Shown piece after piece: positions 1 to 64,000 of a DNA stretch of 64,000 nt. Within the stretch, counting starts at the first letter, position 1. The number at the start of each line of letters is the position of its first letter. Both the position numbers and the translations under genes were made by a program. The stretch is from Gammaproteobacteria bacterium (GTDB taxonomy: Bacteria > Pseudomonadota > Gammaproteobacteria > Acidiferrobacterales > Sulfurifustaceae), in contig JACQFZ010000057.1 in NCBI GenBank assembly GCA_016199745.1, forward strand, positions 1 to 64,000, in the 5' to 3' direction. The notes under the pieces were generated by a model. It saw only the letters and a program-made list of their open reading frames with translations, made no database searches and had not been told where the DNA came from.

Positions 1-121
1 AATGCTACAGATCTTGAGTCTGACCTTGTTCGAGCGAATGCCATTGGATCAGCTACTTAACAACATCATCACGGATGACATCCAGGCGCTTGCGGCTAAT
101 CAGCTGACTTTATTCGATTAA
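1..121 (+). pseudogene. IS4-family transposase, C-terminal fragment
   Basis: An open frame enters from the left edge and stops at TAA 119-121. Its tail has the pattern ILSLTLFERMPLDQLL followed by a final NQLTLFD, which matches the usual C-terminus of IS4-group transposases (a helix ...LFE(K/R)TP... and a terminal QL.LFD). Only about 39 residues lie in the window, so no catalytic residue is visible. The upstream part may be intact outside the window. It points to an insertion sequence just left of the surface cluster. Confidence 0.6.
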
Positions 122-241
122 CGTCCGGACACTACTGATGCTATACATATAGTAAGTATAAAATTGACCCTGAGATCCCCGCTGCGCTGTTAACACCAAT
201 TGCCAAGGAAAGGCTAAAAAACTTCTACATGGAGAGATTCT

Positions 242-739
242 TTGAAACAACAAATTTATGTCGCCAGCATTTGCCTCGTGCTGCTGTTCACCGCCGCAAA
301 CGTCACAGCAGACAGCGGCGATGTCGCCGCGAAACTTAGCGCCTTTCTCGTCGTGCACCCAACCAACGGCAAGGAGTCGCTGCGGCCAGGCGATCGCGCC
401 GAGCCGGGCGACACCGTCGAATACCGGGCGATCTATTCCAATTCCGGTAAATCGACAGCTCGAAACGTCGAGGCAACGTTGCCGATTCCCGCAGGAACGA
501 CCGTGTACCTCCACGACTCGGCGCGCCCCGCCGCCGCACTCGCCAGCACCGACGGACACACGTTCGAGCCGATGCCGCTGAAGCGCATCGTGACATTGGT
601 GAATGGTGCGCACGAAACGCGGCTGGTGCCGCTGTCGGAGTACCGTTATCTGCGCTGGCAACTCGGCGACCTCGCCGCCGGAAAATCAACGGTGGTCAGC
701 GCGCGCGTGCAAGTGCTCGGGACGGAGGTGCCGCAATGA
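242..739 (+). CDS. Small secreted DUF11-like protein
   Basis: 165 aa, starting with TTG. The start is supported by GGAGAG at 231-236, 5 nt upstream, and by the signal peptide that follows directly (KQQIYVASICLVLLFTAANVTA, cleavage near residue 24). The mature part is one immunoglobulin-like DUF11/'conserved repeat' domain: PGDTVEYRAIYSNSGKSTARN near the middle and LRWQLGDLAAGKST near the end are the typical strands. No membrane anchor or sorting signal is seen. Its stop overlaps the start of the next gene by ATGA (736-739), so the two are translationally coupled. The likely role is as a secreted or periplasmic partner of the large surface proteins downstream. The molecular function is unknown. 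Confidence 0.8.
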   Translation: MKQQIYVASICLVLLFTAANVTADSGDVAAKLSAFLVVHPTNGKESLRPGDRAEPGDTVEYRAIYSNSGKSTARNVEATLPIPAGTTVYLHDSARPAAALASTDGHTFEPMPLKRIVTLVNGAHETRLVPLSEYRYLRWQLGDLAAGKSTVVSARVQVLGTEVPQ

Positions 740-3375
740 ACGCGCTACGCTCCGTCGCTCTGGCGGTTTCGCCACACGCGCGATTGCGCCAAATTGTAAT
801 CCTGGCATTTATCAGCGTATTCGCATTGTTAAACGCGCCTCGGGTCTACGCCGCTCCCCTTGCCGGCACCAGCATCGGTAACCAAGCGTCGGCAACCTAT
901 TCGGATGCTTCCCAAACAGTGCGCACCGTGACCAGCAATACGGTGACGACCATCGTGCAACAGGTTGCGAGTTTGACGCTCACCGCCAACGGCACCAAGA
1001 ACGCCGCGATCGGCGGGCAGGCAAGCTATCCGCACACACTGACCAACACCGGCAACGGGTCCGACACGTTTGGCCTATCGACCAGCAACAGCGACAGCTT
1101 TAGCTTCGGCTCGGTGACGATGTATGCCGACGCCAACGGCGACGGCGTGCCCGACAACACGACACCGATCACCTCCACCGGCGAATTGGCGGCGGGCACG
1201 GTGTTCAAGTTCGTCGTCGTCGGCACGGTGCCGGCCACTGCGGTCGCGGGCAACACCAACACGCTGACGGTGTCGGCCGCGAGCACGTTCACCGGCTCGG
1301 TGACGGCGAGCAACACCGACACGACCACGGTCTCGAGCAACGCGGTGATCAACGTCACCAAGTCGATCGATGTAACGAGTGGTTTGCCGGGAACCGGCCC
1401 GCGCACGTTCACGTTGACGTACACCAACGTCGGCAACGGCGCGGCGACGAACCTCACGCTCATCGACGCGATTCCCTCGGGCATGACGTACGTCGCCAAC
1501 AGCGCGCGTTGGAGCAGCACCGGCAGCACGGTGTTGACGGATGCGAACGCCGCCGACAATCAAAGCGGCATCGTGTACGACTACAACGTCACCTCCGCGG
1601 GCCGCGTCACCGCCGTCATCGCCTCGGTAGCCGCGGGCGCGAGCGGCACGCTGACGTTCCAAGTCAACATCAATGCCGGTCTCGCGCCCGGCGCCAACGC
1701 GGCGACGTTGAACACAGCGTCGTACAGCTACAACGACGGCGCCAACAATATCGCCGCAGCCAACACCAACGGCGTGCAATTCATCGTCAGCCAATCGGTA
1801 GCGGTAGCGATGACCGGTGCGACCGTCGTCGTCGCCGCGCAAGGCGGCACCGCGAGCTTCGCCAACGCCGTCACCAACAACGGCAACGGCACCGACAGCT
1901 TTGACATGAGCATCGGCACCTCGACCTTCCCGCTCGGCACGACGTTCGTGCTGTTTCAAGCCGATGGCGTGACCCCGCTCATCGACAGCAACGGCAACGG
2001 CGTTCCCGATACGGGTCCGCTGGCGCCGGGCGCAAGCTACAGCGTCGTGCTCAAGGCGATACTGCCGGTCGGCGCCACCGGCGGTCCGTACACGGTGCAA
2101 AAAACCGCGACATCGAAAGCCGACCCGACTAAGAGCGCGACCGCGACCGATACGTTGACGGCCATCACGACGCATACGGTCGATCTCACCAACAACTCCG
2201 CCGGCACCGGCGCGCCGGGCGCCGGCAGTGGCCCGGAAGTCGCAGCGGTCGTGACTAACTCGACCAATCCGGGCACGACCACACGCTTCACTTTATATGT
2301 CGCCAACAGCAGCGGGGTGGCCGACACCTATAACTTGCAAGCGAGCACCGACAGCAGTTTCGCCGGGCTCACGCTGCCGTCCGGTTGGAGCGTGATCTTC
2401 AAGGATGCCAACGGCGCGGTGATCAGCAACACCGGTGTCATCAACGCCGGCGCCAACATGGTGGTGTACGCGGATGTCACGCCGCCGGCCGGTAGCACAC
2501 CGGGCACCACCGACGTGTACTTTCGCACGGTGTCGCCGACCTCCGGCGCCTCCGACCGCCTGCACGATGCGATATTGGTCAACACACTGCGCAACCTCGC
2601 GCTGACGCCGAACAATAGCGGCCAGATTTATCCCGGCGGCGCGGTCGTGTACAGCCACACCCTCACCAACAACGGCAACGTGCTCGAAGGCGATGGCGTG
2701 TTGAGTCAAGTGAGTCTCACGACGACGGATTCGCAATCGAGCTTCAGCGCCACGATCTATTGGGACAAGAACAATAACGGCGTGCTCGATGCAGCCGATC
2801 CGATCGTTACTAACTTGGCAGCGCTTGCCGGCGGCACCAATGGCGCCAGCACCGCGGCCGGTTTGAATCCCGGCGAGAACGCGACGCTGTTCGTAAAAGT
2901 GTACGCACCCGCCGGCGGCGCCATCGGCACCGTGGACACGGCAACGCTGACGGCCACGACCATCGGTATCATTAACAGTGTCGCCGCGGTATCTCCGATA
3001 TCCGTGACGGACAGCACCACCGTCATCGCCGGCCAACTGCAGCTGACGAAGATGCAAGCACTCGACGCCAACTGCGACGGCACGCCCGACACCGCGTACT
3101 CGATGAGCAACCTCACCACCGGCGCGATCCCGGGCGCGTGCGTGCGCTACCAGATCACCGCGACCAACATCGGCGTGGCCGATGCGACTTCGGTGGTGGT
3201 GAGCGACGCCACACCCGCGAACACGACCTATCACGGCGCCGTCGCCGCCGCGACTAGCCAAGGCAGCATCACCGCGCCGGCCGCCGGCAGTAGCGGCACG
3301 GTGCAGGCCACGGTCGGAACGCTGGCGCCGGGTAAGTCGGCGACGATCACGTTTGGCGTGCGCATCAATCCGTAA
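736..3375 (+). CDS. Large secreted repeat protein with DUF11-type domains
   Basis: 879 aa with a long signal peptide (cleavage after residue 39, PRVYA/APLAG). The body is a string of beta-sandwich repeats rich in Ala, Gly, Thr and Asn. Phrases such as YPHTLTNTGNGSDTF, FANAVTNNGNGTDSF and YSHTLTNNGNVLEGD recur, followed by short Asp/Asn loops DANGDGVPD, DSNGNGVPD, DKNNNGVLD and DANCDGTPD near residues 131, 416, 677 and 778. These loops look like calcium-binding (thrombospondin-3/dockerin-like) motifs. A canonical DUF11 domain closes the protein. The first mature residues (APLAG..IGNQAS) match those of the next gene's product, so the two share an N-terminal module. No transmembrane anchor or autotransporter barrel is present, so it is probably secreted or held by the barrel protein downstream. 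The start is fixed by ATGA coupling to the previous gene. Confidence 0.8.
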   Translation: MNALRSVALAVSPHARLRQIVILAFISVFALLNAPRVYAAPLAGTSIGNQASATYSDASQTVRTVTSNTVTTIVQQVASLTLTANGTKNAAIGGQASYPHTLTNTGNGSDTFGLSTSNSDSFSFGSVTMYADANGDGVPDNTTPITSTGELAAGTVFKFVVVGTVPATAVAGNTNTLTVSAASTFTGSVTASNTDTTTVSSNAVINVTKSIDVTSGLPGTGPRTFTLTYTNVGNGAATNLTLIDAIPSGMTYVANSARWSSTGSTVLTDANAADNQSGIVYDYNVTSAGRVTAVIASVAAGASGTLTFQVNINAGLAPGANAATLNTASYSYNDGANNIAAANTNGVQFIVSQSVAVAMTGATVVVAAQGGTASFANAVTNNGNGTDSFDMSIGTSTFPLGTTFVLFQADGVTPLIDSNGNGVPDTGPLAPGASYSVVLKAILPVGATGGPYTVQKTATSKADPTKSATATDTLTAITTHTVDLTNNSAGTGAPGAGSGPEVAAVVTNSTNPGTTTRFTLYVANSSGVADTYNLQASTDSSFAGLTLPSGWSVIFKDANGAVISNTGVINAGANMVVYADVTPPAGSTPGTTDVYFRTVSPTSGASDRLHDAILVNTLRNLALTPNNSGQIYPGGAVVYSHTLTNNGNVLEGDGVLSQVSLTTTDSQSSFSATIYWDKNNNGVLDAADPIVTNLAALAGGTNGASTAAGLNPGENATLFVKVYAPAGGAIGTVDTATLTATTIGIINSVAAVSPISVTDSTTVIAGQLQLTKMQALDANCDGTPDTAYSMSNLTTGAIPGACVRYQITATNIGVADATSVVVSDATPANTTYHGAVAAATSQGSITAPAAGSSGTVQATVGTLAPGKSATITFGVRINP

Positions 3376-3451
3376 CGGCGAGCGATAGGAGGTTTGCGCG
3401 ACTCTTCAAGAAAATTGAAAAGTAATTCAGCCCCATGAACCAACAAAAAAT

Positions 3452-3600
3452 CCCCTCTCCCCGCCCTGGCGGGGAGAGGGCGAGGGAGAGGGGTGCGTGA
3501 AAGATCACCTATGCCTACGCATCCCCCTCTCCCTAACCCTCTCCCCCGAAAAACACGGGGGAGAGGGGATGAGTTCGGAGACAAGGGTCAGGGTGAGGGA
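3452..3600. repeat. Two palindromic CCCTCTCCC-type repeats
   Basis: Two adjacent imperfect inverted repeats. 3452-3494 pairs TCCCCTCTCCCCGCC with GGCGGGGAGAGGG. 3523-3566 pairs CCCCTCTCCC and CTCTCCCCCG with CGGGGGAGAGGGG. The right unit runs into the start region of the next gene and its purine-rich arm may serve as ribosome-binding sequence. The same family recurs at 6287, 30612, 31516, 42874, 53605 and 59825. Confidence 0.8.
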
Positions 3601-6600
3601 AATTTGTTACACATTATTTAATCGTTCATGCATCGTCCTATCGTTCTGCGTCGCTCTACTGACACACACCGCTTTCGCCGCGCCACTCGCCGGCAGCCTG
3701 ATCGACAACCAAGCGAGCGTGCGCTACGTCGATTCCGTCACCGGCTTAGCGTCAATGACGACCTCCAACACCGTGCGCATCGTGGTACAGCCGTTCGACG
3801 CCGTGCTGCTCACGCAAAATCAAAGCGTGCAGCGCGCCGCCGGCAGCCACATCAGCTTGGCGCACCGCCTCAGCAACACCGGCAATACCGAGACGACCTA
3901 CGCCCTCGCCGTCGCCAATCTCGGCGGCGACGATTTCGATCTGATCGGTCCGTTGCTCGTGCGCGATCTGAACAGCAACGGCGTCGCCGACGCCAATGAA
4001 CCGGCGATCGGCAGCGTCACGTTAGCGCCCGGCGAGTCGGCCAATCTCGTCATCGTCGGCACCTTGCCGAGCACGCTGTCAGCGGGTACGGCGGCGCGCA
4101 TTCAACTGAGCGCCGTCAGCCAGCGGCAAAATATCGGCGCGCGCAACGACGACGTCATCAGCGCCAGCACCGGCGCCGTGCTGGTAACAACCTTGAGCGC
4201 ATCGACGACGACACCGGCGCGCAACGATAACGTGACGCTGCACCTGGTGACGCGCAACACCGGCGGCGCGCCGGCAACGACGGTGACGTTCAGCGTCGAC
4301 GGCGCAGCCGATAGCGGCGTCTTGCTGCTGCAATCGGTGCCGGCGAACACGACGTTTACCCATGCCCGCTGCCCGGCGAATGCGCGCTTGCTTTATCACT
4401 CGGCCGAGATGCCGGCATCGGTCTATTCGATGAGCGCGCCATCGGATCCGGCGCACGTCATCGACGTGGCCTGCGCCTTCGCGGCGATGGCCATCGGCGA
4501 AACCAACGCGCTCGATGTGCAAGTGAAAATCAACGACAACGCCAGCGGCACGATCACCACCGCCGGTGAGACGATCTACAGCGACGGTGTCGCGCCCGGC
4601 GACAGCCGCGCGCCGTCGAACGACGTGCAACTGCTGGTGCCGATGCAGGCGCCGCGCATCGATTACTACCGCGACAACGACTTCATGCAACGCGCTATCA
4701 ACTTGACGCTCGGCGCACCGCTGCATGTTCAGGTCGACGCCGGCGCCTGCAACACCGATCCGACGGCCGTCGAAACCGTCACCGTCACGATCACCTCGGA
4801 GCTAACCGGCGACAGCGAATCGTACGTCGCCACGGAGACGGCGCCGAACTCCGGCATGTTTCGCTACGCCGGCATACCGACGGCGAACGCCGCCATGACG
4901 CCGCCGGTGATCGGCAGCGGCGCGCTCGAGACCGGCAAGAACGATGTGCTGATGGCGGTCATCCGCGGCTGCGGCGCGACCGAAACCACGACGACGATCT
5001 TCATCGATCCGTTCGGCATCGTCTACGACAGCCGCACCAACTCGCCGCTCGCCGGCATCACGGTGCAACTGATCGACGTCACCGGCGAAGGCAACGGCGG
5101 CAACGCCGGCGGTCCGGCGCTGGTGTTCGAGGATGACGGCCTCACGCCGGCGCCGAGCACGATCGTCACCAGCGCCGACGGCAGCTATCGCTTCGCGTTG
5201 GTGTCGCCGAGCATTTATCGTTTGCAGCTTTCGACGTTGGCCGGTTTTGACTTTCCGTCGCAGCTCGCACCGAGCTTGCAGCCGGCGGGACGCATTATCG
5301 ACGTGTCCGGTTCGTACGGCGGCAACTTTACGATCAGCGCCGCCAGCGGTGCGGTGCGCATCGATATTCCGCTCGACGCCGATGCCGTCGGCGGATTGCT
5401 CACGGAAAAAGTCGCCTCGCGCAATGTCGCCGAGTTCGGCGACTTCATCGAATACACCGTGCAAGTGAAAAATGCCTCCGGCTCGGCGTTGCCGGGGATT
5501 CAATTGGCCGATCGGTTGCCGATCGGATTCATGTATCAACTCGGCAGCGCGCGCCAAGACGGCGCGCGCGTCGGCGATCCCGCCGGCGGACGCGGCCCGG
5601 TGTTGACGTTCAGCCTCGGCAATCTCGCCGACGACGCGATCACGAAGATCGTCTATCGCCTGCGCGTCGGTCCCGGTACGCACCTCGGCGACAACGTCAA
5701 CAGTGCGCAAGCATCGAGCGCAGCGCCGCTGGCGCGCATCAGCAACGTCGCCACGGCGAAAGTGCGCATCGAAGGCGGCGTGTTCGACGATCGCGGTTTC
5801 ATCCTCGGAAAAATATACGCCGACTGCAACGCCGATCGCATTCAAAACGAAGGCGAGCGCGGCATTCCCGGCGTGCGCATTTGGCTCGAGGACGGCACCT
5901 ATGCGATCAGCGACGGCGAAGGTAAATTCAGTTTCTACGGCATCAGCCCGCGCACGCACGTCGCTAAAGTCGATCCGATCACGCTGCCTGCCGGCGCCAA
6001 GCTGGTGCCGCTCGCGCAACGCAACCTCAACGACGGCGACAGCCGCTTCGTCGATTTAAAAAACGGCGAACTGGCGCGCGCCGATTTCGCCGTCGGCAAC
6101 TGCGATGCCGGCGTGATGCAAGAAGTCGAACGCCGGCGCGCGAAAGCGCAACAAGGAAAAGGCGAAGTGGAAGCCGGTGTCGCCAAGCCGCTGAATCTGG
6201 AGAACGCGGGCACGGTTGATCCGCATTCGCTGGCGGCGAGCGGTGTTATCGTTGACACATCTCCTGCCCATGAAACTCCCCATGAATCTCCCTACCCTTC
6301 AAGGGGAGGGCCGGGGTGGGGATGGGGTTCGTGCGATATTTCCGCCGACGCAACCCATCCCCCTCCTGCCCTCCCCCTTGAAGGGGGAGGAACTCATTGT
6401 GTGGAGCGGAAATTGGCTGATGTCATTGGTGATCTCGACAACACCCCGGACTTCATCGCCCTCACCGACGGCGCGGTCCTTTCCGTCCGGCAAATCAAAC
6501 TGCGCGTCAAAGGCGTACTCGACGCACCGCTAACGTTGCGCGTCAACGGCGAAGCCATCGCCGACTCCCGCATCGGCACGCGCGTCGTACATCAAGATCG

Positions 6601-9493
6601 AAAGCTCGAAGCGCGCGAATACATCGGCATCGATCTACAACCCGGAAAGAATACCCTGACGCTGGAACAGCGCGATCCGTTCGGCAACTTGCGCGCGACC
6701 AAGACGATCACGCTGCTGGCGCCGGGCGATCTCGCCCGGTTGCGACTCGACGTCGTGCAAGCCGACGCCGATATAAACAGCCCGAGCATCGCCAAGGTCA
6801 GCGTTCGACTCGAAGACACCAATGGCCTCGCCGTGGCCGTGCGCACACCGCTGACACTCGAAGCTAGTGTCGGCACTTGGCTCGTCGAGGATCTGAACAA
6901 GATCGAGCCGGGCGTGCAAATCTTCGTCGAAGGCGGCCGCACGCAGTTCGATCTGCGCGCACCGGAGCAATTGGGCGACGTGCAGATACGCGTATCGAGC
7001 GGCGCACTCTCGGCCGAAACAAAATTCACGTTTACGCCATCGCTGCGCGACATGGTCGCGGCCGGTTTGATCGAAGGCACACTCAACGTGCGCCACTTCA
7101 AACTCGGCGCGCTGCAGCCGGCGCGCCGGCAAGACGGCTTCGAGCAGGAACTGAAAAATTATTCGTGGGGCGACGATCACCACAGCGCCGCCGCGCGTGC
7201 CGCGCTGTTCCTGAAAGGCAAGATCAAGGGCGACTATCTGCTCACGCTCGGTTTCGACTCGGACAAGTCGACGCGCGAGCGTCTGTTTCGCGACATTCAG
7301 CCCGACCAGTTCTATCCGGTCTACGGCGACGCCTCGGTCAAGGGTTTCGACGCGCAATCGAGCCAACGTCTGTACGTGCGCGTCGATAAAAATAAATCGT
7401 GGCTGCTCTACGGCGACTTCACCACATCGGAAACCGACCCGGCGCGCAATCTCGCCGCTTACAACCGCAGCCTCACCGGCGTGCGCGAACATTACGAATC
7501 GAATGGCGTGACCGTGAACGCCTTCGCCAGCGAAGACAGCGTGCGTCAGGTGGTCGAAGAAATTCCGGCCAACGGCACTTCCGGCCCGTACGCGCTCGCC
7601 AACACCAATCTCATCGTCAACAGCGAAAAAGTCGAGATCATCACGCGCGACCGCAATCAGCCGGCGCTCGTGATCAACAGCGTGCCGCAAACGCGCTTCA
7701 CCGACTACGAACTCGAATCCTTCAGCGGCAGTCTGTTGTTCCGCGCTCCGGTGGCAAGCGTGGACGCCAACCTCAATCCGAATTTCATTCGCGTCACCTA
7801 TGAAGTGGATCAGGGCGGCGATGCATTTTGGATCGGCGGCGTGGATGCGAAGATCAAGGTCACGGATAACGTCGGGGTCGGCGCGGTCGCCATCCAGGAC
7901 CGCAATCCGCAAGACCCATCAACAGTGCGCGGCGTCAACGCCACCGTAAAGAACGGCGACACCACCTTCATCGCCGAGGTCGCGCAAAGCGACAAGCTCA
8001 GCGTCGGTACCGGCAACGCCGAGCGCATCGACGTGAAGCACGAAGATGGCGATCTGCAAGCGCGCGCCTACGCCGGGCGCAGCGACGCCAACTTCGACAA
8101 CTCGTCATCGACGCTGACCAAGGGCCGCTCGGAAGCCGGCGCCAAAGCGTCTTACAAAATCGATGAGCGCACGCGCCTCGTGGGCGAGGCGATCCACACC
8201 GGCGACGTGACCACGGGCGGCGAACGCGATGGCCAATCGGTCGGCGTCGAGCGCAGTTTCGATAACAGCATCAAGGTCGAGGCCGGCGTGCGCCACGCGC
8301 GCGAGACCTTGACGCCGGCGCAACCCACCAGCGGCGTGACGCCGAACGAGACCACGAGCGTGCGCGCTAAGATCGGCGCGCCGGTGCCCGGTGTCGCGAA
8401 CGCAAGCGTTTACGGCGAAGCCGAGCAAGCGATCGACAACAGCGACCGCAAGCTCGTCGCCGTCGGCGGCGAATATCGTTTTTCCGACAAAGGTCGTTTG
8501 TATGGTCGCCATGAACTTATTTCTTCGATCGCCAGTCCGTACGGGCTCGACGCCAATCAGCGCAACAACACCACGGTGGTCGGCATCGACAACGAATACA
8601 TGAAGGACGGCAGAGCGTTCAGCGAATACCGCGCCGCCGACAGCTTCAGCGGCCGCGAATCCGAAGCGGCGATGGGCCTGCACAACGGCTGGCAAGTCGC
8701 CGAGGGCGTGCGCCTGAATACCGGGCTCGAACGTATCCAAACGCTGTCGGGCGAGAGCGATCAAGAATCGACCGCCGTGACCGGCGCCGTCGAGTACACG
8801 CGCAATCCGTTGTGGAAAGGCGGCGCGCGCCTGGAATATCGCATGAGCCCAAGCGCCAACAGCCTTCTCAACACGCTCGGTCTGGCGGTGAAGCTGGATG
8901 AGCAATGGACTTTTCTCGGCCGCAACATCATCAGCCTCACCGACAACAAAACGCTCAACGCCGGCGATCGCGTGCAGGAACGTCTTCAGCTCGGCTTCGC
9001 CTATCGCGATGTCGCCACCAACGTGTGGAACGGTCTCGGGCGCTACGAATACAAACGTGAGAGCGATAGCACGTCGGGGAGCCAATACTTGCGTGAGGCG
9101 CACATCGTTTCGACGCACATCAACGTGCAACCGTCGCAACCGCTGGTGATCTCGGGCCATTACGCCATCAAATTCGTCGACGAATACAGCGGCGGCATCG
9201 ACAGCCGCGGCACCACGCAGCTCATCGCGGCACGCGTGACGCGCGACGTCGGTCAACGTTGGGACGTCGGCGCGCAGGTCAGCAGTTTATTCTCCGGCGG
9301 ATTCGCCAGCCATCAATACGGCGTCGGCACGGAACTCGGCTATCGCATGCAAGATAATTTGTGGATCGCCGTCGGCTACAACGTGCTCGGTTTCAAAGAC
9401 GCGGACCTCGCCGGCGACGAATACACCGAGCGCGGCGTTTATTTGCGGCTGCGGTTTAAGTTCGACGAGAAATTGTTCGAGCGCATGAAATGA
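3569..9493 (+). CDS. Giant surface protein: Ig-like/DUF11/SdrD-B domains and C-terminal outer-membrane barrel
   Basis: About 1,974 aa. I chose ATG 3569 (GGGGAGAGGGG just upstream). GTG 3593 is an alternative that gives a tighter signal peptide (REICYTLFNRSC...LLTHTAFA, cleavage before APLAG). An ATG at 3497 would add only repeat-derived residues. The mature N-terminus APLAG.LIDNQAS repeats that of the preceding protein. Order: Ig-like repeats, a carboxypeptidase-regulatory-like domain (~485-590), a DUF11 domain (~607-735), an SdrD-B-like domain (~747-800, GKIYADCNADRIQNEGERG), a low-complexity stretch made by an in-frame palindromic repeat (~905-942), another beta domain, then from ~1170 a long region of alternating amphipathic strands ending GVYLRLRFKFDE, typical of an outer-membrane beta-barrel. 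It probably anchors the cluster's secreted proteins at the cell surface. The substrate is unknown. The stop overlaps the next start by ATGA. Confidence 0.8.
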   Translation: MSSETRVRVREICYTLFNRSCIVLSFCVALLTHTAFAAPLAGSLIDNQASVRYVDSVTGLASMTTSNTVRIVVQPFDAVLLTQNQSVQRAAGSHISLAHRLSNTGNTETTYALAVANLGGDDFDLIGPLLVRDLNSNGVADANEPAIGSVTLAPGESANLVIVGTLPSTLSAGTAARIQLSAVSQRQNIGARNDDVISASTGAVLVTTLSASTTTPARNDNVTLHLVTRNTGGAPATTVTFSVDGAADSGVLLLQSVPANTTFTHARCPANARLLYHSAEMPASVYSMSAPSDPAHVIDVACAFAAMAIGETNALDVQVKINDNASGTITTAGETIYSDGVAPGDSRAPSNDVQLLVPMQAPRIDYYRDNDFMQRAINLTLGAPLHVQVDAGACNTDPTAVETVTVTITSELTGDSESYVATETAPNSGMFRYAGIPTANAAMTPPVIGSGALETGKNDVLMAVIRGCGATETTTTIFIDPFGIVYDSRTNSPLAGITVQLIDVTGEGNGGNAGGPALVFEDDGLTPAPSTIVTSADGSYRFALVSPSIYRLQLSTLAGFDFPSQLAPSLQPAGRIIDVSGSYGGNFTISAASGAVRIDIPLDADAVGGLLTEKVASRNVAEFGDFIEYTVQVKNASGSALPGIQLADRLPIGFMYQLGSARQDGARVGDPAGGRGPVLTFSLGNLADDAITKIVYRLRVGPGTHLGDNVNSAQASSAAPLARISNVATAKVRIEGGVFDDRGFILGKIYADCNADRIQNEGERGIPGVRIWLEDGTYAISDGEGKFSFYGISPRTHVAKVDPITLPAGAKLVPLAQRNLNDGDSRFVDLKNGELARADFAVGNCDAGVMQEVERRRAKAQQGKGEVEAGVAKPLNLENAGTVDPHSLAASGVIVDTSPAHETPHESPYPSRGGPGWGWGSCDISADATHPPPALPLEGGGTHCVERKLADVIGDLDNTPDFIALTDGAVLSVRQIKLRVKGVLDAPLTLRVNGEAIADSRIGTRVVHQDRKLEAREYIGIDLQPGKNTLTLEQRDPFGNLRATKTITLLAPGDLARLRLDVVQADADINSPSIAKVSVRLEDTNGLAVAVRTPLTLEASVGTWLVEDLNKIEPGVQIFVEGGRTQFDLRAPEQLGDVQIRVSSGALSAETKFTFTPSLRDMVAAGLIEGTLNVRHFKLGALQPARRQDGFEQELKNYSWGDDHHSAAARAALFLKGKIKGDYLLTLGFDSDKSTRERLFRDIQPDQFYPVYGDASVKGFDAQSSQRLYVRVDKNKSWLLYGDFTTSETDPARNLAAYNRSLTGVREHYESNGVTVNAFASEDSVRQVVEEIPANGTSGPYALANTNLIVNSEKVEIITRDRNQPALVINSVPQTRFTDYELESFSGSLLFRAPVASVDANLNPNFIRVTYEVDQGGDAFWIGGVDAKIKVTDNVGVGAVAIQDRNPQDPSTVRGVNATVKNGDTTFIAEVAQSDKLSVGTGNAERIDVKHEDGDLQARAYAGRSDANFDNSSSTLTKGRSEAGAKASYKIDERTRLVGEAIHTGDVTTGGERDGQSVGVERSFDNSIKVEAGVRHARETLTPAQPTSGVTPNETTSVRAKIGAPVPGVANASVYGEAEQAIDNSDRKLVAVGGEYRFSDKGRLYGRHELISSIASPYGLDANQRNNTTVVGIDNEYMKDGRAFSEYRAADSFSGRESEAAMGLHNGWQVAEGVRLNTGLERIQTLSGESDQESTAVTGAVEYTRNPLWKGGARLEYRMSPSANSLLNTLGLAVKLDEQWTFLGRNIISLTDNKTLNAGDRVQERLQLGFAYRDVATNVWNGLGRYEYKRESDSTSGSQYLREAHIVSTHINVQPSQPLVISGHYAIKFVDEYSGGIDSRGTTQLIAARVTRDVGQRWDVGAQVSSLFSGGFASHQYGVGTELGYRMQDNLWIAVGYNVLGFKDADLAGDEYTERGVYLRLRFKFDEKLFERMK
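6287..6393. repeat. Palindromic repeat inserted in frame inside a coding region
   Basis: Imperfect inverted repeat: CTACCCTTCAAGGGGAGGG near the left end and CCCTCCCCCTTGAAGGGGG near the right. It is translated in frame as a Pro/Gly-rich stretch (PSRGGPGWGWG ... PPPALPLEGGG) between two ordinary beta domains of the giant surface protein. It belongs to the dispersed family described at 3452-3600, in a longer variant. Confidence 0.75.
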
Positions 9494-12354
9494 GCGAGCA
9501 AACCATGGCCAAGGCAATCGCACTAGATATCACTGTCATTCCCGCGAAAGCGGGAATCCATAGGGCATTAAGCAAAGCCGCATGGATTCCCGCTTTCGCG
9601 GGAATGACGATCGCGATCGTGAAGCGAATTTTAACGCTGGCAACTTTCAGCTACCTGGGTCTCGCGTCACCGCCAGCCAACGCTGCCTGCACCACCGGCG
9701 CTTGCGTCTCCGCCGGAGCGCGCCTCGCCAGCGTCGACTCATCGCGCGGCGCACTGATGAACGCGGTGCTCGGCGATCTGCTCGGCAACAGCATTAACTT
9801 GAGCGTGGCCGATTGGAACGCGCTGGCGCGGAGCAACGTCAATCTCGCGAGCTTCCTGAGCGCGTTGCAGACACAGACGAGCACCGGCAGCCCCAGTGCG
9901 GCGCTGTCGGCAAGCGCAAGCCTCGCGCAAATCGTCAACGCCGCCGCCACCGCGGCACAGGCCGATGGCAACAGCGCCGCCGCGAGCGCGCTATCGCATC
10001 TTTCCGTCAGCGCGCTGTTCGGCAATGTACGATTGGGCGATATGCTGAGCGTGTCGCTGCCAAACGGCGCGCTCGCCACGAGTAAAATTAATCTGCTCGA
10101 ACTCGTGAGCGGCAGCATTCAGCTTTTCAATTACAACAACGCGCTGACCACGCCAACGCCGATAACCTTATCGGGCTCGGCGCTCGGCTTAGGCGGCGTC
10201 ATCAATTCGGTCGATCTATATGCGCAGGTGATCGAGCCGCCGGTTTATGTTTGCGCACCCGCCGGTGCGCAGTTCCACACCGGGGCGATCCGCGTCAAGC
10301 TGAACCTAAATCTGGTTTCGCTGAGCCCTAACGTGTCGGCGCTTAACAGCCTCGCCGGGATATCGGGCGCGAGCGCGGCCATCACGCAGTTGCAACTCTA
10401 CACCGAGGTCGCGCGCGCCGAGGGTACGATCACGGCGATCAACGCGGTAGCGAACACGGTCACGGTGCAGGCGACACCCGGTGTGGCCGATCTTTATCTC
10501 GGTAACATCAGCGACAGCGCGTTCTTCAATCGCGGTCACGTGCTGAATGCCAACGCCGATCTTAACTTCGCCACCATCGGCACACTGAGTGTCACGCAAC
10601 CGCTGATCGGCGCCACCACGGTAAACATTCAGGCGAAGAGTTATGCGCGCGGACAGGCGCCGTTCACGAACGTGCTGTCGTTCACCGGCCCCTATCCGCA
10701 AACGAAGACGGCGTATACCTCCGCCGGGTTTATCGCAAACGCCGTCGATAGCCTCACGAGCAATTTGCAACTGGAACTCTCGCCCAGTCTCGGCACGCTC
10801 GATAGCGCCATTCTGCCGCTGCTGAAGACCGCGGTGTCGGGATCGCTCACACCGGCATTGGCGACACTTCTTACCAGCCTGGTCGATCCGCTGCTCGAAA
10901 CGCTCGGCATTCGCCTCGGCGAAGTCGACGTGACCGTCAATGGACTGACGCAACTTTGCAGCATCTCCGGCTACGCCTACAGCGACGCCAACCATAATAG
11001 TGTGCGCGACAACACCGAAGCCGGCTGCGGAGTGGCACTGTACGCCAAGCTCGTACCGGCGAGCGGTCCGACCGGTCCCGCGACGAATGTGACAACGGTC
11101 GATCCAACAAGCGGTGCATTCAGCTTTCCCAACGTCGCCGGCGGCGGCTATAGCATCGTGCTCGACAACAACGCGACCGCTTCGGATGTTACACCGACAT
11201 TGCCCACCGGCTGGCTCGGCACCGAGACACCGACGCAGACGCGCGCACTCACCGTCGCCGCCGCCGATATCGCCAACCAGAACTTTGGCCTCTACAACGG
11301 CAGCCGCCTCGACGGCACCGTGTTTAAAGACAACGGCGCGGGCAGCGACACGGCAAACAACGGCGTGCAAGACGGCACCGAAAGCGGAATCATTGGCGTC
11401 GCGCTGAAAGTAACCGACGCCACCGGCGCGACGGCGCACGACAGCGCGACGACTTCGAGTGGCGGCGGTTACACCTTGTGGATTCCTGCCGGCGCGGGCG
11501 CGGCGATATTAAAGGTGATCGAAACGAATGCCGCCGGCTACGTTTCCGTTGGCGCCAGCGCCGGCAACACCGGCGGCAGTTACAACCGCGCGCACGATAC
11601 GGTGAGCTTCACCAACGTCATCGGCACTGTCTATACCAACGTCAACTTCGCCAACGTGCCGGACAACAGCTTCAACAGCGACAACCAACAGACGGTGTTG
11701 CCCGGCGGCATCGCGCTCTATACGCACGTCTTCAACGCCGGTAGCGCCGGCCAGCTCACGATTGCGGCCACCGGAACCGCGAATCCGTCGATCAATTGGA
11801 ATACGGTTGTCTATCTCGACGGCAACTGCAACGGCGTCATCGACAGCGGCGAGACGCCGGTATCGGGTTCATTGAACGTCACGGCAGATCAGAAGATCTG
11901 CATCGTCGTCAAAACCTTCGCGCCGGAAAATGCGCCTTATAACGCGCAGTACAATCAAACGCTGGGCGCGAGCTTCAGCTACGCCAACTCATCCATTGTC
12001 TGGTCGCAGAGCCGCAGCGATCTCACGCTCGTCGGCCGCACCACCGACACCGGCCTCACGCTCGTCAAATCCGTGGACAAGGCCGCGGCTAAATCCGGTG
12101 ATGCCCTCACCTACACGATTCGCTACGAGAACCAAAGCAGCGGCGCGCTGCACAACCTGACGATCCACGACGCCACGCCGGCCTACACCGTCTTCGGTGC
12201 GGCCCAGTGCGGCACGCTGCCGGCGGGACTCAGCGTCTGTTCGATCTCGCAACAACCGGCGACCGGCGCCGCCGGCGCGGTCGAATGGACTTTCACCGGC
12301 ACGCTCGATCCGGGTGCGGCCGGCAACGTGAGCTTCAGCGTGACCCTACAATGA
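9490..12354 (+). CDS. Secreted SdrD-B/DUF11-type repeat protein
   Basis: 954 aa if started at ATG 9490, which overlaps the previous stop (ATGA). The first 38 residues are largely translated palindromic repeat (VIPAKAGIH...WIPAFAGMT), and a normal signal peptide follows it (IVKRILTLATFSYLGLASPPANA). ATG 9604 or GTG 9619 are therefore the biologically better starts if translation reinitiates. The mature part begins ACTTGACVSAG and has a ~410-residue Ala/Leu/Ser-rich beta region with no family I recognise. It is followed by SdrD-B-like domains (ISGYAYSDANHNSVRDNTEAGCG; LDGTVFKDNGAGSDTANNG), an EF-loop-like DGNCNGVIDSGE, and a final DUF11 domain (LVKSVDKAAAKSGDALTYTIRYEN...). No anchor is seen. 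It lies in the same transcription direction as, and contiguous with, the barrel gene, so it is probably a co-exported cell-surface component. Confidence 0.75.
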   Translation: MSEQTMAKAIALDITVIPAKAGIHRALSKAAWIPAFAGMTIAIVKRILTLATFSYLGLASPPANAACTTGACVSAGARLASVDSSRGALMNAVLGDLLGNSINLSVADWNALARSNVNLASFLSALQTQTSTGSPSAALSASASLAQIVNAAATAAQADGNSAAASALSHLSVSALFGNVRLGDMLSVSLPNGALATSKINLLELVSGSIQLFNYNNALTTPTPITLSGSALGLGGVINSVDLYAQVIEPPVYVCAPAGAQFHTGAIRVKLNLNLVSLSPNVSALNSLAGISGASAAITQLQLYTEVARAEGTITAINAVANTVTVQATPGVADLYLGNISDSAFFNRGHVLNANADLNFATIGTLSVTQPLIGATTVNIQAKSYARGQAPFTNVLSFTGPYPQTKTAYTSAGFIANAVDSLTSNLQLELSPSLGTLDSAILPLLKTAVSGSLTPALATLLTSLVDPLLETLGIRLGEVDVTVNGLTQLCSISGYAYSDANHNSVRDNTEAGCGVALYAKLVPASGPTGPATNVTTVDPTSGAFSFPNVAGGGYSIVLDNNATASDVTPTLPTGWLGTETPTQTRALTVAAADIANQNFGLYNGSRLDGTVFKDNGAGSDTANNGVQDGTESGIIGVALKVTDATGATAHDSATTSSGGGYTLWIPAGAGAAILKVIETNAAGYVSVGASAGNTGGSYNRAHDTVSFTNVIGTVYTNVNFANVPDNSFNSDNQQTVLPGGIALYTHVFNAGSAGQLTIAATGTANPSINWNTVVYLDGNCNGVIDSGETPVSGSLNVTADQKICIVVKTFAPENAPYNAQYNQTLGASFSYANSSIVWSQSRSDLTLVGRTTDTGLTLVKSVDKAAAKSGDALTYTIRYENQSSGALHNLTIHDATPAYTVFGAAQCGTLPAGLSVCSISQQPATGAAGAVEWTFTGTLDPGAAGNVSFSVTLQ
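9535..9608. repeat. 26-bp perfect inverted repeat, ATTCCCGCGAAAGCGGGAAT type
   Basis: Arms 9535-9560 and 9583-9608 are exact reverse complements around a 22-bp spacer. Each arm itself contains the palindrome ATTCCCGCGAAAGCGGGAAT. This looks like the dRS3-like short repeats common in proteobacteria, paired here as a MITE-like unit. It lies between the coupled start codon and the signal peptide of the gene that begins at 9490. Confidence 0.85.
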
Positions 12355-12385
12355 TTAACGCACGCGCCAACAGAAAAGTATCGCC

Positions 12386-14179
12386 ATGAAATTTTCTTCC
12401 ATCGGATTGCGCGCGCGGCTGTTGCTGTTGGTGCTGTTCGCGATCGTGCCGACGTTCGTGTTCAGCGGCTACACGACACTCAGGGAATTCAGCGAAGATG
12501 CCGCCGAGGCGAAACGCGTGACGATGGCGGCGGTGCAATTCGCCGCGCAACAGCAAAATCAGATGCTGGCAGCGACACGGCAATTGCTGATCACCTTGTC
12601 GCAACTCTCGGAGCTGAAGCGACCCAGTAGTACCGCCGCGTGCAACCGCATGCTCGCGACACTGCAACAATCTTTTCCGCTCTACACCAACATCGGCGTC
12701 GCCGCACTCGACGGCGACATCTATTGCAACTGGCGGGCGCTTGCGCGCCGCATCAACATCGCTGACCGCAGTTATTTTCGGCGCGCGGTCGAATCGGGCG
12801 ATTTCAGCGTGGGCGATTACCAAATCGGCCGCGTTACCGGTATCAACGCCATCAACTTCGGCTACCCGGTACGCGACGAGCGCGGTGCGGTGCGCGCCAT
12901 CGTTTATGCCGCGCTCGATTTGCGTTGGCTCGAAAAATTCCTGGCCGCGACAAAACTACCCGCCGGCTCCATGCTCACCGTCGTCGACGGACGCGGCACC
13001 GTTCTGGCGAATTACCCGGAATCGAATCGATGGGTCGGGAAAAACGTCGCGGACGCGCCGCTGATCAAAACCATCCTCGCACACGGCACCGACGACAGCG
13101 CCGAGATAACCGGACTGGACGGCACCGACCGCCTCTATGCCTTTAACGTCCTGCAGGATAGCGCGACCGGCAATGTATACGTCGCCGTCGGCATACCGAC
13201 CGACGCCGCCTTCGCCACCGCGCGCGAAGATCTGCGTCGCAACATCCTGCTCATGTCGGTCGTCGCGCTGTTGATTCTGTTCGGAGCGTGGACCGGAAGC
13301 AATGCCTTGGTGCTGAAGCGCGTCAATGCGCTAAGCCACGCGGCGCAACGGCTGGCCAAGGGCGACCTCAACGCGCGTACGGGTCTGGCGCCCGGCAACG
13401 AAGAACTCGGGCAACTGGCGCACAGCTTCGACGACATGGCGAGCGCATTACAACGCGTCAACCGCGCCATGAAAACTTTGAGCGCCGGCAACCGCGCGCT
13501 GGTGCGCGCGGAAGATGAACCGTCGCTGCTGGCAGAGATGTGCCGCGTCATCGTCGACATCGGCGGTTATCGCTTCGCCTGGATCGGTTACACGCAAGAC
13601 GATGAGCACAAAACAGTCCGTCCGATTGCGCAGGCCGGATTCGACGGCGAGCTTGCGACGCTGACGGAGGAAATGGGAACGATCACTTGGTCCGACGACG
13701 AACGCGGTCGCGGCGCCGTCGGTAGCGCGATTCGCAGCGCACAACCTTGCGTCGTCAGAAATATTCCCACCGACTCGAACTTTGCGCCGTGGCGCGCGTT
13801 TGTGACTCGACACGGGCTTGCCTCGGCGGTCGCGTTCCCGCTGCGGGTCCGGGAAAAAATTATCGGCGCGCTCGCTATCTACTCGCAGGAGATCGACGCG
13901 TTCGATACCGAGGAACTCGAGCTGTTGTCCGAAGCGGCGCAGGATCTCGCGTTCGGCATCGGCAGCGCGCGCACGCGCGTGGCGCACGATTCCGCGCAGC
14001 AAACCATCGTGCATCTAGCGCGCTACGACCGACTCACCGGCCTGCCCAACCATGCGCATTTCGAAGAGCGCCTGCCGCAGGCGCTGACGCAGATCGGCGA
14101 TGTTGGTAGGGTCGCGACGAGCACTATCGCCAAAGAGGCCCATCGTGACCCGATGAGGGCAGCGCACAAGATCATATAG
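12386..14179 (+). CDS. dCache-HAMP-GAF sensor with truncated GGDEF domain
   Basis: 597 aa. Transmembrane helix 1 (~10-29) and helix 2 (~282-303) flank a periplasmic dCache-type sensor domain. A HAMP linker follows (~308-360), then a GAF domain (~381-531), then the opening of a GGDEF domain, LARYDRLTGLPNHAHFEERLPQAL. After that (~14095-14107) the sequence leaves the family, the frame runs on through foreign sequence (RVATSTIAKEAHRDP...) and stops. The GG(D/E)EF active site and everything after it are missing, so c-di-GMP synthesis is not possible from this product. The gene starts 31 bp after the surface cluster and may have been co-transcribed with it. The truncation point is also the left end of the genomic island. 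It could still act as a membrane sensor, but is best seen as a broken diguanylate cyclase. Confidence 0.85.
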   Translation: MKFSSIGLRARLLLLVLFAIVPTFVFSGYTTLREFSEDAAEAKRVTMAAVQFAAQQQNQMLAATRQLLITLSQLSELKRPSSTAACNRMLATLQQSFPLYTNIGVAALDGDIYCNWRALARRINIADRSYFRRAVESGDFSVGDYQIGRVTGINAINFGYPVRDERGAVRAIVYAALDLRWLEKFLAATKLPAGSMLTVVDGRGTVLANYPESNRWVGKNVADAPLIKTILAHGTDDSAEITGLDGTDRLYAFNVLQDSATGNVYVAVGIPTDAAFATAREDLRRNILLMSVVALLILFGAWTGSNALVLKRVNALSHAAQRLAKGDLNARTGLAPGNEELGQLAHSFDDMASALQRVNRAMKTLSAGNRALVRAEDEPSLLAEMCRVIVDIGGYRFAWIGYTQDDEHKTVRPIAQAGFDGELATLTEEMGTITWSDDERGRGAVGSAIRSAQPCVVRNIPTDSNFAPWRAFVTRHGLASAVAFPLRVREKIIGALAIYSQEIDAFDTEELELLSEAAQDLAFGIGSARTRVAHDSAQQTIVHLARYDRLTGLPNHAHFEERLPQALTQIGDVGRVATSTIAKEAHRDPMRAAHKII

Positions 14180-14206
14180 AAGTGAACCTGTTACGGGTCT
14201 CGGCAT
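14104..14206 (-). pseudogene. RecB-like nuclease (TM0106-type), N-terminal fragment
   Basis: From ATG 14206 on the minus strand the translation contains TGSLLYDLVRCPHRVTMGLF, then GDSARRDPTN. This resembles the opening of TM0106-family RecB-like nucleases (a Cas4-related fold; ...LYDLVRCPHR..D..GDP.ERDP...). After about 34 residues it runs into the antisense of the truncated GGDEF gene. The catalytic PD-(D/E)xK part is lost. It lies ~155 bp downstream of the DAC-like gene in the same direction, so it was probably the last cistron of that operon before a deletion. Confidence 0.6.
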
Positions 14207-14360
14207 GCGGTGGTCTCTTTCTGATCCCCTCTCCGATCTACCAATTCCAAAGCGCCGAATCAATTTTTCCGTTTCTGCTTTCTGTCGCGTGTGCCACTGA
14301 GAGGCCGGGCTCTGACTCGCGCTTTTTCGACGCCCCAGCCTACGGTACTGACGGAGAAGT

Positions 14361-15702
14361 TTACACGCGAATAAATTCCTTGCCTTCGTAGTACACAGTA
14401 ATATCACCATCAGCACTTATCTTTATCGCTAGACCGTAGTTTGAGGCGCCAATCGCTGCCTTCAGTGCCGCTGAGTCGTCCCGATTTCTTCGGTTGAAGT
14501 ACTGCGCCGTACGCTAGAATTTTCCCGGAATTATCCAGCACAATCGCGCCGTCGAGCGACGCTAGTTCAACGACGACGGGTCGAGCGAGCGACTGAATAG
14601 AATGGTCTATAAGCACCGCGTCGAACTCGCGATCTGTCTGGCTCCGTTTACTTTCGCTGCCGATCGCGTCACCGGTTCTAACAATGTCACGTAGATTGTT
14701 TCGATTGTGCAAGATTACGAATAGCCCGCCGGACCGCCGAAACGATACGTCCAATACCGCCCGATATATCGCTCCGACCACGCGACCGCGGATTGTTGCA
14801 GGAACGCGCTGCGCCCGCGCCCTATCTTTCAACAAACTTAATAGATGCGCATGATTCCAATATTGCCATCGACCATAACGATAGGTGAATCTTAGTGTTC
14901 CTTTGTCAAAAACCAGAATGTCGCCCTGCCTGCTCAACGCTACGCCACATTTCCCATAACGGCTAGCACGAGCAATCGGTTCGGCCCAATCTGGATAATA
15001 GTGTTTCTCTGTAAGCGACTTTTCATTGAAACGATCCAAATCAACGAAATTTATAATTCGTCCATCGCTTGAAACGTGATAGGCGCTTCGAAATCCATCC
15101 GAAAGAGCCTTGTATTTTTTCGTATCGATAAAATCCTTCGGAAACTTTGCCCCTACATTTTTTTCCCTGTGACTTGGATCGAGTATACAACCGAACGTCA
15201 GCGACTTGTTCTCGTAGCTCTGCTCGGACAAAGTATGGAGAGCATCAAATACCGCACTTATGGACAACGTTAAGTTGTGATGTTGAGCGACGTGGTGCGC
15301 TACAACCTGCTCATCAAAGGAATCACGAATCGCTTGCAACGAAGCTGCGCTATTATCCGACGTGGACGGCCGAAGTACTTCTGATATTCGATCGACCACT
15401 CTCTTACATATGTCGTGTTCTCTAACATCGAGCGTCTGTTTGACACTGCCACCTACTATCGGTACACGCCGGCGCTGCACTACTGCGGTCAGGGATCGAT
15501 GCTGGCCAATTGCGGCTGACATCTCAATCGCCGTTCTCTTTTTGGACGCCCACACAGATTTGGGTTGACCCAAAAGATTCTCTTTCCACGTGGAAACTTC
15601 CACGTGCGGCAAAATCCGTTGAACAGCTCCAACAGCGAACTCTACAAATTCGACTTCTGCTGGGCTAAGTCGGCGCTTCAACCGACTGTTGGCTCTGAGC
15701 AT
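14361..15702 (-). pseudogene. Diadenylate-cyclase-fold (DisA_N-like) protein, frameshifted
   Basis: The first frame (ATG 15700-15702) gives 430 aa and stops at 14410. A second frame continues the domain to TAA 14361-14363, so one frameshift lies near 14495-14505. About 300 N-terminal residues match no family I recognise. The C-terminal ~140 look like the DAC domain of DisA/CdaA: SGGLFVILHNRNNLRDIVRTG, then LDGAIVLDNSGKILAYGAVL (the DGA motif), then in the shifted frame NRRNRDDSAALKAAIGAS and YGLAIKISADGDITVYYEG. Where active cyclases have G-T-R-H-R-A-A, this has N-R-D-D-S-A-A, so the catalytic His/Arg are missing. That suggests a nucleotide-sensing rather than c-di-AMP-making domain (inference). 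It starts 43 bp after mod and is visibly more AT-rich than the core genome. A sequencing error is an alternative to a true frameshift. Confidence 0.6.
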
Positions 15703-15745
15703 GTTTCCGTTCTTGGCTTATACAAAAATAAATCTGGCCTATTTC

Positions 15746-18002
15746 CTACACGCTCACCGGCACAAGAACCATTGTGTCGTTACCAAAGATGTCGATCACC
15801 TTTACGGCGACGGTGTAGCGGCCGGCTTTAGTATAGGTCCGCGGTGCCGAGGTGCGTTCCAACTCACGATTCTTGCGGGTGCGGAAGCTTTGCCATTCGT
15901 TTTCGAAAATGTAGCCGCCGGTCCAACGTTCTTCGAAATTGTTCTCCGCTACCTCCGGTTTTGATGAATCTCCGAATGCGGGATCAACTACACCCGAGTC
16001 GCGCGGGACTTTGATGATTTCCTTGCGGTGCATGTAGTCGAAGTCCACGGCCCAGTAGTCCACCCAGTCGGTCCAGTGGTTGGTGAGCACTTCACGCTTG
16101 ATGACACCTTCTTTATCTTTGCTCACCTTGATGAGCTTACCCTGTTCGCACACGACTTCGCTCTTGCCGTTCTTGAGGCTCGCAGCGGCGGCCTCGGCGG
16201 CGCCTTGACTGTAATACACGGAGAAATCCGTCAACTCGATACGGAGCGTGAACTTGTCTTTCTTTTCGTAGCGCGGCGTGGCTTCCACAAAGCTGATGTC
16301 GTGGAATACTACTTGCCCTTTTTCGACGGCGCGTTTGTCGAAGACTTCCGCCGGTATGAATTTCGGCGCGAGATCAATACCCTTCTGCTTCGCTTCATCC
16401 AGTGCGGCGGGAAATAGGCCCATTTCGAACTCGAACGCGAGGACATCAACACGCGTCGCTCCGCGCTTGCGACATTCTGTGATTACCTCTTCCACGAACA
16501 GCCGCCCCACGGGCAGATTGATCGGTCCGACCACGACCAGCCGACCGGCGTTCTTGCCGTGGAAAAAATTGGCGTCTTCCAGTGGCTGTGCACGATAGGC
16601 ACGAAGAATGAGGTCGCGGAACTCTCTTTCCTTCTGGGCAAGTGCTTCTTCTTTCTGCTTACCGCTCAGCCGACCACCGACATTCAGGTACGCCTGACGT
16701 TCGTAACGGCCGAGATTCAGAACCTCGAAAGCGCGGAACGGCTTGCCGGACTCCTTGCACTCGCGCTGCACCCGAATTAGACGCTTACGCGTGGTGTGGA
16801 TGCCGAACTTGCCGAGATCGGTGGCAATCCATTTGCGCCCGAGCTTTTCGGCCACGGCGACGGTCGTGCCGCTGCCGCAGAAAAAGTCAGCCACCAAATC
16901 GCCTTCGTTACTGCTGGCAGTGATAATGCGCTCAAGTAGGGCTTCGGGCTTTTGAGTTGCGTAGCCAGTACTCTCGTCGTTGTGACCTGAGACATCTTTA
17001 ATTTCAGTCCAGCAACAACCGACGGTTACGCCGGGCTTATCTGCCAAGTACTGCTTGAGATTTAACGCGCCGTCTTTCCCTAGAATGATGCGCCCATTTT
17101 TCTCGAACTCTGAAATTGAAGTTGGTGAATAGTCTCGAACATCTCGCATCCGATATGGCCCACGCCCGTCTTTGTCGTCGTAACGGTAATTTACCAAGGT
17201 CTGTTCACTGTAGTCGCTGAACTGACGCGTGTAGGCATATTTGTCACTCTTACTCACCCAGATGATATGGTCGGCGTCGCGTGGGTATTGCCGCCCTTTC
17301 GTGTTGCTCGCGCCCGTAGCTCGCCGCCACACGATTTCGTTGCGATAGTTTTGTTCTCCGAATACTTCAATCATTGTGGTTCGGAGATAGCTGTTGAGTC
17401 GCCAATCACAATGCACGTAGATACTGCCCTCGTTGTGCATTACAATCACGCATGAGGATAAGGCGTTCGTAAATCATGGCGATGAAGGAATCCGCGCCGC
17501 GTCCCCACGTATCGCGATATGCGATTTGTTCGAGCAGATTCGGTTCTTTGTGAAATGTCTCACCGCCGATCTCGATGTCCATCGAGAAATCAGCACCGAC
17601 ATCGAACGGCGGGTCGATGTAGATCAGCTTGAGGCCGCCCGCATCTTCGATCTGCCGGCGCAGCGCGCCGCTCTTGAGCGAAGAAAGAATCAGCTTGTTA
17701 TCACCCCAGATGAGTTTATTGGTCCAGCCTTTGAGCTGACGGCCACGGAAATCAAAAAGATCGCCTTGAATTTCCGGCCGCTCCTTGCGCGGTTCGTCCA
17801 CGTGCTCCAACGATTGAAACGGCAACACCGTGGTACAGACCTCGCGCGTCTTGCCGTTCCACACCAACTCTACCTCGCGCTTGTCTTCAAAAAGAACGAA
17901 GCGGTATTTCTCCGGTAACGGCTTGCCCTGCTGGATGAGCTGTATCAGGTCGCGCTTCTCGGCGTCCGTCAGGTCGTAGGCTTCTTTCGGTGGACGGGCC
18001 AT
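15746..18002 (-). pseudogene. mod: Type III DNA methyltransferase Mod, split by a frameshift
   Basis: Beta-class adenine-N6 methyltransferase, the modification and recognition subunit of a type III R-M system. The N-terminal frame (ATG 18000-18002; a TTG at 18011 overlaps the rhuM stop) carries LIYIDPPFDVGADF (motif IV, ~residue 128). It runs to ERLILMRDC and then falls out of frame, stopping at 17406. The other frame resumes at 17449 (IVMHNEGSIYVHCDW) and carries motif I ADFFCGSGTTVAVAEKLGRKWI plus the usual C-terminal domain (RYEKKDKFTLRIELTDFSVYY) to 15746. Motif IV before motif I is the normal order for this class. A single missing base near 17445 restores the frame. No homopolymer or repeat tract is present there, so it does not look phase-variable. 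As written, active Mod is not made, which should also disable Res. Confidence 0.85.
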
Positions 18003-18007
18003 GGCGG

Positions 18008-19054
18008 TCAACTCTTCTTCGGTTTTTTCGGTTTGACTGATTTCTTGCGCGGCATCCGCGCCGGGAGTTTCTTCACGGCCTCGTCGAAATCTCTCTCCAC
18101 GCGGGATGTTTGTGCAAGTTGCCTTACACGGTATTTTTCAAATTCCAGCTCTGCTTTTTGCAATGCTGCATCATGGGAGATTTTTCCCGCGTGCGGGAGA
18201 ATTTCCCGTTCGCTGAGACGCAGATATTCGTCCAGCTTCGCAATCCAGCTTTGCATGGTCATCGGTTTGCGGTTCAATGCCTGAAGCTCGGCAAATTCCA
18301 GGTAAAGGGTGACGATGCGATTCAGCACATCGAGTTCTTCAGGCGTCAGGTAATTCTTGGCGATTGCCGCTTCATCTTTCCTTGGCTTTTCGCCCAGCCA
18401 GCTCGTCATCCCCATGCTCGGCTTGGTCGCATCGGCGCGCGCATGGACGATTTCGGCGGCGGTGTTTCCGTGTGCTGCCCAGTGCATCTTGTTTTGCACC
18501 GTGGCGAAGAAACGTTGGGTTGCCTCCTCGGTGGGGTCGTAGTCGATGCTGGTGGCGTAGATATCCAGCACCTTGCGCCAGAACACTTTTTCCGACGAGC
18601 GTATGTCGCGGATGCGCGCCAGCAGTTCATCGAAGTAATTGCCACCGCCCGCGCGTTTGAGCCGCTCGTCGTCGAGCGCGAAACCCTTGACGATGTATTC
18701 TCGCAGCCGCTGCGTGGCCCAGATGCGGAACTGGACGCCACGATGGGATTTGACGCGGTAGCCGACCGAGATGACGACGTCGAGGCTATAGAACCGGGTG
18801 TCGTAGAGCTTGCCGTCGGCGGCAGTTATCCGGAAATTCCGGATAACTGAAGATTCATTTAACTCCCTTTCCTCGAAAACATTTCGGATATGTTCGGAAA
18901 TCGTGCGCACGTTCTTACCGAACAGTTCACCCATCTGCTTTTGGCTTAACCAAACGGTATCGCCGATCATCCGGGTTTCCAGTCGCGTCTTGCCGTCCTC
19001 TGTCTGGTACAGGAGGATTTCGCCGGCCGATTCGGGTGGGTCGCGGTCTGCCAT
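18008..19054 (-). CDS. RhuM-family protein
   Basis: 348 aa, started at the ATG after ...GAGAGATTGAGGCG (an upstream extension to 19186 overlaps res and is not needed). The protein matches the 'virulence protein RhuM' family: VWLSQKQMGELFGKNVRTISEHIRNVFEERELNESSVIRNF (a winged-helix-like N-terminal part), TRFYSLDVVISVGYRVKSHRGVQFRIWATQRLREYIVKG, and a long helical C-terminus ending in Lys/Pro-rich KKSVKPKKPKKS. The family's biochemical role is unknown, but RhuM genes are often embedded in type I and III R-M loci. Here it is 4 nt behind res and 5 nt ahead of mod, which implies one transcript and possibly a regulatory or DNA-binding accessory role (inference). Confidence 0.85.
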   Translation of the reverse strand: MADRDPPESAGEILLYQTEDGKTRLETRMIGDTVWLSQKQMGELFGKNVRTISEHIRNVFEERELNESSVIRNFRITAADGKLYDTRFYSLDVVISVGYRVKSHRGVQFRIWATQRLREYIVKGFALDDERLKRAGGGNYFDELLARIRDIRSSEKVFWRKVLDIYATSIDYDPTEEATQRFFATVQNKMHWAAHGNTAAEIVHARADATKPSMGMTSWLGEKPRKDEAAIAKNYLTPEELDVLNRIVTLYLEFAELQALNRKPMTMQSWIAKLDEYLRLSEREILPHAGKISHDAALQKAELEFEKYRVRQLAQTSRVERDFDEAVKKLPARMPRKKSVKPKKPKKS

Positions 19055-19058
19055 CGCC

Positions 19059-21776
19059 TCAATCTCTCCGGTACTCGGTAAAGGAAGCGGCCAGACCAGC
19101 GAAGTCTTTCGGGGTGTACTTTTCGAATCCAGCTTGATCCACGTACACGAAGCGGTAAGCGGGCCCATTCTCGATGCGGCTCGCACCGGTTGCGTCCGTG
19201 CACCACTGGTGCAACCGCGCCATCTTTTGCGGCAAGTCGAGTTCTTCCCGGCCTTTGGTCTCGATGATCCAGACCGTGTTGTCGGTAGTCTTCACGATGA
19301 AGTCGGGCGTATACGTGGAAAGATCGCCATCTGCCTTGACGTAATCGATCTTGAAACCGACGGCGAGATAATTTTTGGCAAAGGCCGCGATGTCCGGTGC
19401 GTCGTCAAGAAAACGAGCAAAGTCCAACTCGAAACCACCTGCATGCGGTTCGCCGACGATCTTGCTGAATAACGATCGCTTCGGCGTCAGGTACGGACGG
19501 TTTTCGGTGCGAAACGGCCGCGTGTTCCGTAACCGAATGTAGTCTTCGATTCGCGACGAGCCGGATTCTTGGATGGTGAGTACATTGATGGCGGTTTTGA
19601 ATGAGTCGAACAATATCTTGCCGGCCTCGGGTTCGGAAAGATTGCGCAGCACCACGGGGTCTTCAAGGTTCGCTGGCGATGCGTCGAACAGGTGACCGAC
19701 CACGAAGGCTTTTACCTTGGGGTAAAGCAGATCGTAACCGCCGACGAGACGTAATTCCTTCAGAATCTGCCGAGCGAAGAAGCCGACAACCGAACGATAG
19801 TCGGCGGCACCCACTGCGTCCAGTCGAATGGTGTGATGCACTTCGCCGTCGAGCATGGTTTTGAAAACGATCTCGCGAGTCTCTTCCGGCGTAAAGGGTT
19901 TCAGCGGAAGTTTGGGATTACCGAAACTGGCCGGATCGAGCGCATCCGGATTTTTGAACTCGCGGTTGAAGCGACGAGAAAGCCGGGGAAGCTTGATGTC
20001 CAGCGCGTCGAGATTCTTGTCGGTATTCTGCGCGTCCACTTCGACAACCAGCGAATCCTTACGGCCCAAACCCGTGCCCATCGGCACGCGCTCGAAGGTG
20101 ACGCCTTCGCTTTGAATGGACTCAACGAACTCCATGAACGGCGGCGTACCCATCACCGAAACCGTTTCCTGTATATCTGACCCGAAATACATGCGACGCA
20201 GACCGCGACCTAGCGTTTGCTCGGGCAGGATGTCGCTCGTTGCCGCGTAGGCGCGTAAGCCGACAATGGTGGTAACGTTACGAACGTCCCACCCTTCCTT
20301 CAGCATCAAAACGGACACGATGGCCTTAAATTGGCTCTGCCAACTATCTATCTCATTGGCCTGCTTACGCAGGATTTCCAAATCTTCCTTGTTCTTACCC
20401 GAAGCCGCCTCGGAGATTTCACCATTGTTCTTAGTGTGAATAACAAGTACCGCACCTTGCAGCTCAGGACAGATTCGTTGCAGATACGCGCCGACTTCGT
20501 CGCAGTTACGCGTGTCGTCGACCATTACGAATAGCACGGCTTTCTTGCCCAGTACTTCGTGCTCGGCGCAACTCTTGCGCCATTCTTCAACACCAAGCTG
20601 TAAGTAGTCGGCGTAGTGCTCGGTAAAGATGGCACTCTTGTGTTCATGCAGCCGGGCACGGCTGGCGGCATCGGGCAACACCGGGTGTTTGACGACGTTT
20701 TGGTGGATGGCCTCGACCAGCGGATAGTCCGAAACTGTTTGCACGAAGATGGCGCCGTTGTTGTGCCGAGGCGTTGCCGTCACGTCCACTTGCAGCGCCA
20801 GGCGGGCATCCTTTTGCAGCATGCGATGATGGATGTCCTGAATGCTCTTGAACCAAGCTAGGCGGCTATCGTGGATGTGATGCGCCTCGTCATTGAAAAC
20901 AGCAAGCTCTTCTATCTCGCGGACGATCTCGCCCAAATCTGTTTTGCTGTCGGTTGTCTTGCCGACTGGTTTTGGACCAAAGGGCGAAAGGAAGTAGTCG
21001 CGCAGATCGTCGTCTTCGAGCGACGGCTCGTGGACATCGCCGAGAAAGACGCGGTGAATGTTGGTAAGAAAAAGATTGCCTGTTTCTTTAACTACTCGGA
21101 CATCATCCTGAATGTGCAGCGTGATCTGGAAATCATCGCGCCAATTGCGGCCAACATGACCGTTATCTGGGAGGATAGGATCGTTAAAGAAAATGCGCAG
21201 CCCGTCGAAATCATGGCGCAGGCGGTCGAGAACGATGATGTTTGGCGCGATTAATAAGAAATTTCTCGCCAGCGTGGAGTCTGTTTCGTACAACTTGTGG
21301 AAGTAGCTCCACGCAATCAGCAGCGACAGAACTTTTGTCTTTCCAGCTCCGGTTGCCATCTTTAAGACATAGCGCGGCCATTCCTCGTCGAACATTCCAG
21401 CTGAAACCGCCCCGGACGCGTCGAAGCGGAATAGATCAAATTTATCTCGCACTTTGCGCACGTCGTGGAGCCAGATGACGGTTTCCACTGCTTCGCGTTG
21501 CGCAAAGTAATAGCGGAACGACGACAACGAGCTATCGGCCTGTTCAACCAGGTGCTCGGTCTCGAACCACCATTTCAGAAGTCCGCGGGACGTATCCGAG
21601 GCGCCTGCGTAGCCTGCCTCCCGCCACGCGGTAACTTCGCTGCGAATCTTGGCTACTAACGGGGGAAGTAACTTTTCGTAGGCGGTACTGCGCAGCTCTT
21701 CAGCAGCTGGGAACCAGCGCTGATCGGGCAGCAGCTCGGCGTACGGGGACTCGGGGAAATCAGGATGGAGCGCCAC
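19059..21776 (-). CDS. res: Type III restriction enzyme Res subunit (DEAD/DEAH helicase-nuclease)
   Basis: 905 aa, full length for the family. The helicase motifs are intact: Walker A MATGAGKT (140-147), DEAH box NDEAHH (~293), VTATPRH (~334), KEGWDVRN and motif VI QTLGRGLRR (~520-528). A PD-(D/E)xK nuclease follows near the end (TYTPDFIVKT...WIIETKGREE, ~822-846). In type III systems Res translocates or diffuses on DNA after Mod recognises two head-to-head unmethylated sites, then cuts ~25-27 nt away. It is the first gene of a co-directional res-rhuM-mod-DAC operon. The gene itself shows no lesion, in contrast to the frameshifted mod downstream. Without a working Mod it should be inactive, or dependent on another Mod. 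Confidence 0.92.
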   Translation of the reverse strand: MALHPDFPESPYAELLPDQRWFPAAEELRSTAYEKLLPPLVAKIRSEVTAWREAGYAGASDTSRGLLKWWFETEHLVEQADSSLSSFRYYFAQREAVETVIWLHDVRKVRDKFDLFRFDASGAVSAGMFDEEWPRYVLKMATGAGKTKVLSLLIAWSYFHKLYETDSTLARNFLLIAPNIIVLDRLRHDFDGLRIFFNDPILPDNGHVGRNWRDDFQITLHIQDDVRVVKETGNLFLTNIHRVFLGDVHEPSLEDDDLRDYFLSPFGPKPVGKTTDSKTDLGEIVREIEELAVFNDEAHHIHDSRLAWFKSIQDIHHRMLQKDARLALQVDVTATPRHNNGAIFVQTVSDYPLVEAIHQNVVKHPVLPDAASRARLHEHKSAIFTEHYADYLQLGVEEWRKSCAEHEVLGKKAVLFVMVDDTRNCDEVGAYLQRICPELQGAVLVIHTKNNGEISEAASGKNKEDLEILRKQANEIDSWQSQFKAIVSVLMLKEGWDVRNVTTIVGLRAYAATSDILPEQTLGRGLRRMYFGSDIQETVSVMGTPPFMEFVESIQSEGVTFERVPMGTGLGRKDSLVVEVDAQNTDKNLDALDIKLPRLSRRFNREFKNPDALDPASFGNPKLPLKPFTPEETREIVFKTMLDGEVHHTIRLDAVGAADYRSVVGFFARQILKELRLVGGYDLLYPKVKAFVVGHLFDASPANLEDPVVLRNLSEPEAGKILFDSFKTAINVLTIQESGSSRIEDYIRLRNTRPFRTENRPYLTPKRSLFSKIVGEPHAGGFELDFARFLDDAPDIAAFAKNYLAVGFKIDYVKADGDLSTYTPDFIVKTTDNTVWIIETKGREELDLPQKMARLHQWCTDATGASRIENGPAYRFVYVDQAGFEKYTPKDFAGLAASFTEYRRD

Positions 21777-22028
21777 TATTCACCAAGCGGCGTCCATTGC
21801 GCAAACGATTCCCGATACCCTGGGTGCCCTGCTTGTAGGTATTCAATCTCCCTCCAAAAGCCCCAAACTTCAGCCCGGAATCCTAACAATCGAGCCGGCA
21901 TCCGTCACCTTAAATAAGCGGCTGGACGGCTAAGGGCAGGCATTTCCGCTACCGGTTGCCTGCGTTTGATATGCGAGGATCAGGAGAAAAAGCGCCGGCA
22001 GCAGGTGCCGCCGGCGCGAGCTGCGGGA

Positions 22029-22250
22029 CTATTCCGCGGTAGGTTCTTCCTTGCCTGCCGGCTTTTCCTTCGGCGGCAGGAAGACGATCTTACCGTTGAG
22101 CGGAAACACTGGAACCTCGGCGTTGATGCCTTCGGTGTTGGTGTGCTTCCACGCAACTCCGATGCGTGTCCAGAACTTGCCGGCTTCCGTCTTGCGCACG
22201 CTGTACGCGGTGAGGTCGGGTTTCTTGCCGTTGGTGGCGTTTTGTGCCAT
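22029..22250 (-). CDS. Small conserved protein of mobile elements (hypothetical)
   Basis: 73 aa, ATG 22248-22250, preceded on its strand by CAGGAGAAGCAGTC, a good ribosome-binding site. The sequence (KKPDLTAYSVRKTEAGKFWTRIGVAWKHTNTEG, PLNGKIVFLPPKE) resembles small proteins found on plasmids and ICEs with the pattern AY.VR...FWT.IG.AW.H....GF...L.ALPL.G.I.L. Their function is unknown. It is the last recognisable gene before a 1-kb stretch without genes, and supports a mobile origin for the flank of the R-M operon. Confidence 0.6.
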   Translation of the reverse strand: MAQNATNGKKPDLTAYSVRKTEAGKFWTRIGVAWKHTNTEGINAEVPVFPLNGKIVFLPPKEKPAGKEEPTAE

Positions 22251-23254
22251 GACTGCTTCTCCTGCTTGGTTGATGTGGTGGCGCTGAATGCGCCGTCTTC
22301 ACTTGGGGAAACGTGCGGGCATGCGGAGCGTGTGACGGGTTCTGCGCTGTATGCAGGTTCCGGCGCTGCGTGAGGCAATGGCGTAGTGGCGCGCGAGAGG
22401 CGGCGTGACCGTGCTCATCAACCAGGTAGAGTGGCACAAGATCATCAACGGCCGACCTCAATACTGCCGTGTCGAACGAGCGAGCTTACGAGGGTAGAGA
22501 CGTCAGTCGCTCAGGAGATCGCTTCGATGAAATTTTCTGCAAGACCGTGCGTGGGCTGGAATATATGCACCGTACGTCTTTATGCTTCGCGAGCTTTCTG
22601 CCGGGCCTGAAAGCCGTGCGTGAGGTGCGACTGTGCGCCAATTGGCGGATGTATTACCACATCCACAGTAAGCCGATGTGGTCGCGCGACTCGTGAGCAC
22701 ATTGACCACGCCCCGTCGGCACTGATCGAAGCGCTGAAAGCGGTGTCGCCTGGATTGAACTGCCATATCGATAACTATGAACAGCAGGGCACGACAGTTC
22801 GGGCGGCGAGCAGTATCGTCTCGAACAAGAAAGCGCGCCATGACGCCCGCCGCAATCTCCGTGATCGGTTGCTTGACATATCACCGTCGAGATGGCCGAT
22901 AGATCAATACCGTTCACGTGGCTGAATGACTCGACGGTACAAACAGTGACGGCATCGTTGTTGAGGTACGACGTATTACGTTGCGTAACAAGCGTGTCGT
23001 CGACTTTCCGGACACAGCGAACTCACGGAAACGATGCTCAATATGAGCGCGTTGCAGATTTTTATATTGAGCAGGAATTGCTCGATCAGTGGAGAACACA
23101 ATTCAACTCACCGCTGATGGCGAAACGGATGCACAGAACCGTGTCATTTAGCAGGTAGCGCCCGGTGTCTTTGTCGACGAGCAGGAACTGCCGAAGCATG
23201 TCGCACAAATGGCGCTGTTCCAGCCGACCACACAACTACCTGACATCGAAAGGG
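22251..23254. other. No supported gene; degenerate island DNA
   Basis: About 1 kb in which every reading frame is short and none resembles a known protein. Several frames of 60-110 residues exist on both strands but lack ribosome-binding sites and conserved motifs. It lies between the R-M operon and the tRNA-derived att repeat, where an integrase gene would be expected, but I find no tyrosine-recombinase motif (R...HxxR...Y). Confidence 0.55.
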
Positions 23255-23302
23255 AAATGGTGGCTATGGGTGGACTCGAACCACCGACCTCAGCATTATG
23301 AG
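23255..23302. repeat. att direct repeat: copy of tRNA-Met 3' half
   Basis: 48 bp identical to 27509-27556. It contains the complement of the tRNA-Met CCA end, acceptor 3' strand, T-arm and the sequence up to the anticodon CAT. It has no 5' half, so it is not a tRNA gene but the distal attachment site of an element integrated into the tRNA. Confidence 0.9.
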
Positions 23303-23395
23303 GTAGTGTGATAATGTGTAACTGATTGTTTTCGTTAAACCACGACCGAACGCCCATTGCACCGTTTGCAGTACTTGGCATAACGAAGCACAACC

Positions 23396-23417
23396 AGTCC
23401 CGCAAAAATCCCGCAAC
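23396..23417. repeat. Putative integrase arm sites, left
   Basis: AGTCCCGCAAAAATCCCGCA shows two TCCCGCAA units 11 bp apart. Similar units occur at 27423-27446 (ATCCCCGTAAAAGTCCCGCA), just inside the other end of the element. Paired repeats of this form commonly flank tRNA-integrated islands and are read as integrase arm-binding sites. Confidence 0.5.
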
Positions 23418-23467
23418 GCGGCACCAATCGGGCTGCCGCAAGTCACGAGCACATCAGTTAAATCGTG

Positions 23468-26400
23468 CTACTCGCGCGCCCGATCTCCATTGGCCGACGG
23501 CCGTTGTACGGGCAGAATCTGAGCCAAATGTGAAAATGTTCCCGCGTTCCGCCACGCTTCTTTATTTCCTACCACGTAGAGTCTTCGTTTTGCCCGCGTC
23601 ACCGCGACGTTCAACAAGTTTGGAGGATGACCTGCCCAATTTCTTGCGCCGGCCGACGCTTCATGCGAGGCACCGAGAACCAGCACGACTGCTTCTGCTT
23701 CCTTTCCTTGGAAGGTGTGAACGGTTCCCACGCGCTTATTTGTCCATTCCCACGCGGTTGTCGGCAATCGCTCCGATATTGAACGATTCGATCGAATCAT
23801 CTCTCTTATTTTCTTTGCAACGATTCTGAACGGTGTGATAACAAAAATATCGGGTTCCTTAATGCCTCGGTCGAGCAACTTTCCTAGTAATTTAAGTACC
23901 TGCTGGCCTTCTGCCTCGGACCACTTTCCATCTGATCCGCCGTTTACATTGATCCATGAACTCTCGCCGAGTATTTCCCCAATCTGAGACGAGTCAACAG
24001 GCGTTCCGTATACCATCTTTCCGTCATAGGCGATGTGATTGGAAATCTTGAACATAGGATTTTCACAGCGTCGATGAACACGTAGTGGCGAACCAACCCA
24101 TATCTCGCCATCATCGTTCAGTATATTTGTACCAAACCAACTAACTCGGTCGGCTAGTGTCTGTGCAGACATATCAGGTGCCGCCCACTCCTCAGCCTCA
24201 ACACCAAACTCGGCAAATATCGAACGAATGAGCTTCGGTGGCACAGTTACCACAGGTTGAATTTGAAGCGGATCTCCAATTACGACGGCTCGTTTTGCAC
24301 GCCACAAAGCGCCGATAGCCGCCTGCGGCACCGCTTGCCCGGCCTCGTCGATGAGAAGCCAGCCAAGTTGTTCTTTGTCTAACGGGCCAAAAAGCCTCGC
24401 TACCGAAGCGAAGGTAGTTGAGATGACCGGTACAACGAGAAACAAGCTGGCCCAGAGGGATTTCCGTGTAGGTTCCTGGTTCTCCTTTAGAACCCGACCT
24501 TTCATTACATCCAACGCTGCCCGAAGATTATTCCGTAATGGTTTTGCTGCCGCATCAATGAACGCTCGATGCAAAGAGAATGTTTCAAGAAAAAGTGAGT
24601 CGCGCGCTTGCTGTAATTCGTCGAAAACCCATGGCGACTGAAGTTGCAGGCTGTGATCTTCTTGCGCCCAAAATGCTTCATCTGCGAAATTGAAGTCGGC
24701 TTTTTTACGGAATTCATCTATTGTTGAGACAATCTGCGCCAAAGCACTTTCAGCTTTATTTTTTTCCAATTCAAGGCCGTCAGCCTTCTTGTTCGCCGAT
24801 TGAGTCTCACCAGCAGCTTTTTGGGTACCTTCGAATGACGTTTTTAATTGGACTCCCGCCTGGTTAAGAGCTTCAAGCGCTGTCGTCATTCGACCTTGCC
24901 ATTCCCGATACGAACGGGTGCCAAATAGACGAGCAAAGAAACCTGGACGTAGGCGGTCAGCTGAGTCTAGGTTCATCTGCGCTATTCGCGCTGCTTCGGA
25001 TGCTCTTTCATGCAAATGCTTGCAGTTCTCTTCATTCTGCTGAGCCGAAACTAAATTCCGCTTGGCATCGGTGAGCGCGCGCGTTGAATCATCTAATCGC
25101 TGAGCAGCGGCAGGACGCTGACACATAGCCTCATGTGCCGATTGTGCTTGCTTTTGTAGGGCCTCAACGTTTTTATACTTAGCCAAAAAGCTTCGGCGTG
25201 CGATCCTCCAATTTTCCAGCGCCTCAATTTCACTGCGAGGCGGTCTCTCAATCGCTACGACATCGAGAATATTTTGTTCGTCGCCCTCTTCTTCATCATC
25301 TTCGTCTTCCGGAATATCACCGCCCATTACGGCCTTAAGGTACAGCGCCATTCCACGCCTCTTGTGCCACCAGAACGCCTGCGCGAACGCCGATCGATTG
25401 GCTGAGTTTCCTAATACCGCGGCTGCCAACCCCCAAGTCGCGCCTTCCGTAATCGCGCCCTTGCCAGCGGCAACAACGTCGGCAATCGAACGAAAATATT
25501 GCGCGGGAGGATTTAAGTCATTCGCGATAGCGGCCGTCGAAGGAATTTCGCGGCTGATGTTTTCGACTGCCTTATTGTTCGAAGATGCGACGACGATCTC
25601 GTGACCTATCAACCGCTGATCTAGTTGATACAAATGGGTGTATGCCTGTCCGGTTCTCATTTTAGTTACATGAGAGAACGCTTGCAGCGGATTATCGAAT
25701 TTCGACATCACAACAGCTCTGTCGAGCACCACCTTTGCCACGATGTCGCGCAGCAGGGTGGTCTTTCCAGTTCCAGGCGGGCCATTAACCGAAACGATCC
25801 CGCCATTGGCAAGTTCTGTTATCGCGTGGTTAATAGCCGCTTGTTGCATTAGGACGAGAGGATGACGGCCGGGTCCTGGCCAACGCGCCAAAGGCATTCT
25901 TCTAGGTGCAAGCGTCTTGGCGACAATACCTCTGTCCCGTATTACGTCTTGCCGTTCGCGGGAAGCCGTGGCTCCCATGTATGCCGACAATGCCTGACCA
26001 ACTTGACCGCCTCTGAACGCAGCGCGAGCCTTGACCAAATCTTCTATAAAAAAACTATTAAGAAGCTCCGGCTCTGGTGCCTCTTGGTATCCGCCCCATT
26101 GTGGAACGCGTATTGCGACCCCTGGCCGCATTATTTCTGCTTCAGATAGATTTAATACTTTTACCAGCCACGTGATCGCCTGGTCGATGTGAGCACCCGT
26201 AAGTGGAAGTATCTTGCCGTCGTCGCTCTGTCTTACGAGTCCTCGTTCGAGCTTCGCTTTGATTACTCGTTCAGCATCTACAAAGCCGGCCAATCCTTTC
26301 AAATGCCCTGCGCGCACTTGGCCGTATCCCCAGGCGAAGCTCGATAGGAACGTCTTGCTTTCGACCGGTCGGCCGTAGCTATCCACAACGATCACGGCGA

Positions 26401-27157
26401 GGGTGGTGTTGCCGCTGATATCTGCACGCTCGTCGACTGCCGCATCCGGATAGAGTTTTAGGAACGCTTCTGCCGCCTTTGCGAGATCAAGCTCCCCGAG
26501 ATAGACCATCCAATAAACAGCACGCTCCTTACCACGTTTACCAAAACGCGGTTCGCGCCAGGGTTCGGGACACTCTTTTAGTTTTACGAGCTGCCGTCCT
26601 ATCGACTCTGTTTCTCGTGCATCGGGGATCGGCTGGAGCGCTAAAACCTCAAGCGTGAGCCATGCCGCCAGAACTGAGTCTGGTCCAGGCAAGATTTCCA
26701 CTTCTGGCGCAAATTGGGGGCCGTCGTCGTCAAAAATTGCTACAACTTCGCCCGCCTCGATCCTCTCTTGCCTAAGAGGAACAACGTCAGATACGCAAGA
26801 GGAATCCGCACTATCGGTTCCATTCATAACGAATGAGCTCGAACTAGGCGATCTCTTTTCTAACGTTGTCGCTAGGAACGTTTCGACCAACACGCCTTCG
26901 TCAGATATGGCTGACCTTTGCTCAGGAAATGCGATGTTATCCTTCGAAGCGAACGGTAGATCGAGCGCTGACGTTTGACTGGCTGCTGAAAGCCTCTCCT
27001 CAATCTTTCTTGCTAGCACATTTGCCCGATTTGTATTGCGATGTTTCAGCTCATCGCACAGATCGTTTAACAGCGTCCGGTCTTCCTTCGATGATTCGAA
27101 CAACTGCTCAAGTTCAACGATTGAAGACCTAAAGTAACGTCTGTCTTTGACAACCAT
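23468..27157 (-). CDS. Superfamily-1 (Upf1/DNA2-like) helicase with coiled-coil insert
   Basis: 1,229 aa. I start at the ATG after GGAAGGGGAAGCGA. A frame extension to 27235 lacks a ribosome-binding site. An N-terminal ~430 residues of unknown fold are followed by a COG1112-type SF1B helicase: SVNGPPGTGKTTLL (Walker A, ~450-463), VVASSNNKAVENISREIP (motif Ia/Ib), then a 150-200-residue coiled coil inserted within the helicase core (~645-800, EALQKQAQSAHEAMCQ...), LLIDEAGQAVPQ (motif II, ~933), VVIGDPLQIQPV (III), VGTVHTFQGKEAEAVVLV (V, ~1140) and NVAVTRAKRRLYVVGN (VI, ~1180). All core motifs are intact, which suggests a functional ATPase. It is the only gene of a tRNA-integrated element and sits beside a restriction operon, so a role in phage or plasmid defence is plausible (inference). 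No fused nuclease or PLD domain is seen. Codon and base composition differ from the core genes. Confidence 0.88.
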   Translation of the reverse strand: MVVKDRRYFRSSIVELEQLFESSKEDRTLLNDLCDELKHRNTNRANVLARKIEERLSAASQTSALDLPFASKDNIAFPEQRSAISDEGVLVETFLATTLEKRSPSSSSFVMNGTDSADSSCVSDVVPLRQERIEAGEVVAIFDDDGPQFAPEVEILPGPDSVLAAWLTLEVLALQPIPDARETESIGRQLVKLKECPEPWREPRFGKRGKERAVYWMVYLGELDLAKAAEAFLKLYPDAAVDERADISGNTTLAVIVVDSYGRPVESKTFLSSFAWGYGQVRAGHLKGLAGFVDAERVIKAKLERGLVRQSDDGKILPLTGAHIDQAITWLVKVLNLSEAEIMRPGVAIRVPQWGGYQEAPEPELLNSFFIEDLVKARAAFRGGQVGQALSAYMGATASRERQDVIRDRGIVAKTLAPRRMPLARWPGPGRHPLVLMQQAAINHAITELANGGIVSVNGPPGTGKTTLLRDIVAKVVLDRAVVMSKFDNPLQAFSHVTKMRTGQAYTHLYQLDQRLIGHEIVVASSNNKAVENISREIPSTAAIANDLNPPAQYFRSIADVVAAGKGAITEGATWGLAAAVLGNSANRSAFAQAFWWHKRRGMALYLKAVMGGDIPEDEDDEEEGDEQNILDVVAIERPPRSEIEALENWRIARRSFLAKYKNVEALQKQAQSAHEAMCQRPAAAQRLDDSTRALTDAKRNLVSAQQNEENCKHLHERASEAARIAQMNLDSADRLRPGFFARLFGTRSYREWQGRMTTALEALNQAGVQLKTSFEGTQKAAGETQSANKKADGLELEKNKAESALAQIVSTIDEFRKKADFNFADEAFWAQEDHSLQLQSPWVFDELQQARDSLFLETFSLHRAFIDAAAKPLRNNLRAALDVMKGRVLKENQEPTRKSLWASLFLVVPVISTTFASVARLFGPLDKEQLGWLLIDEAGQAVPQAAIGALWRAKRAVVIGDPLQIQPVVTVPPKLIRSIFAEFGVEAEEWAAPDMSAQTLADRVSWFGTNILNDDGEIWVGSPLRVHRRCENPMFKISNHIAYDGKMVYGTPVDSSQIGEILGESSWINVNGGSDGKWSEAEGQQVLKLLGKLLDRGIKEPDIFVITPFRIVAKKIREMIRSNRSISERLPTTAWEWTNKRVGTVHTFQGKEAEAVVLVLGASHEASAGARNWAGHPPNLLNVAVTRAKRRLYVVGNKEAWRNAGTFSHLAQILPVQRPSANGDRARE

Positions 27158-27511
27158 TCGCTTCCCCTTCCATGGTCGATCCGAATACGCGCTCAACAAG
27201 TTGAGCTTGCAATACAAACACAGATGACTAGGCAAACCAACAACGTAACGAAGGCTACGGGTTAGGCGCTACTTCGACCATCGAGCGGAGCACTACAGCC
27301 CCGCACGTCGATAACTTGAGTAAAGCTATCTCAAAATCGACAAGCGGAATCTATTGAGATTAATAGAGAAGTAAACTTTCAACGCATGCGCCCTGAGAGC
27401 CAAGCGGAGCATTTTTCCGGATAAATCCCCGTAAAAGTCCCGCAAGCACATCGTCAAAAAAAGTACGTGCAGTTAGAGGGGTTGTAACCAGCTGACGCAT
27501 TGGGGAAAAAA
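27158..27511. other. Upstream region of the helicase gene
   Basis: About 350 bp of AT-rich DNA with no gene. It must hold the helicase promoter, but I see no convincing -35/-10 pair. The distal part carries the right-hand putative arm repeats (27423-27446) next to the att site. Confidence 0.5.
27423..27446. repeat. Putative integrase arm sites, right
   Basis: AAATCCCCGTAAAAGTCCCG followed by CAAG: two TCCC(C)G(T/C)AA units in the same spacing style as 23396-23417 at the other end of the element. They lie 63 bp inside the right att copy. Confidence 0.5.
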
Positions 27512-27556
27512 TGGTGGCTATGGGTGGACTCGAACCACCGACCTCAGCATTATGAG
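27509..27556. repeat. att direct repeat within tRNA-Met
   Basis: 48 bp identical to 23255-23302. It covers the tRNA's 3' half plus 3 bases beyond CCA. Integration here keeps the tRNA complete. Confidence 0.9.
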
Positions 27557-27588
27557 TGCCGCGCTCTAACCAGCTGAGCTACATAGCC
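27512..27588 (-). tRNA. tRNA-Met (CAT), elongator type
   Basis: 77 nt including an encoded CCA. The 5' end GGCTATG pairs with CATAGCC. The D-arm is AGCTCAGCTGGTTAGAGC, the anticodon loop CTCATAA gives CAT, and the T-arm is GGTGGTTCGAGTCCACC. The body resembles E. coli metT/metU elongator tRNA rather than the initiator (it has a paired first base pair, G-C). It is the integration site of the helicase element. Confidence 0.93.
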
Positions 27589-27625
27589 ATGTTGGGTACC
27601 GCGAGGGGGCGGATTTTCGACCAAA

Positions 27626-27660
27626 CGAGGGGCGCGCGCAAGCAACGCGCTCGCCCCTCG
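27626..27660 (-). terminator. Terminator-like hairpin after the lipoprotein gene
   Basis: On the minus strand GAGGGGCGAGCGCG pairs with CGCGCGCCCCTC around a short loop, followed by TTTGG. It is a strong GC stem but has a poor T-run, so it could end the lipoprotein transcript or separate it from tRNA-Met. Confidence 0.5.
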
Positions 27661-27668
27661 GGAACTCA

Positions 27669-28823
27669 CTAACGACGGGTAACGATCTGGTACTGCGGGC
27701 CCGGCTGGAAAGCATTGTCGGGTACCTGCTCGATACCGACGGCGTAAATTTCGTACAGGTAGTCGATGATCGGCTTGCCGGCGTTTTTCGCTTCCATCGA
27801 CTTCTGCGCCTTGTCTTTGGCGATCTTGTCGGCGGTGCCCTTAATAAAGCTTTCGGCGCTGGCCTTCAGTCCGCTTAAACCACCGGAAAAACTAATGCCC
27901 TTCGACTCTTCTTTGGGCGCTTCGGCGCTTTTGCGCTCTTCGGGGCAGCTCTTGCTGTCGCTGGTCAATACCGTGCGGATCGATACCGGGTAGCCCTTGA
28001 GCTTGCTGATTTCACGCTGGAAGTCTGACTGCTTCGACAACCCATTCAGCTGCGGCCCGAACTGGCCGACCATGGCGCCGATATCGAGATACTGGCCGAG
28101 CGGAAGCAACTGCGCGAACAGTGAGCCGTCGGCGACGTTTTTATAGTACGCACGCGAGAACACCTCGTTGACGCGCCAGACGTCGCGGATCGCCGGCGTC
28201 TCGGCCGTGTTCCAGTACGTCAGCGTCAGTTCCATCACGTCCTTACGCTTCTGCTTGTCCTGGGTAACCATGCGCCAGGTCGCGACATATTCTTGCGAAT
28301 AAAATCCGTTGACGTTGCGCCACTGACCGGTCTCCTTGACCTTGAAACTGTTCTCCACCGTCGACAGCACGCAACTCGGCGGCGGTGCTTCGGCACCATC
28401 CGACTCCTCGCCTTCTGGCGGCACGCCCGTCATATTGAACAAGTTCGTGCCGCAACCCTTGAGCGGACACTCCTCGTAGCGCTTGCGCTTCGGATCGAGG
28501 TGCCACTGAAGATTTTTGTCGAGGCGGGCAATGTCCACGGTTTTGGTGCTCTCGTCGTACAGCGCCGGCAGGGCATCTTTCGGATAGCTGTTACCGCGAC
28601 CCAAGGCGCGCCGATCCTCGCGCGCGAACACAACTTGGTCACCCCGTATCGTCGGTAACGCTTTGATGTTGATGGTGTAGTGCGCACGCAACGTGGCGGT
28701 AGGTGCGGTCGGCAATAACGGTTCTTGCAGCTCGGGCTTAGCACACGCCGACAACAACACTAACGCCGATACCGCCGTGACGGCGAATAGGCGAACCACT
28801 GCTGTTTTTTTCTGAATACTCAT
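27669..28823 (-). CDS. Lipoprotein of unknown function
   Basis: 384 aa. The signal peptide ends in a lipobox (VSALVLLSAC, Cys ~27) after a basic start MSIQKK, so the product is a lipid-anchored envelope protein. The gene is preceded by GGGAGGACTC, a good ribosome-binding site. The middle contains CPLKGCGTNLF and several Trp/Tyr-rich strands. The C-terminal third has a Lys/Ala-rich helical segment (AESFIKGTADKIAKDKAQKSMEAKNAG). I recognise no family. It is transcribed in the same direction as ychF but separated from the downstream tRNA by a hairpin. Confidence 0.8.
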   Translation of the reverse strand: MSIQKKTAVVRLFAVTAVSALVLLSACAKPELQEPLLPTAPTATLRAHYTINIKALPTIRGDQVVFAREDRRALGRGNSYPKDALPALYDESTKTVDIARLDKNLQWHLDPKRKRYEECPLKGCGTNLFNMTGVPPEGEESDGAEAPPPSCVLSTVENSFKVKETGQWRNVNGFYSQEYVATWRMVTQDKQKRKDVMELTLTYWNTAETPAIRDVWRVNEVFSRAYYKNVADGSLFAQLLPLGQYLDIGAMVGQFGPQLNGLSKQSDFQREISKLKGYPVSIRTVLTSDSKSCPEERKSAEAPKEESKGISFSGGLSGLKASAESFIKGTADKIAKDKAQKSMEAKNAGKPIIDYLYEIYAVGIEQVPDNAFQPGPQYQIVTRR

Positions 28824-28860
28824 GAGTCCTCCCTCTTTTAGTTTTGACTGTTACAACCAG

Positions 28861-29952
28861 CTATACGTTAAACCGAAAGTGCATCACATCGCCATCGTGC
28901 ACGCGATATTCTTTGCCTTCGAGCCGTAGCTTGCCGGCGTCGCGCGCCGCCGCCTCGCCACGCAGCCGCACGAAATCGTCATAGGCGATGACCTCGGCAC
29001 GAATAAAGCCGCGTTCGAAATCGGTATGGATAACGCCGGCCGCCTGTGGCGCGGTGGCGCCGTCGTGCACAGTCCAGGCACGCACCTCTTTAACACCGGC
29101 GGTGAAATACGTGATTAACCCGAGCAAGCGATAACCGGCACGAATCACGCGATTGAGGCCGGGCTGGTCGAGCCCGAGGTCGGTAAGGAATGCCTTCTTG
29201 TCATCGCCTTCCAGATCCGACAACTCGGCCTCGATTGCCGCCGACACCGGCACTACGACCGCGCCTTCCTTTTGCGCCAGCGCCGTCACTTGATCGAGGT
29301 ACGGATTATTTTTGAAGCCGTTCTCGGCGACGTTGGCGATGTACATCGTCGGCTTATCGGTGAGCAGGCACAGCGGTTTCATTAGCTGCTGCTCCTCCAG
29401 CGTCAGCGCCAACGCGCGCAACGGCGCGCCGCTGTTCATGTGCTCGCGCACGCGACCGAGCAACGCCAACAATTTCACGTCGTCTTTCGCGCCGCTCTTG
29501 GCCTTGCTGGTCGTGCGCTGGTACGCCTTGTCGACAGTATCGAGATCGGCGAGCGACAACTCGGTATTGATGGTTTCGATATCGGCGAGCGGGTTAACGC
29601 CGCCAGCGACGTGGACCACGTTCGGATCTTCGAAACAACGCACGACATGGGCGATGGCGTCGACTTCGCGGATGTGCGCCAGAAATTTATTACCGAGCCC
29701 TTCGCCCTGCGATGCACCGGCAACCAGGCCGGCGATGTCGACGAATTCGATCGCCGTCGGCAACGTTTTCTGCGGCTGCACGATCTCGGCGAGTTGCGTC
29801 AAACGCTCGTCCGGCACCTCAACGATACCGACGTGCGGATCGATGGTGCAGAACGGATAGTTCTCGGCCGGAATACCGGCGCGCGTAAGCGCATTGAAAA
29901 GCGTGGACTTGCCGACGTTCGGCAAACCGACAATGCCGCATTTAAAACCCAT
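28861..29952 (-). CDS. ychF: Redox-responsive ATPase/GTPase YchF
   Basis: 363 aa, the family's usual length. Obg-related P-loop NTPase that prefers ATP and binds ribosomes, with a proposed role in oxidative stress and translation. Visible motifs are [15 protein letters not shown] (G1, 8-22), [22 protein letters not shown] (G3 plus switch), a coiled-coil arm, and the C-terminal TGS domain ([44 protein letters not shown]) that ends HFRFNV. It is the last gene of the prs-rplY-pth-ychF run, 52 bp after pth, as in many gammaproteobacteria. Confidence 0.97.
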
Positions 29953-30004
29953 AGGAATTTCGCCTTATCGCTCTCGCCCAAATGGCGAGAAATGTTAACG
30001 GGTC

Positions 30005-30580
30005 TTACTTCTGTGTGTGCAACAAGTTCATCACTTTCTGCTGCTGGCCTTGAACGATGTCGGACAAATGCTGCCGGGCCCGCTCGATCGCGGTATCGAT
30101 CAACTCCTGCTCGCTCGCCGGCGCCTTCTTCAATACGTACGACGCAACCTTTGCCGCCGATCCTGGATGGCCGATGCCGATGCGCAACCGCGCATAGTCA
30201 GGGCCGAGCTTGGCGGTGATATCGCTCAAACCGTTGTGGCCACCGTTGCCACCGCCGATTTTGAGGCGCACGACACCGGGGAGCAGGTCGAGCTCGTCGT
30301 GCACGACCAAAATCTGATCGACGGGAATTTTGTAATAGTGAGCAAACTTAGCAACGGCATCGCCGCTGAGATTCATGAAGGTCATCGGCTTAAGCAGCCA
30401 GACTTCGCGACCCCCAACCTCGGCACGTCCGGCGTCGCCGGTGAATCGAGACTCGTAACGCAGCGACCCGCCGGAGGCAAATGCAGCATCCAGCAAACGG
30501 AACCCGGCGTTGTGCCGGGTTTCCGCGTATTCCGGGCCTGGATTTCCCAGGCCCACGATCAAAGAGATGCCGGGTTGCAC
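30005..30580 (-). CDS. pth: Peptidyl-tRNA hydrolase
   Basis: 191 aa. It releases tRNA from prematurely dropped peptidyl-tRNA by cleaving the ester bond. The family signature is complete: LIVGLGNPGPEYAETRHNAGF with the catalytic His (H23), KPMTFMNLSG, VVHDELDL with the essential Asp, and GGGNGGHNGL followed by RLRIGIGHPG. It lies between rplY and ychF. The rplY-pth gap carries a CCCTCTCCC-type palindromic repeat. Confidence 0.97.
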   Translation of the reverse strand: MQPGISLIVGLGNPGPEYAETRHNAGFRLLDAAFASGGSLRYESRFTGDAGRAEVGGREVWLLKPMTFMNLSGDAVAKFAHYYKIPVDQILVVHDELDLLPGVVRLKIGGGNGGHNGLSDITAKLGPDYARLRIGIGHPGSAAKVASYVLKKAPASEQELIDTAIERARQHLSDIVQGQQQKVMNLLHTQK

Positions 30581-30611
30581 CCCACCTCCACGAATCGCGC
30601 CAGCGAACCAA

Positions 30612-30656
30612 CTCCCCCTCCCCCCTTGCGGGGGAGGGCAAGGGGAGAGGGGGAGC
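30612..30656. repeat. CCCTCTCCC-type palindromic repeat
   Basis: CTCCCCCTCCCCCCTTGCGG followed by a GGGAGGG...GGGGAGAGGGGGAG arm, between rplY and pth. Same family as 3452-3600. Confidence 0.75.
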
Positions 30657-30731
30657 TAAAACAAAAGCGATGTCGGTTCAAGGGCAACGTTCGTGACCGT
30701 GACGCGGTCATCAAGCCTCTCCTTACTTACC

Positions 30732-31433
30732 CTATTTCTTGGCTTCGGGCTTCTTCGCCTCGGCCTTCTTGGCATCGGCGCCCGCTGCCGGTGCTGCGGC
30801 CGCGACTTCGCCCGCTGCCGGTGCTGCTTCGGCAGCTGCCGCTGGCGCTTCTTCCTCGACCCGCACGGCGGTGATGGTTGCCACTGCCAGGTCGTTACCA
30901 TGAACCAACTGACTGATGGCGACACCGCTAGGCAGTTTAAGGTCGGACAAATGCACCGATTGGTTCAAGTGCACGTTCGACATGTCGACTTCGAGGTACT
31001 CCGGCAGGTCCGCCGGTAAGCAGGTGATGTCGACTTCGGTCATCAGATGGCTGACGAGACCGCCTTCTTGTTTTACGCCCGGGGCCGCGTCTTGGCCAAG
31101 GAAGTGCAACGGCACGCGCATGTGAATCTTTTCGGTGGCGCTGATGCGCTGCAAATCGACGTGCATGACTAGCGGCTTAACCGGATGCACCTGGTAGTCG
31201 CGCAAGATGGCTTGGTCTTTGGCGCCGTTGAGCTGTAGCGTCAGGATGGAGGTATGAAACGCCTCCTGGCCGAGCTGGCGGAACATGGCGTTGTGGTCGA
31301 ATACAACCGCCACCGGCTCTTTACCCGCGCCATAAACGATACCCGGAACTTTGCCCTCGTGGCGGAGGCGGCGGCTCGCACCCGTCCCCTTGGCCACGCG
31401 CGGCTCAGCAATCACTTCGAATTTCTGACTCAT
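30732..31433 (-). CDS. rplY: 50S ribosomal protein L25, long (Ctc/TL5) form
   Basis: 233 aa. An N-terminal 5S-rRNA-binding L25 domain (VAKGTGASRRLRHEGKVPGIVYGAGKEP, LRDYQVHPVKPLVMHVDLQRI) is joined to the C-terminal beta domain of the Ctc form (VPLHFLGQDAAPGVKQEGGLVSH, ITCLPADLPEYLEVDMSNV). The tail is Ala/Glu/Lys-rich low complexity (AAPAAGADAKKAEAKKPEAKK), common in this family. It sits between prs and pth. Confidence 0.96.
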   Translation of the reverse strand: MSQKFEVIAEPRVAKGTGASRRLRHEGKVPGIVYGAGKEPVAVVFDHNAMFRQLGQEAFHTSILTLQLNGAKDQAILRDYQVHPVKPLVMHVDLQRISATEKIHMRVPLHFLGQDAAPGVKQEGGLVSHLMTEVDITCLPADLPEYLEVDMSNVHLNQSVHLSDLKLPSGVAISQLVHGNDLAVATITAVRVEEEAPAAAAEAAPAAGEVAAAAPAAGADAKKAEAKKPEAKK

Positions 31434-31515
31434 TGGTAAATCCTCAAGTTAATGGCAAATCCCGTCCGCCCCGCGACCAGGGCTGGACGACGTTTGAGGG
31501 GTGCCGAACTTCACG

Positions 31516-31556
31516 CCCCCTCTCCCCATCCCTCTCCCGCAAGGGGAGAGGGAGAG
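31516..31556. repeat. CCCTCTCCC-type palindromic repeat
   Basis: CCCTCTCCCGC and GGGGAGAGGGAGAG form a hairpin in the rplY-prs spacer. Same dispersed family. Confidence 0.75.
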
Positions 31557-31570
31557 TAGGTATGGACTAA

Positions 31571-32521
31571 CTAGTCCATGAATAAAGTACTAATCGAATC
31601 CTCTTGAGCGATACGGCGCATGGACTCGGCCAGCAGCTCGGCAACGCTCAACTGACGGATGCGATTACACGCTTTGGCCTCGGGCCCCAGCGGAATGGTA
31701 TCCGTCACGACTAATTCGTCGAGCTGCGAATGCGACAGGCGCTCGATGGCTTTGCCCGACAGCACGGCGTGCGTGCAATACGCTAAAACTTTTTTCGCAC
31801 CGCGCGCCTTCAATGCCGACGCCGCTTCGCACAATGTGCCGGCGGTATCGACCAAGTCATCCATCAGTACGCAGGTGCGGTTCTCGACCTCACCGATGAT
31901 GTGCATGACCTTCGCTTCGTTCGGCCGCGGCCGGTGTTTGTCGATAATGGCGAGATCGGCTTCCAAATGCTTCGCCATCGCTCGCGCACGCACGACACCG
32001 CCGACATCGGGCGACACCACCAGCAGGTCCTCGTGCTCGTGCCGCCATAAGTCGCCGATCAATACCGGCGACGCGTAAATATTGTCGGTCGGTATATTAA
32101 AGAAACCCTGAATCTGATCGGCGTGCAGATCCATCGTTAACACGCGATCGGCGCCGGCGGTCGTGATCATGTCGGCGACCAGCTTGGCCGTGATCGCCAC
32201 GCGCGCCGTGCGCGGCCGACGATCCTGACGTGCGTAACCATAATAAGGAATCACCGCCGTGATGCGTCGCGCCGATGAGCGCTTGATCGCATCGATCAGC
32301 ACCAATAACTCCATCAAGTTATCGTTGCTTGGATTGCACGTCGGCTGCACCACGAACACGTCCTTACCACGGACGTGTTCCATAATTTCTACCATGACCT
32401 CGCCGTCGGAGAATCGGCCGACGGTTGCCTTCCCGAGCGGCAAGCCCAAATGGCGTACGACTAATTCCGCGAGCGCGGGATTAGCGTTGCCAGAGAAGAC
32501 GATCATGTTATCGAGCGACAT
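31571..32521 (-). CDS. prs: Ribose-phosphate pyrophosphokinase (PRPP synthetase)
   Basis: 316 aa. It makes PRPP from ribose-5-phosphate and ATP for nucleotide, His and Trp synthesis. Motifs are [13 protein letters not shown], the PRPP-synthase signature [11 protein letters not shown], the flexible loop around [33 protein letters not shown], and the PRPP-binding loop [13 protein letters not shown] (the usual DDMVDTGGT with small changes). ispE, tRNA-Gln and prs lie in the classical gammaproteobacterial order. The leader towards tRNA-Gln contains a hairpin array (32613-32745). Confidence 0.97.
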
Positions 32522-32571
32522 ACGCTCCCCTTATCTTGCGAAGATCGCTAGTTGGTATTAGCTGCTGAAAT

Positions 32572-32590
32572 TGGTTGGGGTGCCAGGATT
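32572..32590. repeat. 19-bp copy of the tRNA-Gln 3' end
   Basis: TGGTTGGGGTGCCAGGATT is identical to 32742-32760, the complement of the CCA end and acceptor/T-stem of tRNA-Gln. The two copies are 170 bp apart and bracket the hairpin array. It looks like a miniature att duplication, or the footprint of a repeat that targets tRNA 3' ends. Confidence 0.75.
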
Positions 32591-32612
32591 ACTCCGTACG
32601 TACCTGTACTTC

Positions 32613-32745
32613 GCCCTTCGGGCCAACGTCGCTCCGCGACGCTGTTCAAATTCGCTCCCGGCGAATTTGTCGAACCCTCCGGGTTCTCATCCTGGTCCAA
32701 ACTACCATTCTCAATATGTCCGCACGCGGACATATTGAGAATGGT
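32613..32745 (-). other. Array of five consecutive hairpins behind tRNA-Gln
   Basis: Stems and loops read from the plus strand: 32613-32623 (GCCC/TTC), 32628-32640 (GTCGC/TCC), 32647-32669 (CAAATTCGC/TCCCG), 32672-32686 (GAACCC/TCC) and 32704-32745 (20 perfect base pairs, 2-nt loop, arm ends overlapping the tRNA CCA). On the minus strand, the sense of tRNA-Gln and prs, hairpins two to four have loops GGA, CGGGA and GGA, and the first has GAA. GGA loops are the hallmark of CsrA/RsmA-binding RNAs, but this could equally be a structured mobile repeat. No protein is supported here. Confidence 0.6.
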
Positions 32746-32816
32746 TGGGGTGCCAGGATTCGAACCTGGGAATGCCGGAATCAAAATCCGGTGCCTTACC
32801 GCTTGGCGACACCCCA
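32742..32816 (-). tRNA. tRNA-Gln (TTG)
   Basis: 75 nt with encoded CCA. The 5' end TGGGGTG pairs with CACCCCA, the D-arm is GCCAAGCGGTAAGGC, and the anticodon stem CCGGA/TCCGG has loop TTTTGAT, giving TTG. The T-arm is CCAGGTTCGAATCCTGG. It lies between ispE and prs, as in related genomes. Confidence 0.94.
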
Positions 32817-32839
32817 ATGATTTTCACACTGGAAACGCG

Positions 32840-33688
32840 TTACGACATCGATGGCTGATACAACGGGTGCCGGTTCATCCCGCGCGCCACGAATCCCGTG
32901 AACCCGGAAGACAGCTCCGTCAGCACGCGCTTACCCTGCCGGTCGTCCACCACTTCGATAAACACGCACCCGCCGGAACCTGTCATGCGCGGCTGCCCGT
33001 ACCGGGATAATGCCTGAAAAGCGCGCTCGACTTCGGGATAACGTCTTCGCACTAAAGGTTCGAGGTCGTTAGGACCGCAGCCCGCGCGAAGGTCGCGTAT
33101 TGTCCGGGCCGAGGTATGGGGTGTCAATTGGCGTTCGCGAGCAAATTCACGAAAAACATCGGCGGTCGATACCTGCACGGTCGGCGCCACGACTACGTAC
33201 CACGGCTCGGGCAGGTTGACCGGGGTCAAAACCTCGCCGACACCCTTGGCCAAAGCCGCCTGACCCTCGATAAATACCGGTACATCAGCGCCAAGCGTAA
33301 GCCCGAGCGCCGCCAATTTCGCCGTCGGCCACTGGATCCGCCACAGCGTGTTCAGCGCCAACAACGTGGTCGCCGCATCCGAGCTGCCGCCACCGAGACC
33401 ACCGCCCGTCGGAATACGCTTAGTCAGGGTTATTTCTGCACCGGCGGGGCAACCGGTGGCCTGCTGCAACAGCCGCGCTGCCCGTAGTGTCAGGTCTATT
33501 TCCGCCGGCACGCCGGTCAATTCCCGCGCACGCGTTATCGACCCATCGTCGGTCACGCGGAACGATAGCTCGTCGCCATAGTCGAGGAACTGGAAAACGG
33601 TCTGCAATAAATGATAACCATCGGGTCGACGGCCAACGATATGCAGGGACAGGTTTAACTTCGCCGGCGCGGGCCAAATGACGGGCAC
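32840..33688 (-). CDS. ispE: 4-diphosphocytidyl-2-C-methyl-D-erythritol kinase
   Basis: 282 aa. GHMP kinase that phosphorylates CDP-methylerythritol in the MEP isoprenoid pathway. Motif 1 is PAPAKLNLSLHIVGRRPDGYH, motif 2 is the ATP-binding PTGGGLGGGSSDAATTLLALN, and motif 3 is RMTGSGGCVFIE near the C-terminus. The length is normal. It is 75 bp downstream of lolB and just upstream of tRNA-Gln. Confidence 0.97.
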   Translation of the reverse strand: MPVIWPAPAKLNLSLHIVGRRPDGYHLLQTVFQFLDYGDELSFRVTDDGSITRARELTGVPAEIDLTLRAARLLQQATGCPAGAEITLTKRIPTGGGLGGGSSDAATTLLALNTLWRIQWPTAKLAALGLTLGADVPVFIEGQAALAKGVGEVLTPVNLPEPWYVVVAPTVQVSTADVFREFARERQLTPHTSARTIRDLRAGCGPNDLEPLVRRRYPEVERAFQALSRYGQPRMTGSGGCVFIEVVDDRQGKRVLTELSSGFTGFVARGMNRHPLYQPSMS

Positions 33689-33763
33689 GGGGATCTTATT
33701 CCATCGATCAGTCAGCGACGCAGTATGCCGCTTACGCGTGACTCATGAATAGCGGGGAAGCGA

Positions 33764-34378
33764 CTACGGCGACACCGGCACGGCATCGCTCAACGACCAT
33801 TCGCCAATCGCCAGGCGGACTTCAAGCTCCGGTTCTTGCTGTTTAATAAAAATCCGACTGGGCAATTCGTAGGCACCCTGCGGCGCGTATTCCAAGAAAC
33901 TGACGGCCCAGCCGAACTGCTGCAACTCCTTCAATCGGCCGTGCGTGTCGAGCGTCGTTTGCGCCGGCGCATTCGGCGCCGGCAGGCCCAATACCCAATA
34001 GTTGAGTCCGTCGAGCGGCAACTGCCAGCCGGTGGCACGGACGAGCAGTTGTTGCATGGAGGAATCGCGATACACACGACGGCCGTCGAATAACTCGGCG
34101 CCGTGCGGCCCCTGCGTTAACCGCACACGGCCGCTGCCGAAGGGACCGGCCAGATCGAGTCGATGGTTTTGTTGCTGCCGCAACCATTGCAGCGATGCTT
34201 GCCCTCCTTCTTTCGGCGTGCGCACGGCGATGCGTGCGTGCAAATTCCAATGATCGATTTCCGCCAACGCCCGTTGCCGTATCTGCCACGCGCCTTCTAC
34301 ATCGGCCACCGGCGTTTCGGGCGTGGTAACGCAACCGGTAACGACGAACGCCAACACAACGACCACAAGAAAACGCAT
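33764..34378 (-). CDS. lolB: Outer-membrane lipoprotein receptor LolB
   Basis: 204 aa. The signal peptide ends in a lipobox (FVVTGC, Cys16). The mature part has the LolB pattern WQIRQRALAEIDHWNLHARIAVRTPKEGGQASLQWLRQQQNHRLDLAGPFGSGRVRL, then GWQLPLDGLNYWVLGLPAP. LolB takes lipoproteins from periplasmic LolA and inserts them in the outer membrane. It lies 21 bp after the TPR gene and upstream of ispE, the standard lolB-ispE-prs order. Confidence 0.95.
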   Translation of the reverse strand: MRFLVVVVLAFVVTGCVTTPETPVADVEGAWQIRQRALAEIDHWNLHARIAVRTPKEGGQASLQWLRQQQNHRLDLAGPFGSGRVRLTQGPHGAELFDGRRVYRDSSMQQLLVRATGWQLPLDGLNYWVLGLPAPNAPAQTTLDTHGRLKELQQFGWAVSFLEYAPQGAYELPSRIFIKQQEPELEVRLAIGEWSLSDAVPVSP

Positions 34379-34399
34379 GGCAATCTCGACCGGTGCGAC

Positions 34400-36124
34400 T
34401 TACGGTTTGAACTTTTTAATAACGTCGCGCAGCGCCTCGTTGTCGGGCGTTTCGTGCAGCGCCTGCTTCCAGACCGATTCCGCCTCGGTCCGATCGCCGG
34501 TGACCCACAACACCTCACCGAGATGCGCCGCGATTTCGGCGTCGCTGCGCTGCGCTAGCGCACGCTTCAGATATTTGATCGCCTCGGCATTACCGCCCTG
34601 GCGATAAAACAACCAGCCGATGCTATCCAACACATACGGATCGTCCGGTTTGAGCTCGAGTGCTTGGTTCAACAACGTCTGTGCCTCGGCATAACGATCG
34701 GTGCGATCGGCCAAGGTGTAACCGAGGGCATTCAGTGCGTTCACGTTTTTCGGGTCGCGTTTCAAGATCGCGCGCAAATCGGCTTCGAGAATCTTCAGCA
34801 TGTCGAGCCGTTCGGCAACCAAGGCACGCGCGTACAACAGATCGACATCGCCGGGCAAGCGAGTCAACGCATCGTTCAGCATGTCGAGCGCTTCGCGATA
34901 TTGACGCGCGTCGCGCAACAGCTGCTCCTCCGCTAGTGCGATCTGTACCCGTTGTTGATCGCTTTCGACTGGAATCTCATGCAAATGCGCCCGCGCCTTC
35001 GCCACATCGCCCTGCTTCGCCATCACTAGGCCGAGCTTGATCTGCGCCTCGAAGTAGTACTCGCCGGCGTTGACGTCGCGATACCAGCGCGTCGCTTCGG
35101 CATAACGCTTACCCCGCTCGGTCAGCTGGCCGAGCGAAAAGCGCGCGTGGTCGTTTTCCGGCTGCAACTCTACCGCCCGCTTCAAATAGGACTCGGCCTC
35201 TTCCAGCCGGTTGGTTTGTAGTGCCAGCAAGCCGATGTAATAAACGATTTCGGCATCACCAGGCGTTTCTGCCGACACGCGCTTGAATTGCGTGAGCGCT
35301 TGTTCCCATTGCTTCTGGGTCACCAAATGCCGGGCATAGTGCAACCGAATATTGGTCGCCTTCGGATGACTCTTTAAGAAATCTTCGAAGTAACGCTGCG
35401 CCTGCGCTCCCTGGTTGCGCGACACCAGAATGCGCGCCTTGAACAACGCTGCATCCTCCCAGCCGGGCTTGCGGGTCAACGCCTGATCGACCGCCTGTTC
35501 TGCCGCTTCGAGATCGCCGGCGCGTACCGCCAAGTGCGCCAGCGCGAAGTGGCCGGCGGCTACGTCGGGGTTCACCTTGACCAACTCGCGCATCAACGAA
35601 AGCGCGGCGATGCGATTACTAGCGCGACCGAGCACACCGACAAAACGCAGATAGACCGCGTCGAGATTAGCGCGGCTCGAGTCGGCGTTGAGCACGCGCA
35701 GAAATTGCTCGCGCGCTTCCGTAATCTTATCGAGCTCGAGCAACACGGTCGCCAGCGCTTCACGCGCGTCAGTGCTCGCCGGTTGCAACTCCATCCACAG
35801 CTGTGCCGATTGCAACGCCTGGTCGTTCTGTTTGGCCACTAACGCCGCCAAGGTAGCCCGCTCGGCGAAGCGCGGATCACGCGTGCGGCGCGCCGCTCGG
35901 CCCAACGCCTCGGCGGCAATCGTCGCATCACCGCGCTGCGCGGCGAGCTCACCGACCAAAATATCGTAGAGCGTTTCCGCATCCAGCTCGGAACCGGTGG
36001 CCGGTTCCGTCAGCGCCGGCGGTGCAACCGCCGGTTGGGGTTGCGCCGCGAGCAACGGCAAGCTGCAGGCGCTAAAAAACATCAATGCCGGTGCCGACAC
36101 TAAATAAGAGGATCGCAACTTCAT
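34400..36124 (-). CDS. TPR-repeat protein, probable lipoprotein
   Basis: 574 aa. The N-terminus KLRSSYLVSAPALMFFSAC carries a probable lipobox (FSAC). From ~50 to the end it is made of about a dozen tetratricopeptide repeats (for example DAEIVYYIGLLALQTNRLEEAESYLKRAVELQPEN and PYVLDSIGWLFYRQGGNAEAIKYLKRAL). TPR proteins of this size just upstream of lolB are common in gammaproteobacteria and are thought to act as envelope scaffolds. The exact partner is not known. It is the first gene of the TPR-lolB-ispE transcript and is divergent from the cstA-like gene. Confidence 0.9.
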   Translation of the reverse strand: MKLRSSYLVSAPALMFFSACSLPLLAAQPQPAVAPPALTEPATGSELDAETLYDILVGELAAQRGDATIAAEALGRAARRTRDPRFAERATLAALVAKQNDQALQSAQLWMELQPASTDAREALATVLLELDKITEAREQFLRVLNADSSRANLDAVYLRFVGVLGRASNRIAALSLMRELVKVNPDVAAGHFALAHLAVRAGDLEAAEQAVDQALTRKPGWEDAALFKARILVSRNQGAQAQRYFEDFLKSHPKATNIRLHYARHLVTQKQWEQALTQFKRVSAETPGDAEIVYYIGLLALQTNRLEEAESYLKRAVELQPENDHARFSLGQLTERGKRYAEATRWYRDVNAGEYYFEAQIKLGLVMAKQGDVAKARAHLHEIPVESDQQRVQIALAEEQLLRDARQYREALDMLNDALTRLPGDVDLLYARALVAERLDMLKILEADLRAILKRDPKNVNALNALGYTLADRTDRYAEAQTLLNQALELKPDDPYVLDSIGWLFYRQGGNAEAIKYLKRALAQRSDAEIAAHLGEVLWVTGDRTEAESVWKQALHETPDNEALRDVIKKFKP

Positions 36125-36308
36125 AAGAAAAGCTCCGACAACATAACGATTGATTCGTGAGAGGCGCGTCGGGAGGTTTACATCAACCCGGACACCGGTT
36201 CAACTTACAGAGTGGCGATGGCGCTTAGTCAGCATCCTGCCGAAGTTTCTGCTTAAATTCGCTAATCAAACAATACTTAATCTTGGGTACTCGAAAGGCG
36301 GATCCCCG

Positions 36309-38009
36309 ATGAATGCCCTATTTCTCCTACTGGCGGTAGCAGTGACGTTCGCGTTCGGATATCGGTTCTACGCGAAGTTACTGACATTGGAAATCTTCCG
36401 CCTCGAGGAAAATTATAGTACACCCGCGCAAGCGCTGGCCGATGCGTACGACTTCGTCCCGGTACATTCGCACCTATTACTCGGCCATCACATCGCCGCC
36501 GTCACCGGTGTCACGGCGTTCGTCGGCCCGCTGGTTGCCGCCTCATGGGGTTGGGTGCCGGCGTTTTTGTGGTTGACGATCGGTAGCACGGTCGCCGCCG
36601 GGACCTACGCTCTCGGCGGTTTCTGGCTGGCCGTGCGCCGGCCGCATGGCATCGGCCGAACCGCCGCTGAGCTGATTAGCGACCACGTGCGTCTACCGTT
36701 GTTGCTGCTCGCACTGGTAATTCTCTTCATATTAGTAGCGGCATGCGCGGGCCTAGTGGCGAGCGTACTGGCGACATTTCCGACGGCGGCGTTACCGTTT
36801 TGGGCGATCGTTCTTCTCGCCCTCGGTGTCGGCCACTATCTGCACGGACGTCGCGAGTCGGCGCTGTTGCCGACGACATTGATCGCGATCGTGCTGGCGC
36901 TGCTGCTGATCGGCGCGCTCAGTCGGTTACCGTTTACCTTCGCCGGCACACTCAACGTCACTCTCGGCCAGACCACGCTGCTATCGATTGACGCCGTGCT
37001 CGTGTGGGTGGTGCTGCTGATGGTGTACGCGTTTCATGCGGCCCGCCTGCCGATCTGGAAACTCATGCGGCCGCGCGGGTTCTTCAGCGCGTCGTTGTTG
37101 GTCATCGCGCTGCTGATTTTTTACGTTGCCTTGGGATGGCAACATCCGACGCTGACAGCACCGCAATTCCAACACGCGGATACCCAACCGAGCACCTTGC
37201 CGTGGCTATTCATTCTACTCAGCTCGGGTGCGCTCGCCGGCGTGCAGCTGTTAATCATTTACGGCGTTACCGGTCGACAATTGCGCCGTGAAACCGATGC
37301 GCACTATGTCGGTTACGGTGCCGCATTGATCGAGGGCTTGATAGCACTGAGTGCGCTGATCGTGGTCGCGGTCGCCTTCGCCGATAGCGGCGAATGGGCC
37401 AAGCACGCTGCCAGCCTGTCGAGCCCCGCCGACTTTCCGCGCGCACTGGCGTTCTACGTCGAACAGTACGCGCGCCTTGTCGCAACCCTCGGCATCGATG
37501 CCACGCTCGCCCGCTGCTTTATCGCCACGGTGCTCGCCAGCTTGGCGCTGGCAGCGCTGGAAGCGGCGGTGCGTGCGCTGAGAGTCATTTTCGCTGAGCT
37601 CATTCCAGCGACATCCAACCCCATACCGACACGCAACAACTCGCCTACGCGCCTATGGTGGATCATCGGCCTGGCCGGCCTACTCGCGCTCGCCGACGGC
37701 CACGGGCTCGGCGGCCTCAGCGCTTGGCCGCTGCTGGCGCTGGCTAGCCTATGGTTGGCGGCGTTCGGTTTCGCGCTCATAGCCCTAGGCTTACGTGCCG
37801 CCGAGCGGTCTTATACCTTACTCACGGCGCTTGCGCTGATGGTCGCGGCGTTAGCCGCCTGGAGCACGATCGCGCAGCTACTGGCATGGGCACAGACCAA
37901 CGCGTGGGGCTGGTTCGCCGCTGCCGTGGTTATATTGCTATTTGCCGCCGTCATCGGCATCCATACGATCCGCGCCTGGTTCGGCGGCCAAACGACATCC
38001 AGCGCCTGA
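36309..38009 (+). CDS. CstA-like carbon-starvation / peptide transporter
   Basis: 566 aa, ATG 36309 chosen by family alignment. An upstream extension to 36150 has no signal or conserved residues. About 15 hydrophobic helices are visible. The CstA signature appears near the N-terminus: DFVPVHSHLLLGHHIAAVTGVTAFVGPLVAASWGWVPAFLWL, where CstA has a Lys/Trp-containing P..k.vLfGHHFAAIAG.GP.VGP. Family members import pyruvate or peptides. This one is shorter than CstA/BtsT (~700 aa), lacking the C-terminal portion, so the substrate is uncertain. It stands alone between the divergent lolB operon and hemA. Confidence 0.82.
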   Translation: MNALFLLLAVAVTFAFGYRFYAKLLTLEIFRLEENYSTPAQALADAYDFVPVHSHLLLGHHIAAVTGVTAFVGPLVAASWGWVPAFLWLTIGSTVAAGTYALGGFWLAVRRPHGIGRTAAELISDHVRLPLLLLALVILFILVAACAGLVASVLATFPTAALPFWAIVLLALGVGHYLHGRRESALLPTTLIAIVLALLLIGALSRLPFTFAGTLNVTLGQTTLLSIDAVLVWVVLLMVYAFHAARLPIWKLMRPRGFFSASLLVIALLIFYVALGWQHPTLTAPQFQHADTQPSTLPWLFILLSSGALAGVQLLIIYGVTGRQLRRETDAHYVGYGAALIEGLIALSALIVVAVAFADSGEWAKHAASLSSPADFPRALAFYVEQYARLVATLGIDATLARCFIATVLASLALAALEAAVRALRVIFAELIPATSNPIPTRNNSPTRLWWIIGLAGLLALADGHGLGGLSAWPLLALASLWLAAFGFALIALGLRAAERSYTLLTALALMVAALAAWSTIAQLLAWAQTNAWGWFAAAVVILLFAAVIGIHTIRAWFGGQTTSSA

Positions 38010-38070
38010 CCCGACCTCTCTAGATCGGGTAAAATCGCGCCCGCGCCCCGCGCACGGTAATATCGCCCCC

Positions 38071-39327
38071 ATGCACCTGTTCACCCTCGGGATCAATCAC
38101 AACACGGCACCGATCGCCATCCGCGAACGTGCCGCGTTTACGCCTGAGCAATTGGCCGAAGCGCTGCACGATGTCATGGACCGCGGCATCGTCGGCGAAG
38201 CGACGATCTTGTCGACCTGCAATCGCACCGAGGTCTATTGCGGCGCCGACAGCACCAACGACGACCCTATCATCGAGTGGTTGTGCCGCTACCATCAGCT
38301 GCCGCACACCGATCTGCGTCCTTACCTTTATACCTATCCGGACCAAGCGGCGGTAAAGCATGCGTTTCGCGTCGCTGCCGGTCTCGACTCGATGGTGCTC
38401 GGCGAACCGCAGATCTTGGGACAGATGAAAGACGCGTTCGCCGCCGCCCACAAGGCCGGCGCCACCGGCAAAATTTTGAATCGTTTGTTCCAGCAAACGT
38501 TCGCGGTCGCCAAGCAAGTGCGCACCGATACCGCCATCGGCGCCAGCCCGGTGTCGGTGGCATCGGCCACAGTACAACTCGCCAAACGCATCTTTAAAAA
38601 TTTGGCGGAGCAAACGGTATTGCTGATCGGCGCCGGCGATACCATCGAGCTGTGCGCGCGTCATCTGAAGGAACATGCGATCGGTCACATGATCGTCGCT
38701 AACCGCACCGTCGAGCGCGCACGCCTGATCGCCGACAGCATGGGCGCCGAGGCGATTTCGCTGATAGAAATGCCGGCGCGACTGGCCGACGCCGATATCG
38801 TCATCTCCTCGACCGCGAGCCAACTGCCGATCCTCGGCAAAGGTGCGGTCGAAAGCGCGTTGAAGATGCGCAAGCATCGACCGATGTTCCTGGTCGATCT
38901 GGCGGTGCCGCGCGACATCGAGCCGGAAACCGCCGAGCTCGCCGACGTTTATCTTTATACGGTCGACGACTTGAAAGACCAGGTACAAGAAAACATGCAG
39001 TCGCGCTCGGAAGCAGCGCTCGAAGCGGAAAAGATCATCGACACCAAGGTCGTCGATTTCATGACGTGGGTGAATTCGCTCAACGCCGTGCCGACGATCC
39101 GCGCGCTGCGCGATAGCGCCGCTGCCATCCGCGACACCGAGCTTAGACGCGCCAAGCAACGCCTCGCCCGCGGCGAAGACCCGAATAAAGTGCTGGAACA
39201 ACTCGCGCGCGCCTTGACCAACAAATTTACGCACGCGCCGACCGACGCCCTGAAACGCGCCGATCACGACGGCAATGAAGCCATGCTCGAAGCCGCGCGC
39301 CTTCTCTTTGACCTGAACGACGAGTAA
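38071..39327 (+). CDS. hemA: Glutamyl-tRNA reductase
   Basis: 418 aa. It reduces Glu-tRNA to glutamate-1-semialdehyde, the first step of C5 haem synthesis. The start [23 protein letters not shown] is the canonical N-terminus. [13 protein letters not shown] contains the catalytic Cys (~50), [17 protein letters not shown] is the conserved substrate-binding segment, and [16 protein letters not shown] is the NADPH-binding fold. The C-terminal dimerisation helix is present. The start has no clear Shine-Dalgarno. hemA-prfA-prmC is the standard gammaproteobacterial order. Confidence 0.97.
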
Positions 39328-39332
39328 CTCTT

Positions 39333-40415
39333 GTGAATCCCACCATCCAGGCACGCCTGGAGGGCTTGGCCCAACGTTTCGACGAGGTCATGGTCCTCCT
39401 ATCCGATCCCAAAGTGATCGGCAACAACGACCGCTTCCGCAAGCTCTCGCAGGAATACGCCGAGCTCGACGCGCTGGTCGCGCTGTTCCGCGATTATCGA
39501 AACGCGCAAGAACAACGCGACGCCGCCCAAACGATGCTGACCGAATCCGATGGCGAGCTGCGAGCAATGGCCGCCGAGGAAGTGGCGGACGCATCGAAGC
39601 GCATCGACGCACTGGAACGCGAGCTGCAAGCGCTGCTGTTGCCGAAAGATCCGAACGACGAGCGCAATGTGTTTCTCGAAATTCGTGCCGGTGCCGGCGG
39701 CGACGAAGCGGCGATCTTCGCCGGCGATCTCTTCCGCATGTACAACTATTACGCGCAGGCATTGGGCTGGACCACCGAAGTGGTCAGCTCCAGCGCCGGC
39801 GAACATGGCGGCTACAAAGAAATCATCACCCGCGTCGTCGGCAAGAACGTGTACTCGCGCTTAAAATTCGAGTCCGGCGTGCACCGTGTGCAGCGCGTGC
39901 CGGAAACCGAGGCGCAGGGGCGCATTCATACGTCGACCTGCACCGTAGCGATCTTGCCCGAAGCCGACGAGGTCGACGCCATCGCCATCAACCCGGCCGA
40001 CTTGAAGGTCGATACCTTCCGCGCCTCCGGTGCCGGCGGTCAGCACGTCAACAAAACCGACTCCGCTATCCGCATCACGCACTTACCGACCGGTGTCGTC
40101 GTCGAGTGCCAAGACGAACGCTCGCAACACAAAAACCGTTCGCGGGCGATGTCGATCTTGTCGGCGCGCCTACTGGAGGCGGAACGGCGCAAGCACCGCG
40201 AGCAAGAAGCGGCGGCACGCAAGAGTTTGGTCGGCAGCGGCGATCGTTCCGAACGCATCCGTACCTATAACTTTCCGCAGGGCCGCATGACCGACCACCG
40301 CATCAACCTCACGCTCTACAAGCTCGATCACGTCATGGAAGGAAAAATCGACGAAGTCGTGCAAGCGCTCACCGCCGCCGAGCAGGCCGATCAGCTCGCG
40401 GCATTGGCCGAATAA
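39333..40415 (+). CDS. prfA: Peptide chain release factor 1
   Basis: 360 aa with a GTG start ([19 protein letters not shown] matches the family N-terminus), only 5 bp after hemA. It recognises UAA/UAG and triggers peptide release. The catalytic loop [25 protein letters not shown] contains the GGQ methylated by PrmC, which is encoded next. The codon-recognition domain lies upstream ([25 protein letters not shown]). Confidence 0.97.
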
Positions 40416-40451
40416 ACCTAGGGTGGGCAGCACATTTCTGCCCACGGATTT

Positions 40452-41309
40452 ATGAGCGAAGTGATCGCTTCAAAAACACTGACCGCGGCCTTGGACGATA
40501 TCGCTCATGCGCTAACGCCCATCAGCCCAACGCCGCGACTCGATGCCGAGGTGCTACTGCAATTTGTGAGCGGCGCAACCCGCAGCGTTCTGATCGCGCA
40601 TCCAAACCGTCCGCTCGCGCCGAAAGAACGCGCCGCGCTCGCCGCCCTCGTCGAGCGGCGCCGGCGCGGCGAACCCATCGCCTATCTCGTCGGTCAGCGC
40701 GAGTTCTGGTCATTAGCCTTAACTGTCACCCCGGCGACATTGATACCGCGCCCCGAGACCGAGCTGCTGGTCGAGCGCGCGCTCGCGCATCTTTCCGAGA
40801 CGATCGTCGAAACGATCGTCGACCTTGGCACCGGTAGCGGCGCAATCGCTCTAGCGATTGCGCACGAACGCCCGCAACTCGATGTCATTGCCACCGATCG
40901 CTCGGCGGCGGCATTGGCGGTAGCACAAGCCAACGCGCAACGTCTCGACATCGCCAACGTCGAATTCGTCATCGGCGATTGGCTCGCGCCCCTCGCCGGT
41001 CAACGCTTTCGACTGATCGTCTCGAACCCACCGTACATTCCGGCGAACGATCCGCATCTATCGCAAGGCGACGTGCGTTTCGAGCCGCGCGAAGCGCTGG
41101 TCGCCGGTAATGATGGCCTGACAGATATTCGTCGCATCGCCCAGCAGGCGCGCGCGCAGTTGGTCGCCGGCGGATGGTTGTTGCTCGAACACGGCTTCGA
41201 TCAAGCCGTCGCCGTTCAGACGTTGCTAGCCGAATTTGGCTACGTCGACATTACGTCACAGCGTGATTTTGCCGGGCACGAACGCATCACCGAGGCCCGT
41301 GCCCCGTAA
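40452..41309 (+). CDS. prmC: Release-factor glutamine methyltransferase
   Basis: 285 aa. It N5-methylates the Gln of GGQ in RF1/RF2. The SAM-binding motif is IVDLGTGSGAIALAIAHERP and the substrate-amide motif is IVSNPPYIP. PxTLIPRPETELLVERAL is typical of PrmC. It directly follows prfA, its substrate's gene, with a 36-bp gap. Confidence 0.96.
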   Translation: MSEVIASKTLTAALDDIAHALTPISPTPRLDAEVLLQFVSGATRSVLIAHPNRPLAPKERAALAALVERRRRGEPIAYLVGQREFWSLALTVTPATLIPRPETELLVERALAHLSETIVETIVDLGTGSGAIALAIAHERPQLDVIATDRSAAALAVAQANAQRLDIANVEFVIGDWLAPLAGQRFRLIVSNPPYIPANDPHLSQGDVRFEPREALVAGNDGLTDIRRIAQQARAQLVAGGWLLLEHGFDQAVAVQTLLAEFGYVDITSQRDFAGHERITEARAP

Positions 41310-41370
41310 TCGCTAGACTTTCGTGCGCCGCCTGCTATCTACAAAGAGGGCAAACCCACAGGAGTCATCC

Positions 41371-42030
41371 GTGAAGCATGTCGTCTATCCAATCGTCCTA
41401 GCCGGTCTGCTGCTTACGGGGACCGCTAATGCCGCCGGTGAGTTCGGCCTCGGCGTCAAAGCCGGAACTCTCGGTTTCGGTCTCGAAGGAATTTACAGCC
41501 TGTCGGAGCAATTCAATTTGCGCGGCGGCTTCAACAAATACAGCCACGATGGTGATGAAGATGCGAGCGGCATCCGCTATGACGGCGAGCTGGATCTGCA
41601 AACGGCCGGTCTGATGTTGGACTGGCATCCTTTCTCCGGCACATTTCGCATCAGCATCGGCATCTTCAACAATCAAAACGAGGTGACGCTCACGGCGACA
41701 CCGACGAGCGACCAAACCATTGGTGGCTCTACTTTTACAGCGTCGGAAATCGGCACGCTGTCGGGTAAGGTCGAATTTAAGAAGACCGCCCCTTATCTCG
41801 GCATTGGTTGGGGCAATGCCGTCGGCAAAGGCAATCGATTCAGTTTCAACTTCGAGCTCGGCGCACTATTCCAAGGATCGGCTGACGTAACGCTCAGCAG
41901 CGACGGTACGCTTGCCGACGATTCCACCTACCAAGCGGCATTGCGCACCGAAGAGCAGGAGGCCGAAGACGACCTCGACGACTTCAAGATTTACCCCGTC
42001 ATCGCCTTCGGAATGTCCTACCGCTTCTAG
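41371..42030 (+). CDS. Outer-membrane beta-barrel protein
   Basis: 219 aa. GTG 41371 is the start: AGGAG sits 6 nt upstream and a signal peptide follows directly (KHVVYPIVLAGLLLTGTANA, cleavage before AGEFGLG). A longer frame from 41323 would bury the signal peptide. The mature protein alternates hydrophobic and polar residues in short strands (GLGVKAGTLGFGLEGIYSL...FNLRGGFNKYSH) and ends in YRF, the C-terminal aromatic signature for BAM-mediated insertion. It resembles small conserved gammaproteobacterial outer-membrane proteins of unknown function. It sits between prmC and moeB. Confidence 0.85.
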   Translation: MKHVVYPIVLAGLLLTGTANAAGEFGLGVKAGTLGFGLEGIYSLSEQFNLRGGFNKYSHDGDEDASGIRYDGELDLQTAGLMLDWHPFSGTFRISIGIFNNQNEVTLTATPTSDQTIGGSTFTASEIGTLSGKVEFKKTAPYLGIGWGNAVGKGNRFSFNFELGALFQGSADVTLSSDGTLADDSTYQAALRTEEQEAEDDLDDFKIYPVIAFGMSYRF

Positions 42031-42117
42031 TCCTACCGCAGCCCGACGGTTTTCACGACCGCCGGGTTGCGCTTCGCCTCAAGCAACCGTAGACCGCTTC
42101 CGCGGTACAATCGGCGC

Positions 42118-42861
42118 ATGAACGATGCGCAACTCCTGCGTTACAGCCGCCACATCTTGCTTCCGCAGATCGGCATCGACGGCCAGCAAAAGCTGCTCGA
42201 CGCGCGCGTCTTGATCATCGGCGTCGGCGGCCTCGGCTCGCCGGTATCGATGTATCTCGCTGCCAGCGGTGTCGGTCATTTAGTTCTGGTCGACTTCGAC
42301 AAAGTCGACCTCACCAACTTGCAGCGTCAAATCGTGCACGTCACCGAGACCGTCGGCCAAACGAAAGTGGCGTCGGCAACCGCGCGCCTCAACGCGCTGA
42401 ACCCGGACGTGCAAATTACCGGCATCGAGCGCCAGCTCGACGCGGAAGAGTTACTCGAACAAGTGCGTTTAGCCGACGCCGTAATCGATGGCAGCGATAA
42501 CTTCCCGACCCGTTTCGCCGTGAACGCCGCTTGCGTGCGTGCCAAGAAACCCTTGATCTCGGCCGCGGTCACGCGCTTCGAAGGACAAGTCGCCGTGTTC
42601 CGCAACGATCAACCGAATCGCTCGTGTTATCGCTGCCTGTACGATGACACCGGCGAAGTCGGCGAAACGTGCGTGCAGTTCGGCGTGCTCGCGCCGGTCG
42701 CGGGATTGGTCGGTTGCGTGCAGGCGACCGAGACGATGAAAGTATTGATGGGCATCGGCGAACCGCTGGCCGATCGAATGTTAATGCTGGATGCGCTGAC
42801 GATGGAGTGGCGCACGGTGAAGTTGCGTAAAGATCCGCGCTGTCCGGTGTGTCGCGACTAA
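42118..42861 (+). CDS. moeB: Molybdopterin-synthase adenylyltransferase MoeB (ThiF-like E1)
   Basis: 247 aa. It adenylates the C-terminus of MoaD (or a related sulfur carrier). Nucleotide loop GVGGLGSPVSMYLAASGVG (35-53), then DFDKVDLTNLQRQIVH, and zinc-binding CxxC pairs CYRC (~171) and CPVC (~242). It has no rhodanese domain. The prmC-moeB neighbourhood is the usual gammaproteobacterial place for MoeB, which is why I prefer it over ThiF. It is convergent with slmA, and the gap is filled by palindromic repeats. Confidence 0.9.
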   Translation: MNDAQLLRYSRHILLPQIGIDGQQKLLDARVLIIGVGGLGSPVSMYLAASGVGHLVLVDFDKVDLTNLQRQIVHVTETVGQTKVASATARLNALNPDVQITGIERQLDAEELLEQVRLADAVIDGSDNFPTRFAVNAACVRAKKPLISAAVTRFEGQVAVFRNDQPNRSCYRCLYDDTGEVGETCVQFGVLAPVAGLVGCVQATETMKVLMGIGEPLADRMLMLDALTMEWRTVKLRKDPRCPVCRD

Positions 42862-42873
42862 CAACCGAGGGGT

Positions 42874-42966
42874 TCCTCTCTCCCCTTGCGGGAGAGAGGA
42901 CAGGAGAGAGGGGTCCCATTCCCACCCCTCGCCCTTAGTCCCTCTCCCGCAAGGGGAGAGGGAGAC
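42874..42966. repeat. Double CCCTCTCCC-type palindromic repeat
   Basis: Two units back to back (CCTCTCTCCCCTTGCGGGAG... and CCCTCTCCCGCAAGGGGAGA) between the convergent moeB and slmA genes. They may act as a bidirectional transcription end. Same family as 3452-3600. Confidence 0.75.
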
Positions 42967-43017
42967 GCTCGAATAAGCGCCGGCAAATTCTTAAACTGGA
43001 TTAATCACTCCGGGGCA

Positions 43018-44570
<1,553 letters not shown>

Positions 44571-44601
44571 TTAATGTGCGTGCGCGTCGACGCAGCGCCA
44601 G

Positions 44602-44627
44602 CAAAAGAAAAGGCCGCATACGCGGCC
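44602..44627 (-). terminator. Rho-independent terminator of hsp20
   Basis: On the minus strand GGCCGCGTATGCGGCC forms an 8-bp palindromic stem, immediately followed by TTTTCTTTT. It ends the hsp20 transcript. A near copy occurs at 53681-53696. Confidence 0.85.
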
Positions 44628-44658
44628 CTTTCTCGAACATCGGTTGAACGTACGGCGT

Positions 44659-45123
44659 TTAGCCGTTGACGTCCACCGAGATCTTACGCGGCTTTGCTTG
44701 CTCGGCTTTCGGCAACACCAGCTCGAGCACACCCTCATGGTAATTCGCCTTCACGCCGGTCTCGTCGATCTGTGTACCGAGCCGCAGACTGCGGGCAAAG
44801 CGACCGTAGCGACGCTCAAGACGCAACGCCTGCTCACTTTCCTTACGAGTCTCGTCGAGCTTGCGCTCGGCGGTGAGGGTCAACAGACCATTCTCAAGCG
44901 TGATGTTGATGGCTTCTTTGCGCACGCCGGGCAAATCGGCACGGACGACATAGTCGTTCTGGCGCTCGATGATATCCATGGCAGGCGTAATACTTTCGCT
45001 GGTCGCTTCTTCGACCGAGCGCATCGGCCGAAAGAATCCTTCGAACACGCGATCAAAGTCATCGCCCAAGAAACCCCAACGCGCGAGCGGCGCGCCTTCA
45101 ATACCCGTTACTAGCCGGTTCAT
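44659..45123 (-). CDS. Small heat-shock protein, Hsp20/alpha-crystallin family
   Basis: 154 aa. The start is fixed by AGGAGG 8 nt upstream (the frame extension to 45159 lacks it). The alpha-crystallin domain is complete: ITPAMDIIERQNDYVVRADLPGVRKEAINITLENGLLTLTAERK, then RRYGRFARSLRLGTQIDETGVKANYHEGVLELVLPKAEQAKPRKI. ATP-independent holdase that binds unfolding proteins. A textbook sigma-32 promoter precedes it (45223-45250). The 3' end and terminator of this gene are duplicated at 53681-53748. Confidence 0.94.
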   Translation of the reverse strand: MNRLVTGIEGAPLARWGFLGDDFDRVFEGFFRPMRSVEEATSESITPAMDIIERQNDYVVRADLPGVRKEAINITLENGLLTLTAERKLDETRKESEQALRLERRYGRFARSLRLGTQIDETGVKANYHEGVLELVLPKAEQAKPRKISVDVNG

Positions 45124-45222
45124 AGCAATACCTCCTATCCAGATTCGAATGAATGACATGAAGCAACTGGACCGCGGGCTTTACCCGTCTTGCGGGCCCT
45201 GCTGCTCCGCCGACGGGAAATA

Positions 45223-45250
45223 AAATGGGGATAGAGGAAATCATTTCAAG
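45223..45250 (-). promoter_or_regulatory. Sigma-32 (RpoH) type heat-shock promoter of hsp20
   Basis: On the minus strand CTTGAAA (45244-45250) is followed after 13 nt by CCCCATTT (45223-45230), an excellent match to the RpoH consensus CTTGAAA-N13-CCCCATNT, about 100 bp upstream of the hsp20 start. Confidence 0.85.
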
Positions 45251-45295
45251 AGCCTCAACCAGCCATCAAAAATTGATGGCCGGTTGACGGTTTGC

Positions 45296-47014
45296 TTAGC
45301 GGTATTCGAACGCGCCGAGATCGAACGCAGCGCCTTGCGGACGGAATATACCGTCGAAATCCGAGGTGAGCGGGGTCGCAATACCGCGATCAATTGCCGG
45401 ACTACCTACCAGTAGCCGTACGTTACCGGCAGCGGGATTCGCGAACAGCGGATCGCCAGCAATGCCGGCCGGATTCCATGCCGGCACAGCGCTTTGACCG
45501 AACCACAAGTTAGGCGCCGCCACCGCCGGCAGGCTGGCGTCGGCGTTCATGTATGGCACATTAGGACTGACGATGACGTTATTGCGGAAATCGAGATTGA
45601 CACTAATGCCGGATAGATCGGCCCACTTGAACCACGTCAGCGCCGCTGAACTCGTGTTTGCCGGATAGCCACCGCCGTAAATAGTGTTGTTCCAAATATG
45701 CAGCGTGGTCGGCCGGCCTGACTCGTGACCGCCGTTGATCTGAATCGCGTAGTGACCGGAGATTTCGCCACCAGCCCACTCCGGCCCAAGGCCGGTGTTG
45801 ATCAGGACATTGTTATAGAACCAGTTCTCGCCGGTAACGTAGTAACCGATCAACATGCCGTTGCCGCGATGATTGATGATGTAATTATCGTGGACCTTGT
45901 GGTTCTCGATGAACGCGGCGCGATCCTGTTCACTATAAAGGTTGATGCCGCGGTTGTTGTAGTTATCGTTCAGTAAATTCCAGCCGATCTCACGATTGGA
46001 TTCCGTCGGACAACGGATACCGCCACAGGTATCACCGAACTGCGACGACGAGCGCTTGCCGGAGATATACATCGAATGACACAACTTGCTGACCGTGGTC
46101 GGGTTATCGCGCGCGGTGTTAGTGATTTGATTGCCAAGAATCGCAAGATCGTTACCTTCGCCGGTCATGGCGCCGCTTTGACAGTTGTCGTCCGGTCGCG
46201 GCATGGAGACGTAATTAGCGACTAAGCGATAACCGGTGTACGCCTGTAATGCCGACTGATCACCGCCGACACCGAGTGCGCGCAATTTCGACACGACCCA
46301 ATATTCGGTGCGGCCATCGACGTTGCCGCGGCGGATGTAGTTGCTGAACGCCGCCGTGCAAGTCGCGCCAACACCACCAACATTGACGGTTGCGCCGGGA
46401 TAGGCCACGAGTGCGCGTGGCAGATCGGCGGTGCCGTCGCGGTTCAGGTTGATACAACCGTGCGCGCCAATATCATGAGTCGTCGTTGCAGTAACGCCGT
46501 CACCGACATAAATAATATCGCCGCTCGCCATGCTGTCGATCGCCTTCGGGAGGGTGCGCCAGGGCGCGCTCCAGGAACCGTTGTTAGTATCGGCGCCGGT
46601 GGTTTTGACGTAATAAATATTGCCGGCCGCCCGCACGCTAAACGGCAACGTATTCGTCAGCACACCAGCGATGTTCGCTTGGATCCGTTGTGTTCCCGCT
46701 GCCACGGTGCTCGGTAAGAGGAAGGAGATCATTTGCATGCCGTGGCGACTGTACATATCAGCCGCCGGGCCAGCGGCGTTTTTCCATTCGTAGACCGGCG
46801 CCGTCACGCCGCCGATCGTGATGGTGGACGCACCCTGGGCGCTGCCGAGGCCACGACCCCAAACCGTGACAATGGCACCGCCGGCGCCGTGGGTCGTGTC
46901 CGAATTACCGATAGCGGGACCGGATACGAGATCGCTAAACAAGAGTTGCGGCCCACCATTCGAAGCGGCCGGATCGACCACAGCAATGTGCAGCGCCACG
47001 CTCTTAGCTGCATC
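45296..47014 (-). pseudogene. Beta-helix lipoprotein, 3' part of a split gene
   Basis: About 570 residues continuing the frame of the 5' part at 49259-49708. It begins within the 116-bp repeat (SVALHIAVVDP...) and goes on through an IPT/TIG-like domain (GAGGAIVTVWGRGLGSAQGASTITIGGVTAPVY). A right-handed parallel beta-helix of the pectate-lyase type follows (YYVKTTGADTNNGSWSAPWRTLPKAIDSMASGDIIYVGDG; many NN.I..N strands), closing in the 'choice-of-anchor Q' style SPAIDRGIATPLTSDFDGIFRPQGAAFDLGAFEYR. Deleting one repeat plus the insert (2,382 bp, a multiple of 3) reconstitutes a 676-aa lipoprotein. A free-standing start within this part would lack a signal peptide, so it is not expected to be exported. 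Similar in build to the gene at 53750. Confidence 0.85.
46899..47014. repeat. 116-bp direct repeat, copy A
   Basis: Matches 49281-49396 with one mismatch seen (GCGGCC versus GCGACC). Coding sequence of the beta-helix lipoprotein (LHIAVVDPAASNGGPQLLFS region). It marks the left edge of the 2.27-kb insert. Confidence 0.9.
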
Positions 47015-47023
47015 GCCGCTAAG

Positions 47024-47728
47024 TTAATTCCTCAGCAGCTTCTTCGCTCCCGGTATTTTATTGTAGGACGTCGCCCGTGCACGGCCTTTGCAAAAGCGTC
47101 GCCGACGTCGCTGCTCGTTGCGTTTTTCCAGTAAATGATCGCGGATGCAAATCCGCAGGCTTCGATGTTGAATTCGGATCGATGGGATCGGCCGTGCGCA
47201 ATTCCCCGATCGCCTCCTCGACCCCGGCGGCGATATACGTCGCCTTGATATAGTGGTCAAGGTGGGGAAGAGCTTATCGACGGAGAGCGCCTCGGGGGCA
47301 ATACCGGCGGTTTGCGCGATCTTGGCTTGTGAGGCTCTGAGCGTATTGTAGAGAATCGCCGTGGCATAGACCTGCTGGCCGACCGCCGCCGGTGAACAAT
47401 TATAAAGAGGGTTTAATTCCAGCACGTCCTTCATCGCCAAGTACATTCGCTCCACGCTCCAGTGGCGTCGATACAGTTGCAGCAGCTGTCGCGGCGACAA
47501 CACCGCGGGATCGAGCACATTGGTGACAAGGATGATGTCGAACTCCCCATTCCAAGCATGTGTCCAGCGCAATCGCACCGGCGCCGTACCGTATTGGCTG
47601 CCGCCCATATCAACGATCCAATCGTCAACGGAAAGCGTGGGCGTGCGGGTTTTCGCCAGCACCTCGATCTTTTTCTTTTTGACGGTCTTGTTATGGCGGC
47701 TGACCATAAACAGGTCTTGCGCGTTCAA
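47024..47728 (-). pseudogene. IS4-family transposase remnant
   Basis: Lacks the N-terminal half (first DDE Asp region). What remains shows WIVDMGGSQYGTAPVRLRWTHAWNGEFDIILVTNVLDP and the C-terminal IS4 signature area LLQLYRRHWSVERMYLAMKDVLELNPLYNCSP. That is the Y-R-E-K motif with one position changed (H for R). Near 47258 the frame shifts: the family sequence continues as HYIKATYIAAGVEEAIGELR in another frame. It is therefore truncated and frameshifted, and not active. Confidence 0.8.
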
Positions 47729-47800
47729 GGTGTGCCAAATCAGGGGCTTGGCATAATAGCGGTCGTTGGGGGCCAGCCACGACGGTTTAAAATGCCCAAC

Positions 47801-47829
47801 TTGACATGTACGGCATTTTGCCGTACATA
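47801..47829 (+). promoter_or_regulatory. Sigma-70 promoter of the RHH-GNAT module
   Basis: TTGACA (47801-47806), a 17-bp spacer, then TACATA (47824-47829): a near-consensus promoter 38 bp before the antitoxin start. Confidence 0.75.
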
Positions 47830-47850
47830 TTTCATTATCGATAATGAAAT
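47806..47850. promoter_or_regulatory. Two palindromic operators overlapping the TA promoter
   Basis: ATGTACGGCA (47806-47815) is inverted as TGCCGTACAT (47819-47828) across the spacer and -10. Directly after it, 47829-47850 is a 22-bp perfect palindrome (ATTTCATTATC and its complement) at the transcription start. This position fits autorepression by the ribbon-helix-helix antitoxin, alone or with the toxin. Confidence 0.65.
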
Positions 47851-47866
47851 CTTCCGAGATTCCAAA

Positions 47867-48154
47867 ATGACCGCGTCAACAAACTCCCGTGCCAGCGCGC
47901 GCCTTGAGGCGCGAATCAGCGATGAGTTGCGCGATTTGATCAAGCGCGCGGCGCAGTTGCAGGGCCGTACGGTTAGCGATTTCGTAACCGACGCCATGCG
48001 AGAGGCGGCCGTACGCGCGATCGAGGCGGAGAGTATCGTGCGGATCTCGCGGGAAAATCAGGCGAACTTCGTCCGTGCCTTGCTCTCTCCGCCTGCCCCC
48101 AATGCCGCGCTCAAGCGCGCGTTCGCACACCGTCGGCGACTGCTTTCGGAATGA
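47867..48154 (+). CDS. RHH (DUF1778) antitoxin
   Basis: 95 aa, ATG 47867. ARLEARISDELRDLIKRAAQLQGRTVSDFVTDAMREAAVRAI is the ribbon-helix-helix DNA-binding domain of DUF1778/TacA-type antitoxins. The C-terminal part (QANFVRALLSPPAPNAALKRAFAHRRRLL) is the toxin-wrapping tail with the common pattern F...LL.PP.PN..L..A. It neutralises the acetyltransferase encoded next (ATGA overlap at 48151) and should repress the promoter at 47801 through the two palindromes. The module is intact although it lies in a decayed insert. Confidence 0.9.
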   Translation: MTASTNSRASARLEARISDELRDLIKRAAQLQGRTVSDFVTDAMREAAVRAIEAESIVRISRENQANFVRALLSPPAPNAALKRAFAHRRRLLSE

Positions 48155-48648
48155 CGGCAACGCGGTATCGGATTGCCGCCCTCGACACGGCGCACGACCG
48201 GAAGGTGTTCAACAGCGGCAGTACCCCACTCGATCGTTATTTTCATGAGCAGGTCACGCAGGACATACGTCGCCATTACACGGCGTGCTTTGTGGCGTTG
48301 GCGCCTGATAACGGTGTGGTCGGTTATTACACGTTGGCTGCTGCCGACGTGCTGTTGACGGACTTGCCGCCGAAGCTCCAACGCAAGTTACCCCGTTACC
48401 CCACCGTGCCGGTGGCGCGCATGGGCCGGTTGGCGGTCGACCAGCAACATCGAGGCCAGGGATTGGGTGCAGCGTTGTTGGCCGATGCGCTGGCACGGAC
48501 GGCACGCGCTGACATCGCGGCGTACGCTCTGCTCGTCGATGCGAAAGATGAGGAAGCGATGGCGTTTTATAAGCATCACGGATTTATCGTGCTCGATGCG
48601 GAACACCGTTCGTTATTTTTACCGCTTGAAATGGTTCGTGCGTTTTGA
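48151..48648 (+). CDS. GNAT-family toxin (TacT/AtaT-like acetyltransferase)
   Basis: 165 aa. GNAT fold: YFHEQVTQDIRRHYTACFVALAPDNGVVGYYTLAAADV near the start, acetyl-CoA loop ARMGRLAVDQQHRGQGLGAALLADAL (Q-x-x-G-x-G), then AYALLVDAKDEEAMAFYKHHGFIVL. Toxins of this family acetylate the aminoacyl group of charged tRNAs and stop translation. Paired with the DUF1778 antitoxin by a 4-bp overlap. Start ATG 48151. Confidence 0.9.
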   Translation: MTATRYRIAALDTAHDRKVFNSGSTPLDRYFHEQVTQDIRRHYTACFVALAPDNGVVGYYTLAAADVLLTDLPPKLQRKLPRYPTVPVARMGRLAVDQQHRGQGLGAALLADALARTARADIAAYALLVDAKDEEAMAFYKHHGFIVLDAEHRSLFLPLEMVRAF

Positions 48649-48968
48649 GTGCGACAACCACGCACTCCGACGAGCATTACACAGAAATAGTTGATCTCAA
48701 CATAAATCGACGACTTCGGTTTATCGGCGAGGGGCGACGAGCAGCGCCGTGATCTCTTGTGCTGATTAATCAAGGATCGCGTCGGCGACGGGTAGGATCG
48801 TTAACCCATTCGTGTGTCGATTCATTGGACCGCTACTCCCCGGACCCCTAGTACAGCCTTCTGCTTCCACCCATCCCCCAAGAATCCTTGGCGTTCGAAA
48901 TGCCGCGAACGACCAAGCCAGAACTCCCGGCAGAAGGACCCCTTCACCATCTTCGTCATTTTTGCGAG

Positions 48969-49241
48969 TTAGCGCTCGGCGAATGGCGTAATGGAAATAC
49001 GTTCGATTAATACCGATGAAAAAGCCGCGAACGGCACCCCGTTAAGCCGAAAGTCGGAATCGAAACGAACGCCACTGATGCCTTGAAATCCGACTGCCGC
49101 GAGTGGATACGTTTGCGCTGGCACAGTAGAAAAGCTTCGCGTTAGCGCTTCGCTGACCATTGCCAACTCATGACCCGATTCATCTAATGCATGAGCGCTC
49201 CACGCTGGATGTGTCACGCCACTTGCGGTCTCTGCATACAA
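48969..49241 (-). CDS. C-terminal fragment of an unidentified protein
   Basis: About 90 codons, reading ...LAMVSEALTRSFSTVPAQTYPLAAVGFQGISGVRFDSDFRLNGVPFAAFSSVLIERISITPF. It has the alternating hydrophobic look of a secreted beta-sandwich C-terminus. The frame is open towards the 116-bp repeat without a start codon or ribosome-binding site, so it is more likely a gene end trapped in the insert than an expressed gene. I do not recognise the family. Confidence 0.35.
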   Translation of the reverse strand: MYAETASGVTHPAWSAHALDESGHELAMVSEALTRSFSTVPAQTYPLAAVGFQGISGVRFDSDFRLNGVPFAAFSSVLIERISITPFAER

Positions 49242-49258
49242 CTGCGGCCGCGTAATGG

Positions 49259-49708
49259 CTACGCGGCGAACGGCATCCTTTCCGAATTACCGATAGCGGG
49301 ACCGGATACGAGATCGCTAAACAAGAGTTGCGGCCCACCATTCGAAGCGACCGGATCGACCACAGCAATGTGCAGCGCCACGCTCTTAGCTGCATCCATC
49401 GTCATGGTGCACGATGCGCCGGCACCGGCACAATCGCCGGTCCAACTGAATTGCACCGTGCCGATGCTGACAACCGAAGCGTTGAGGGTGACGGAGGTAC
49501 CGGCGGCGAACGAGGCGCTGCACTCGGAATTGCAATCGAGACCGCTGGGCGTGGATACTACCGTGCCACCGTTAGTGGATACAGTTAGCGTGTAGCGCGG
49601 ATCGGATAGATTGGAGCTGCTGCCGTCATCGCCGCCACAACCGACGAGCAACACCGACATCAGCAAGCACACAGCACGAAACGAAATACGCGGCACGAAC
49701 AAATCCAT
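49259..49708 (-). pseudogene. Beta-helix lipoprotein, 5' part of a split gene
   Basis: ATG 49706-49708 with GGGAGAT 6 nt upstream. The signal peptide has a lipobox (SVLLVGC, GGDDGSSS after it). Then comes an InlB-B-repeat-like domain (YTLTVSTNGGTVVSTPSGLDCNSECSASFAAGTSVTLNASV...FSWTGDCAGAGASCTMTMDAAKSV), the same domain that opens the lipoprotein at 53750. The frame is lost right after the repeat (GNSERMPFAA, stop). With the 3' part at 45296-47014 it formed one 676-aa lipoprotein. Confidence 0.85.
49281..49396. repeat. 116-bp direct repeat, copy B
   Basis: Right-hand copy of 46899-47014, with one mismatch seen. It is in the same reading frame of the lipoprotein gene, so collapse of the two copies restores the gene. 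Confidence 0.9.
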
Positions 49709-49929
49709 CGTCCGATCTCCCTTAGTTATTTATTGTTAGCGAGAGAGTAAGAACGGCCGCTGTGCCGAACCAGCGCGAACCGATGGTGGCGACCGCTTAC
49801 AGGACAAGCGGTCTCGGTCAATGCCGCCGTCAACGAACCCAATGGTACTAACGTTTAGTTGCGGCTTACGGCTAGCCGTTGCACGATAGCTAAAATCCAT
49901 ACATTAAGATCCGGACGTTCTACTCATCT

Positions 49930-51771
49930 ATGAAGGGAGTGCGCATCGTTAGGCCAATCCTCTTGGCGATAGGATCGTTAGCGATCCTCTTTATTGTTCT
50001 GTTCATCGTGATGGCCGGCCAAAAACCGAGCCCCACGGTACCTGCTGAGGGTCCGAACCTCGCCAAGCTCGGCCCGCAACCGATCCGCGCTGCGGCGTTC
50101 CGTGTTGGCGAGCGTGTCGCCGATATCAACTTCATCGATCTTGATGGAAAAAAGGGCCGGCTCTCGGACTACCACACAGCGAAGGCGCTGGTCATCGCCA
50201 TGAACCTAGTCGACTGTCCGGTGGGTCGCAAATTTGCGCCGGCGCTAACGGCACTAGAACGGGAATACGGTCCGCGCGGGGTGGCGTTTCTACTGGTCAA
50301 CACCAACAAGCTCGAAACACTGGAGCACCTGCGACAAACAACGAAAGCACTGGGCCTGACGGCGCGCTATCTACCGGACCTGAAACATGGCATAGCGCAA
50401 GCACTCGACGCGCAGAGCTCGACCGACGTGTTCGTGCTCGATCGGGCACGCACGCTCGTTTACCGGGGGCCGATCAGCGATCAATACGGTCTCGGCTACG
50501 CGCTCGCGCAACCGCGTTATCGCTATTTACACGACGCGCTCGATGCCGTGGTCGACGACGAAAGCGTCGCCATCCCCGCCTTGTCCGCACCGGGTTGCGC
50601 TATCGGTCTCGAGCCGTCGACCGCGCCTGAGACCCATGTGACGTTTCACAATCGTATCTCGCGGTTGTTACAGACGAATTGCCAAGCGTGTCATCGCCAA
50701 GGCGAGGCCGGCCCGTTCGAGCTGATGACGTACGACGACGTCAAAGGGCACGCGCCGATGATCAAGTACGCCGTCGAAAATAAAATCATGCCGCCATGGT
50801 TCGCCAGCTCGACCCACGGCGAATGGCAGAACGATCGTAGCCTGACCGCACGTGACCGCGCGGCGCTGCTCGGCTGGATCCAAGCGGGTATGCCCAAGGG
50901 CGATCCGGCCGACGCGCCACTACCGCATCACTGGCCGACGGGCTGGACGATCGGCGAGCCGGACCTGGTGCTCACACCACCGTCGTTCGATGTGCCGACG
51001 GAAGGCGTCGTGCCCTATCAGTACGTCACGGTGAAGACTCGACTCACCGAGGACAAGTGGGTAAGCGCGCTCGAGATCCGCCATACCCGGCCGGAAGTGG
51101 TGCACCATGTGCTCGTCTTCATTAACGATGGCTTCAACCCTCACAGCCAGGACCACTCGCACAAGCTTCCGGACATGGGTGGGCGAACCGGCTATTTCGC
51201 AGCGCGTGTGCCCGGCCAAAGCACCGTTATTTTTCCACTGGGCGTTGCTAAACGATTGCCCAAAGGCACCGAGCTGCTATTTCAAATTCACTACACGCCG
51301 AACGGTGTCGGCGGCGCCGATCAGCTGAGCCTCGGCTTGAAATTCGTCGCCGGCCAACCCGACGTCGAAGTACACGCCGCATCGGCGGTCAATGCCGAAT
51401 TTTTGATCCCGGCGGGGAATCCTAACTACCCGGTCAGCGGCGTTTACGAATTCAAAACGCGCGGGCGCATCCTGAGCTTCCTGCCGCATATGCACGTCCG
51501 CGGAAAAGCGTTCCGGTACCAGATCGTCTATCCGGAGGGTAAAGAACAAATCTTGCTGGATATCCCGCGCTACGATTTCAACTGGCAACTGCGCTACGTT
51601 CCGCGCACGCCGATCGACGTGCCGGCGGGTGCGAAGCTGACTGCGACCGGCTGGTTCGACAACAGCCCCGACAACCCGGCGAACCCGGATCCGACGCGCA
51701 ACGTTCCGTTCGGCGAGCAAACCACCGATGAAATGATGATCGGATACTTCGATTGGCAATCGTTGGAGTAA
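49930..51771 (+). CDS. Thioredoxin-like / cytochrome c / copper type II monooxygenase fusion
   Basis: 613 aa. An N-terminal membrane helix or uncleaved signal (~5-30) precedes three domains. First, a redoxin/peroxiredoxin-like domain (~55-215, FRVGERVADINFIDLDGKKGRLSDYHTAKALVIAMNLVDCPVGRKF, one Cys). Second, a haem c segment with CQACH (251-255) and VENKIMPPWFAS supplying a probable Met ligand. Third, from ~335, a Cu2_monooxygenase-like region resembling peptidylglycine/dopamine monooxygenases with EVVHHVLVFIN, FQIHYTPNG and FLPHMHVRGKAF as candidate copper ligands. The whole protein is probably periplasmic and membrane-tethered, with electron flow haem to copper as a reasonable guess. Such multi-domain proteins are known from environmental bacteria, but the substrate is unknown. 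The ATG has no clear ribosome-binding site. It stands alone between accessory genes. Confidence 0.8.
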   Translation: MKGVRIVRPILLAIGSLAILFIVLFIVMAGQKPSPTVPAEGPNLAKLGPQPIRAAAFRVGERVADINFIDLDGKKGRLSDYHTAKALVIAMNLVDCPVGRKFAPALTALEREYGPRGVAFLLVNTNKLETLEHLRQTTKALGLTARYLPDLKHGIAQALDAQSSTDVFVLDRARTLVYRGPISDQYGLGYALAQPRYRYLHDALDAVVDDESVAIPALSAPGCAIGLEPSTAPETHVTFHNRISRLLQTNCQACHRQGEAGPFELMTYDDVKGHAPMIKYAVENKIMPPWFASSTHGEWQNDRSLTARDRAALLGWIQAGMPKGDPADAPLPHHWPTGWTIGEPDLVLTPPSFDVPTEGVVPYQYVTVKTRLTEDKWVSALEIRHTRPEVVHHVLVFINDGFNPHSQDHSHKLPDMGGRTGYFAARVPGQSTVIFPLGVAKRLPKGTELLFQIHYTPNGVGGADQLSLGLKFVAGQPDVEVHAASAVNAEFLIPAGNPNYPVSGVYEFKTRGRILSFLPHMHVRGKAFRYQIVYPEGKEQILLDIPRYDFNWQLRYVPRTPIDVPAGAKLTATGWFDNSPDNPANPDPTRNVPFGEQTTDEMMIGYFDWQSLE

Positions 51772-51815
51772 CCGAGACTCGAACCTCCTCCGCTCGGCTG
51801 GCGGGGAGTTGTCTT

Positions 51816-52058
51816 TCACGGACAATTCGCTTCGGTGTCATAACCGATGTAGTAATAACCTGACCACAGCGGTTTACCTTCGTAAGCCGACTTCGCCCAC
51901 AAGTTGAATGAAACCCCTTCCGTCGTTGAACACTGTGTGAATTGGTCGGGCGAACCATCGCCGTTAACGTCGACGTTTATTTTTCCGTTCGAAGGAACAA
52001 CATCGTTCCCCACTATGCCGATGCCGAGCTCAATAGACATCGAATCCGACGCGACCAC
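51816..52058 (-). CDS. Hypothetical secreted-type protein fragment
   Basis: 80 codons from GTG 52058 (or 74 from ATG 52040). It reads SMSIELGIGIVGNDVVPSNGKINVDVNGDGSPDQFTQCSTTEGVSFNLWAK, with an EF-loop-like DVNGDGSPD and a C-terminal ...YYIGYDTEANCP. There is no signal peptide and no ribosome-binding site. It may be the 3' end of a lost exported protein. No family recognised. Confidence 0.4.
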   Translation of the reverse strand: MVASDSMSIELGIGIVGNDVVPSNGKINVDVNGDGSPDQFTQCSTTEGVSFNLWAKSAYEGKPLWSGYYYIGYDTEANCP

Positions 52059-52225
52059 GTAGTTAAGTCGAGCCTTCCGCCAAATTTGTGCTGCGCCTGT
52101 TTTCTAATAAAGCAGGACATTCTTCGCCGCTTTTTGCGAGGCGCAATACACGCACCTTAACCGTCGACGGCTTCTCATCCAAGCGAATAACGGTTAAGAG
52201 TCATCGCCGCTAAGATAACTTAACC

Positions 52226-52366
52226 CCGCAAGCAGGGTCACACGCAAGCAGTCACACGCACACGCAAGCAGGGTCAGGTCTTGCAATGAAACACCGCCTT
52301 GCCCTCAGCCCGACTCACGGTGCTGTAGTGCTAGCAAGGGAGATGTTTCATTGCAAGACCTGACCC
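52226..52366. mobile_element. Non-coding hairpin element, copy 1
   Basis: 23-bp perfect inverted repeat 52271-52293 / 52344-52366 (GGGTCAGGTCTTGCAATGAA and its complement) around a 50-bp core with its own pairing (CTTGCC...GCAAGG). To the left, CGCAAGCAGGGTCA-type units are repeated (52226-52278). The right end runs straight into the 16-bp tandem array. No gene lies inside. A second copy is at 53476-53587. It resembles short non-autonomous elements mobilised by Y1/RAYT transposases (inference). Confidence 0.75.
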
Positions 52367-52489
52367 CTAATTCGCTTGACCCCTAATTCGCTTGACCCCT
52401 AATTCGCTTGACCCCTAATTCGCTTGACCCCTAATTCGCTTGACCCCTAATTCGCTTGACCCCTAATTCGCTTGACCCCTAATTCGCTT
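52362..52489. repeat. Eight tandem copies of a 16-bp unit
   Basis: GACCCCTAATTCGCTT repeated exactly eight times, then GACCC. The unit begins with the last bases of the hairpin element's right arm (TGACCC), so the array grew from the element's end. There is no spacer variation, so it is not a CRISPR array. Confidence 0.95.
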
Positions 52490-52667
52490 GACCCATGGGG
52501 GGGATTTTTAGAGGTTCCCTTAAGTTAAGAGCCATTCCAACCTGGCCCCGATTTTTTGTGCGGATTTTCTCTTAGCAACCTTCCCCTAGCGTGTTTGTTG
52601 AGTCGGCGATATCCTCGCTTCCGACGTTCAATCCGTCGATTGGACTAAAAAAAGGGAGGAAGCAGGC

Positions 52668-52976
52668 ATGCTGTTTGAATGGGATGAGGACAAACGCGAA
52701 AAAACTCTCCGGGAACGGAACATAGACTTTAGAGATGCGGCATTAGTATGGCTGGATCCACGGCGACAGGAGCGGGAAGACAGCCGAGTTGATTACGACG
52801 AAACACGGATGCAAACGATAGGCCAAGTCAACTTCAATATTTATCTGGTCGTCTACACCGAGAGAATCCGCGACGGGGATCAAGAAGTCATCCGAATTAT
52901 CTCGATGCGAAAGGCGAGTGCAAAAGAACGCGCGCAGTACGATAGTTATACATTCATGGTAGGAGATGTGTCATGA
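52668..52976 (+). CDS. brnT: BrnT-family toxin
   Basis: 102 aa, ATG 52668 with AAAGGGAGGAAG upstream. LFEWDEDKREKTLRERNIDFRDAALVWLDPRRQEREDSRVDYDETRMQTIGQVNFNIYLVVYTERI... is the BrnT signature: a RelE-like ribonuclease fold that blocks translation. The C-terminal IRIISMRKASAKERAQYDSY is the conserved R-I-I-S-x-R-x-A segment. Overlaps the next gene by ATGA (52973-52976), in the usual toxin-first order. Confidence 0.93.
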   Translation: MLFEWDEDKREKTLRERNIDFRDAALVWLDPRRQEREDSRVDYDETRMQTIGQVNFNIYLVVYTERIRDGDQEVIRIISMRKASAKERAQYDSYTFMVGDVS

Positions 52977-53179
52977 CCAAACGCAAAGAACATATCGTCA
53001 CTTACACGCTCGATGAAATAAAAAAGATGAAAAGTCGCACGGATAGCCGCCGGGTACAAAATACCTCGGAAAAACAAATTGCCGAACAAGCGGACAAAGA
53101 TCCTGATGTGGCGTTGCTAACCGACGAAGAACTCGCTGAATTTCGTCTCGCAACAACCAAAAAGGGGAAATCAAAATGA
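52973..53179 (+). CDS. BrnA-like antitoxin, short
   Basis: 68 aa, coupled to brnT by ATGA. HIVTYTLDEIKKMKSRTDSRRVQNTSEKQIAEQADKDPDVALLTDEELAEF resembles the N-terminal neutralising part of BrnA-type antitoxins. The usual C-terminal DNA-binding helix-turn-helix/RHH segment is not evident, so repression of the operon may depend on another factor. Confidence 0.75.
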   Translation: MTKRKEHIVTYTLDEIKKMKSRTDSRRVQNTSEKQIAEQADKDPDVALLTDEELAEFRLATTKKGKSK

Positions 53180-53334
53180 GTGACTCGAAGAATACGGACA
53201 AAAGCGCGAACAACGAAGCAAAGAAACGTTACACACTCGAAGAGTTACTTAAAGAAAAGAGTCGTACAAACTGGGCGGCATTGATATCGGAAGAAAGAAA
53301 CATGGCGACACAACAACGACCCAAGCGCCGCTAA
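53176..53334 (+). CDS. Second small BrnA-like ORF (52 aa)
   Basis: ATG 53176 overlaps the previous stop (ATGA), with AAAGGGGAAA just upstream. It stops at TAA 53332. The sequence KKRYTLEELLKEKSRTNWAALISEERNM shares YTL(D/E)E(I/L).K.KSRT with the 68-aa antitoxin, so it looks like a partial duplicate. It could be a second antitoxin piece or an accessory regulator. It is too short for family assignment. Confidence 0.6.
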   Translation: MSDSKNTDKSANNEAKKRYTLEELLKEKSRTNWAALISEERNMATQQRPKRR

Positions 53335-53475
53335 AGGGGACTTGCCTGACTCCGGCGCGCTTAGCTCGGCGCCGACGCACTCTTTGTGTCGTCTCGCTCG
53401 AAGATTACACCACAGATGTTTAGGCGTGGAGAAATTGCCGTCTGACCCTGAGGGTTGTCATAGCAAAATCTGCGC

Positions 53476-53587
53476 CGCAAGCAGGGTCAGGTCTTGCAAT
53501 AAAACACCGCCTTGCCCACGGCCCTACGGCCCGACTCACGGTGCTGTAGTGCTAGCAAGGGAGATATTTCATTGCAAGACCTGACCC
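53476..53587. mobile_element. Non-coding hairpin element, copy 2
   Basis: Same element as 52226-52366: left arm 53484-53506 (GGGTCAGGTCTTGCAATAAA...), right arm 53565-53587, nearly identical core with a short insertion (CACGGCCCTACGGCC). The arms differ at two positions. Its right end is also followed by a tandem duplication, GACCCTACGCTTCTT / GACCCTACGCTTCCC. Confidence 0.75.
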
Positions 53588-53604
53588 TACGCTTCTTGAC
53601 CCTA

Positions 53605-53640
53605 CGCTTCCCTCTCCCGCCTACGCGGGAGAGGGAAGCG
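53605..53640. repeat. CCCTCTCCC-type repeat with perfect 16-bp arms
   Basis: CGCTTCCCTCTCCCGC / CTAC / GCGGGAGAGGGAAGCG, a perfect hairpin. Dispersed family member. Confidence 0.8.
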
Positions 53641-53680
53641 AGCCGAACGCGCTACGCACGACTCAACGTAAGACGGAAAA

Positions 53681-53696
53681 GGCCGCAACAGCGGCC
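53681..53696. terminator. Bidirectional terminator (hsp20-terminator copy)
   Basis: GGCCGC-AACA-GCGGCC flanked by AAAA on the left and TTTT on the right, so it can terminate both strands. It aligns with the hsp20 terminator at 44602-44627 and precedes the leftover hsp20 3' end. Confidence 0.8.
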
Positions 53697-53723
53697 TTTT
53701 CTCGAACGTCGCTCCAGTCTGCG

Positions 53724-53748
53724 TTAGCCGTTGACGTCCACCGAGATC
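53724..53748 (-). pseudogene. Leftover 3' end of an hsp20 gene
   Basis: TTAGCCGTTGACGTCCACCG followed by AGATC is identical to 44659-44683, the last codons (...ISVDVNG, stop) of the intact hsp20. It directly abuts the stop of the beta-helix lipoprotein gene. A degenerate spacer and a matching terminator follow. Confidence 0.8.
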
Positions 53749-53749
53749 A

Positions 53750-55429
53750 TCAGTGCTGCACCGCCCCCATATCCGTCACCGCCGTACGCGCGGAAACGCC
53801 GACGGTGGCACGGTATTGAGCGGTCGGTTGCGGCGTAACCGAGGTATTCGCGGCGTCGCGTGCGGCGCTGCCGGCGGCCAACGTGTAATCGCCGGTCGCG
53901 GGGCTGGTGAACATCGCGTTCGCGGCAAACACGGTGCCGGTCAGCACACCGACCGTGGATCCGGTCAGCATGAAGTTATTTGACCCCGTGACGGTGTAGT
54001 TCGCCGTCCCCGGCGCACTTACTACGTACGCCTTGCGATAATTGACCCCGCCCACGACGTTGTTGGAGAACGTGAGGGTCGAACTCACCATCGAGGCGTT
54101 GCCGAGTTGAATCACGCCCGAGCCGTTACCGCCGTTACTGCCGGCGTCTTTGAAGATAAACGTATTCCACAGCACCGTCATCGACATGTTGATGGTGGCA
54201 CCGGTGTCGTTATACATCGTGATCAGCTTCGTCTGATTCCCGGGATTCGGATTCTGGATAACCACGTTACCGATGAACAGCAGCGCCTGCGTGCCGTCGT
54301 AGTTCGGATCGTAGGCCGCGCTATCGGTCATCATGTCACCCTCATAATCCCCCGCATTCTCGAACCAGCTGTACGCCACGGTGGCGTTGCGCGCGCGGAT
54401 ATGAAAGTTCTGCCCCCCGACGGAATCGTGCGAATAGGAATACTGCAACGTGAAGTTATCGCCACCGAATATGTACAGATTGTGCGATTGATCCGTACCC
54501 TGCACCCCGTTGCTGTCGAACTCCGTGTATTCAATTAAGGTCCAGGTACCGCCGCCCATAATGCCCATGCTGTTGTCGTAGAAGCGGCAATGGCGGACCG
54601 TGAGGTGATCTGCACCGCCGTAGCGAATGCCACCGGTGCTGTCGACTGCATCATGGCGCGCACCTTGAATCACGATGCCATCGATCGTGTAATACGTGCC
54701 ACCGACCCACTGACACTGACCGTTGATAGGGTTATAGACACCGCACGAACCGATCAACCACGCCGCGCGTGCCGAATTGCTATTGTAGGAGGCAGGACCT
54801 TCGCTGCCGGGCCAGTCGCTGACGTTCTTACCGGTGTAGTCGAACACCGGCCGATTCGACGGATCCAGCGCCTTGATGAAGATCGGGTAGCCAGCGGTGC
54901 CATTCTTCGTCAGATGTAACCGTGAGTGATATGTGCCTGGCGAGATCAGGACGGTATCACCCGGGTTCGCGGCCTCGATCTTCTTGATCAGATTGTTGGT
55001 GGTGATACCTCTCGAATCAGTCACGACCCCAGTGGTCTCGTCGCTCGGGGTGATGGTGATGGTAGCGCCGGTGCTCGCGTTGACGAACGTCGCCGTGACG
55101 GTTTTAGCCGCATTCATCGACAGGCTGCAGTTGCCGGTGCCCAAGCAGGCACCGCTCCAGCCGCCGAAGAGGTAGCCTGAGCTTGGCGTCGCTGTCAGGG
55201 TGATCGCGCTTCCCGCTGCATACGAACTGCTGCAACTCGTGCCGCAATTGATTCCTCCGGGTGTGCTGGTTACCGCACCCGCGCCGTTGACCGTGACGTT
55301 GAGCGGGTAGTCAACGTTCGGCGGGTCACTGACGATCGGTTCGCCGGTGCTGTCGCCGCCGCCACAGCCGCCCAACGACAGCAACGATGCAAAAACGACG
55401 AGGACGAAACAAACCTTGATCGATTCCAT
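53750..55429 (-). CDS. Lipoprotein with InlB-type repeat and parallel beta-helix
   Basis: 559 aa from ATG 55429 (GGGAGGTG 6 nt upstream; a GTG 9 nt earlier is less likely). The lipobox is SLLSLGGC (Cys ~23). An InlB-B-repeat-like domain follows (~45-115, AGAVTSTPGGINCGTSCSSSYAAGSAITLTATPSSGYLFGGWSGACLGTGNCSLSMNAAKTVTATF). Then a right-handed beta-helix of pectate-lyase type begins (IKKIEAANPGDTVLISPGTYHSRLHLTKNGTAGYPIFIKALDPSNRPVFDYTG, repeated N.I..N turns). It is exported and lipid-anchored, and probably binds or cuts polysaccharide. No catalytic residues can be assigned with confidence. Same architecture as the split gene 45296/49708, so the two are paralogues. Confidence 0.85.
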   Translation of the reverse strand: MESIKVCFVLVVFASLLSLGGCGGGDSTGEPIVSDPPNVDYPLNVTVNGAGAVTSTPGGINCGTSCSSSYAAGSAITLTATPSSGYLFGGWSGACLGTGNCSLSMNAAKTVTATFVNASTGATITITPSDETTGVVTDSRGITTNNLIKKIEAANPGDTVLISPGTYHSRLHLTKNGTAGYPIFIKALDPSNRPVFDYTGKNVSDWPGSEGPASYNSNSARAAWLIGSCGVYNPINGQCQWVGGTYYTIDGIVIQGARHDAVDSTGGIRYGGADHLTVRHCRFYDNSMGIMGGGTWTLIEYTEFDSNGVQGTDQSHNLYIFGGDNFTLQYSYSHDSVGGQNFHIRARNATVAYSWFENAGDYEGDMMTDSAAYDPNYDGTQALLFIGNVVIQNPNPGNQTKLITMYNDTGATINMSMTVLWNTFIFKDAGSNGGNGSGVIQLGNASMVSSTLTFSNNVVGGVNYRKAYVVSAPGTANYTVTGSNNFMLTGSTVGVLTGTVFAANAMFTSPATGDYTLAAGSAARDAANTSVTPQPTAQYRATVGVSARTAVTDMGAVQH

Positions 55430-55831
55430 ACCGAACACCTCCCAGGTGACTTATTGTTATGTGCGGTCGCTGGACGGTTCAGCCGTCGTATTGCGATACG
55501 CGCTGGGCCGAAGGTAGAAACTCGCGTGCCGCTCGAACAGGGGGTAACGGATTGACGGTTCGATTACCTAGATGGGTGGTGAACAATCGATGCCGGTGCA
55601 AAATTTTCTATGATCCTGCGCCTTCGTCATTACCGGCCAGCCCTCGTCAGCCGATGTCACCGGGCGGGTTTCATCTCGCTACCCCCTTTTCTTAATTTTT
55701 ACATCCCACTCGCCGATCGATCGGCGAGTGGGTGCTTTGTAAGAAATAAATAGGTGCGCGCCTGCCGGCGGAACAGGGCGCAACGGATCTGCGGTTAACC
55801 CGTCGCGGTGGGCGGCCGCCGGCGCTTATTT
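55430..55831. other. Gene-free spacer with a 28-bp perfect palindrome
   Basis: 400 bp between the lipoprotein promoter side and the end of hslU. The only structure seen is 55705-55732, a perfect 28-bp palindrome centred on GATCGATC (CCCACTCGCCGATC and its complement). It lacks a T-run, so it is either a weak terminator of hslU or a protein-binding site. Confidence 0.6.
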
Positions 55832-57172
55832 CTACAAGATGTACCGCGCTAAATCTTCGTTCTTCACCAAGCTCGCGAGGTGCTGATTGACGTAAGCCGA
55901 GTCGATCGCCATGGACTGACCACTACGATCAGCCGCCTCGAACGAAATCGTCTCCAGCAACCGCTCCATCACCGTATGCAACCGACGCGCGCCGATGTTC
56001 TCGGTACGCTCGTTCACCTCGAACGCCACTTCGGCGATGCGGCGCACGCCGTCGGGCGTGAACTCGAGTTTGAGCCCTTCGGTAGCAAGCAACGCCGAGT
56101 ATTGCTCCGTTAACGCCGCATCGGGCTCGGTCAGAATGCGGACGAAGTCTTCGGCGTTGAGCGCCGTCAACTCGACGCGGATCGGCAGACGGCCCTGCAA
56201 CTCGGGAATCAAATCCGACGGCTTCGCCATGTGGAACGCGCCGGAGGCGATGAACAAGATGTGATCGGTACGAACCATGCCGTACTTGGTCGATACCGTG
56301 CTGCCCTCCACCAGTGGCAGCAGATCGCGTTGCACGCCTTCGCGCGAGACATCCGGGCCCTGCGTTTCCGAGCGGCCGGCAATCTTGTCGATTTCGTCGA
56401 TAAAGACGATGCCATGCTGCTCAACACGCTGCACCGCCCGCAGCTTGATATCGTCTTCATTGAGCAAACGCGCCGCTTCTTCCTCGGTCAACAGCTTCTT
56501 GGCATCCTTGACCTTCACCTTGCGCGGGCGCGTACGGCGGCCGCCTAAGTTCTGGAACATGCTTTGCAGCTGGCTGGTCATCTCTTCCATGCCGGGCGGT
56601 GCGAAGATCTCGACACCCATGCCGGGCGTGCTGACCTCGACTTCGATCTCCTGCTCGTCGATCTCGCCCTCGCGCAGCTTCTTACGAAAACGCTGCCGTG
56701 CCGGACCGTCGTCGGTGGCACGCGCCTCGCCGGCGGCAAAACCCATTTCGCGTGACGGCGGCACAAGGATGTCGAGGATCCGATCCTCAGCAGCGTCCTC
56801 GGCGCGGGTACGCACCTTCTCCATGTCGGAGACCCGGATCAGCTTGACCGCGGCCTCGACCAAATCGCGAATAATGGAATCGACGTCGCGGCCGACATAG
56901 CCGACCTCGGTGAACTTGGTGGCCTCGACCTTAATGAACGGCGCGTTCGCCAACCGCGCCAACCGGCGGGCGATTTCAGTCTTGCCGACGCCGGTCGGGC
57001 CGATCATCAGAATATTTTTCGGGGTGATCTCGTTGCGTAGCTCCTCGTCGGTCACCTGCATGCGCCGCCAGCGGTTACGCAGGGCGATGGAAACCGCGCG
57101 CTTGGCGGCGGCCTGACCGATGATGTGCTTGTCGAGCTCTTGGACGATCTCGCGGGGGGTCATCTCACTCAT
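55832..57172 (-). CDS. hslU: HslUV protease ATPase subunit HslU (ClpY)
   Basis: 446 aa. AAA+ unfoldase that feeds HslV. N-terminal [34 protein letters not shown], Walker [18 protein letters not shown] (~57), the I-domain (~110-240) with the pore-adjacent insert, Walker [15 protein letters not shown], and the C-terminal [12 protein letters not shown] that docks into HslV. It starts 1 nt after the hslV stop. Confidence 0.97.
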
Positions 57173-57173
57173 A

Positions 57174-57710
57174 CTAAATTGTTAACTCCTCGATCGTCAG
57201 GTTGCGGTTGGTATAGATGCAAATGTCGGCGGCAATGCCGAGCGCGTGCTCGACAATGGCGCGGGCATCGAGCTCGCTGTGTTCGAGCAAGGCACGGGCG
57301 GCGGCTTGGGCGTACGGTCCGCCGGAGCCGATGGCGAGCAGGCCGGCCTCAGGCTCGACCACGTCACCCTGCCCGGAAATGATGAGCGACGCGGTGCGGT
57401 CGGCGACGATCAACATCGCCTCCAGCCGCCGCAACAGCCGGTCGGTACGCCAATCCTTCGCCAGCTCGACCGCCGACCGCGCCAGATGACCCTGATGTTT
57501 TTCCAGCTTGGCTTCGAATCGCTCGAACAACGTGAACGCGTCGGCCGTGCCACCGGCGAAGCCGGCCAATACTTGATCCTTGTATAAACGCCGAACCTTG
57601 CGCGCATTCGCTTTCATGACGGTATTGCCGAGCGACACTTGGCCATCACCGCCGATCACTACTCGTCCGTTTCGACGGACCGACAAAATGGTTGTTCCGT
57701 GAATTTCCAT
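57174..57710 (-). CDS. hslV: HslUV protease proteolytic subunit HslV (ClpQ)
   Basis: 178 aa. Proteasome-like peptidase. The catalytic N-terminal Thr is exposed by removal of a short propeptide ([29 protein letters not shown]). [30 protein letters not shown] is the conserved C-terminal region. Forms the 12-mer core of HslUV. No clear sigma-32 promoter is visible upstream, though the operon is heat-regulated in relatives. Confidence 0.97.
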
Positions 57711-58300
57711 ACTTCGTTATGCCTCGTGAAAAACGTTTGTAGTGTAACTCCGTCTCTCGATTCGCCTTCCTTTGAAAAGAGAGGGTTAGTACAGAGGCAT
57801 GATCGACCCGGGCGCGATAACCTGCCCCGCGCCGATGCTCTTGCAGACTCCCTTACCCTCCCCGTTCCCGGGAACAGCAGGATGCCTTGTTAAACGAGAC
57901 GAACGTTGATCGCTCTCCCTGGTTCGCTCAATGCTCCCACGATGACCAACTTTCAAGTCGGCGCGACATCATCAACGTCAGGTGACGACGACTCGCCGAC
58001 AAATTTCATTTCTACGTTGTCGACCTCATTTTCATCTGCTATAAAGCCGATCAACATAAGCATCCGTGTTAGCCTTCATCGACTGCAGTCCCGTCCTCGG
58101 TAGCGATAAGCTGCCAGCCCTTCTTTTCCCTTTGCAAAACCTTAGCGGTTTACCGGCCGTTACCGCTGCGCCTACGCCAGGATCGCCAGCGTCCGCGTGA
58201 ACCCTCGACCCAATTTGTCCTCCCCGATGTCAGCGACGGCAACCGCCGGCGGCGGCGCGTGGGCGGACGTCAACCCAGAGCACCCTACAAGGAGTCCCTG
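57711..58300. other. Gene-free region between hslV and the DUF2156 gene
   Basis: 590 bp of divergent intergenic DNA. It should hold the hslVU promoter and that of the gene at 58301. I see no convincing RNA gene, repeat or conserved ORF. Confidence 0.5.
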
Positions 58301-59356
58301 ATGCTCAGCCAAACCGAAGAACCTCCGCAAACTAGCGTGGGCACGCTTGCCCGAATTGAGCGTGCCCCAACCCCAGCCGCGCCGACAGCGGAACTGCTGG
58401 CGCCGACGTTTCCGCGTCACTATTTGTCCATCGAAGGACACAAGCTCTACCCTTTCACTATCGAAGCCAAACCGACGTTCGACCGCTACGCCCGGTCGGT
58501 CGCTGCCCCGCTCTCCGATTACACCTTCGCCAACAACATCATTTGGCTGTCGCAGAAAAGCGGCTTCTACCAGATCATCGAAGATTGCTTCTGCCTGTTC
58601 AGCCTGAACGGACAGTGCCTGACCCTGTTGTTGCCGCCCCTCGGCGCGCCAGACCGTCAGGCGGCGGCGCTGTCGGCCTGCTTCGAGATCATGGACCACT
58701 ACAACCCGAGCCCATACTTAAGCCTGGTTGAGTTCGTCTATCCCGAATTTACTCAACAGCTCGACAGCGAGCGCTGGTTGATCGAGCGCAGCTTGCCGGA
58801 CTACATCTACCGGACCGAAGACTTGATCGAGCTAAAGGGCAATGCCTACAAGACCAAGCGCAGCGAAATCAACCAATTCCGTCGCACCTACCCAGACCAC
58901 CATATGGAGATCTTGGGACCGCAGCATTGGGACGGTATCCGCGGGCTGATCGATACCTGGCTGCGCAACCGGCTCAAATACTTGAGCGCCGACGCCATCG
59001 CCGACTTCTTCTATACGGTCGAGCAAGAGCGCCGCGCTATCGAGCGCGCGTTAGAGCACTACGACACCCTCAAGCTTTCCGGCCTCTGCCTCATCATCAG
59101 CGGCAAGCTCGAAGGCTTCACCTTCGGCGACCACATCACGCCCGACGTCGGCAATGTTCTGGTCGAGAAGACCAACTTCGCCATCCCGGGATCGGCGCAG
59201 TACCTGTTCCGCGAATACGCCAAGACCTTCCGCAGCTGTACCTACATCAACGTCGGCGACGACCTTGGCCTCGAAAACCTGCGGCGGGTAAAGATGAGCT
59301 ACCGCCCGGCGCTGTTCGGCGAGAAGGTCATGCTGCGGCACAATCCGGCGAGCTGA
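58301..59356 (+). CDS. DUF2156 / phosphatidylglycerol lysyltransferase C-domain protein
   Basis: 351 aa. ATG 58301 with AAGGAG 6 nt upstream. It has the DUF2156 fold (two GNAT-like halves): FANNIIWLSQKSGFYQIIEDCFCLFSLNGQCLTLLLPPLG, LKGNAYKTKRSEINQFRRTYPDHHMEIL, and the donor-site half SGLCLIISGKLEGFTFGDHI...TNFAIPGSAQYLFREYAKTF...INVGDDLGLENLRRVKMSYRP. Membrane-bound MprF enzymes use this domain to transfer Lys from tRNA to phosphatidylglycerol. This soluble version has no transmembrane part, so its acceptor is unknown. It is followed 2 bp later by a GNAT acetyltransferase. Confidence 0.85.
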   Translation: MLSQTEEPPQTSVGTLARIERAPTPAAPTAELLAPTFPRHYLSIEGHKLYPFTIEAKPTFDRYARSVAAPLSDYTFANNIIWLSQKSGFYQIIEDCFCLFSLNGQCLTLLLPPLGAPDRQAAALSACFEIMDHYNPSPYLSLVEFVYPEFTQQLDSERWLIERSLPDYIYRTEDLIELKGNAYKTKRSEINQFRRTYPDHHMEILGPQHWDGIRGLIDTWLRNRLKYLSADAIADFFYTVEQERRAIERALEHYDTLKLSGLCLIISGKLEGFTFGDHITPDVGNVLVEKTNFAIPGSAQYLFREYAKTFRSCTYINVGDDLGLENLRRVKMSYRPALFGEKVMLRHNPAS

Positions 59357-59358
59357 GC

Positions 59359-59823
59359 ATGCCGAGGTTTACGCTGCGCCGCGCTCGGCTCAGCGATATC
59401 GACGCGCTCCTGGAGTTGGAGCGCGTCTTTCCCACCGACCGCCTCAGTCGCCGCAGCTTCCAACACCTGCTCCTGCGCGCCCACGCCGACGTCTGGATCG
59501 GCGTCCTCGGCGACCACCTGGTTGCCAACATCGCCGTGCTGTATCGCGCCGACTCGAAGCGCGCGCGTATCTACTCGCTAGTTGTCGCCCCCGCCGCCCG
59601 TGGCCGCGGCATCGCCCAGACGTTGTTGGCGCTGGCGGAGAAATCGGCGCGCCGACGCGGGCGTGAGCGACTGTATCTCGAAGTGCGCCTGGACAATCGC
59701 GCGGCGATCGCACTCTATCGCAAGCTTGGCTATCAGCGGCGGCAGCGGCTTCCGGGGTTTTATGAGGACGGGACGGATGCGTTGCGGCTGGAGAAAAATC
59801 TACGACGCGAACGTCGGCCGTAA
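59359..59823 (+). CDS. GNAT-family N-acetyltransferase (RimI-like)
   Basis: 154 aa, ATG 59359, 2 bp after the previous stop and so in the same transcript. FTLRRARLSDIDALLELERVFPTDRLSRRSFQHLL is the usual N-terminus, SLVVAPAARGRGIAQTLLALAE is the acetyl-CoA loop (R-G-R-G-I-A), and LEVRLDNRAAIALYRKLGYQRRQRLPGFYEDGTDAL matches RimI-type enzymes. The substrate may be a protein N-terminus or a small amine. Pairing with the DUF2156 gene suggests a joint function (inference). Confidence 0.9.
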   Translation: MPRFTLRRARLSDIDALLELERVFPTDRLSRRSFQHLLLRAHADVWIGVLGDHLVANIAVLYRADSKRARIYSLVVAPAARGRGIAQTLLALAEKSARRRGRERLYLEVRLDNRAAIALYRKLGYQRRQRLPGFYEDGTDALRLEKNLRRERRP

Positions 59824-59824
59824 G

Positions 59825-59927
59825 CCTCTCCCCTTGCGGGAGAGGGGCCGGGGGAGAGGGGGATTAATACAGATCCATTTGCCTCCCCCTCTCCCTTGTT
59901 CCCTCTCCCGCAAGGGGAGAGGGAGAC
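59825..59927. repeat. Double CCCTCTCCC-type palindromic repeat
   Basis: CCTCTCCCCTTGCGGGAGAG... and CCCTCTCCCGCAAGGGGAGA flank a short spacer, between the convergent GNAT and M48 protease genes, the same setting as at 42874. Confidence 0.75.
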
Positions 59928-60003
59928 GTGATCTGATATGTCTGAAGAATTTCGACAGGTTGGGACGCCGGACAGCAGCAAGAGAAAAACCACTCGACCC
60001 GCG

Positions 60004-61959
60004 CTAAATCCCTCCGCTACTGACCATCGGCTTGGCACCGCCACCCCCCGCATTATCCATCACCGACAACGGCGGCAACGGACAATGCAAGCTCGCACAG
60101 ATCACCCGCAGCAATTCCACCTCACCCAAACTGATCTGCCGATCATGCAGAATCGTCGCCACCAGCGCTTCTATCAGCGCCTGCTTGGAAAGTGGTGTTA
60201 CTGCATCTAGCCGCGTTAACGCGCGATCGAGCGGCGCAACCCAAGGATCCGGCGGATCGTATACCGGGACATCCGCCCCAAACAGCGGCCCGATGCCAGC
60301 GTCGTAGGCACGATGTGCCGTAAATTTGTCGGTGCTGCCGGCGCGCGCGACCAGGGCAAACAAAATACCAACCTCATTGCGCACGGCCTTTAGTTTTAAC
60401 AATGCACCCATACTAGCTGACGGCGGCGTTGCGGCTTCCAGCAATTGCAACCGCATCAGCCGTACAAAGGCGTAATCGAGAAAATCGAAGCGCCCATCCA
60501 TGCGACTGATCTCGTCGATCGCCGCGATCAGGGTTTGCAACTCGGCACGTGAGCGTTGCCGCAATGTCGGAAAGACAAGCTCGAGCAATAACAATCGCGA
60601 CTGCGGTGGGCAGGCGTCGGTCATGGCGACGACCGCTTCCAGATGCGGACGCAACGCGTCCGGCAGTTGCTGCCGCAGCCGCGCGATTTCTCGCGCGCGC
60701 TCGCCGGCCTCTCGGTTCAGCGCCAATGCCAACGCCAGGCTCGGCGCATACGCTTGCGAATGCGCGGCGCGACGCAGGGACTCCGGTATCGCTGCTTGGT
60801 TTTGCATGGCCGCCTGCCACTGCGCTTCCGTCGGATGGCCCATGCTGGCGATGACCGACGCCGGCGACAGGATCGATGTGATCGGTGGCACCACCAACAA
60901 TGCCGCGCGCGGCGCCTCTATTACCACCGGCGACAATTTGATGCGCCCGATTTCGGCGGGATCGAAATGCCGATCGATCGCCTTGATGCGGCTCAGCAAC
61001 GGCGGATGCGTGGCGAAGAATTGGTCGAACATTTTGCGGCCGTCGGCGATCAACATGTGACCGACTTCGTCGACATTGGCATGCCGTAAAGTGCCCTGAA
61101 ACGGTGTTGCCGCAATTTTCTTCAACGCTCCCGCTAAACCATCTGGATGGCGGGTAAATTGCACCGCCGAAGCATCGGCTAACCATTCGCGCGAACGCGA
61201 TACCGCCGTCTGAATCAGGCGCCCCAAAAAAAGGCCGAGATAACCGATCACAGTAAGCGCGATGCCCGGCGCCAGCGCCACTACCCCAAACCGAACGTCG
61301 CTGGACTCACTGGCCCCGCGGAGAATAAACCGGCCGACTAGACCGATGACCATGATTCCATATAACACGCCGATGAGTTGGGTATTGAGACGCGTATCGC
61401 CATTGAGGATATGGCTGAACTCATGACCGATGACGCCCTGCAACTCGTCTCGGTTCAGCCGTACCAACGCGCCGCGGGTGACGGCGATGGCAGCGTCGGT
61501 CGGGCGAAAGCCGGCGGCGAAAGCGTTGATCCCATCTTCCTGTTCGAGGACGTAAATCTGCGGCACCGGCAGGCCGGCGGCTAGCGCCATCTCCTCGACG
61601 ACGTTCAGCAACAGCTGATACGACGGCTCATGCGTCGATGGGTCGACCAGCGTCCCCCCCAAACTGCGCGCGACCCCACCGCCACCGCTCGTTAATGCCG
61701 CCATGCGCCAAACCACCGCACCGGCGACGAAACTACCCACCGCGAATGTCGTCCAGAGCAATGTCCGCGGATGGTCGCGCACCCAGGCGCCGAAAGGCAT
61801 GACGATTTTTGGAACGGATTGCGTGTCGTCCCAAATGTAGAGCGTGAAGAGAATCGCCACGTCAGCGGCGATGACAACCGCCGTCGCTGCGAGCACGAAT
61901 AACAAAAGAAAAATCGTCGTGCGGTGACGGGCGTGCTGCTGCTGCTCGAAAAAATTCAT
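60004..61959 (-). CDS. M48-family membrane metalloprotease (HtpX-like) with C-terminal extension
   Basis: 651 aa from MNFFEQQQHARHRT, the common family start (ATG 61965 two codons upstream is possible). Two N-terminal transmembrane helices (~17-45 and ~65-90) precede the zinc protease domain with VIGHEFSHILNGDTRLN (HExxH) and further helices around ~195-245. A ~300-residue cytosolic helical extension follows (...LIAAIDEISRMDGRFDFLDYAFVRLMRL..., resembling a TerB-like fold). It may degrade damaged membrane proteins. Encoded right behind lemA, a very common pair. Convergent with the GNAT gene. Confidence 0.9.
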   Translation of the reverse strand: MNFFEQQQHARHRTTIFLLLFVLAATAVVIAADVAILFTLYIWDDTQSVPKIVMPFGAWVRDHPRTLLWTTFAVGSFVAGAVVWRMAALTSGGGGVARSLGGTLVDPSTHEPSYQLLLNVVEEMALAAGLPVPQIYVLEQEDGINAFAAGFRPTDAAIAVTRGALVRLNRDELQGVIGHEFSHILNGDTRLNTQLIGVLYGIMVIGLVGRFILRGASESSDVRFGVVALAPGIALTVIGYLGLFLGRLIQTAVSRSREWLADASAVQFTRHPDGLAGALKKIAATPFQGTLRHANVDEVGHMLIADGRKMFDQFFATHPPLLSRIKAIDRHFDPAEIGRIKLSPVVIEAPRAALLVVPPITSILSPASVIASMGHPTEAQWQAAMQNQAAIPESLRRAAHSQAYAPSLALALALNREAGERAREIARLRQQLPDALRPHLEAVVAMTDACPPQSRLLLLELVFPTLRQRSRAELQTLIAAIDEISRMDGRFDFLDYAFVRLMRLQLLEAATPPSASMGALLKLKAVRNEVGILFALVARAGSTDKFTAHRAYDAGIGPLFGADVPVYDPPDPWVAPLDRALTRLDAVTPLSKQALIEALVATILHDRQISLGEVELLRVICASLHCPLPPLSVMDNAGGGGAKPMVSSGGI

Positions 61960-61989
61960 GGGCATGTGCCCGTAGCAACCGCCGTCTCG

Positions 61990-62574
61990 TTAAAACGCCA
62001 CTTTCGGCACCGCGCGCTTGGCGACGTCTTCGATCTCGAGCATCGTCGCCGGCGTGAATTGAAAGGTGTTGGCAATCACTGAACTGGGAAACATCTCGCG
62101 CGCGTTGTTGTATTCCATCACCGAATCGTTATACGCCTGCCGCGCGAAGGCAACGCGGTTCTCGGTGCTGGTCAACTCTTCCGACAACTGCATCATGTTC
62201 TGATTGGCCTTGAGGTCCGGATACGCCTCGGCCACCGCCATCAACCGCCCGAGCACCCCGGTCAATGCCCCTTCGGCACCGCTCAATTGCTTGACTGCAT
62301 CGCTACTGGTCGGATCCGCCACTGCCGTCTTCAACGCCGCCACCGCCGAATTCCTGGCGGCAATGACCGCCTCGAGCGTTTGCCGCTCGTGCTTCATGTA
62401 ACCCTTGGCGGTCTCGACTAGATTGGGGATCAAATCGTACCGGCGCGTTAGCTGCACATCGATCTGGGCGAAGGCGTTCTTAACACGATTGCGCAGCGTA
62501 ACGAGACGATTGAACAGACTGATGACAAAGAAAAGCAGCGCCGCAATAACAACAAGAACGATCAAGCCGACCAT
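61990..62574 (-). CDS. LemA family protein
   Basis: 194 aa, ATG 62574 with AGGAGG 4 nt upstream (the frame extension to 62601 is not needed). One N-terminal transmembrane helix (VGLIVLVVIAALLFFVISLF), then the LemA coiled-coil domain (NRVKNAFAQIDVQLTRRYDLIPNLVETAKGYMKHERQTLEAVIAARNSA ... YPDLKANQNMMQLSEELTSTENRVAFARQAYNDSVMEYNNARE). The cytoplasmic or periplasmic role is unclear. Probably a partner of the M48 protease encoded 30 bp downstream. Confidence 0.94.
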   Translation of the reverse strand: MVGLIVLVVIAALLFFVISLFNRLVTLRNRVKNAFAQIDVQLTRRYDLIPNLVETAKGYMKHERQTLEAVIAARNSAVAALKTAVADPTSSDAVKQLSGAEGALTGVLGRLMAVAEAYPDLKANQNMMQLSEELTSTENRVAFARQAYNDSVMEYNNAREMFPSSVIANTFQFTPATMLEIEDVAKRAVPKVAF

Positions 62575-62648
62575 CGCGCCTCCTATTGTTGTGAGACCCA
62601 ACAGACCGTTGCAGTCTACTGGAGGAGTATAGACGGCTGAACCTCTGG

Positions 62649-62681
62649 AACCGGCCCCTTCTGCGGTGAAAGGGCCGGGTT
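62649..62681 (-). terminator. Hairpin after the methyltransferase gene
   Basis: On the minus strand AACCCGGCCCTTTCACCGCA pairs into GAAGGGGCCGGTT. It is a strong stem without a long T-run, located between the methyltransferase stop and lemA. Confidence 0.5.
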
Positions 62682-62688
62682 ACGACAA

Positions 62689-63537
62689 CTAGCTGGTGCC
62701 CGTCGCCGTTCCCGCCATGCGCCGCTTTAAAGAACCGTACAGTCCCGGCGCATGCTCTTTCAACATCCGCGCCACCGTCGGCCGAAACTGCTTGCGCATA
62801 TACATCGGGTTCCACCATTTGTGGTATCGATAGGCCGACTGACGCAGCGTCGATTGGAACAACAACCCCTCGTTCTCGTGCAACGTTAATTCGCCGCGCC
62901 GTTCTTCCGGTAACAAAATAGCGAGTGCCAAGCCACACCACATTTGCCGAAACTGACCCGGCTTCTCGCGCGTGACGAAACGGCCGGGAACGAAATCAAG
63001 CTCGACATGGTGCACGTGCGGATTCGCCGCCCATTTCGCTCGCTTCATACCGCGTCGGCAGCCCGGATTGAAACTGTCGTGCATCACGACGTAAAGCGGG
63101 CGCTTGGGTCGATACCGTAAAACGCTTTCGATATCGCGCCGGACACCATCTTCGCTGTGATCGGCGTCGATCAAGATGAAATCGAGCGGCGCACCGGTGG
63201 TTTGAAGACGATCGAGCAACGCCGGTAGTTCCACACCGGAGTCGCCGATGACGAACTCGACGTTAGGAAATTGCGGCGCATAACGCTCGGCGCACGAAGG
63301 ATCGATGTCGAGCGCATATACCTTAGCAGCGTTGGCGGAGAGAATAGCCAAACTGCCGGCGCGATAAACGCCGACCTCGATGGCGCATTGCGGTTTGAGA
63401 TTGCGCACGAGCGTTTGCAATGTACCGCGTTCGGCATCAGTCATCAGCCAGTCATCGTGCGTGCTACCGGTACGTTGCGTCAGCTGTGCCGTCGTTGTCG
63501 GCAAATGAATAGAACGATCGAGAAGTTCAAACGCCAT
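62689..63537 (-). CDS. Class I SAM-dependent methyltransferase
   Basis: 282 aa. The Rossmann core is CAIEVGVYRAGSLAILSANAAKVYALDIDPSCAERY (motif I and acidic SAM-binding Asp), VEFVIGDSGVELPALL, and FILIDADHSEDGVRRDIESVL (motif IV with metal-binding-type DADHS), followed by VVMHDSFNPG. This is the Methyltransf_24-like pattern found in O- or sugar-modifying enzymes of surface polysaccharide and rhamnosyl clusters. The C-terminal 100 residues are basic and aromatic. The substrate is unknown. Preceded by a GDSL/SGNH hydrolase gene in the same direction. Confidence 0.85.
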   Translation of the reverse strand: MAFELLDRSIHLPTTTAQLTQRTGSTHDDWLMTDAERGTLQTLVRNLKPQCAIEVGVYRAGSLAILSANAAKVYALDIDPSCAERYAPQFPNVEFVIGDSGVELPALLDRLQTTGAPLDFILIDADHSEDGVRRDIESVLRYRPKRPLYVVMHDSFNPGCRRGMKRAKWAANPHVHHVELDFVPGRFVTREKPGQFRQMWCGLALAILLPEERRGELTLHENEGLLFQSTLRQSAYRYHKWWNPMYMRKQFRPTVARMLKEHAPGLYGSLKRRMAGTATGTS

Positions 63538-63578
63538 AAGTACTCCTCCAAGTTATCGCGCGCGTCATAGACGTCGTC

Positions 63579-64000
63579 TTAAGGGCAGGTCGGCAACCCG
63601 AGATATTTCGGGCCGACGTTGCTCGTATTGGTTAAATCCGCTTTCCATTTGTTGGCCATTTTTTCGTAGCCAACTTCATTCGGGTGATAATTGTCGGACA
63701 TGTCGCCAGTGGGGGGTGTGCCGGAGCCATAATTGATACCGGCACCCGCATACATATCGACCAACAAGACACTAGGGCCTTTAGATCCGCGGTTAGCCAC
63801 CATCGCGGCGACTTGGTTATTGAAATCAGCAACCGGCCGGTCCGATGAAAAGCCCGGCACATCACCAATAATTCTGGCGAGAAACACCGTCATCGGGTGA
63901 TTTGCTTTTTGCCACTCATCAATCTTATCTAAAGCGACTCTTACACCGTCAACTCGCCCGGCAACGCCGGTCGCATCAAGGTTACCGAGATCATTGGTAC
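63579..64000 (-). CDS. SGNH/GDSL hydrolase, C-terminal part (runs off the window)
   Basis: The last ~139 residues. The window edge cuts within block III (TNDLGNLDATGV; the full G-T-N-D is complete if the base order continues GG at the edge). KIDEWQKANHPMTVFLARIIGDVPGF follows. Block V is SDNYHPNEVGYEKMANKW with the catalytic Asp-x-x-His. Lipase/esterase-type enzymes of this family often deacetylate polysaccharides. The N-terminus with the catalytic Ser is outside the window. A Cys near the end (LPTCP) suggests export. Confidence 0.85.
   Translation of the reverse strand, partial: TNDLGNLDATGVAGRVDGVRVALDKIDEWQKANHPMTVFLARIIGDVPGFSSDRPVADFNNQVAAMVANRGSKGPSVLLVDMYAGAGINYGSGTPPTGDMSDNYHPNEVGYEKMANKWKADLTNTSNVGPKYLGLPTCP

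Follow-up and report, generated by a model that had tools for sequence, protein, structure and literature searches.

We propose that a 4.25-kb unit at a tRNA-Met gene in this 64,000-nucleotide stretch of gammaproteobacterial DNA (the window) is an integrative element without an integrase of its own, and we consider it reasonably probable that it resembles a cis-mobilizable element (CIME) and could move only with a related integrase from elsewhere. Since the unit has both recombination ends but contains no integrase, we regard it as a probable defence cassette, much reduced, that relies on an enzyme produced outside it.

The unit is bracketed by an exact 48-bp direct repeat (23255-23302 and 27509-27556, both on the minus strand), whose copies are 4,254 bp apart, so that the duplication of the tRNA-Met 3' half described in the first-pass annotation is borne out. 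The tRNA-side copy is the att core within an intact tRNA-Met(CAT) (27512-27588, minus strand), the integration target, which was found by ARAGORN and throughout the order has ychF as its neighbour; the distal copy is a 3' fragment displaced from the gene but oriented like it, as in tRNA-borne islands. The repeat extends from the anticodon loop (tRNA nucleotide 33) to 3 bp past the CCA. In Islander, crossovers fall mainly at two positions, of which the anticodon loop is one (PMC4383910). Only these two copies occur in the 4.26-Mb genome, in which the next matches are ordinary tRNAs at 77-81%. The interval had also been called AT-rich. Its G+C content is 51%, against 62% for positions 1-14100 of the window and 59% to the right of the tRNA, but the description holds only in a relative sense because the left neighbour (14.2-23.25 kb) is likewise low at 54%. 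Could the repeat be an unrelated pseudo-tRNA or duplication, with the helicase gene as an intergenic acquisition? We counted nothing for this explanation, whereas the exact identity of the copies, their boundary at the anticodon loop and the homology of the att arms lying inward of the distal copy all argue against it. In addition, the distal copy is absent from 8 relatives with at least 11 kb sequenced 3' of the same tRNA-Met, and a copy occurs in a single relative, G025 of the same order (below), where it ends another arm-bearing island. This explanation is extremely improbable and is refuted as far as sequence can refute it.

Just inside both ends of the unit lie short repeats, which the first-pass annotation had noticed and which we could identify as arm-type sites. 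On the distal side, a pair of TCCCGCAA with a period of 11 bp, TCCCGCAA-AAA-TCCCGCAA, stands 95 bp inside the core at 23398-23416 and ends a post-core att arm (23303-23416, plus strand). On the tRNA side, the pair CCCGTAAAAGTCCCGCAAG (27428-27446, plus strand) has a degenerate first half, leaving a single TCCCGCAA at 27438-27445, 65 bp before the tRNA-Met CCA. The spaced TCCCGCAA pair occurs once in the whole genome, and a reversed-pattern control gave 0 matches. To assess the homology of the post-core arm, we performed global alignments of the 130 bp after the core with 500 shuffles. Against an integrase-bearing unit on contig C14 of the same genome (unit A, below) the window arm scored 92, compared with 39.1 +/- 6.2 for shuffled sequences (z 8.5), and against the tRNA-Met unit of G025 it reached z 6.6; in each of these two comparisons 0/500 shuffles attained the observed score. 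Against the arm of a phage, z was 3.6 for the window and 7.5 for C14. The homologous stretch covers about 110 bp inside the distal repeat, and the pre-core flanks are conserved less (window versus C14 unit A, z 3.0). Arm sites thus lie inside both ends and share homology with the arms of a genuine integrase unit, and judged by this homology the ends of the window unit are real attachment sites of a tRNA-targeting tyrosine integrase family.

The exact 19-mer arm pair was found once in 2.9 million viral contigs, namely in the phage contig L160. A general scan for TCCCGCAA pairs gave mostly chance matches, yet pointed to L160; eight matches to a tRNA-Met core plus arm in viral contigs were rejected as due to chance, and a longer att-arm pattern had 0 matches in viral contigs. 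In the attP of L160 the pair (19/19) follows the stop codon of a 360-aa tyrosine integrase by 37 bp and precedes a tRNA 3' half by 47 bp; 98 bp beyond that half comes CCCGCAAAAGTCCCGCAAG, which matches the window's other pair in 18/19 bases. Past the stop codon of related phage integrases, too, there is a pair with an 11-bp period and after it a tRNA-Pro half, with other arm words. A match of the tRNA half to a Legionella plasmid was set aside, as no integrase is annotated in that stretch and MiaB and RluD genes adjoin it.

An intact integrase in the window's own genome (G000:C14:118657-119739) shares 60% identity over 356 aa with that of L160. Its gene has TCACGCAA-AAC-TCCCGCAA overlapping the stop codon or just past it (11 bp), and beyond these arms is a tRNA-Phe-like 3' half at 118551-118599, a name that reflects our reading of the half sequence, as ARAGORN finds no full tRNA there. 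A second half-tRNA at 124363-124411 is 48/49 identical to the first, and between both halves unit A holds the integrase, GmrSD-N, AbiEi and AbiEii genes. Unit B follows in tandem and shares the half-tRNA and the pre-core flank as far as the position of the integrase stop, after which it diverges, contains no integrase and carries two DNA methylase genes; we did not find the distal end of unit B. The tandem of both units spans G000:C14:118551-127591 (L249/L250). The same genome also has, next to tRNA-Lys, a family integrase cut short to 187 aa with a lone TCCCGCA arm (L076, 2260-2971).

The same tRNA-Met is occupied elsewhere in the order. In G025 the gene lies at C58:6917-6993, and a copy of its nucleotides 33-58 lies at 25706-25731 (E 2.4e-7); TTGCGGGA is found at 7052, and some 95 bp inward of the distal tRNA copy there is an arm pair. 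The 18.7-kb unit so delimited (G025:C58:6917-25731; L043, L245) has about twenty ORFs, with no PF00589 match inside. Its cargo includes arsM and an asparagine-synthase-like gene, among others. Other integrases of G025 are family members at other tRNAs; none stands beside a tRNA-Met half, and we found no Met-specific family integrase either in G025 or in the window's genome. In G024 (L040) an 11-bp-period pair, TTGCGACAATCCTGCGACA, is located 42 bp after tRNA-Met, and within 17.4 kb there is no distal copy of the tRNA; this locus is possibly another island of the same kind with a different arm word. A search for empty sites through the flanking proteins (27669-28823 and 9490-12354) returned no homologues in the genomes searched.

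No integrase gene lies between the repeats. A genome-wide PF00589 search recovered 13 integrases, zero of them in the window, and we saw no integrase trace above chance at 27158-27445; a weak trace at 23303-23467 (3/200 with one query out of three) was discounted after multiple tests. The unit therefore does not encode its own integrase, and the concern that such a gene had simply been missed inside it can be put aside. Outside the distal repeat and abutting its core, however, there is probably a short integrase remnant (23176-23250, plus strand). This 30-residue stretch reads DEQ-ELPKHVAQMALF... and aligns to residues 174-204 of the family integrases; in a six-frame scan of the 64 kb it was the top local match of the C14 integrase (BLOSUM62 Smith-Waterman score 57, next 50), beaten by 0/200 shuffles. 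We grade it as no more than probable because, in a profile search alone, its score was no higher than that of shuffles. Its place and orientation are those expected for the integrase of an outer island in tandem.

To the left of the unit is a block of low G+C (14410-21776, minus strand), annotated with Pfam, PADLOC, NCBIfam and composition, which comprises a DAC-like ORF, a split type III mod gene, RhuM and a BPTD_3080-like Res gene. We read this block as an outer tandem island that has decayed. The type III mod gene is broken up between two ORFs (15746-17449 and 17406-18011, minus strand) that overlap and differ in frame, owing to either a frameshift or an assembly error, and the restriction-modification (R-M) operon is otherwise complete. 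Between mod and res is a RhuM family gene (18008-19186, minus strand; PADLOC PDC-S05, 8e-150). The 430-aa DAC-like ORF (14410-15702, minus strand) has a weak DisA/DAC match of 1.3e-4, below the cut-off, and its GC3 of 0.49 is low like that of the helicase gene (0.50), while the R-M genes have 0.64-0.67. The left border of the block is a Cache-HAMP-GAF-GGDEF gene (12386-14179, plus strand) that is cut at the start of its GGDEF domain (about 14.1 kb) and whose homologues have about 990 aa. We found no third tRNA copy near this border.

This layout bears on two other histories. One is that 14.1-27.5 kb is a composite island whose sole integrase survives as the remnant seen at 23.18 kb, and in which tandem accretion left the internal core as a scar. 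The low G+C across 14.2-27.5 kb would fit such an island, as would the standard position and orientation of the remnant by the internal core. The difference in GC3 between the helicase gene and the R-M genes, the left end unmarked by a third tRNA copy and the arms that the helicase unit has at both of its own ends speak against it, and we regard it as unlikely. It overlaps with the CIME-like reading and differs from it only in who supplied the integrase. The other history is that of a dead remnant, in which a helicase island lost its own integrase after integration and is now immobile, kept because the helicase is useful. The interval without an integrase, the half-degenerate pre-core arm pair where an integrase ended, and the decay of the outer block, with its truncated GGDEF gene and split mod gene, are what such a history would leave. 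Yet the two 48-bp cores have not diverged and the distal arm pair remains perfect, an intact integrase with homologous arms is present in the same genome, and two other integrase-less units belong to the same att class; we see the dead remnant as doubtful, though somewhat less so than the composite island.

The CIME-like reading that we prefer could be accounted for as follows. The ends of the unit are complete att sites of the family, in which arm pairs with an 11-bp period stand on both sides of a core that occupies the tRNA 3' half and is cut off at the anticodon loop. A family integrase would have placed the helicase unit at tRNA-Met, and the unit would then have lacked, or lost, the integrase gene that normally lies just beyond the pre-core arm. 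Excision as a 4,254-bp circle and re-entry to tRNA-Met would occur only with a related integrase, which a tandem neighbour or another element would have to provide. The first-pass annotation had suggested movement by an integrase in trans. This is plausible in that an intact relative with homologous arms exists in the same genome, but it stays hypothetical for the Met core, since the one family integrase that we identified as intact in this genome has a core of tRNA-Phe type. For the CIME-like reading we counted the repeat, the arms, L160, C14 units A and B, G025, the integrase remnant and the solitary helicase homologues; against it we counted the tRNA-Phe-type core, the half-degenerate pre-core pair, the lack of a second helicase locus and the shortness of the remnant.

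The cargo is one intact gene, as originally described. A single ORF occupies the interval between the repeats (23468-27235, minus strand), and from the ATG at 27157 it encodes a 1,229-aa SF1B helicase of the Upf1-like type (23468-27157, minus strand) with the Pfam domains AAA_12 (5.6e-17) and AAA_11 (2.4e-15). The helicase motifs are intact in the window protein: in an alignment of ten homologues, Walker A, DEAG, GDPxQ and the C-terminal VAVTRAK are conserved, except in one truncated at a shorter ORF. Compared with a 70%-identical relative in G009, pN was 0.19 and pS 0.80 (pS being saturated), and the gene is under purifying selection. The N-terminal ~390 residues matched no Pfam family, and their structure was poorly predicted (pLDDT 39.6). 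In G009 (L006/L034) the helicase gene stands alone, 157 bp from the 3' end of tRNA-Asn and beside a HigBA-like toxin-antitoxin pair; we rejected this locus as a second tRNA-borne unit, as it has neither a tRNA duplication nor flank homology. The expectation that the same helicase would be found between tRNA-Met copies elsewhere failed, with no second locus in the genomes searched.

Homologues of the helicase are patchy, occurring in 2/57 genomes of the order and in 5 others among 369 genomes drawn from the class, and they are solitary in most of the varied contexts seen. On the basis of this patchy, mostly solitary distribution and of the company kept, the Upf1/Mokosh-like helicase probably acts against phages or other invading DNA or RNA. 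Its best PADLOC model is MkoC of the Mokosh system (5.6e-66, helicase core only), a restriction endonuclease gene follows the helicase homologue in two cases, and neighbouring units hold R-M and AbiE/GmrSD genes. These observations, like the patchiness, weigh against the alternative of an RNA/DNA housekeeping or mobile-element maintenance factor of the Upf1/IGHMBP2 kind, which concerns the cargo alone. That alternative draws on the nearest named model (TIGR00376), on the nearest solved structures (UPF1, NAM7 and SMUBP-2) and on the many homologues located on conjugative plasmids; it is a serious possibility, though the lesser one.

Several known systems share features with the unit. CIMEs are by definition decayed ICEs or IMEs (Pavlovic 2004, as quoted in PMC5704250), and in the streptococcal literature they keep attL and attR, have lost their recombination and transfer genes and move only with help (PMC5704250, PMC7563491). 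The window unit likewise keeps attL and attR without recombination or transfer genes, and it lies at a tRNA 3' end by a decayed element with cargo within the reported 1.2-13 kb. It differs in that it has no relaxase, T4SS, or conjugation or mobilisation relic and in that the related integrases are of the phage or genomic-island type, and an origin from an ICE or IME is conjectural. Related integrases are found in phages, and tandem layouts are seen in the window and at C14. As in the tDNA islands of Islander, an intact tRNA and a displaced 3' fragment mark the ends and the crossover is at the anticodon loop (type A); Islander discards candidates without an integrase (PMC4383910), so the window unit would be filtered out. 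The SF1 helicase core matches MkoC of Mokosh type II at residues 425-952 (E 5.6e-66), but the match ends at profile position 952 of 1136 and, in the Pfam scan, the window helicase had no phospholipase-D (PLD) nuclease domain. Tycheposons are also tRNA-bordered cargo elements with tRNA-Met among their targets, but they are described as having a tyrosine recombinase (PMC10872708) and the window unit has none. We rejected a phage satellite of the PICI or P4-like kind, since the unit has a single helicase gene and no packaging, capsid-hijack or replication genes; the label "satellite" that the unit had been given is thus unsupported in the phage sense.

As integrase-less defence cassettes of one lineage, the tRNA-Met helicase unit, C14 unit B and the G025 unit may share one homologous att design and be moved in trans by a few family integrases, a generalisation that we put forward tentatively and think rather improbable as it stands. 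If it is true, such shared-att cassettes would form a modular system that keeps cargo and recombinase apart. Units without an integrase escape island finders that demand one, and the conserved att arm provides a concrete search signature for further ones. If the units are moved in trans, defence genes would travel as single-gene cassettes that are spared the cost of a recombinase, and a single intact integrase could mobilise several cassettes.
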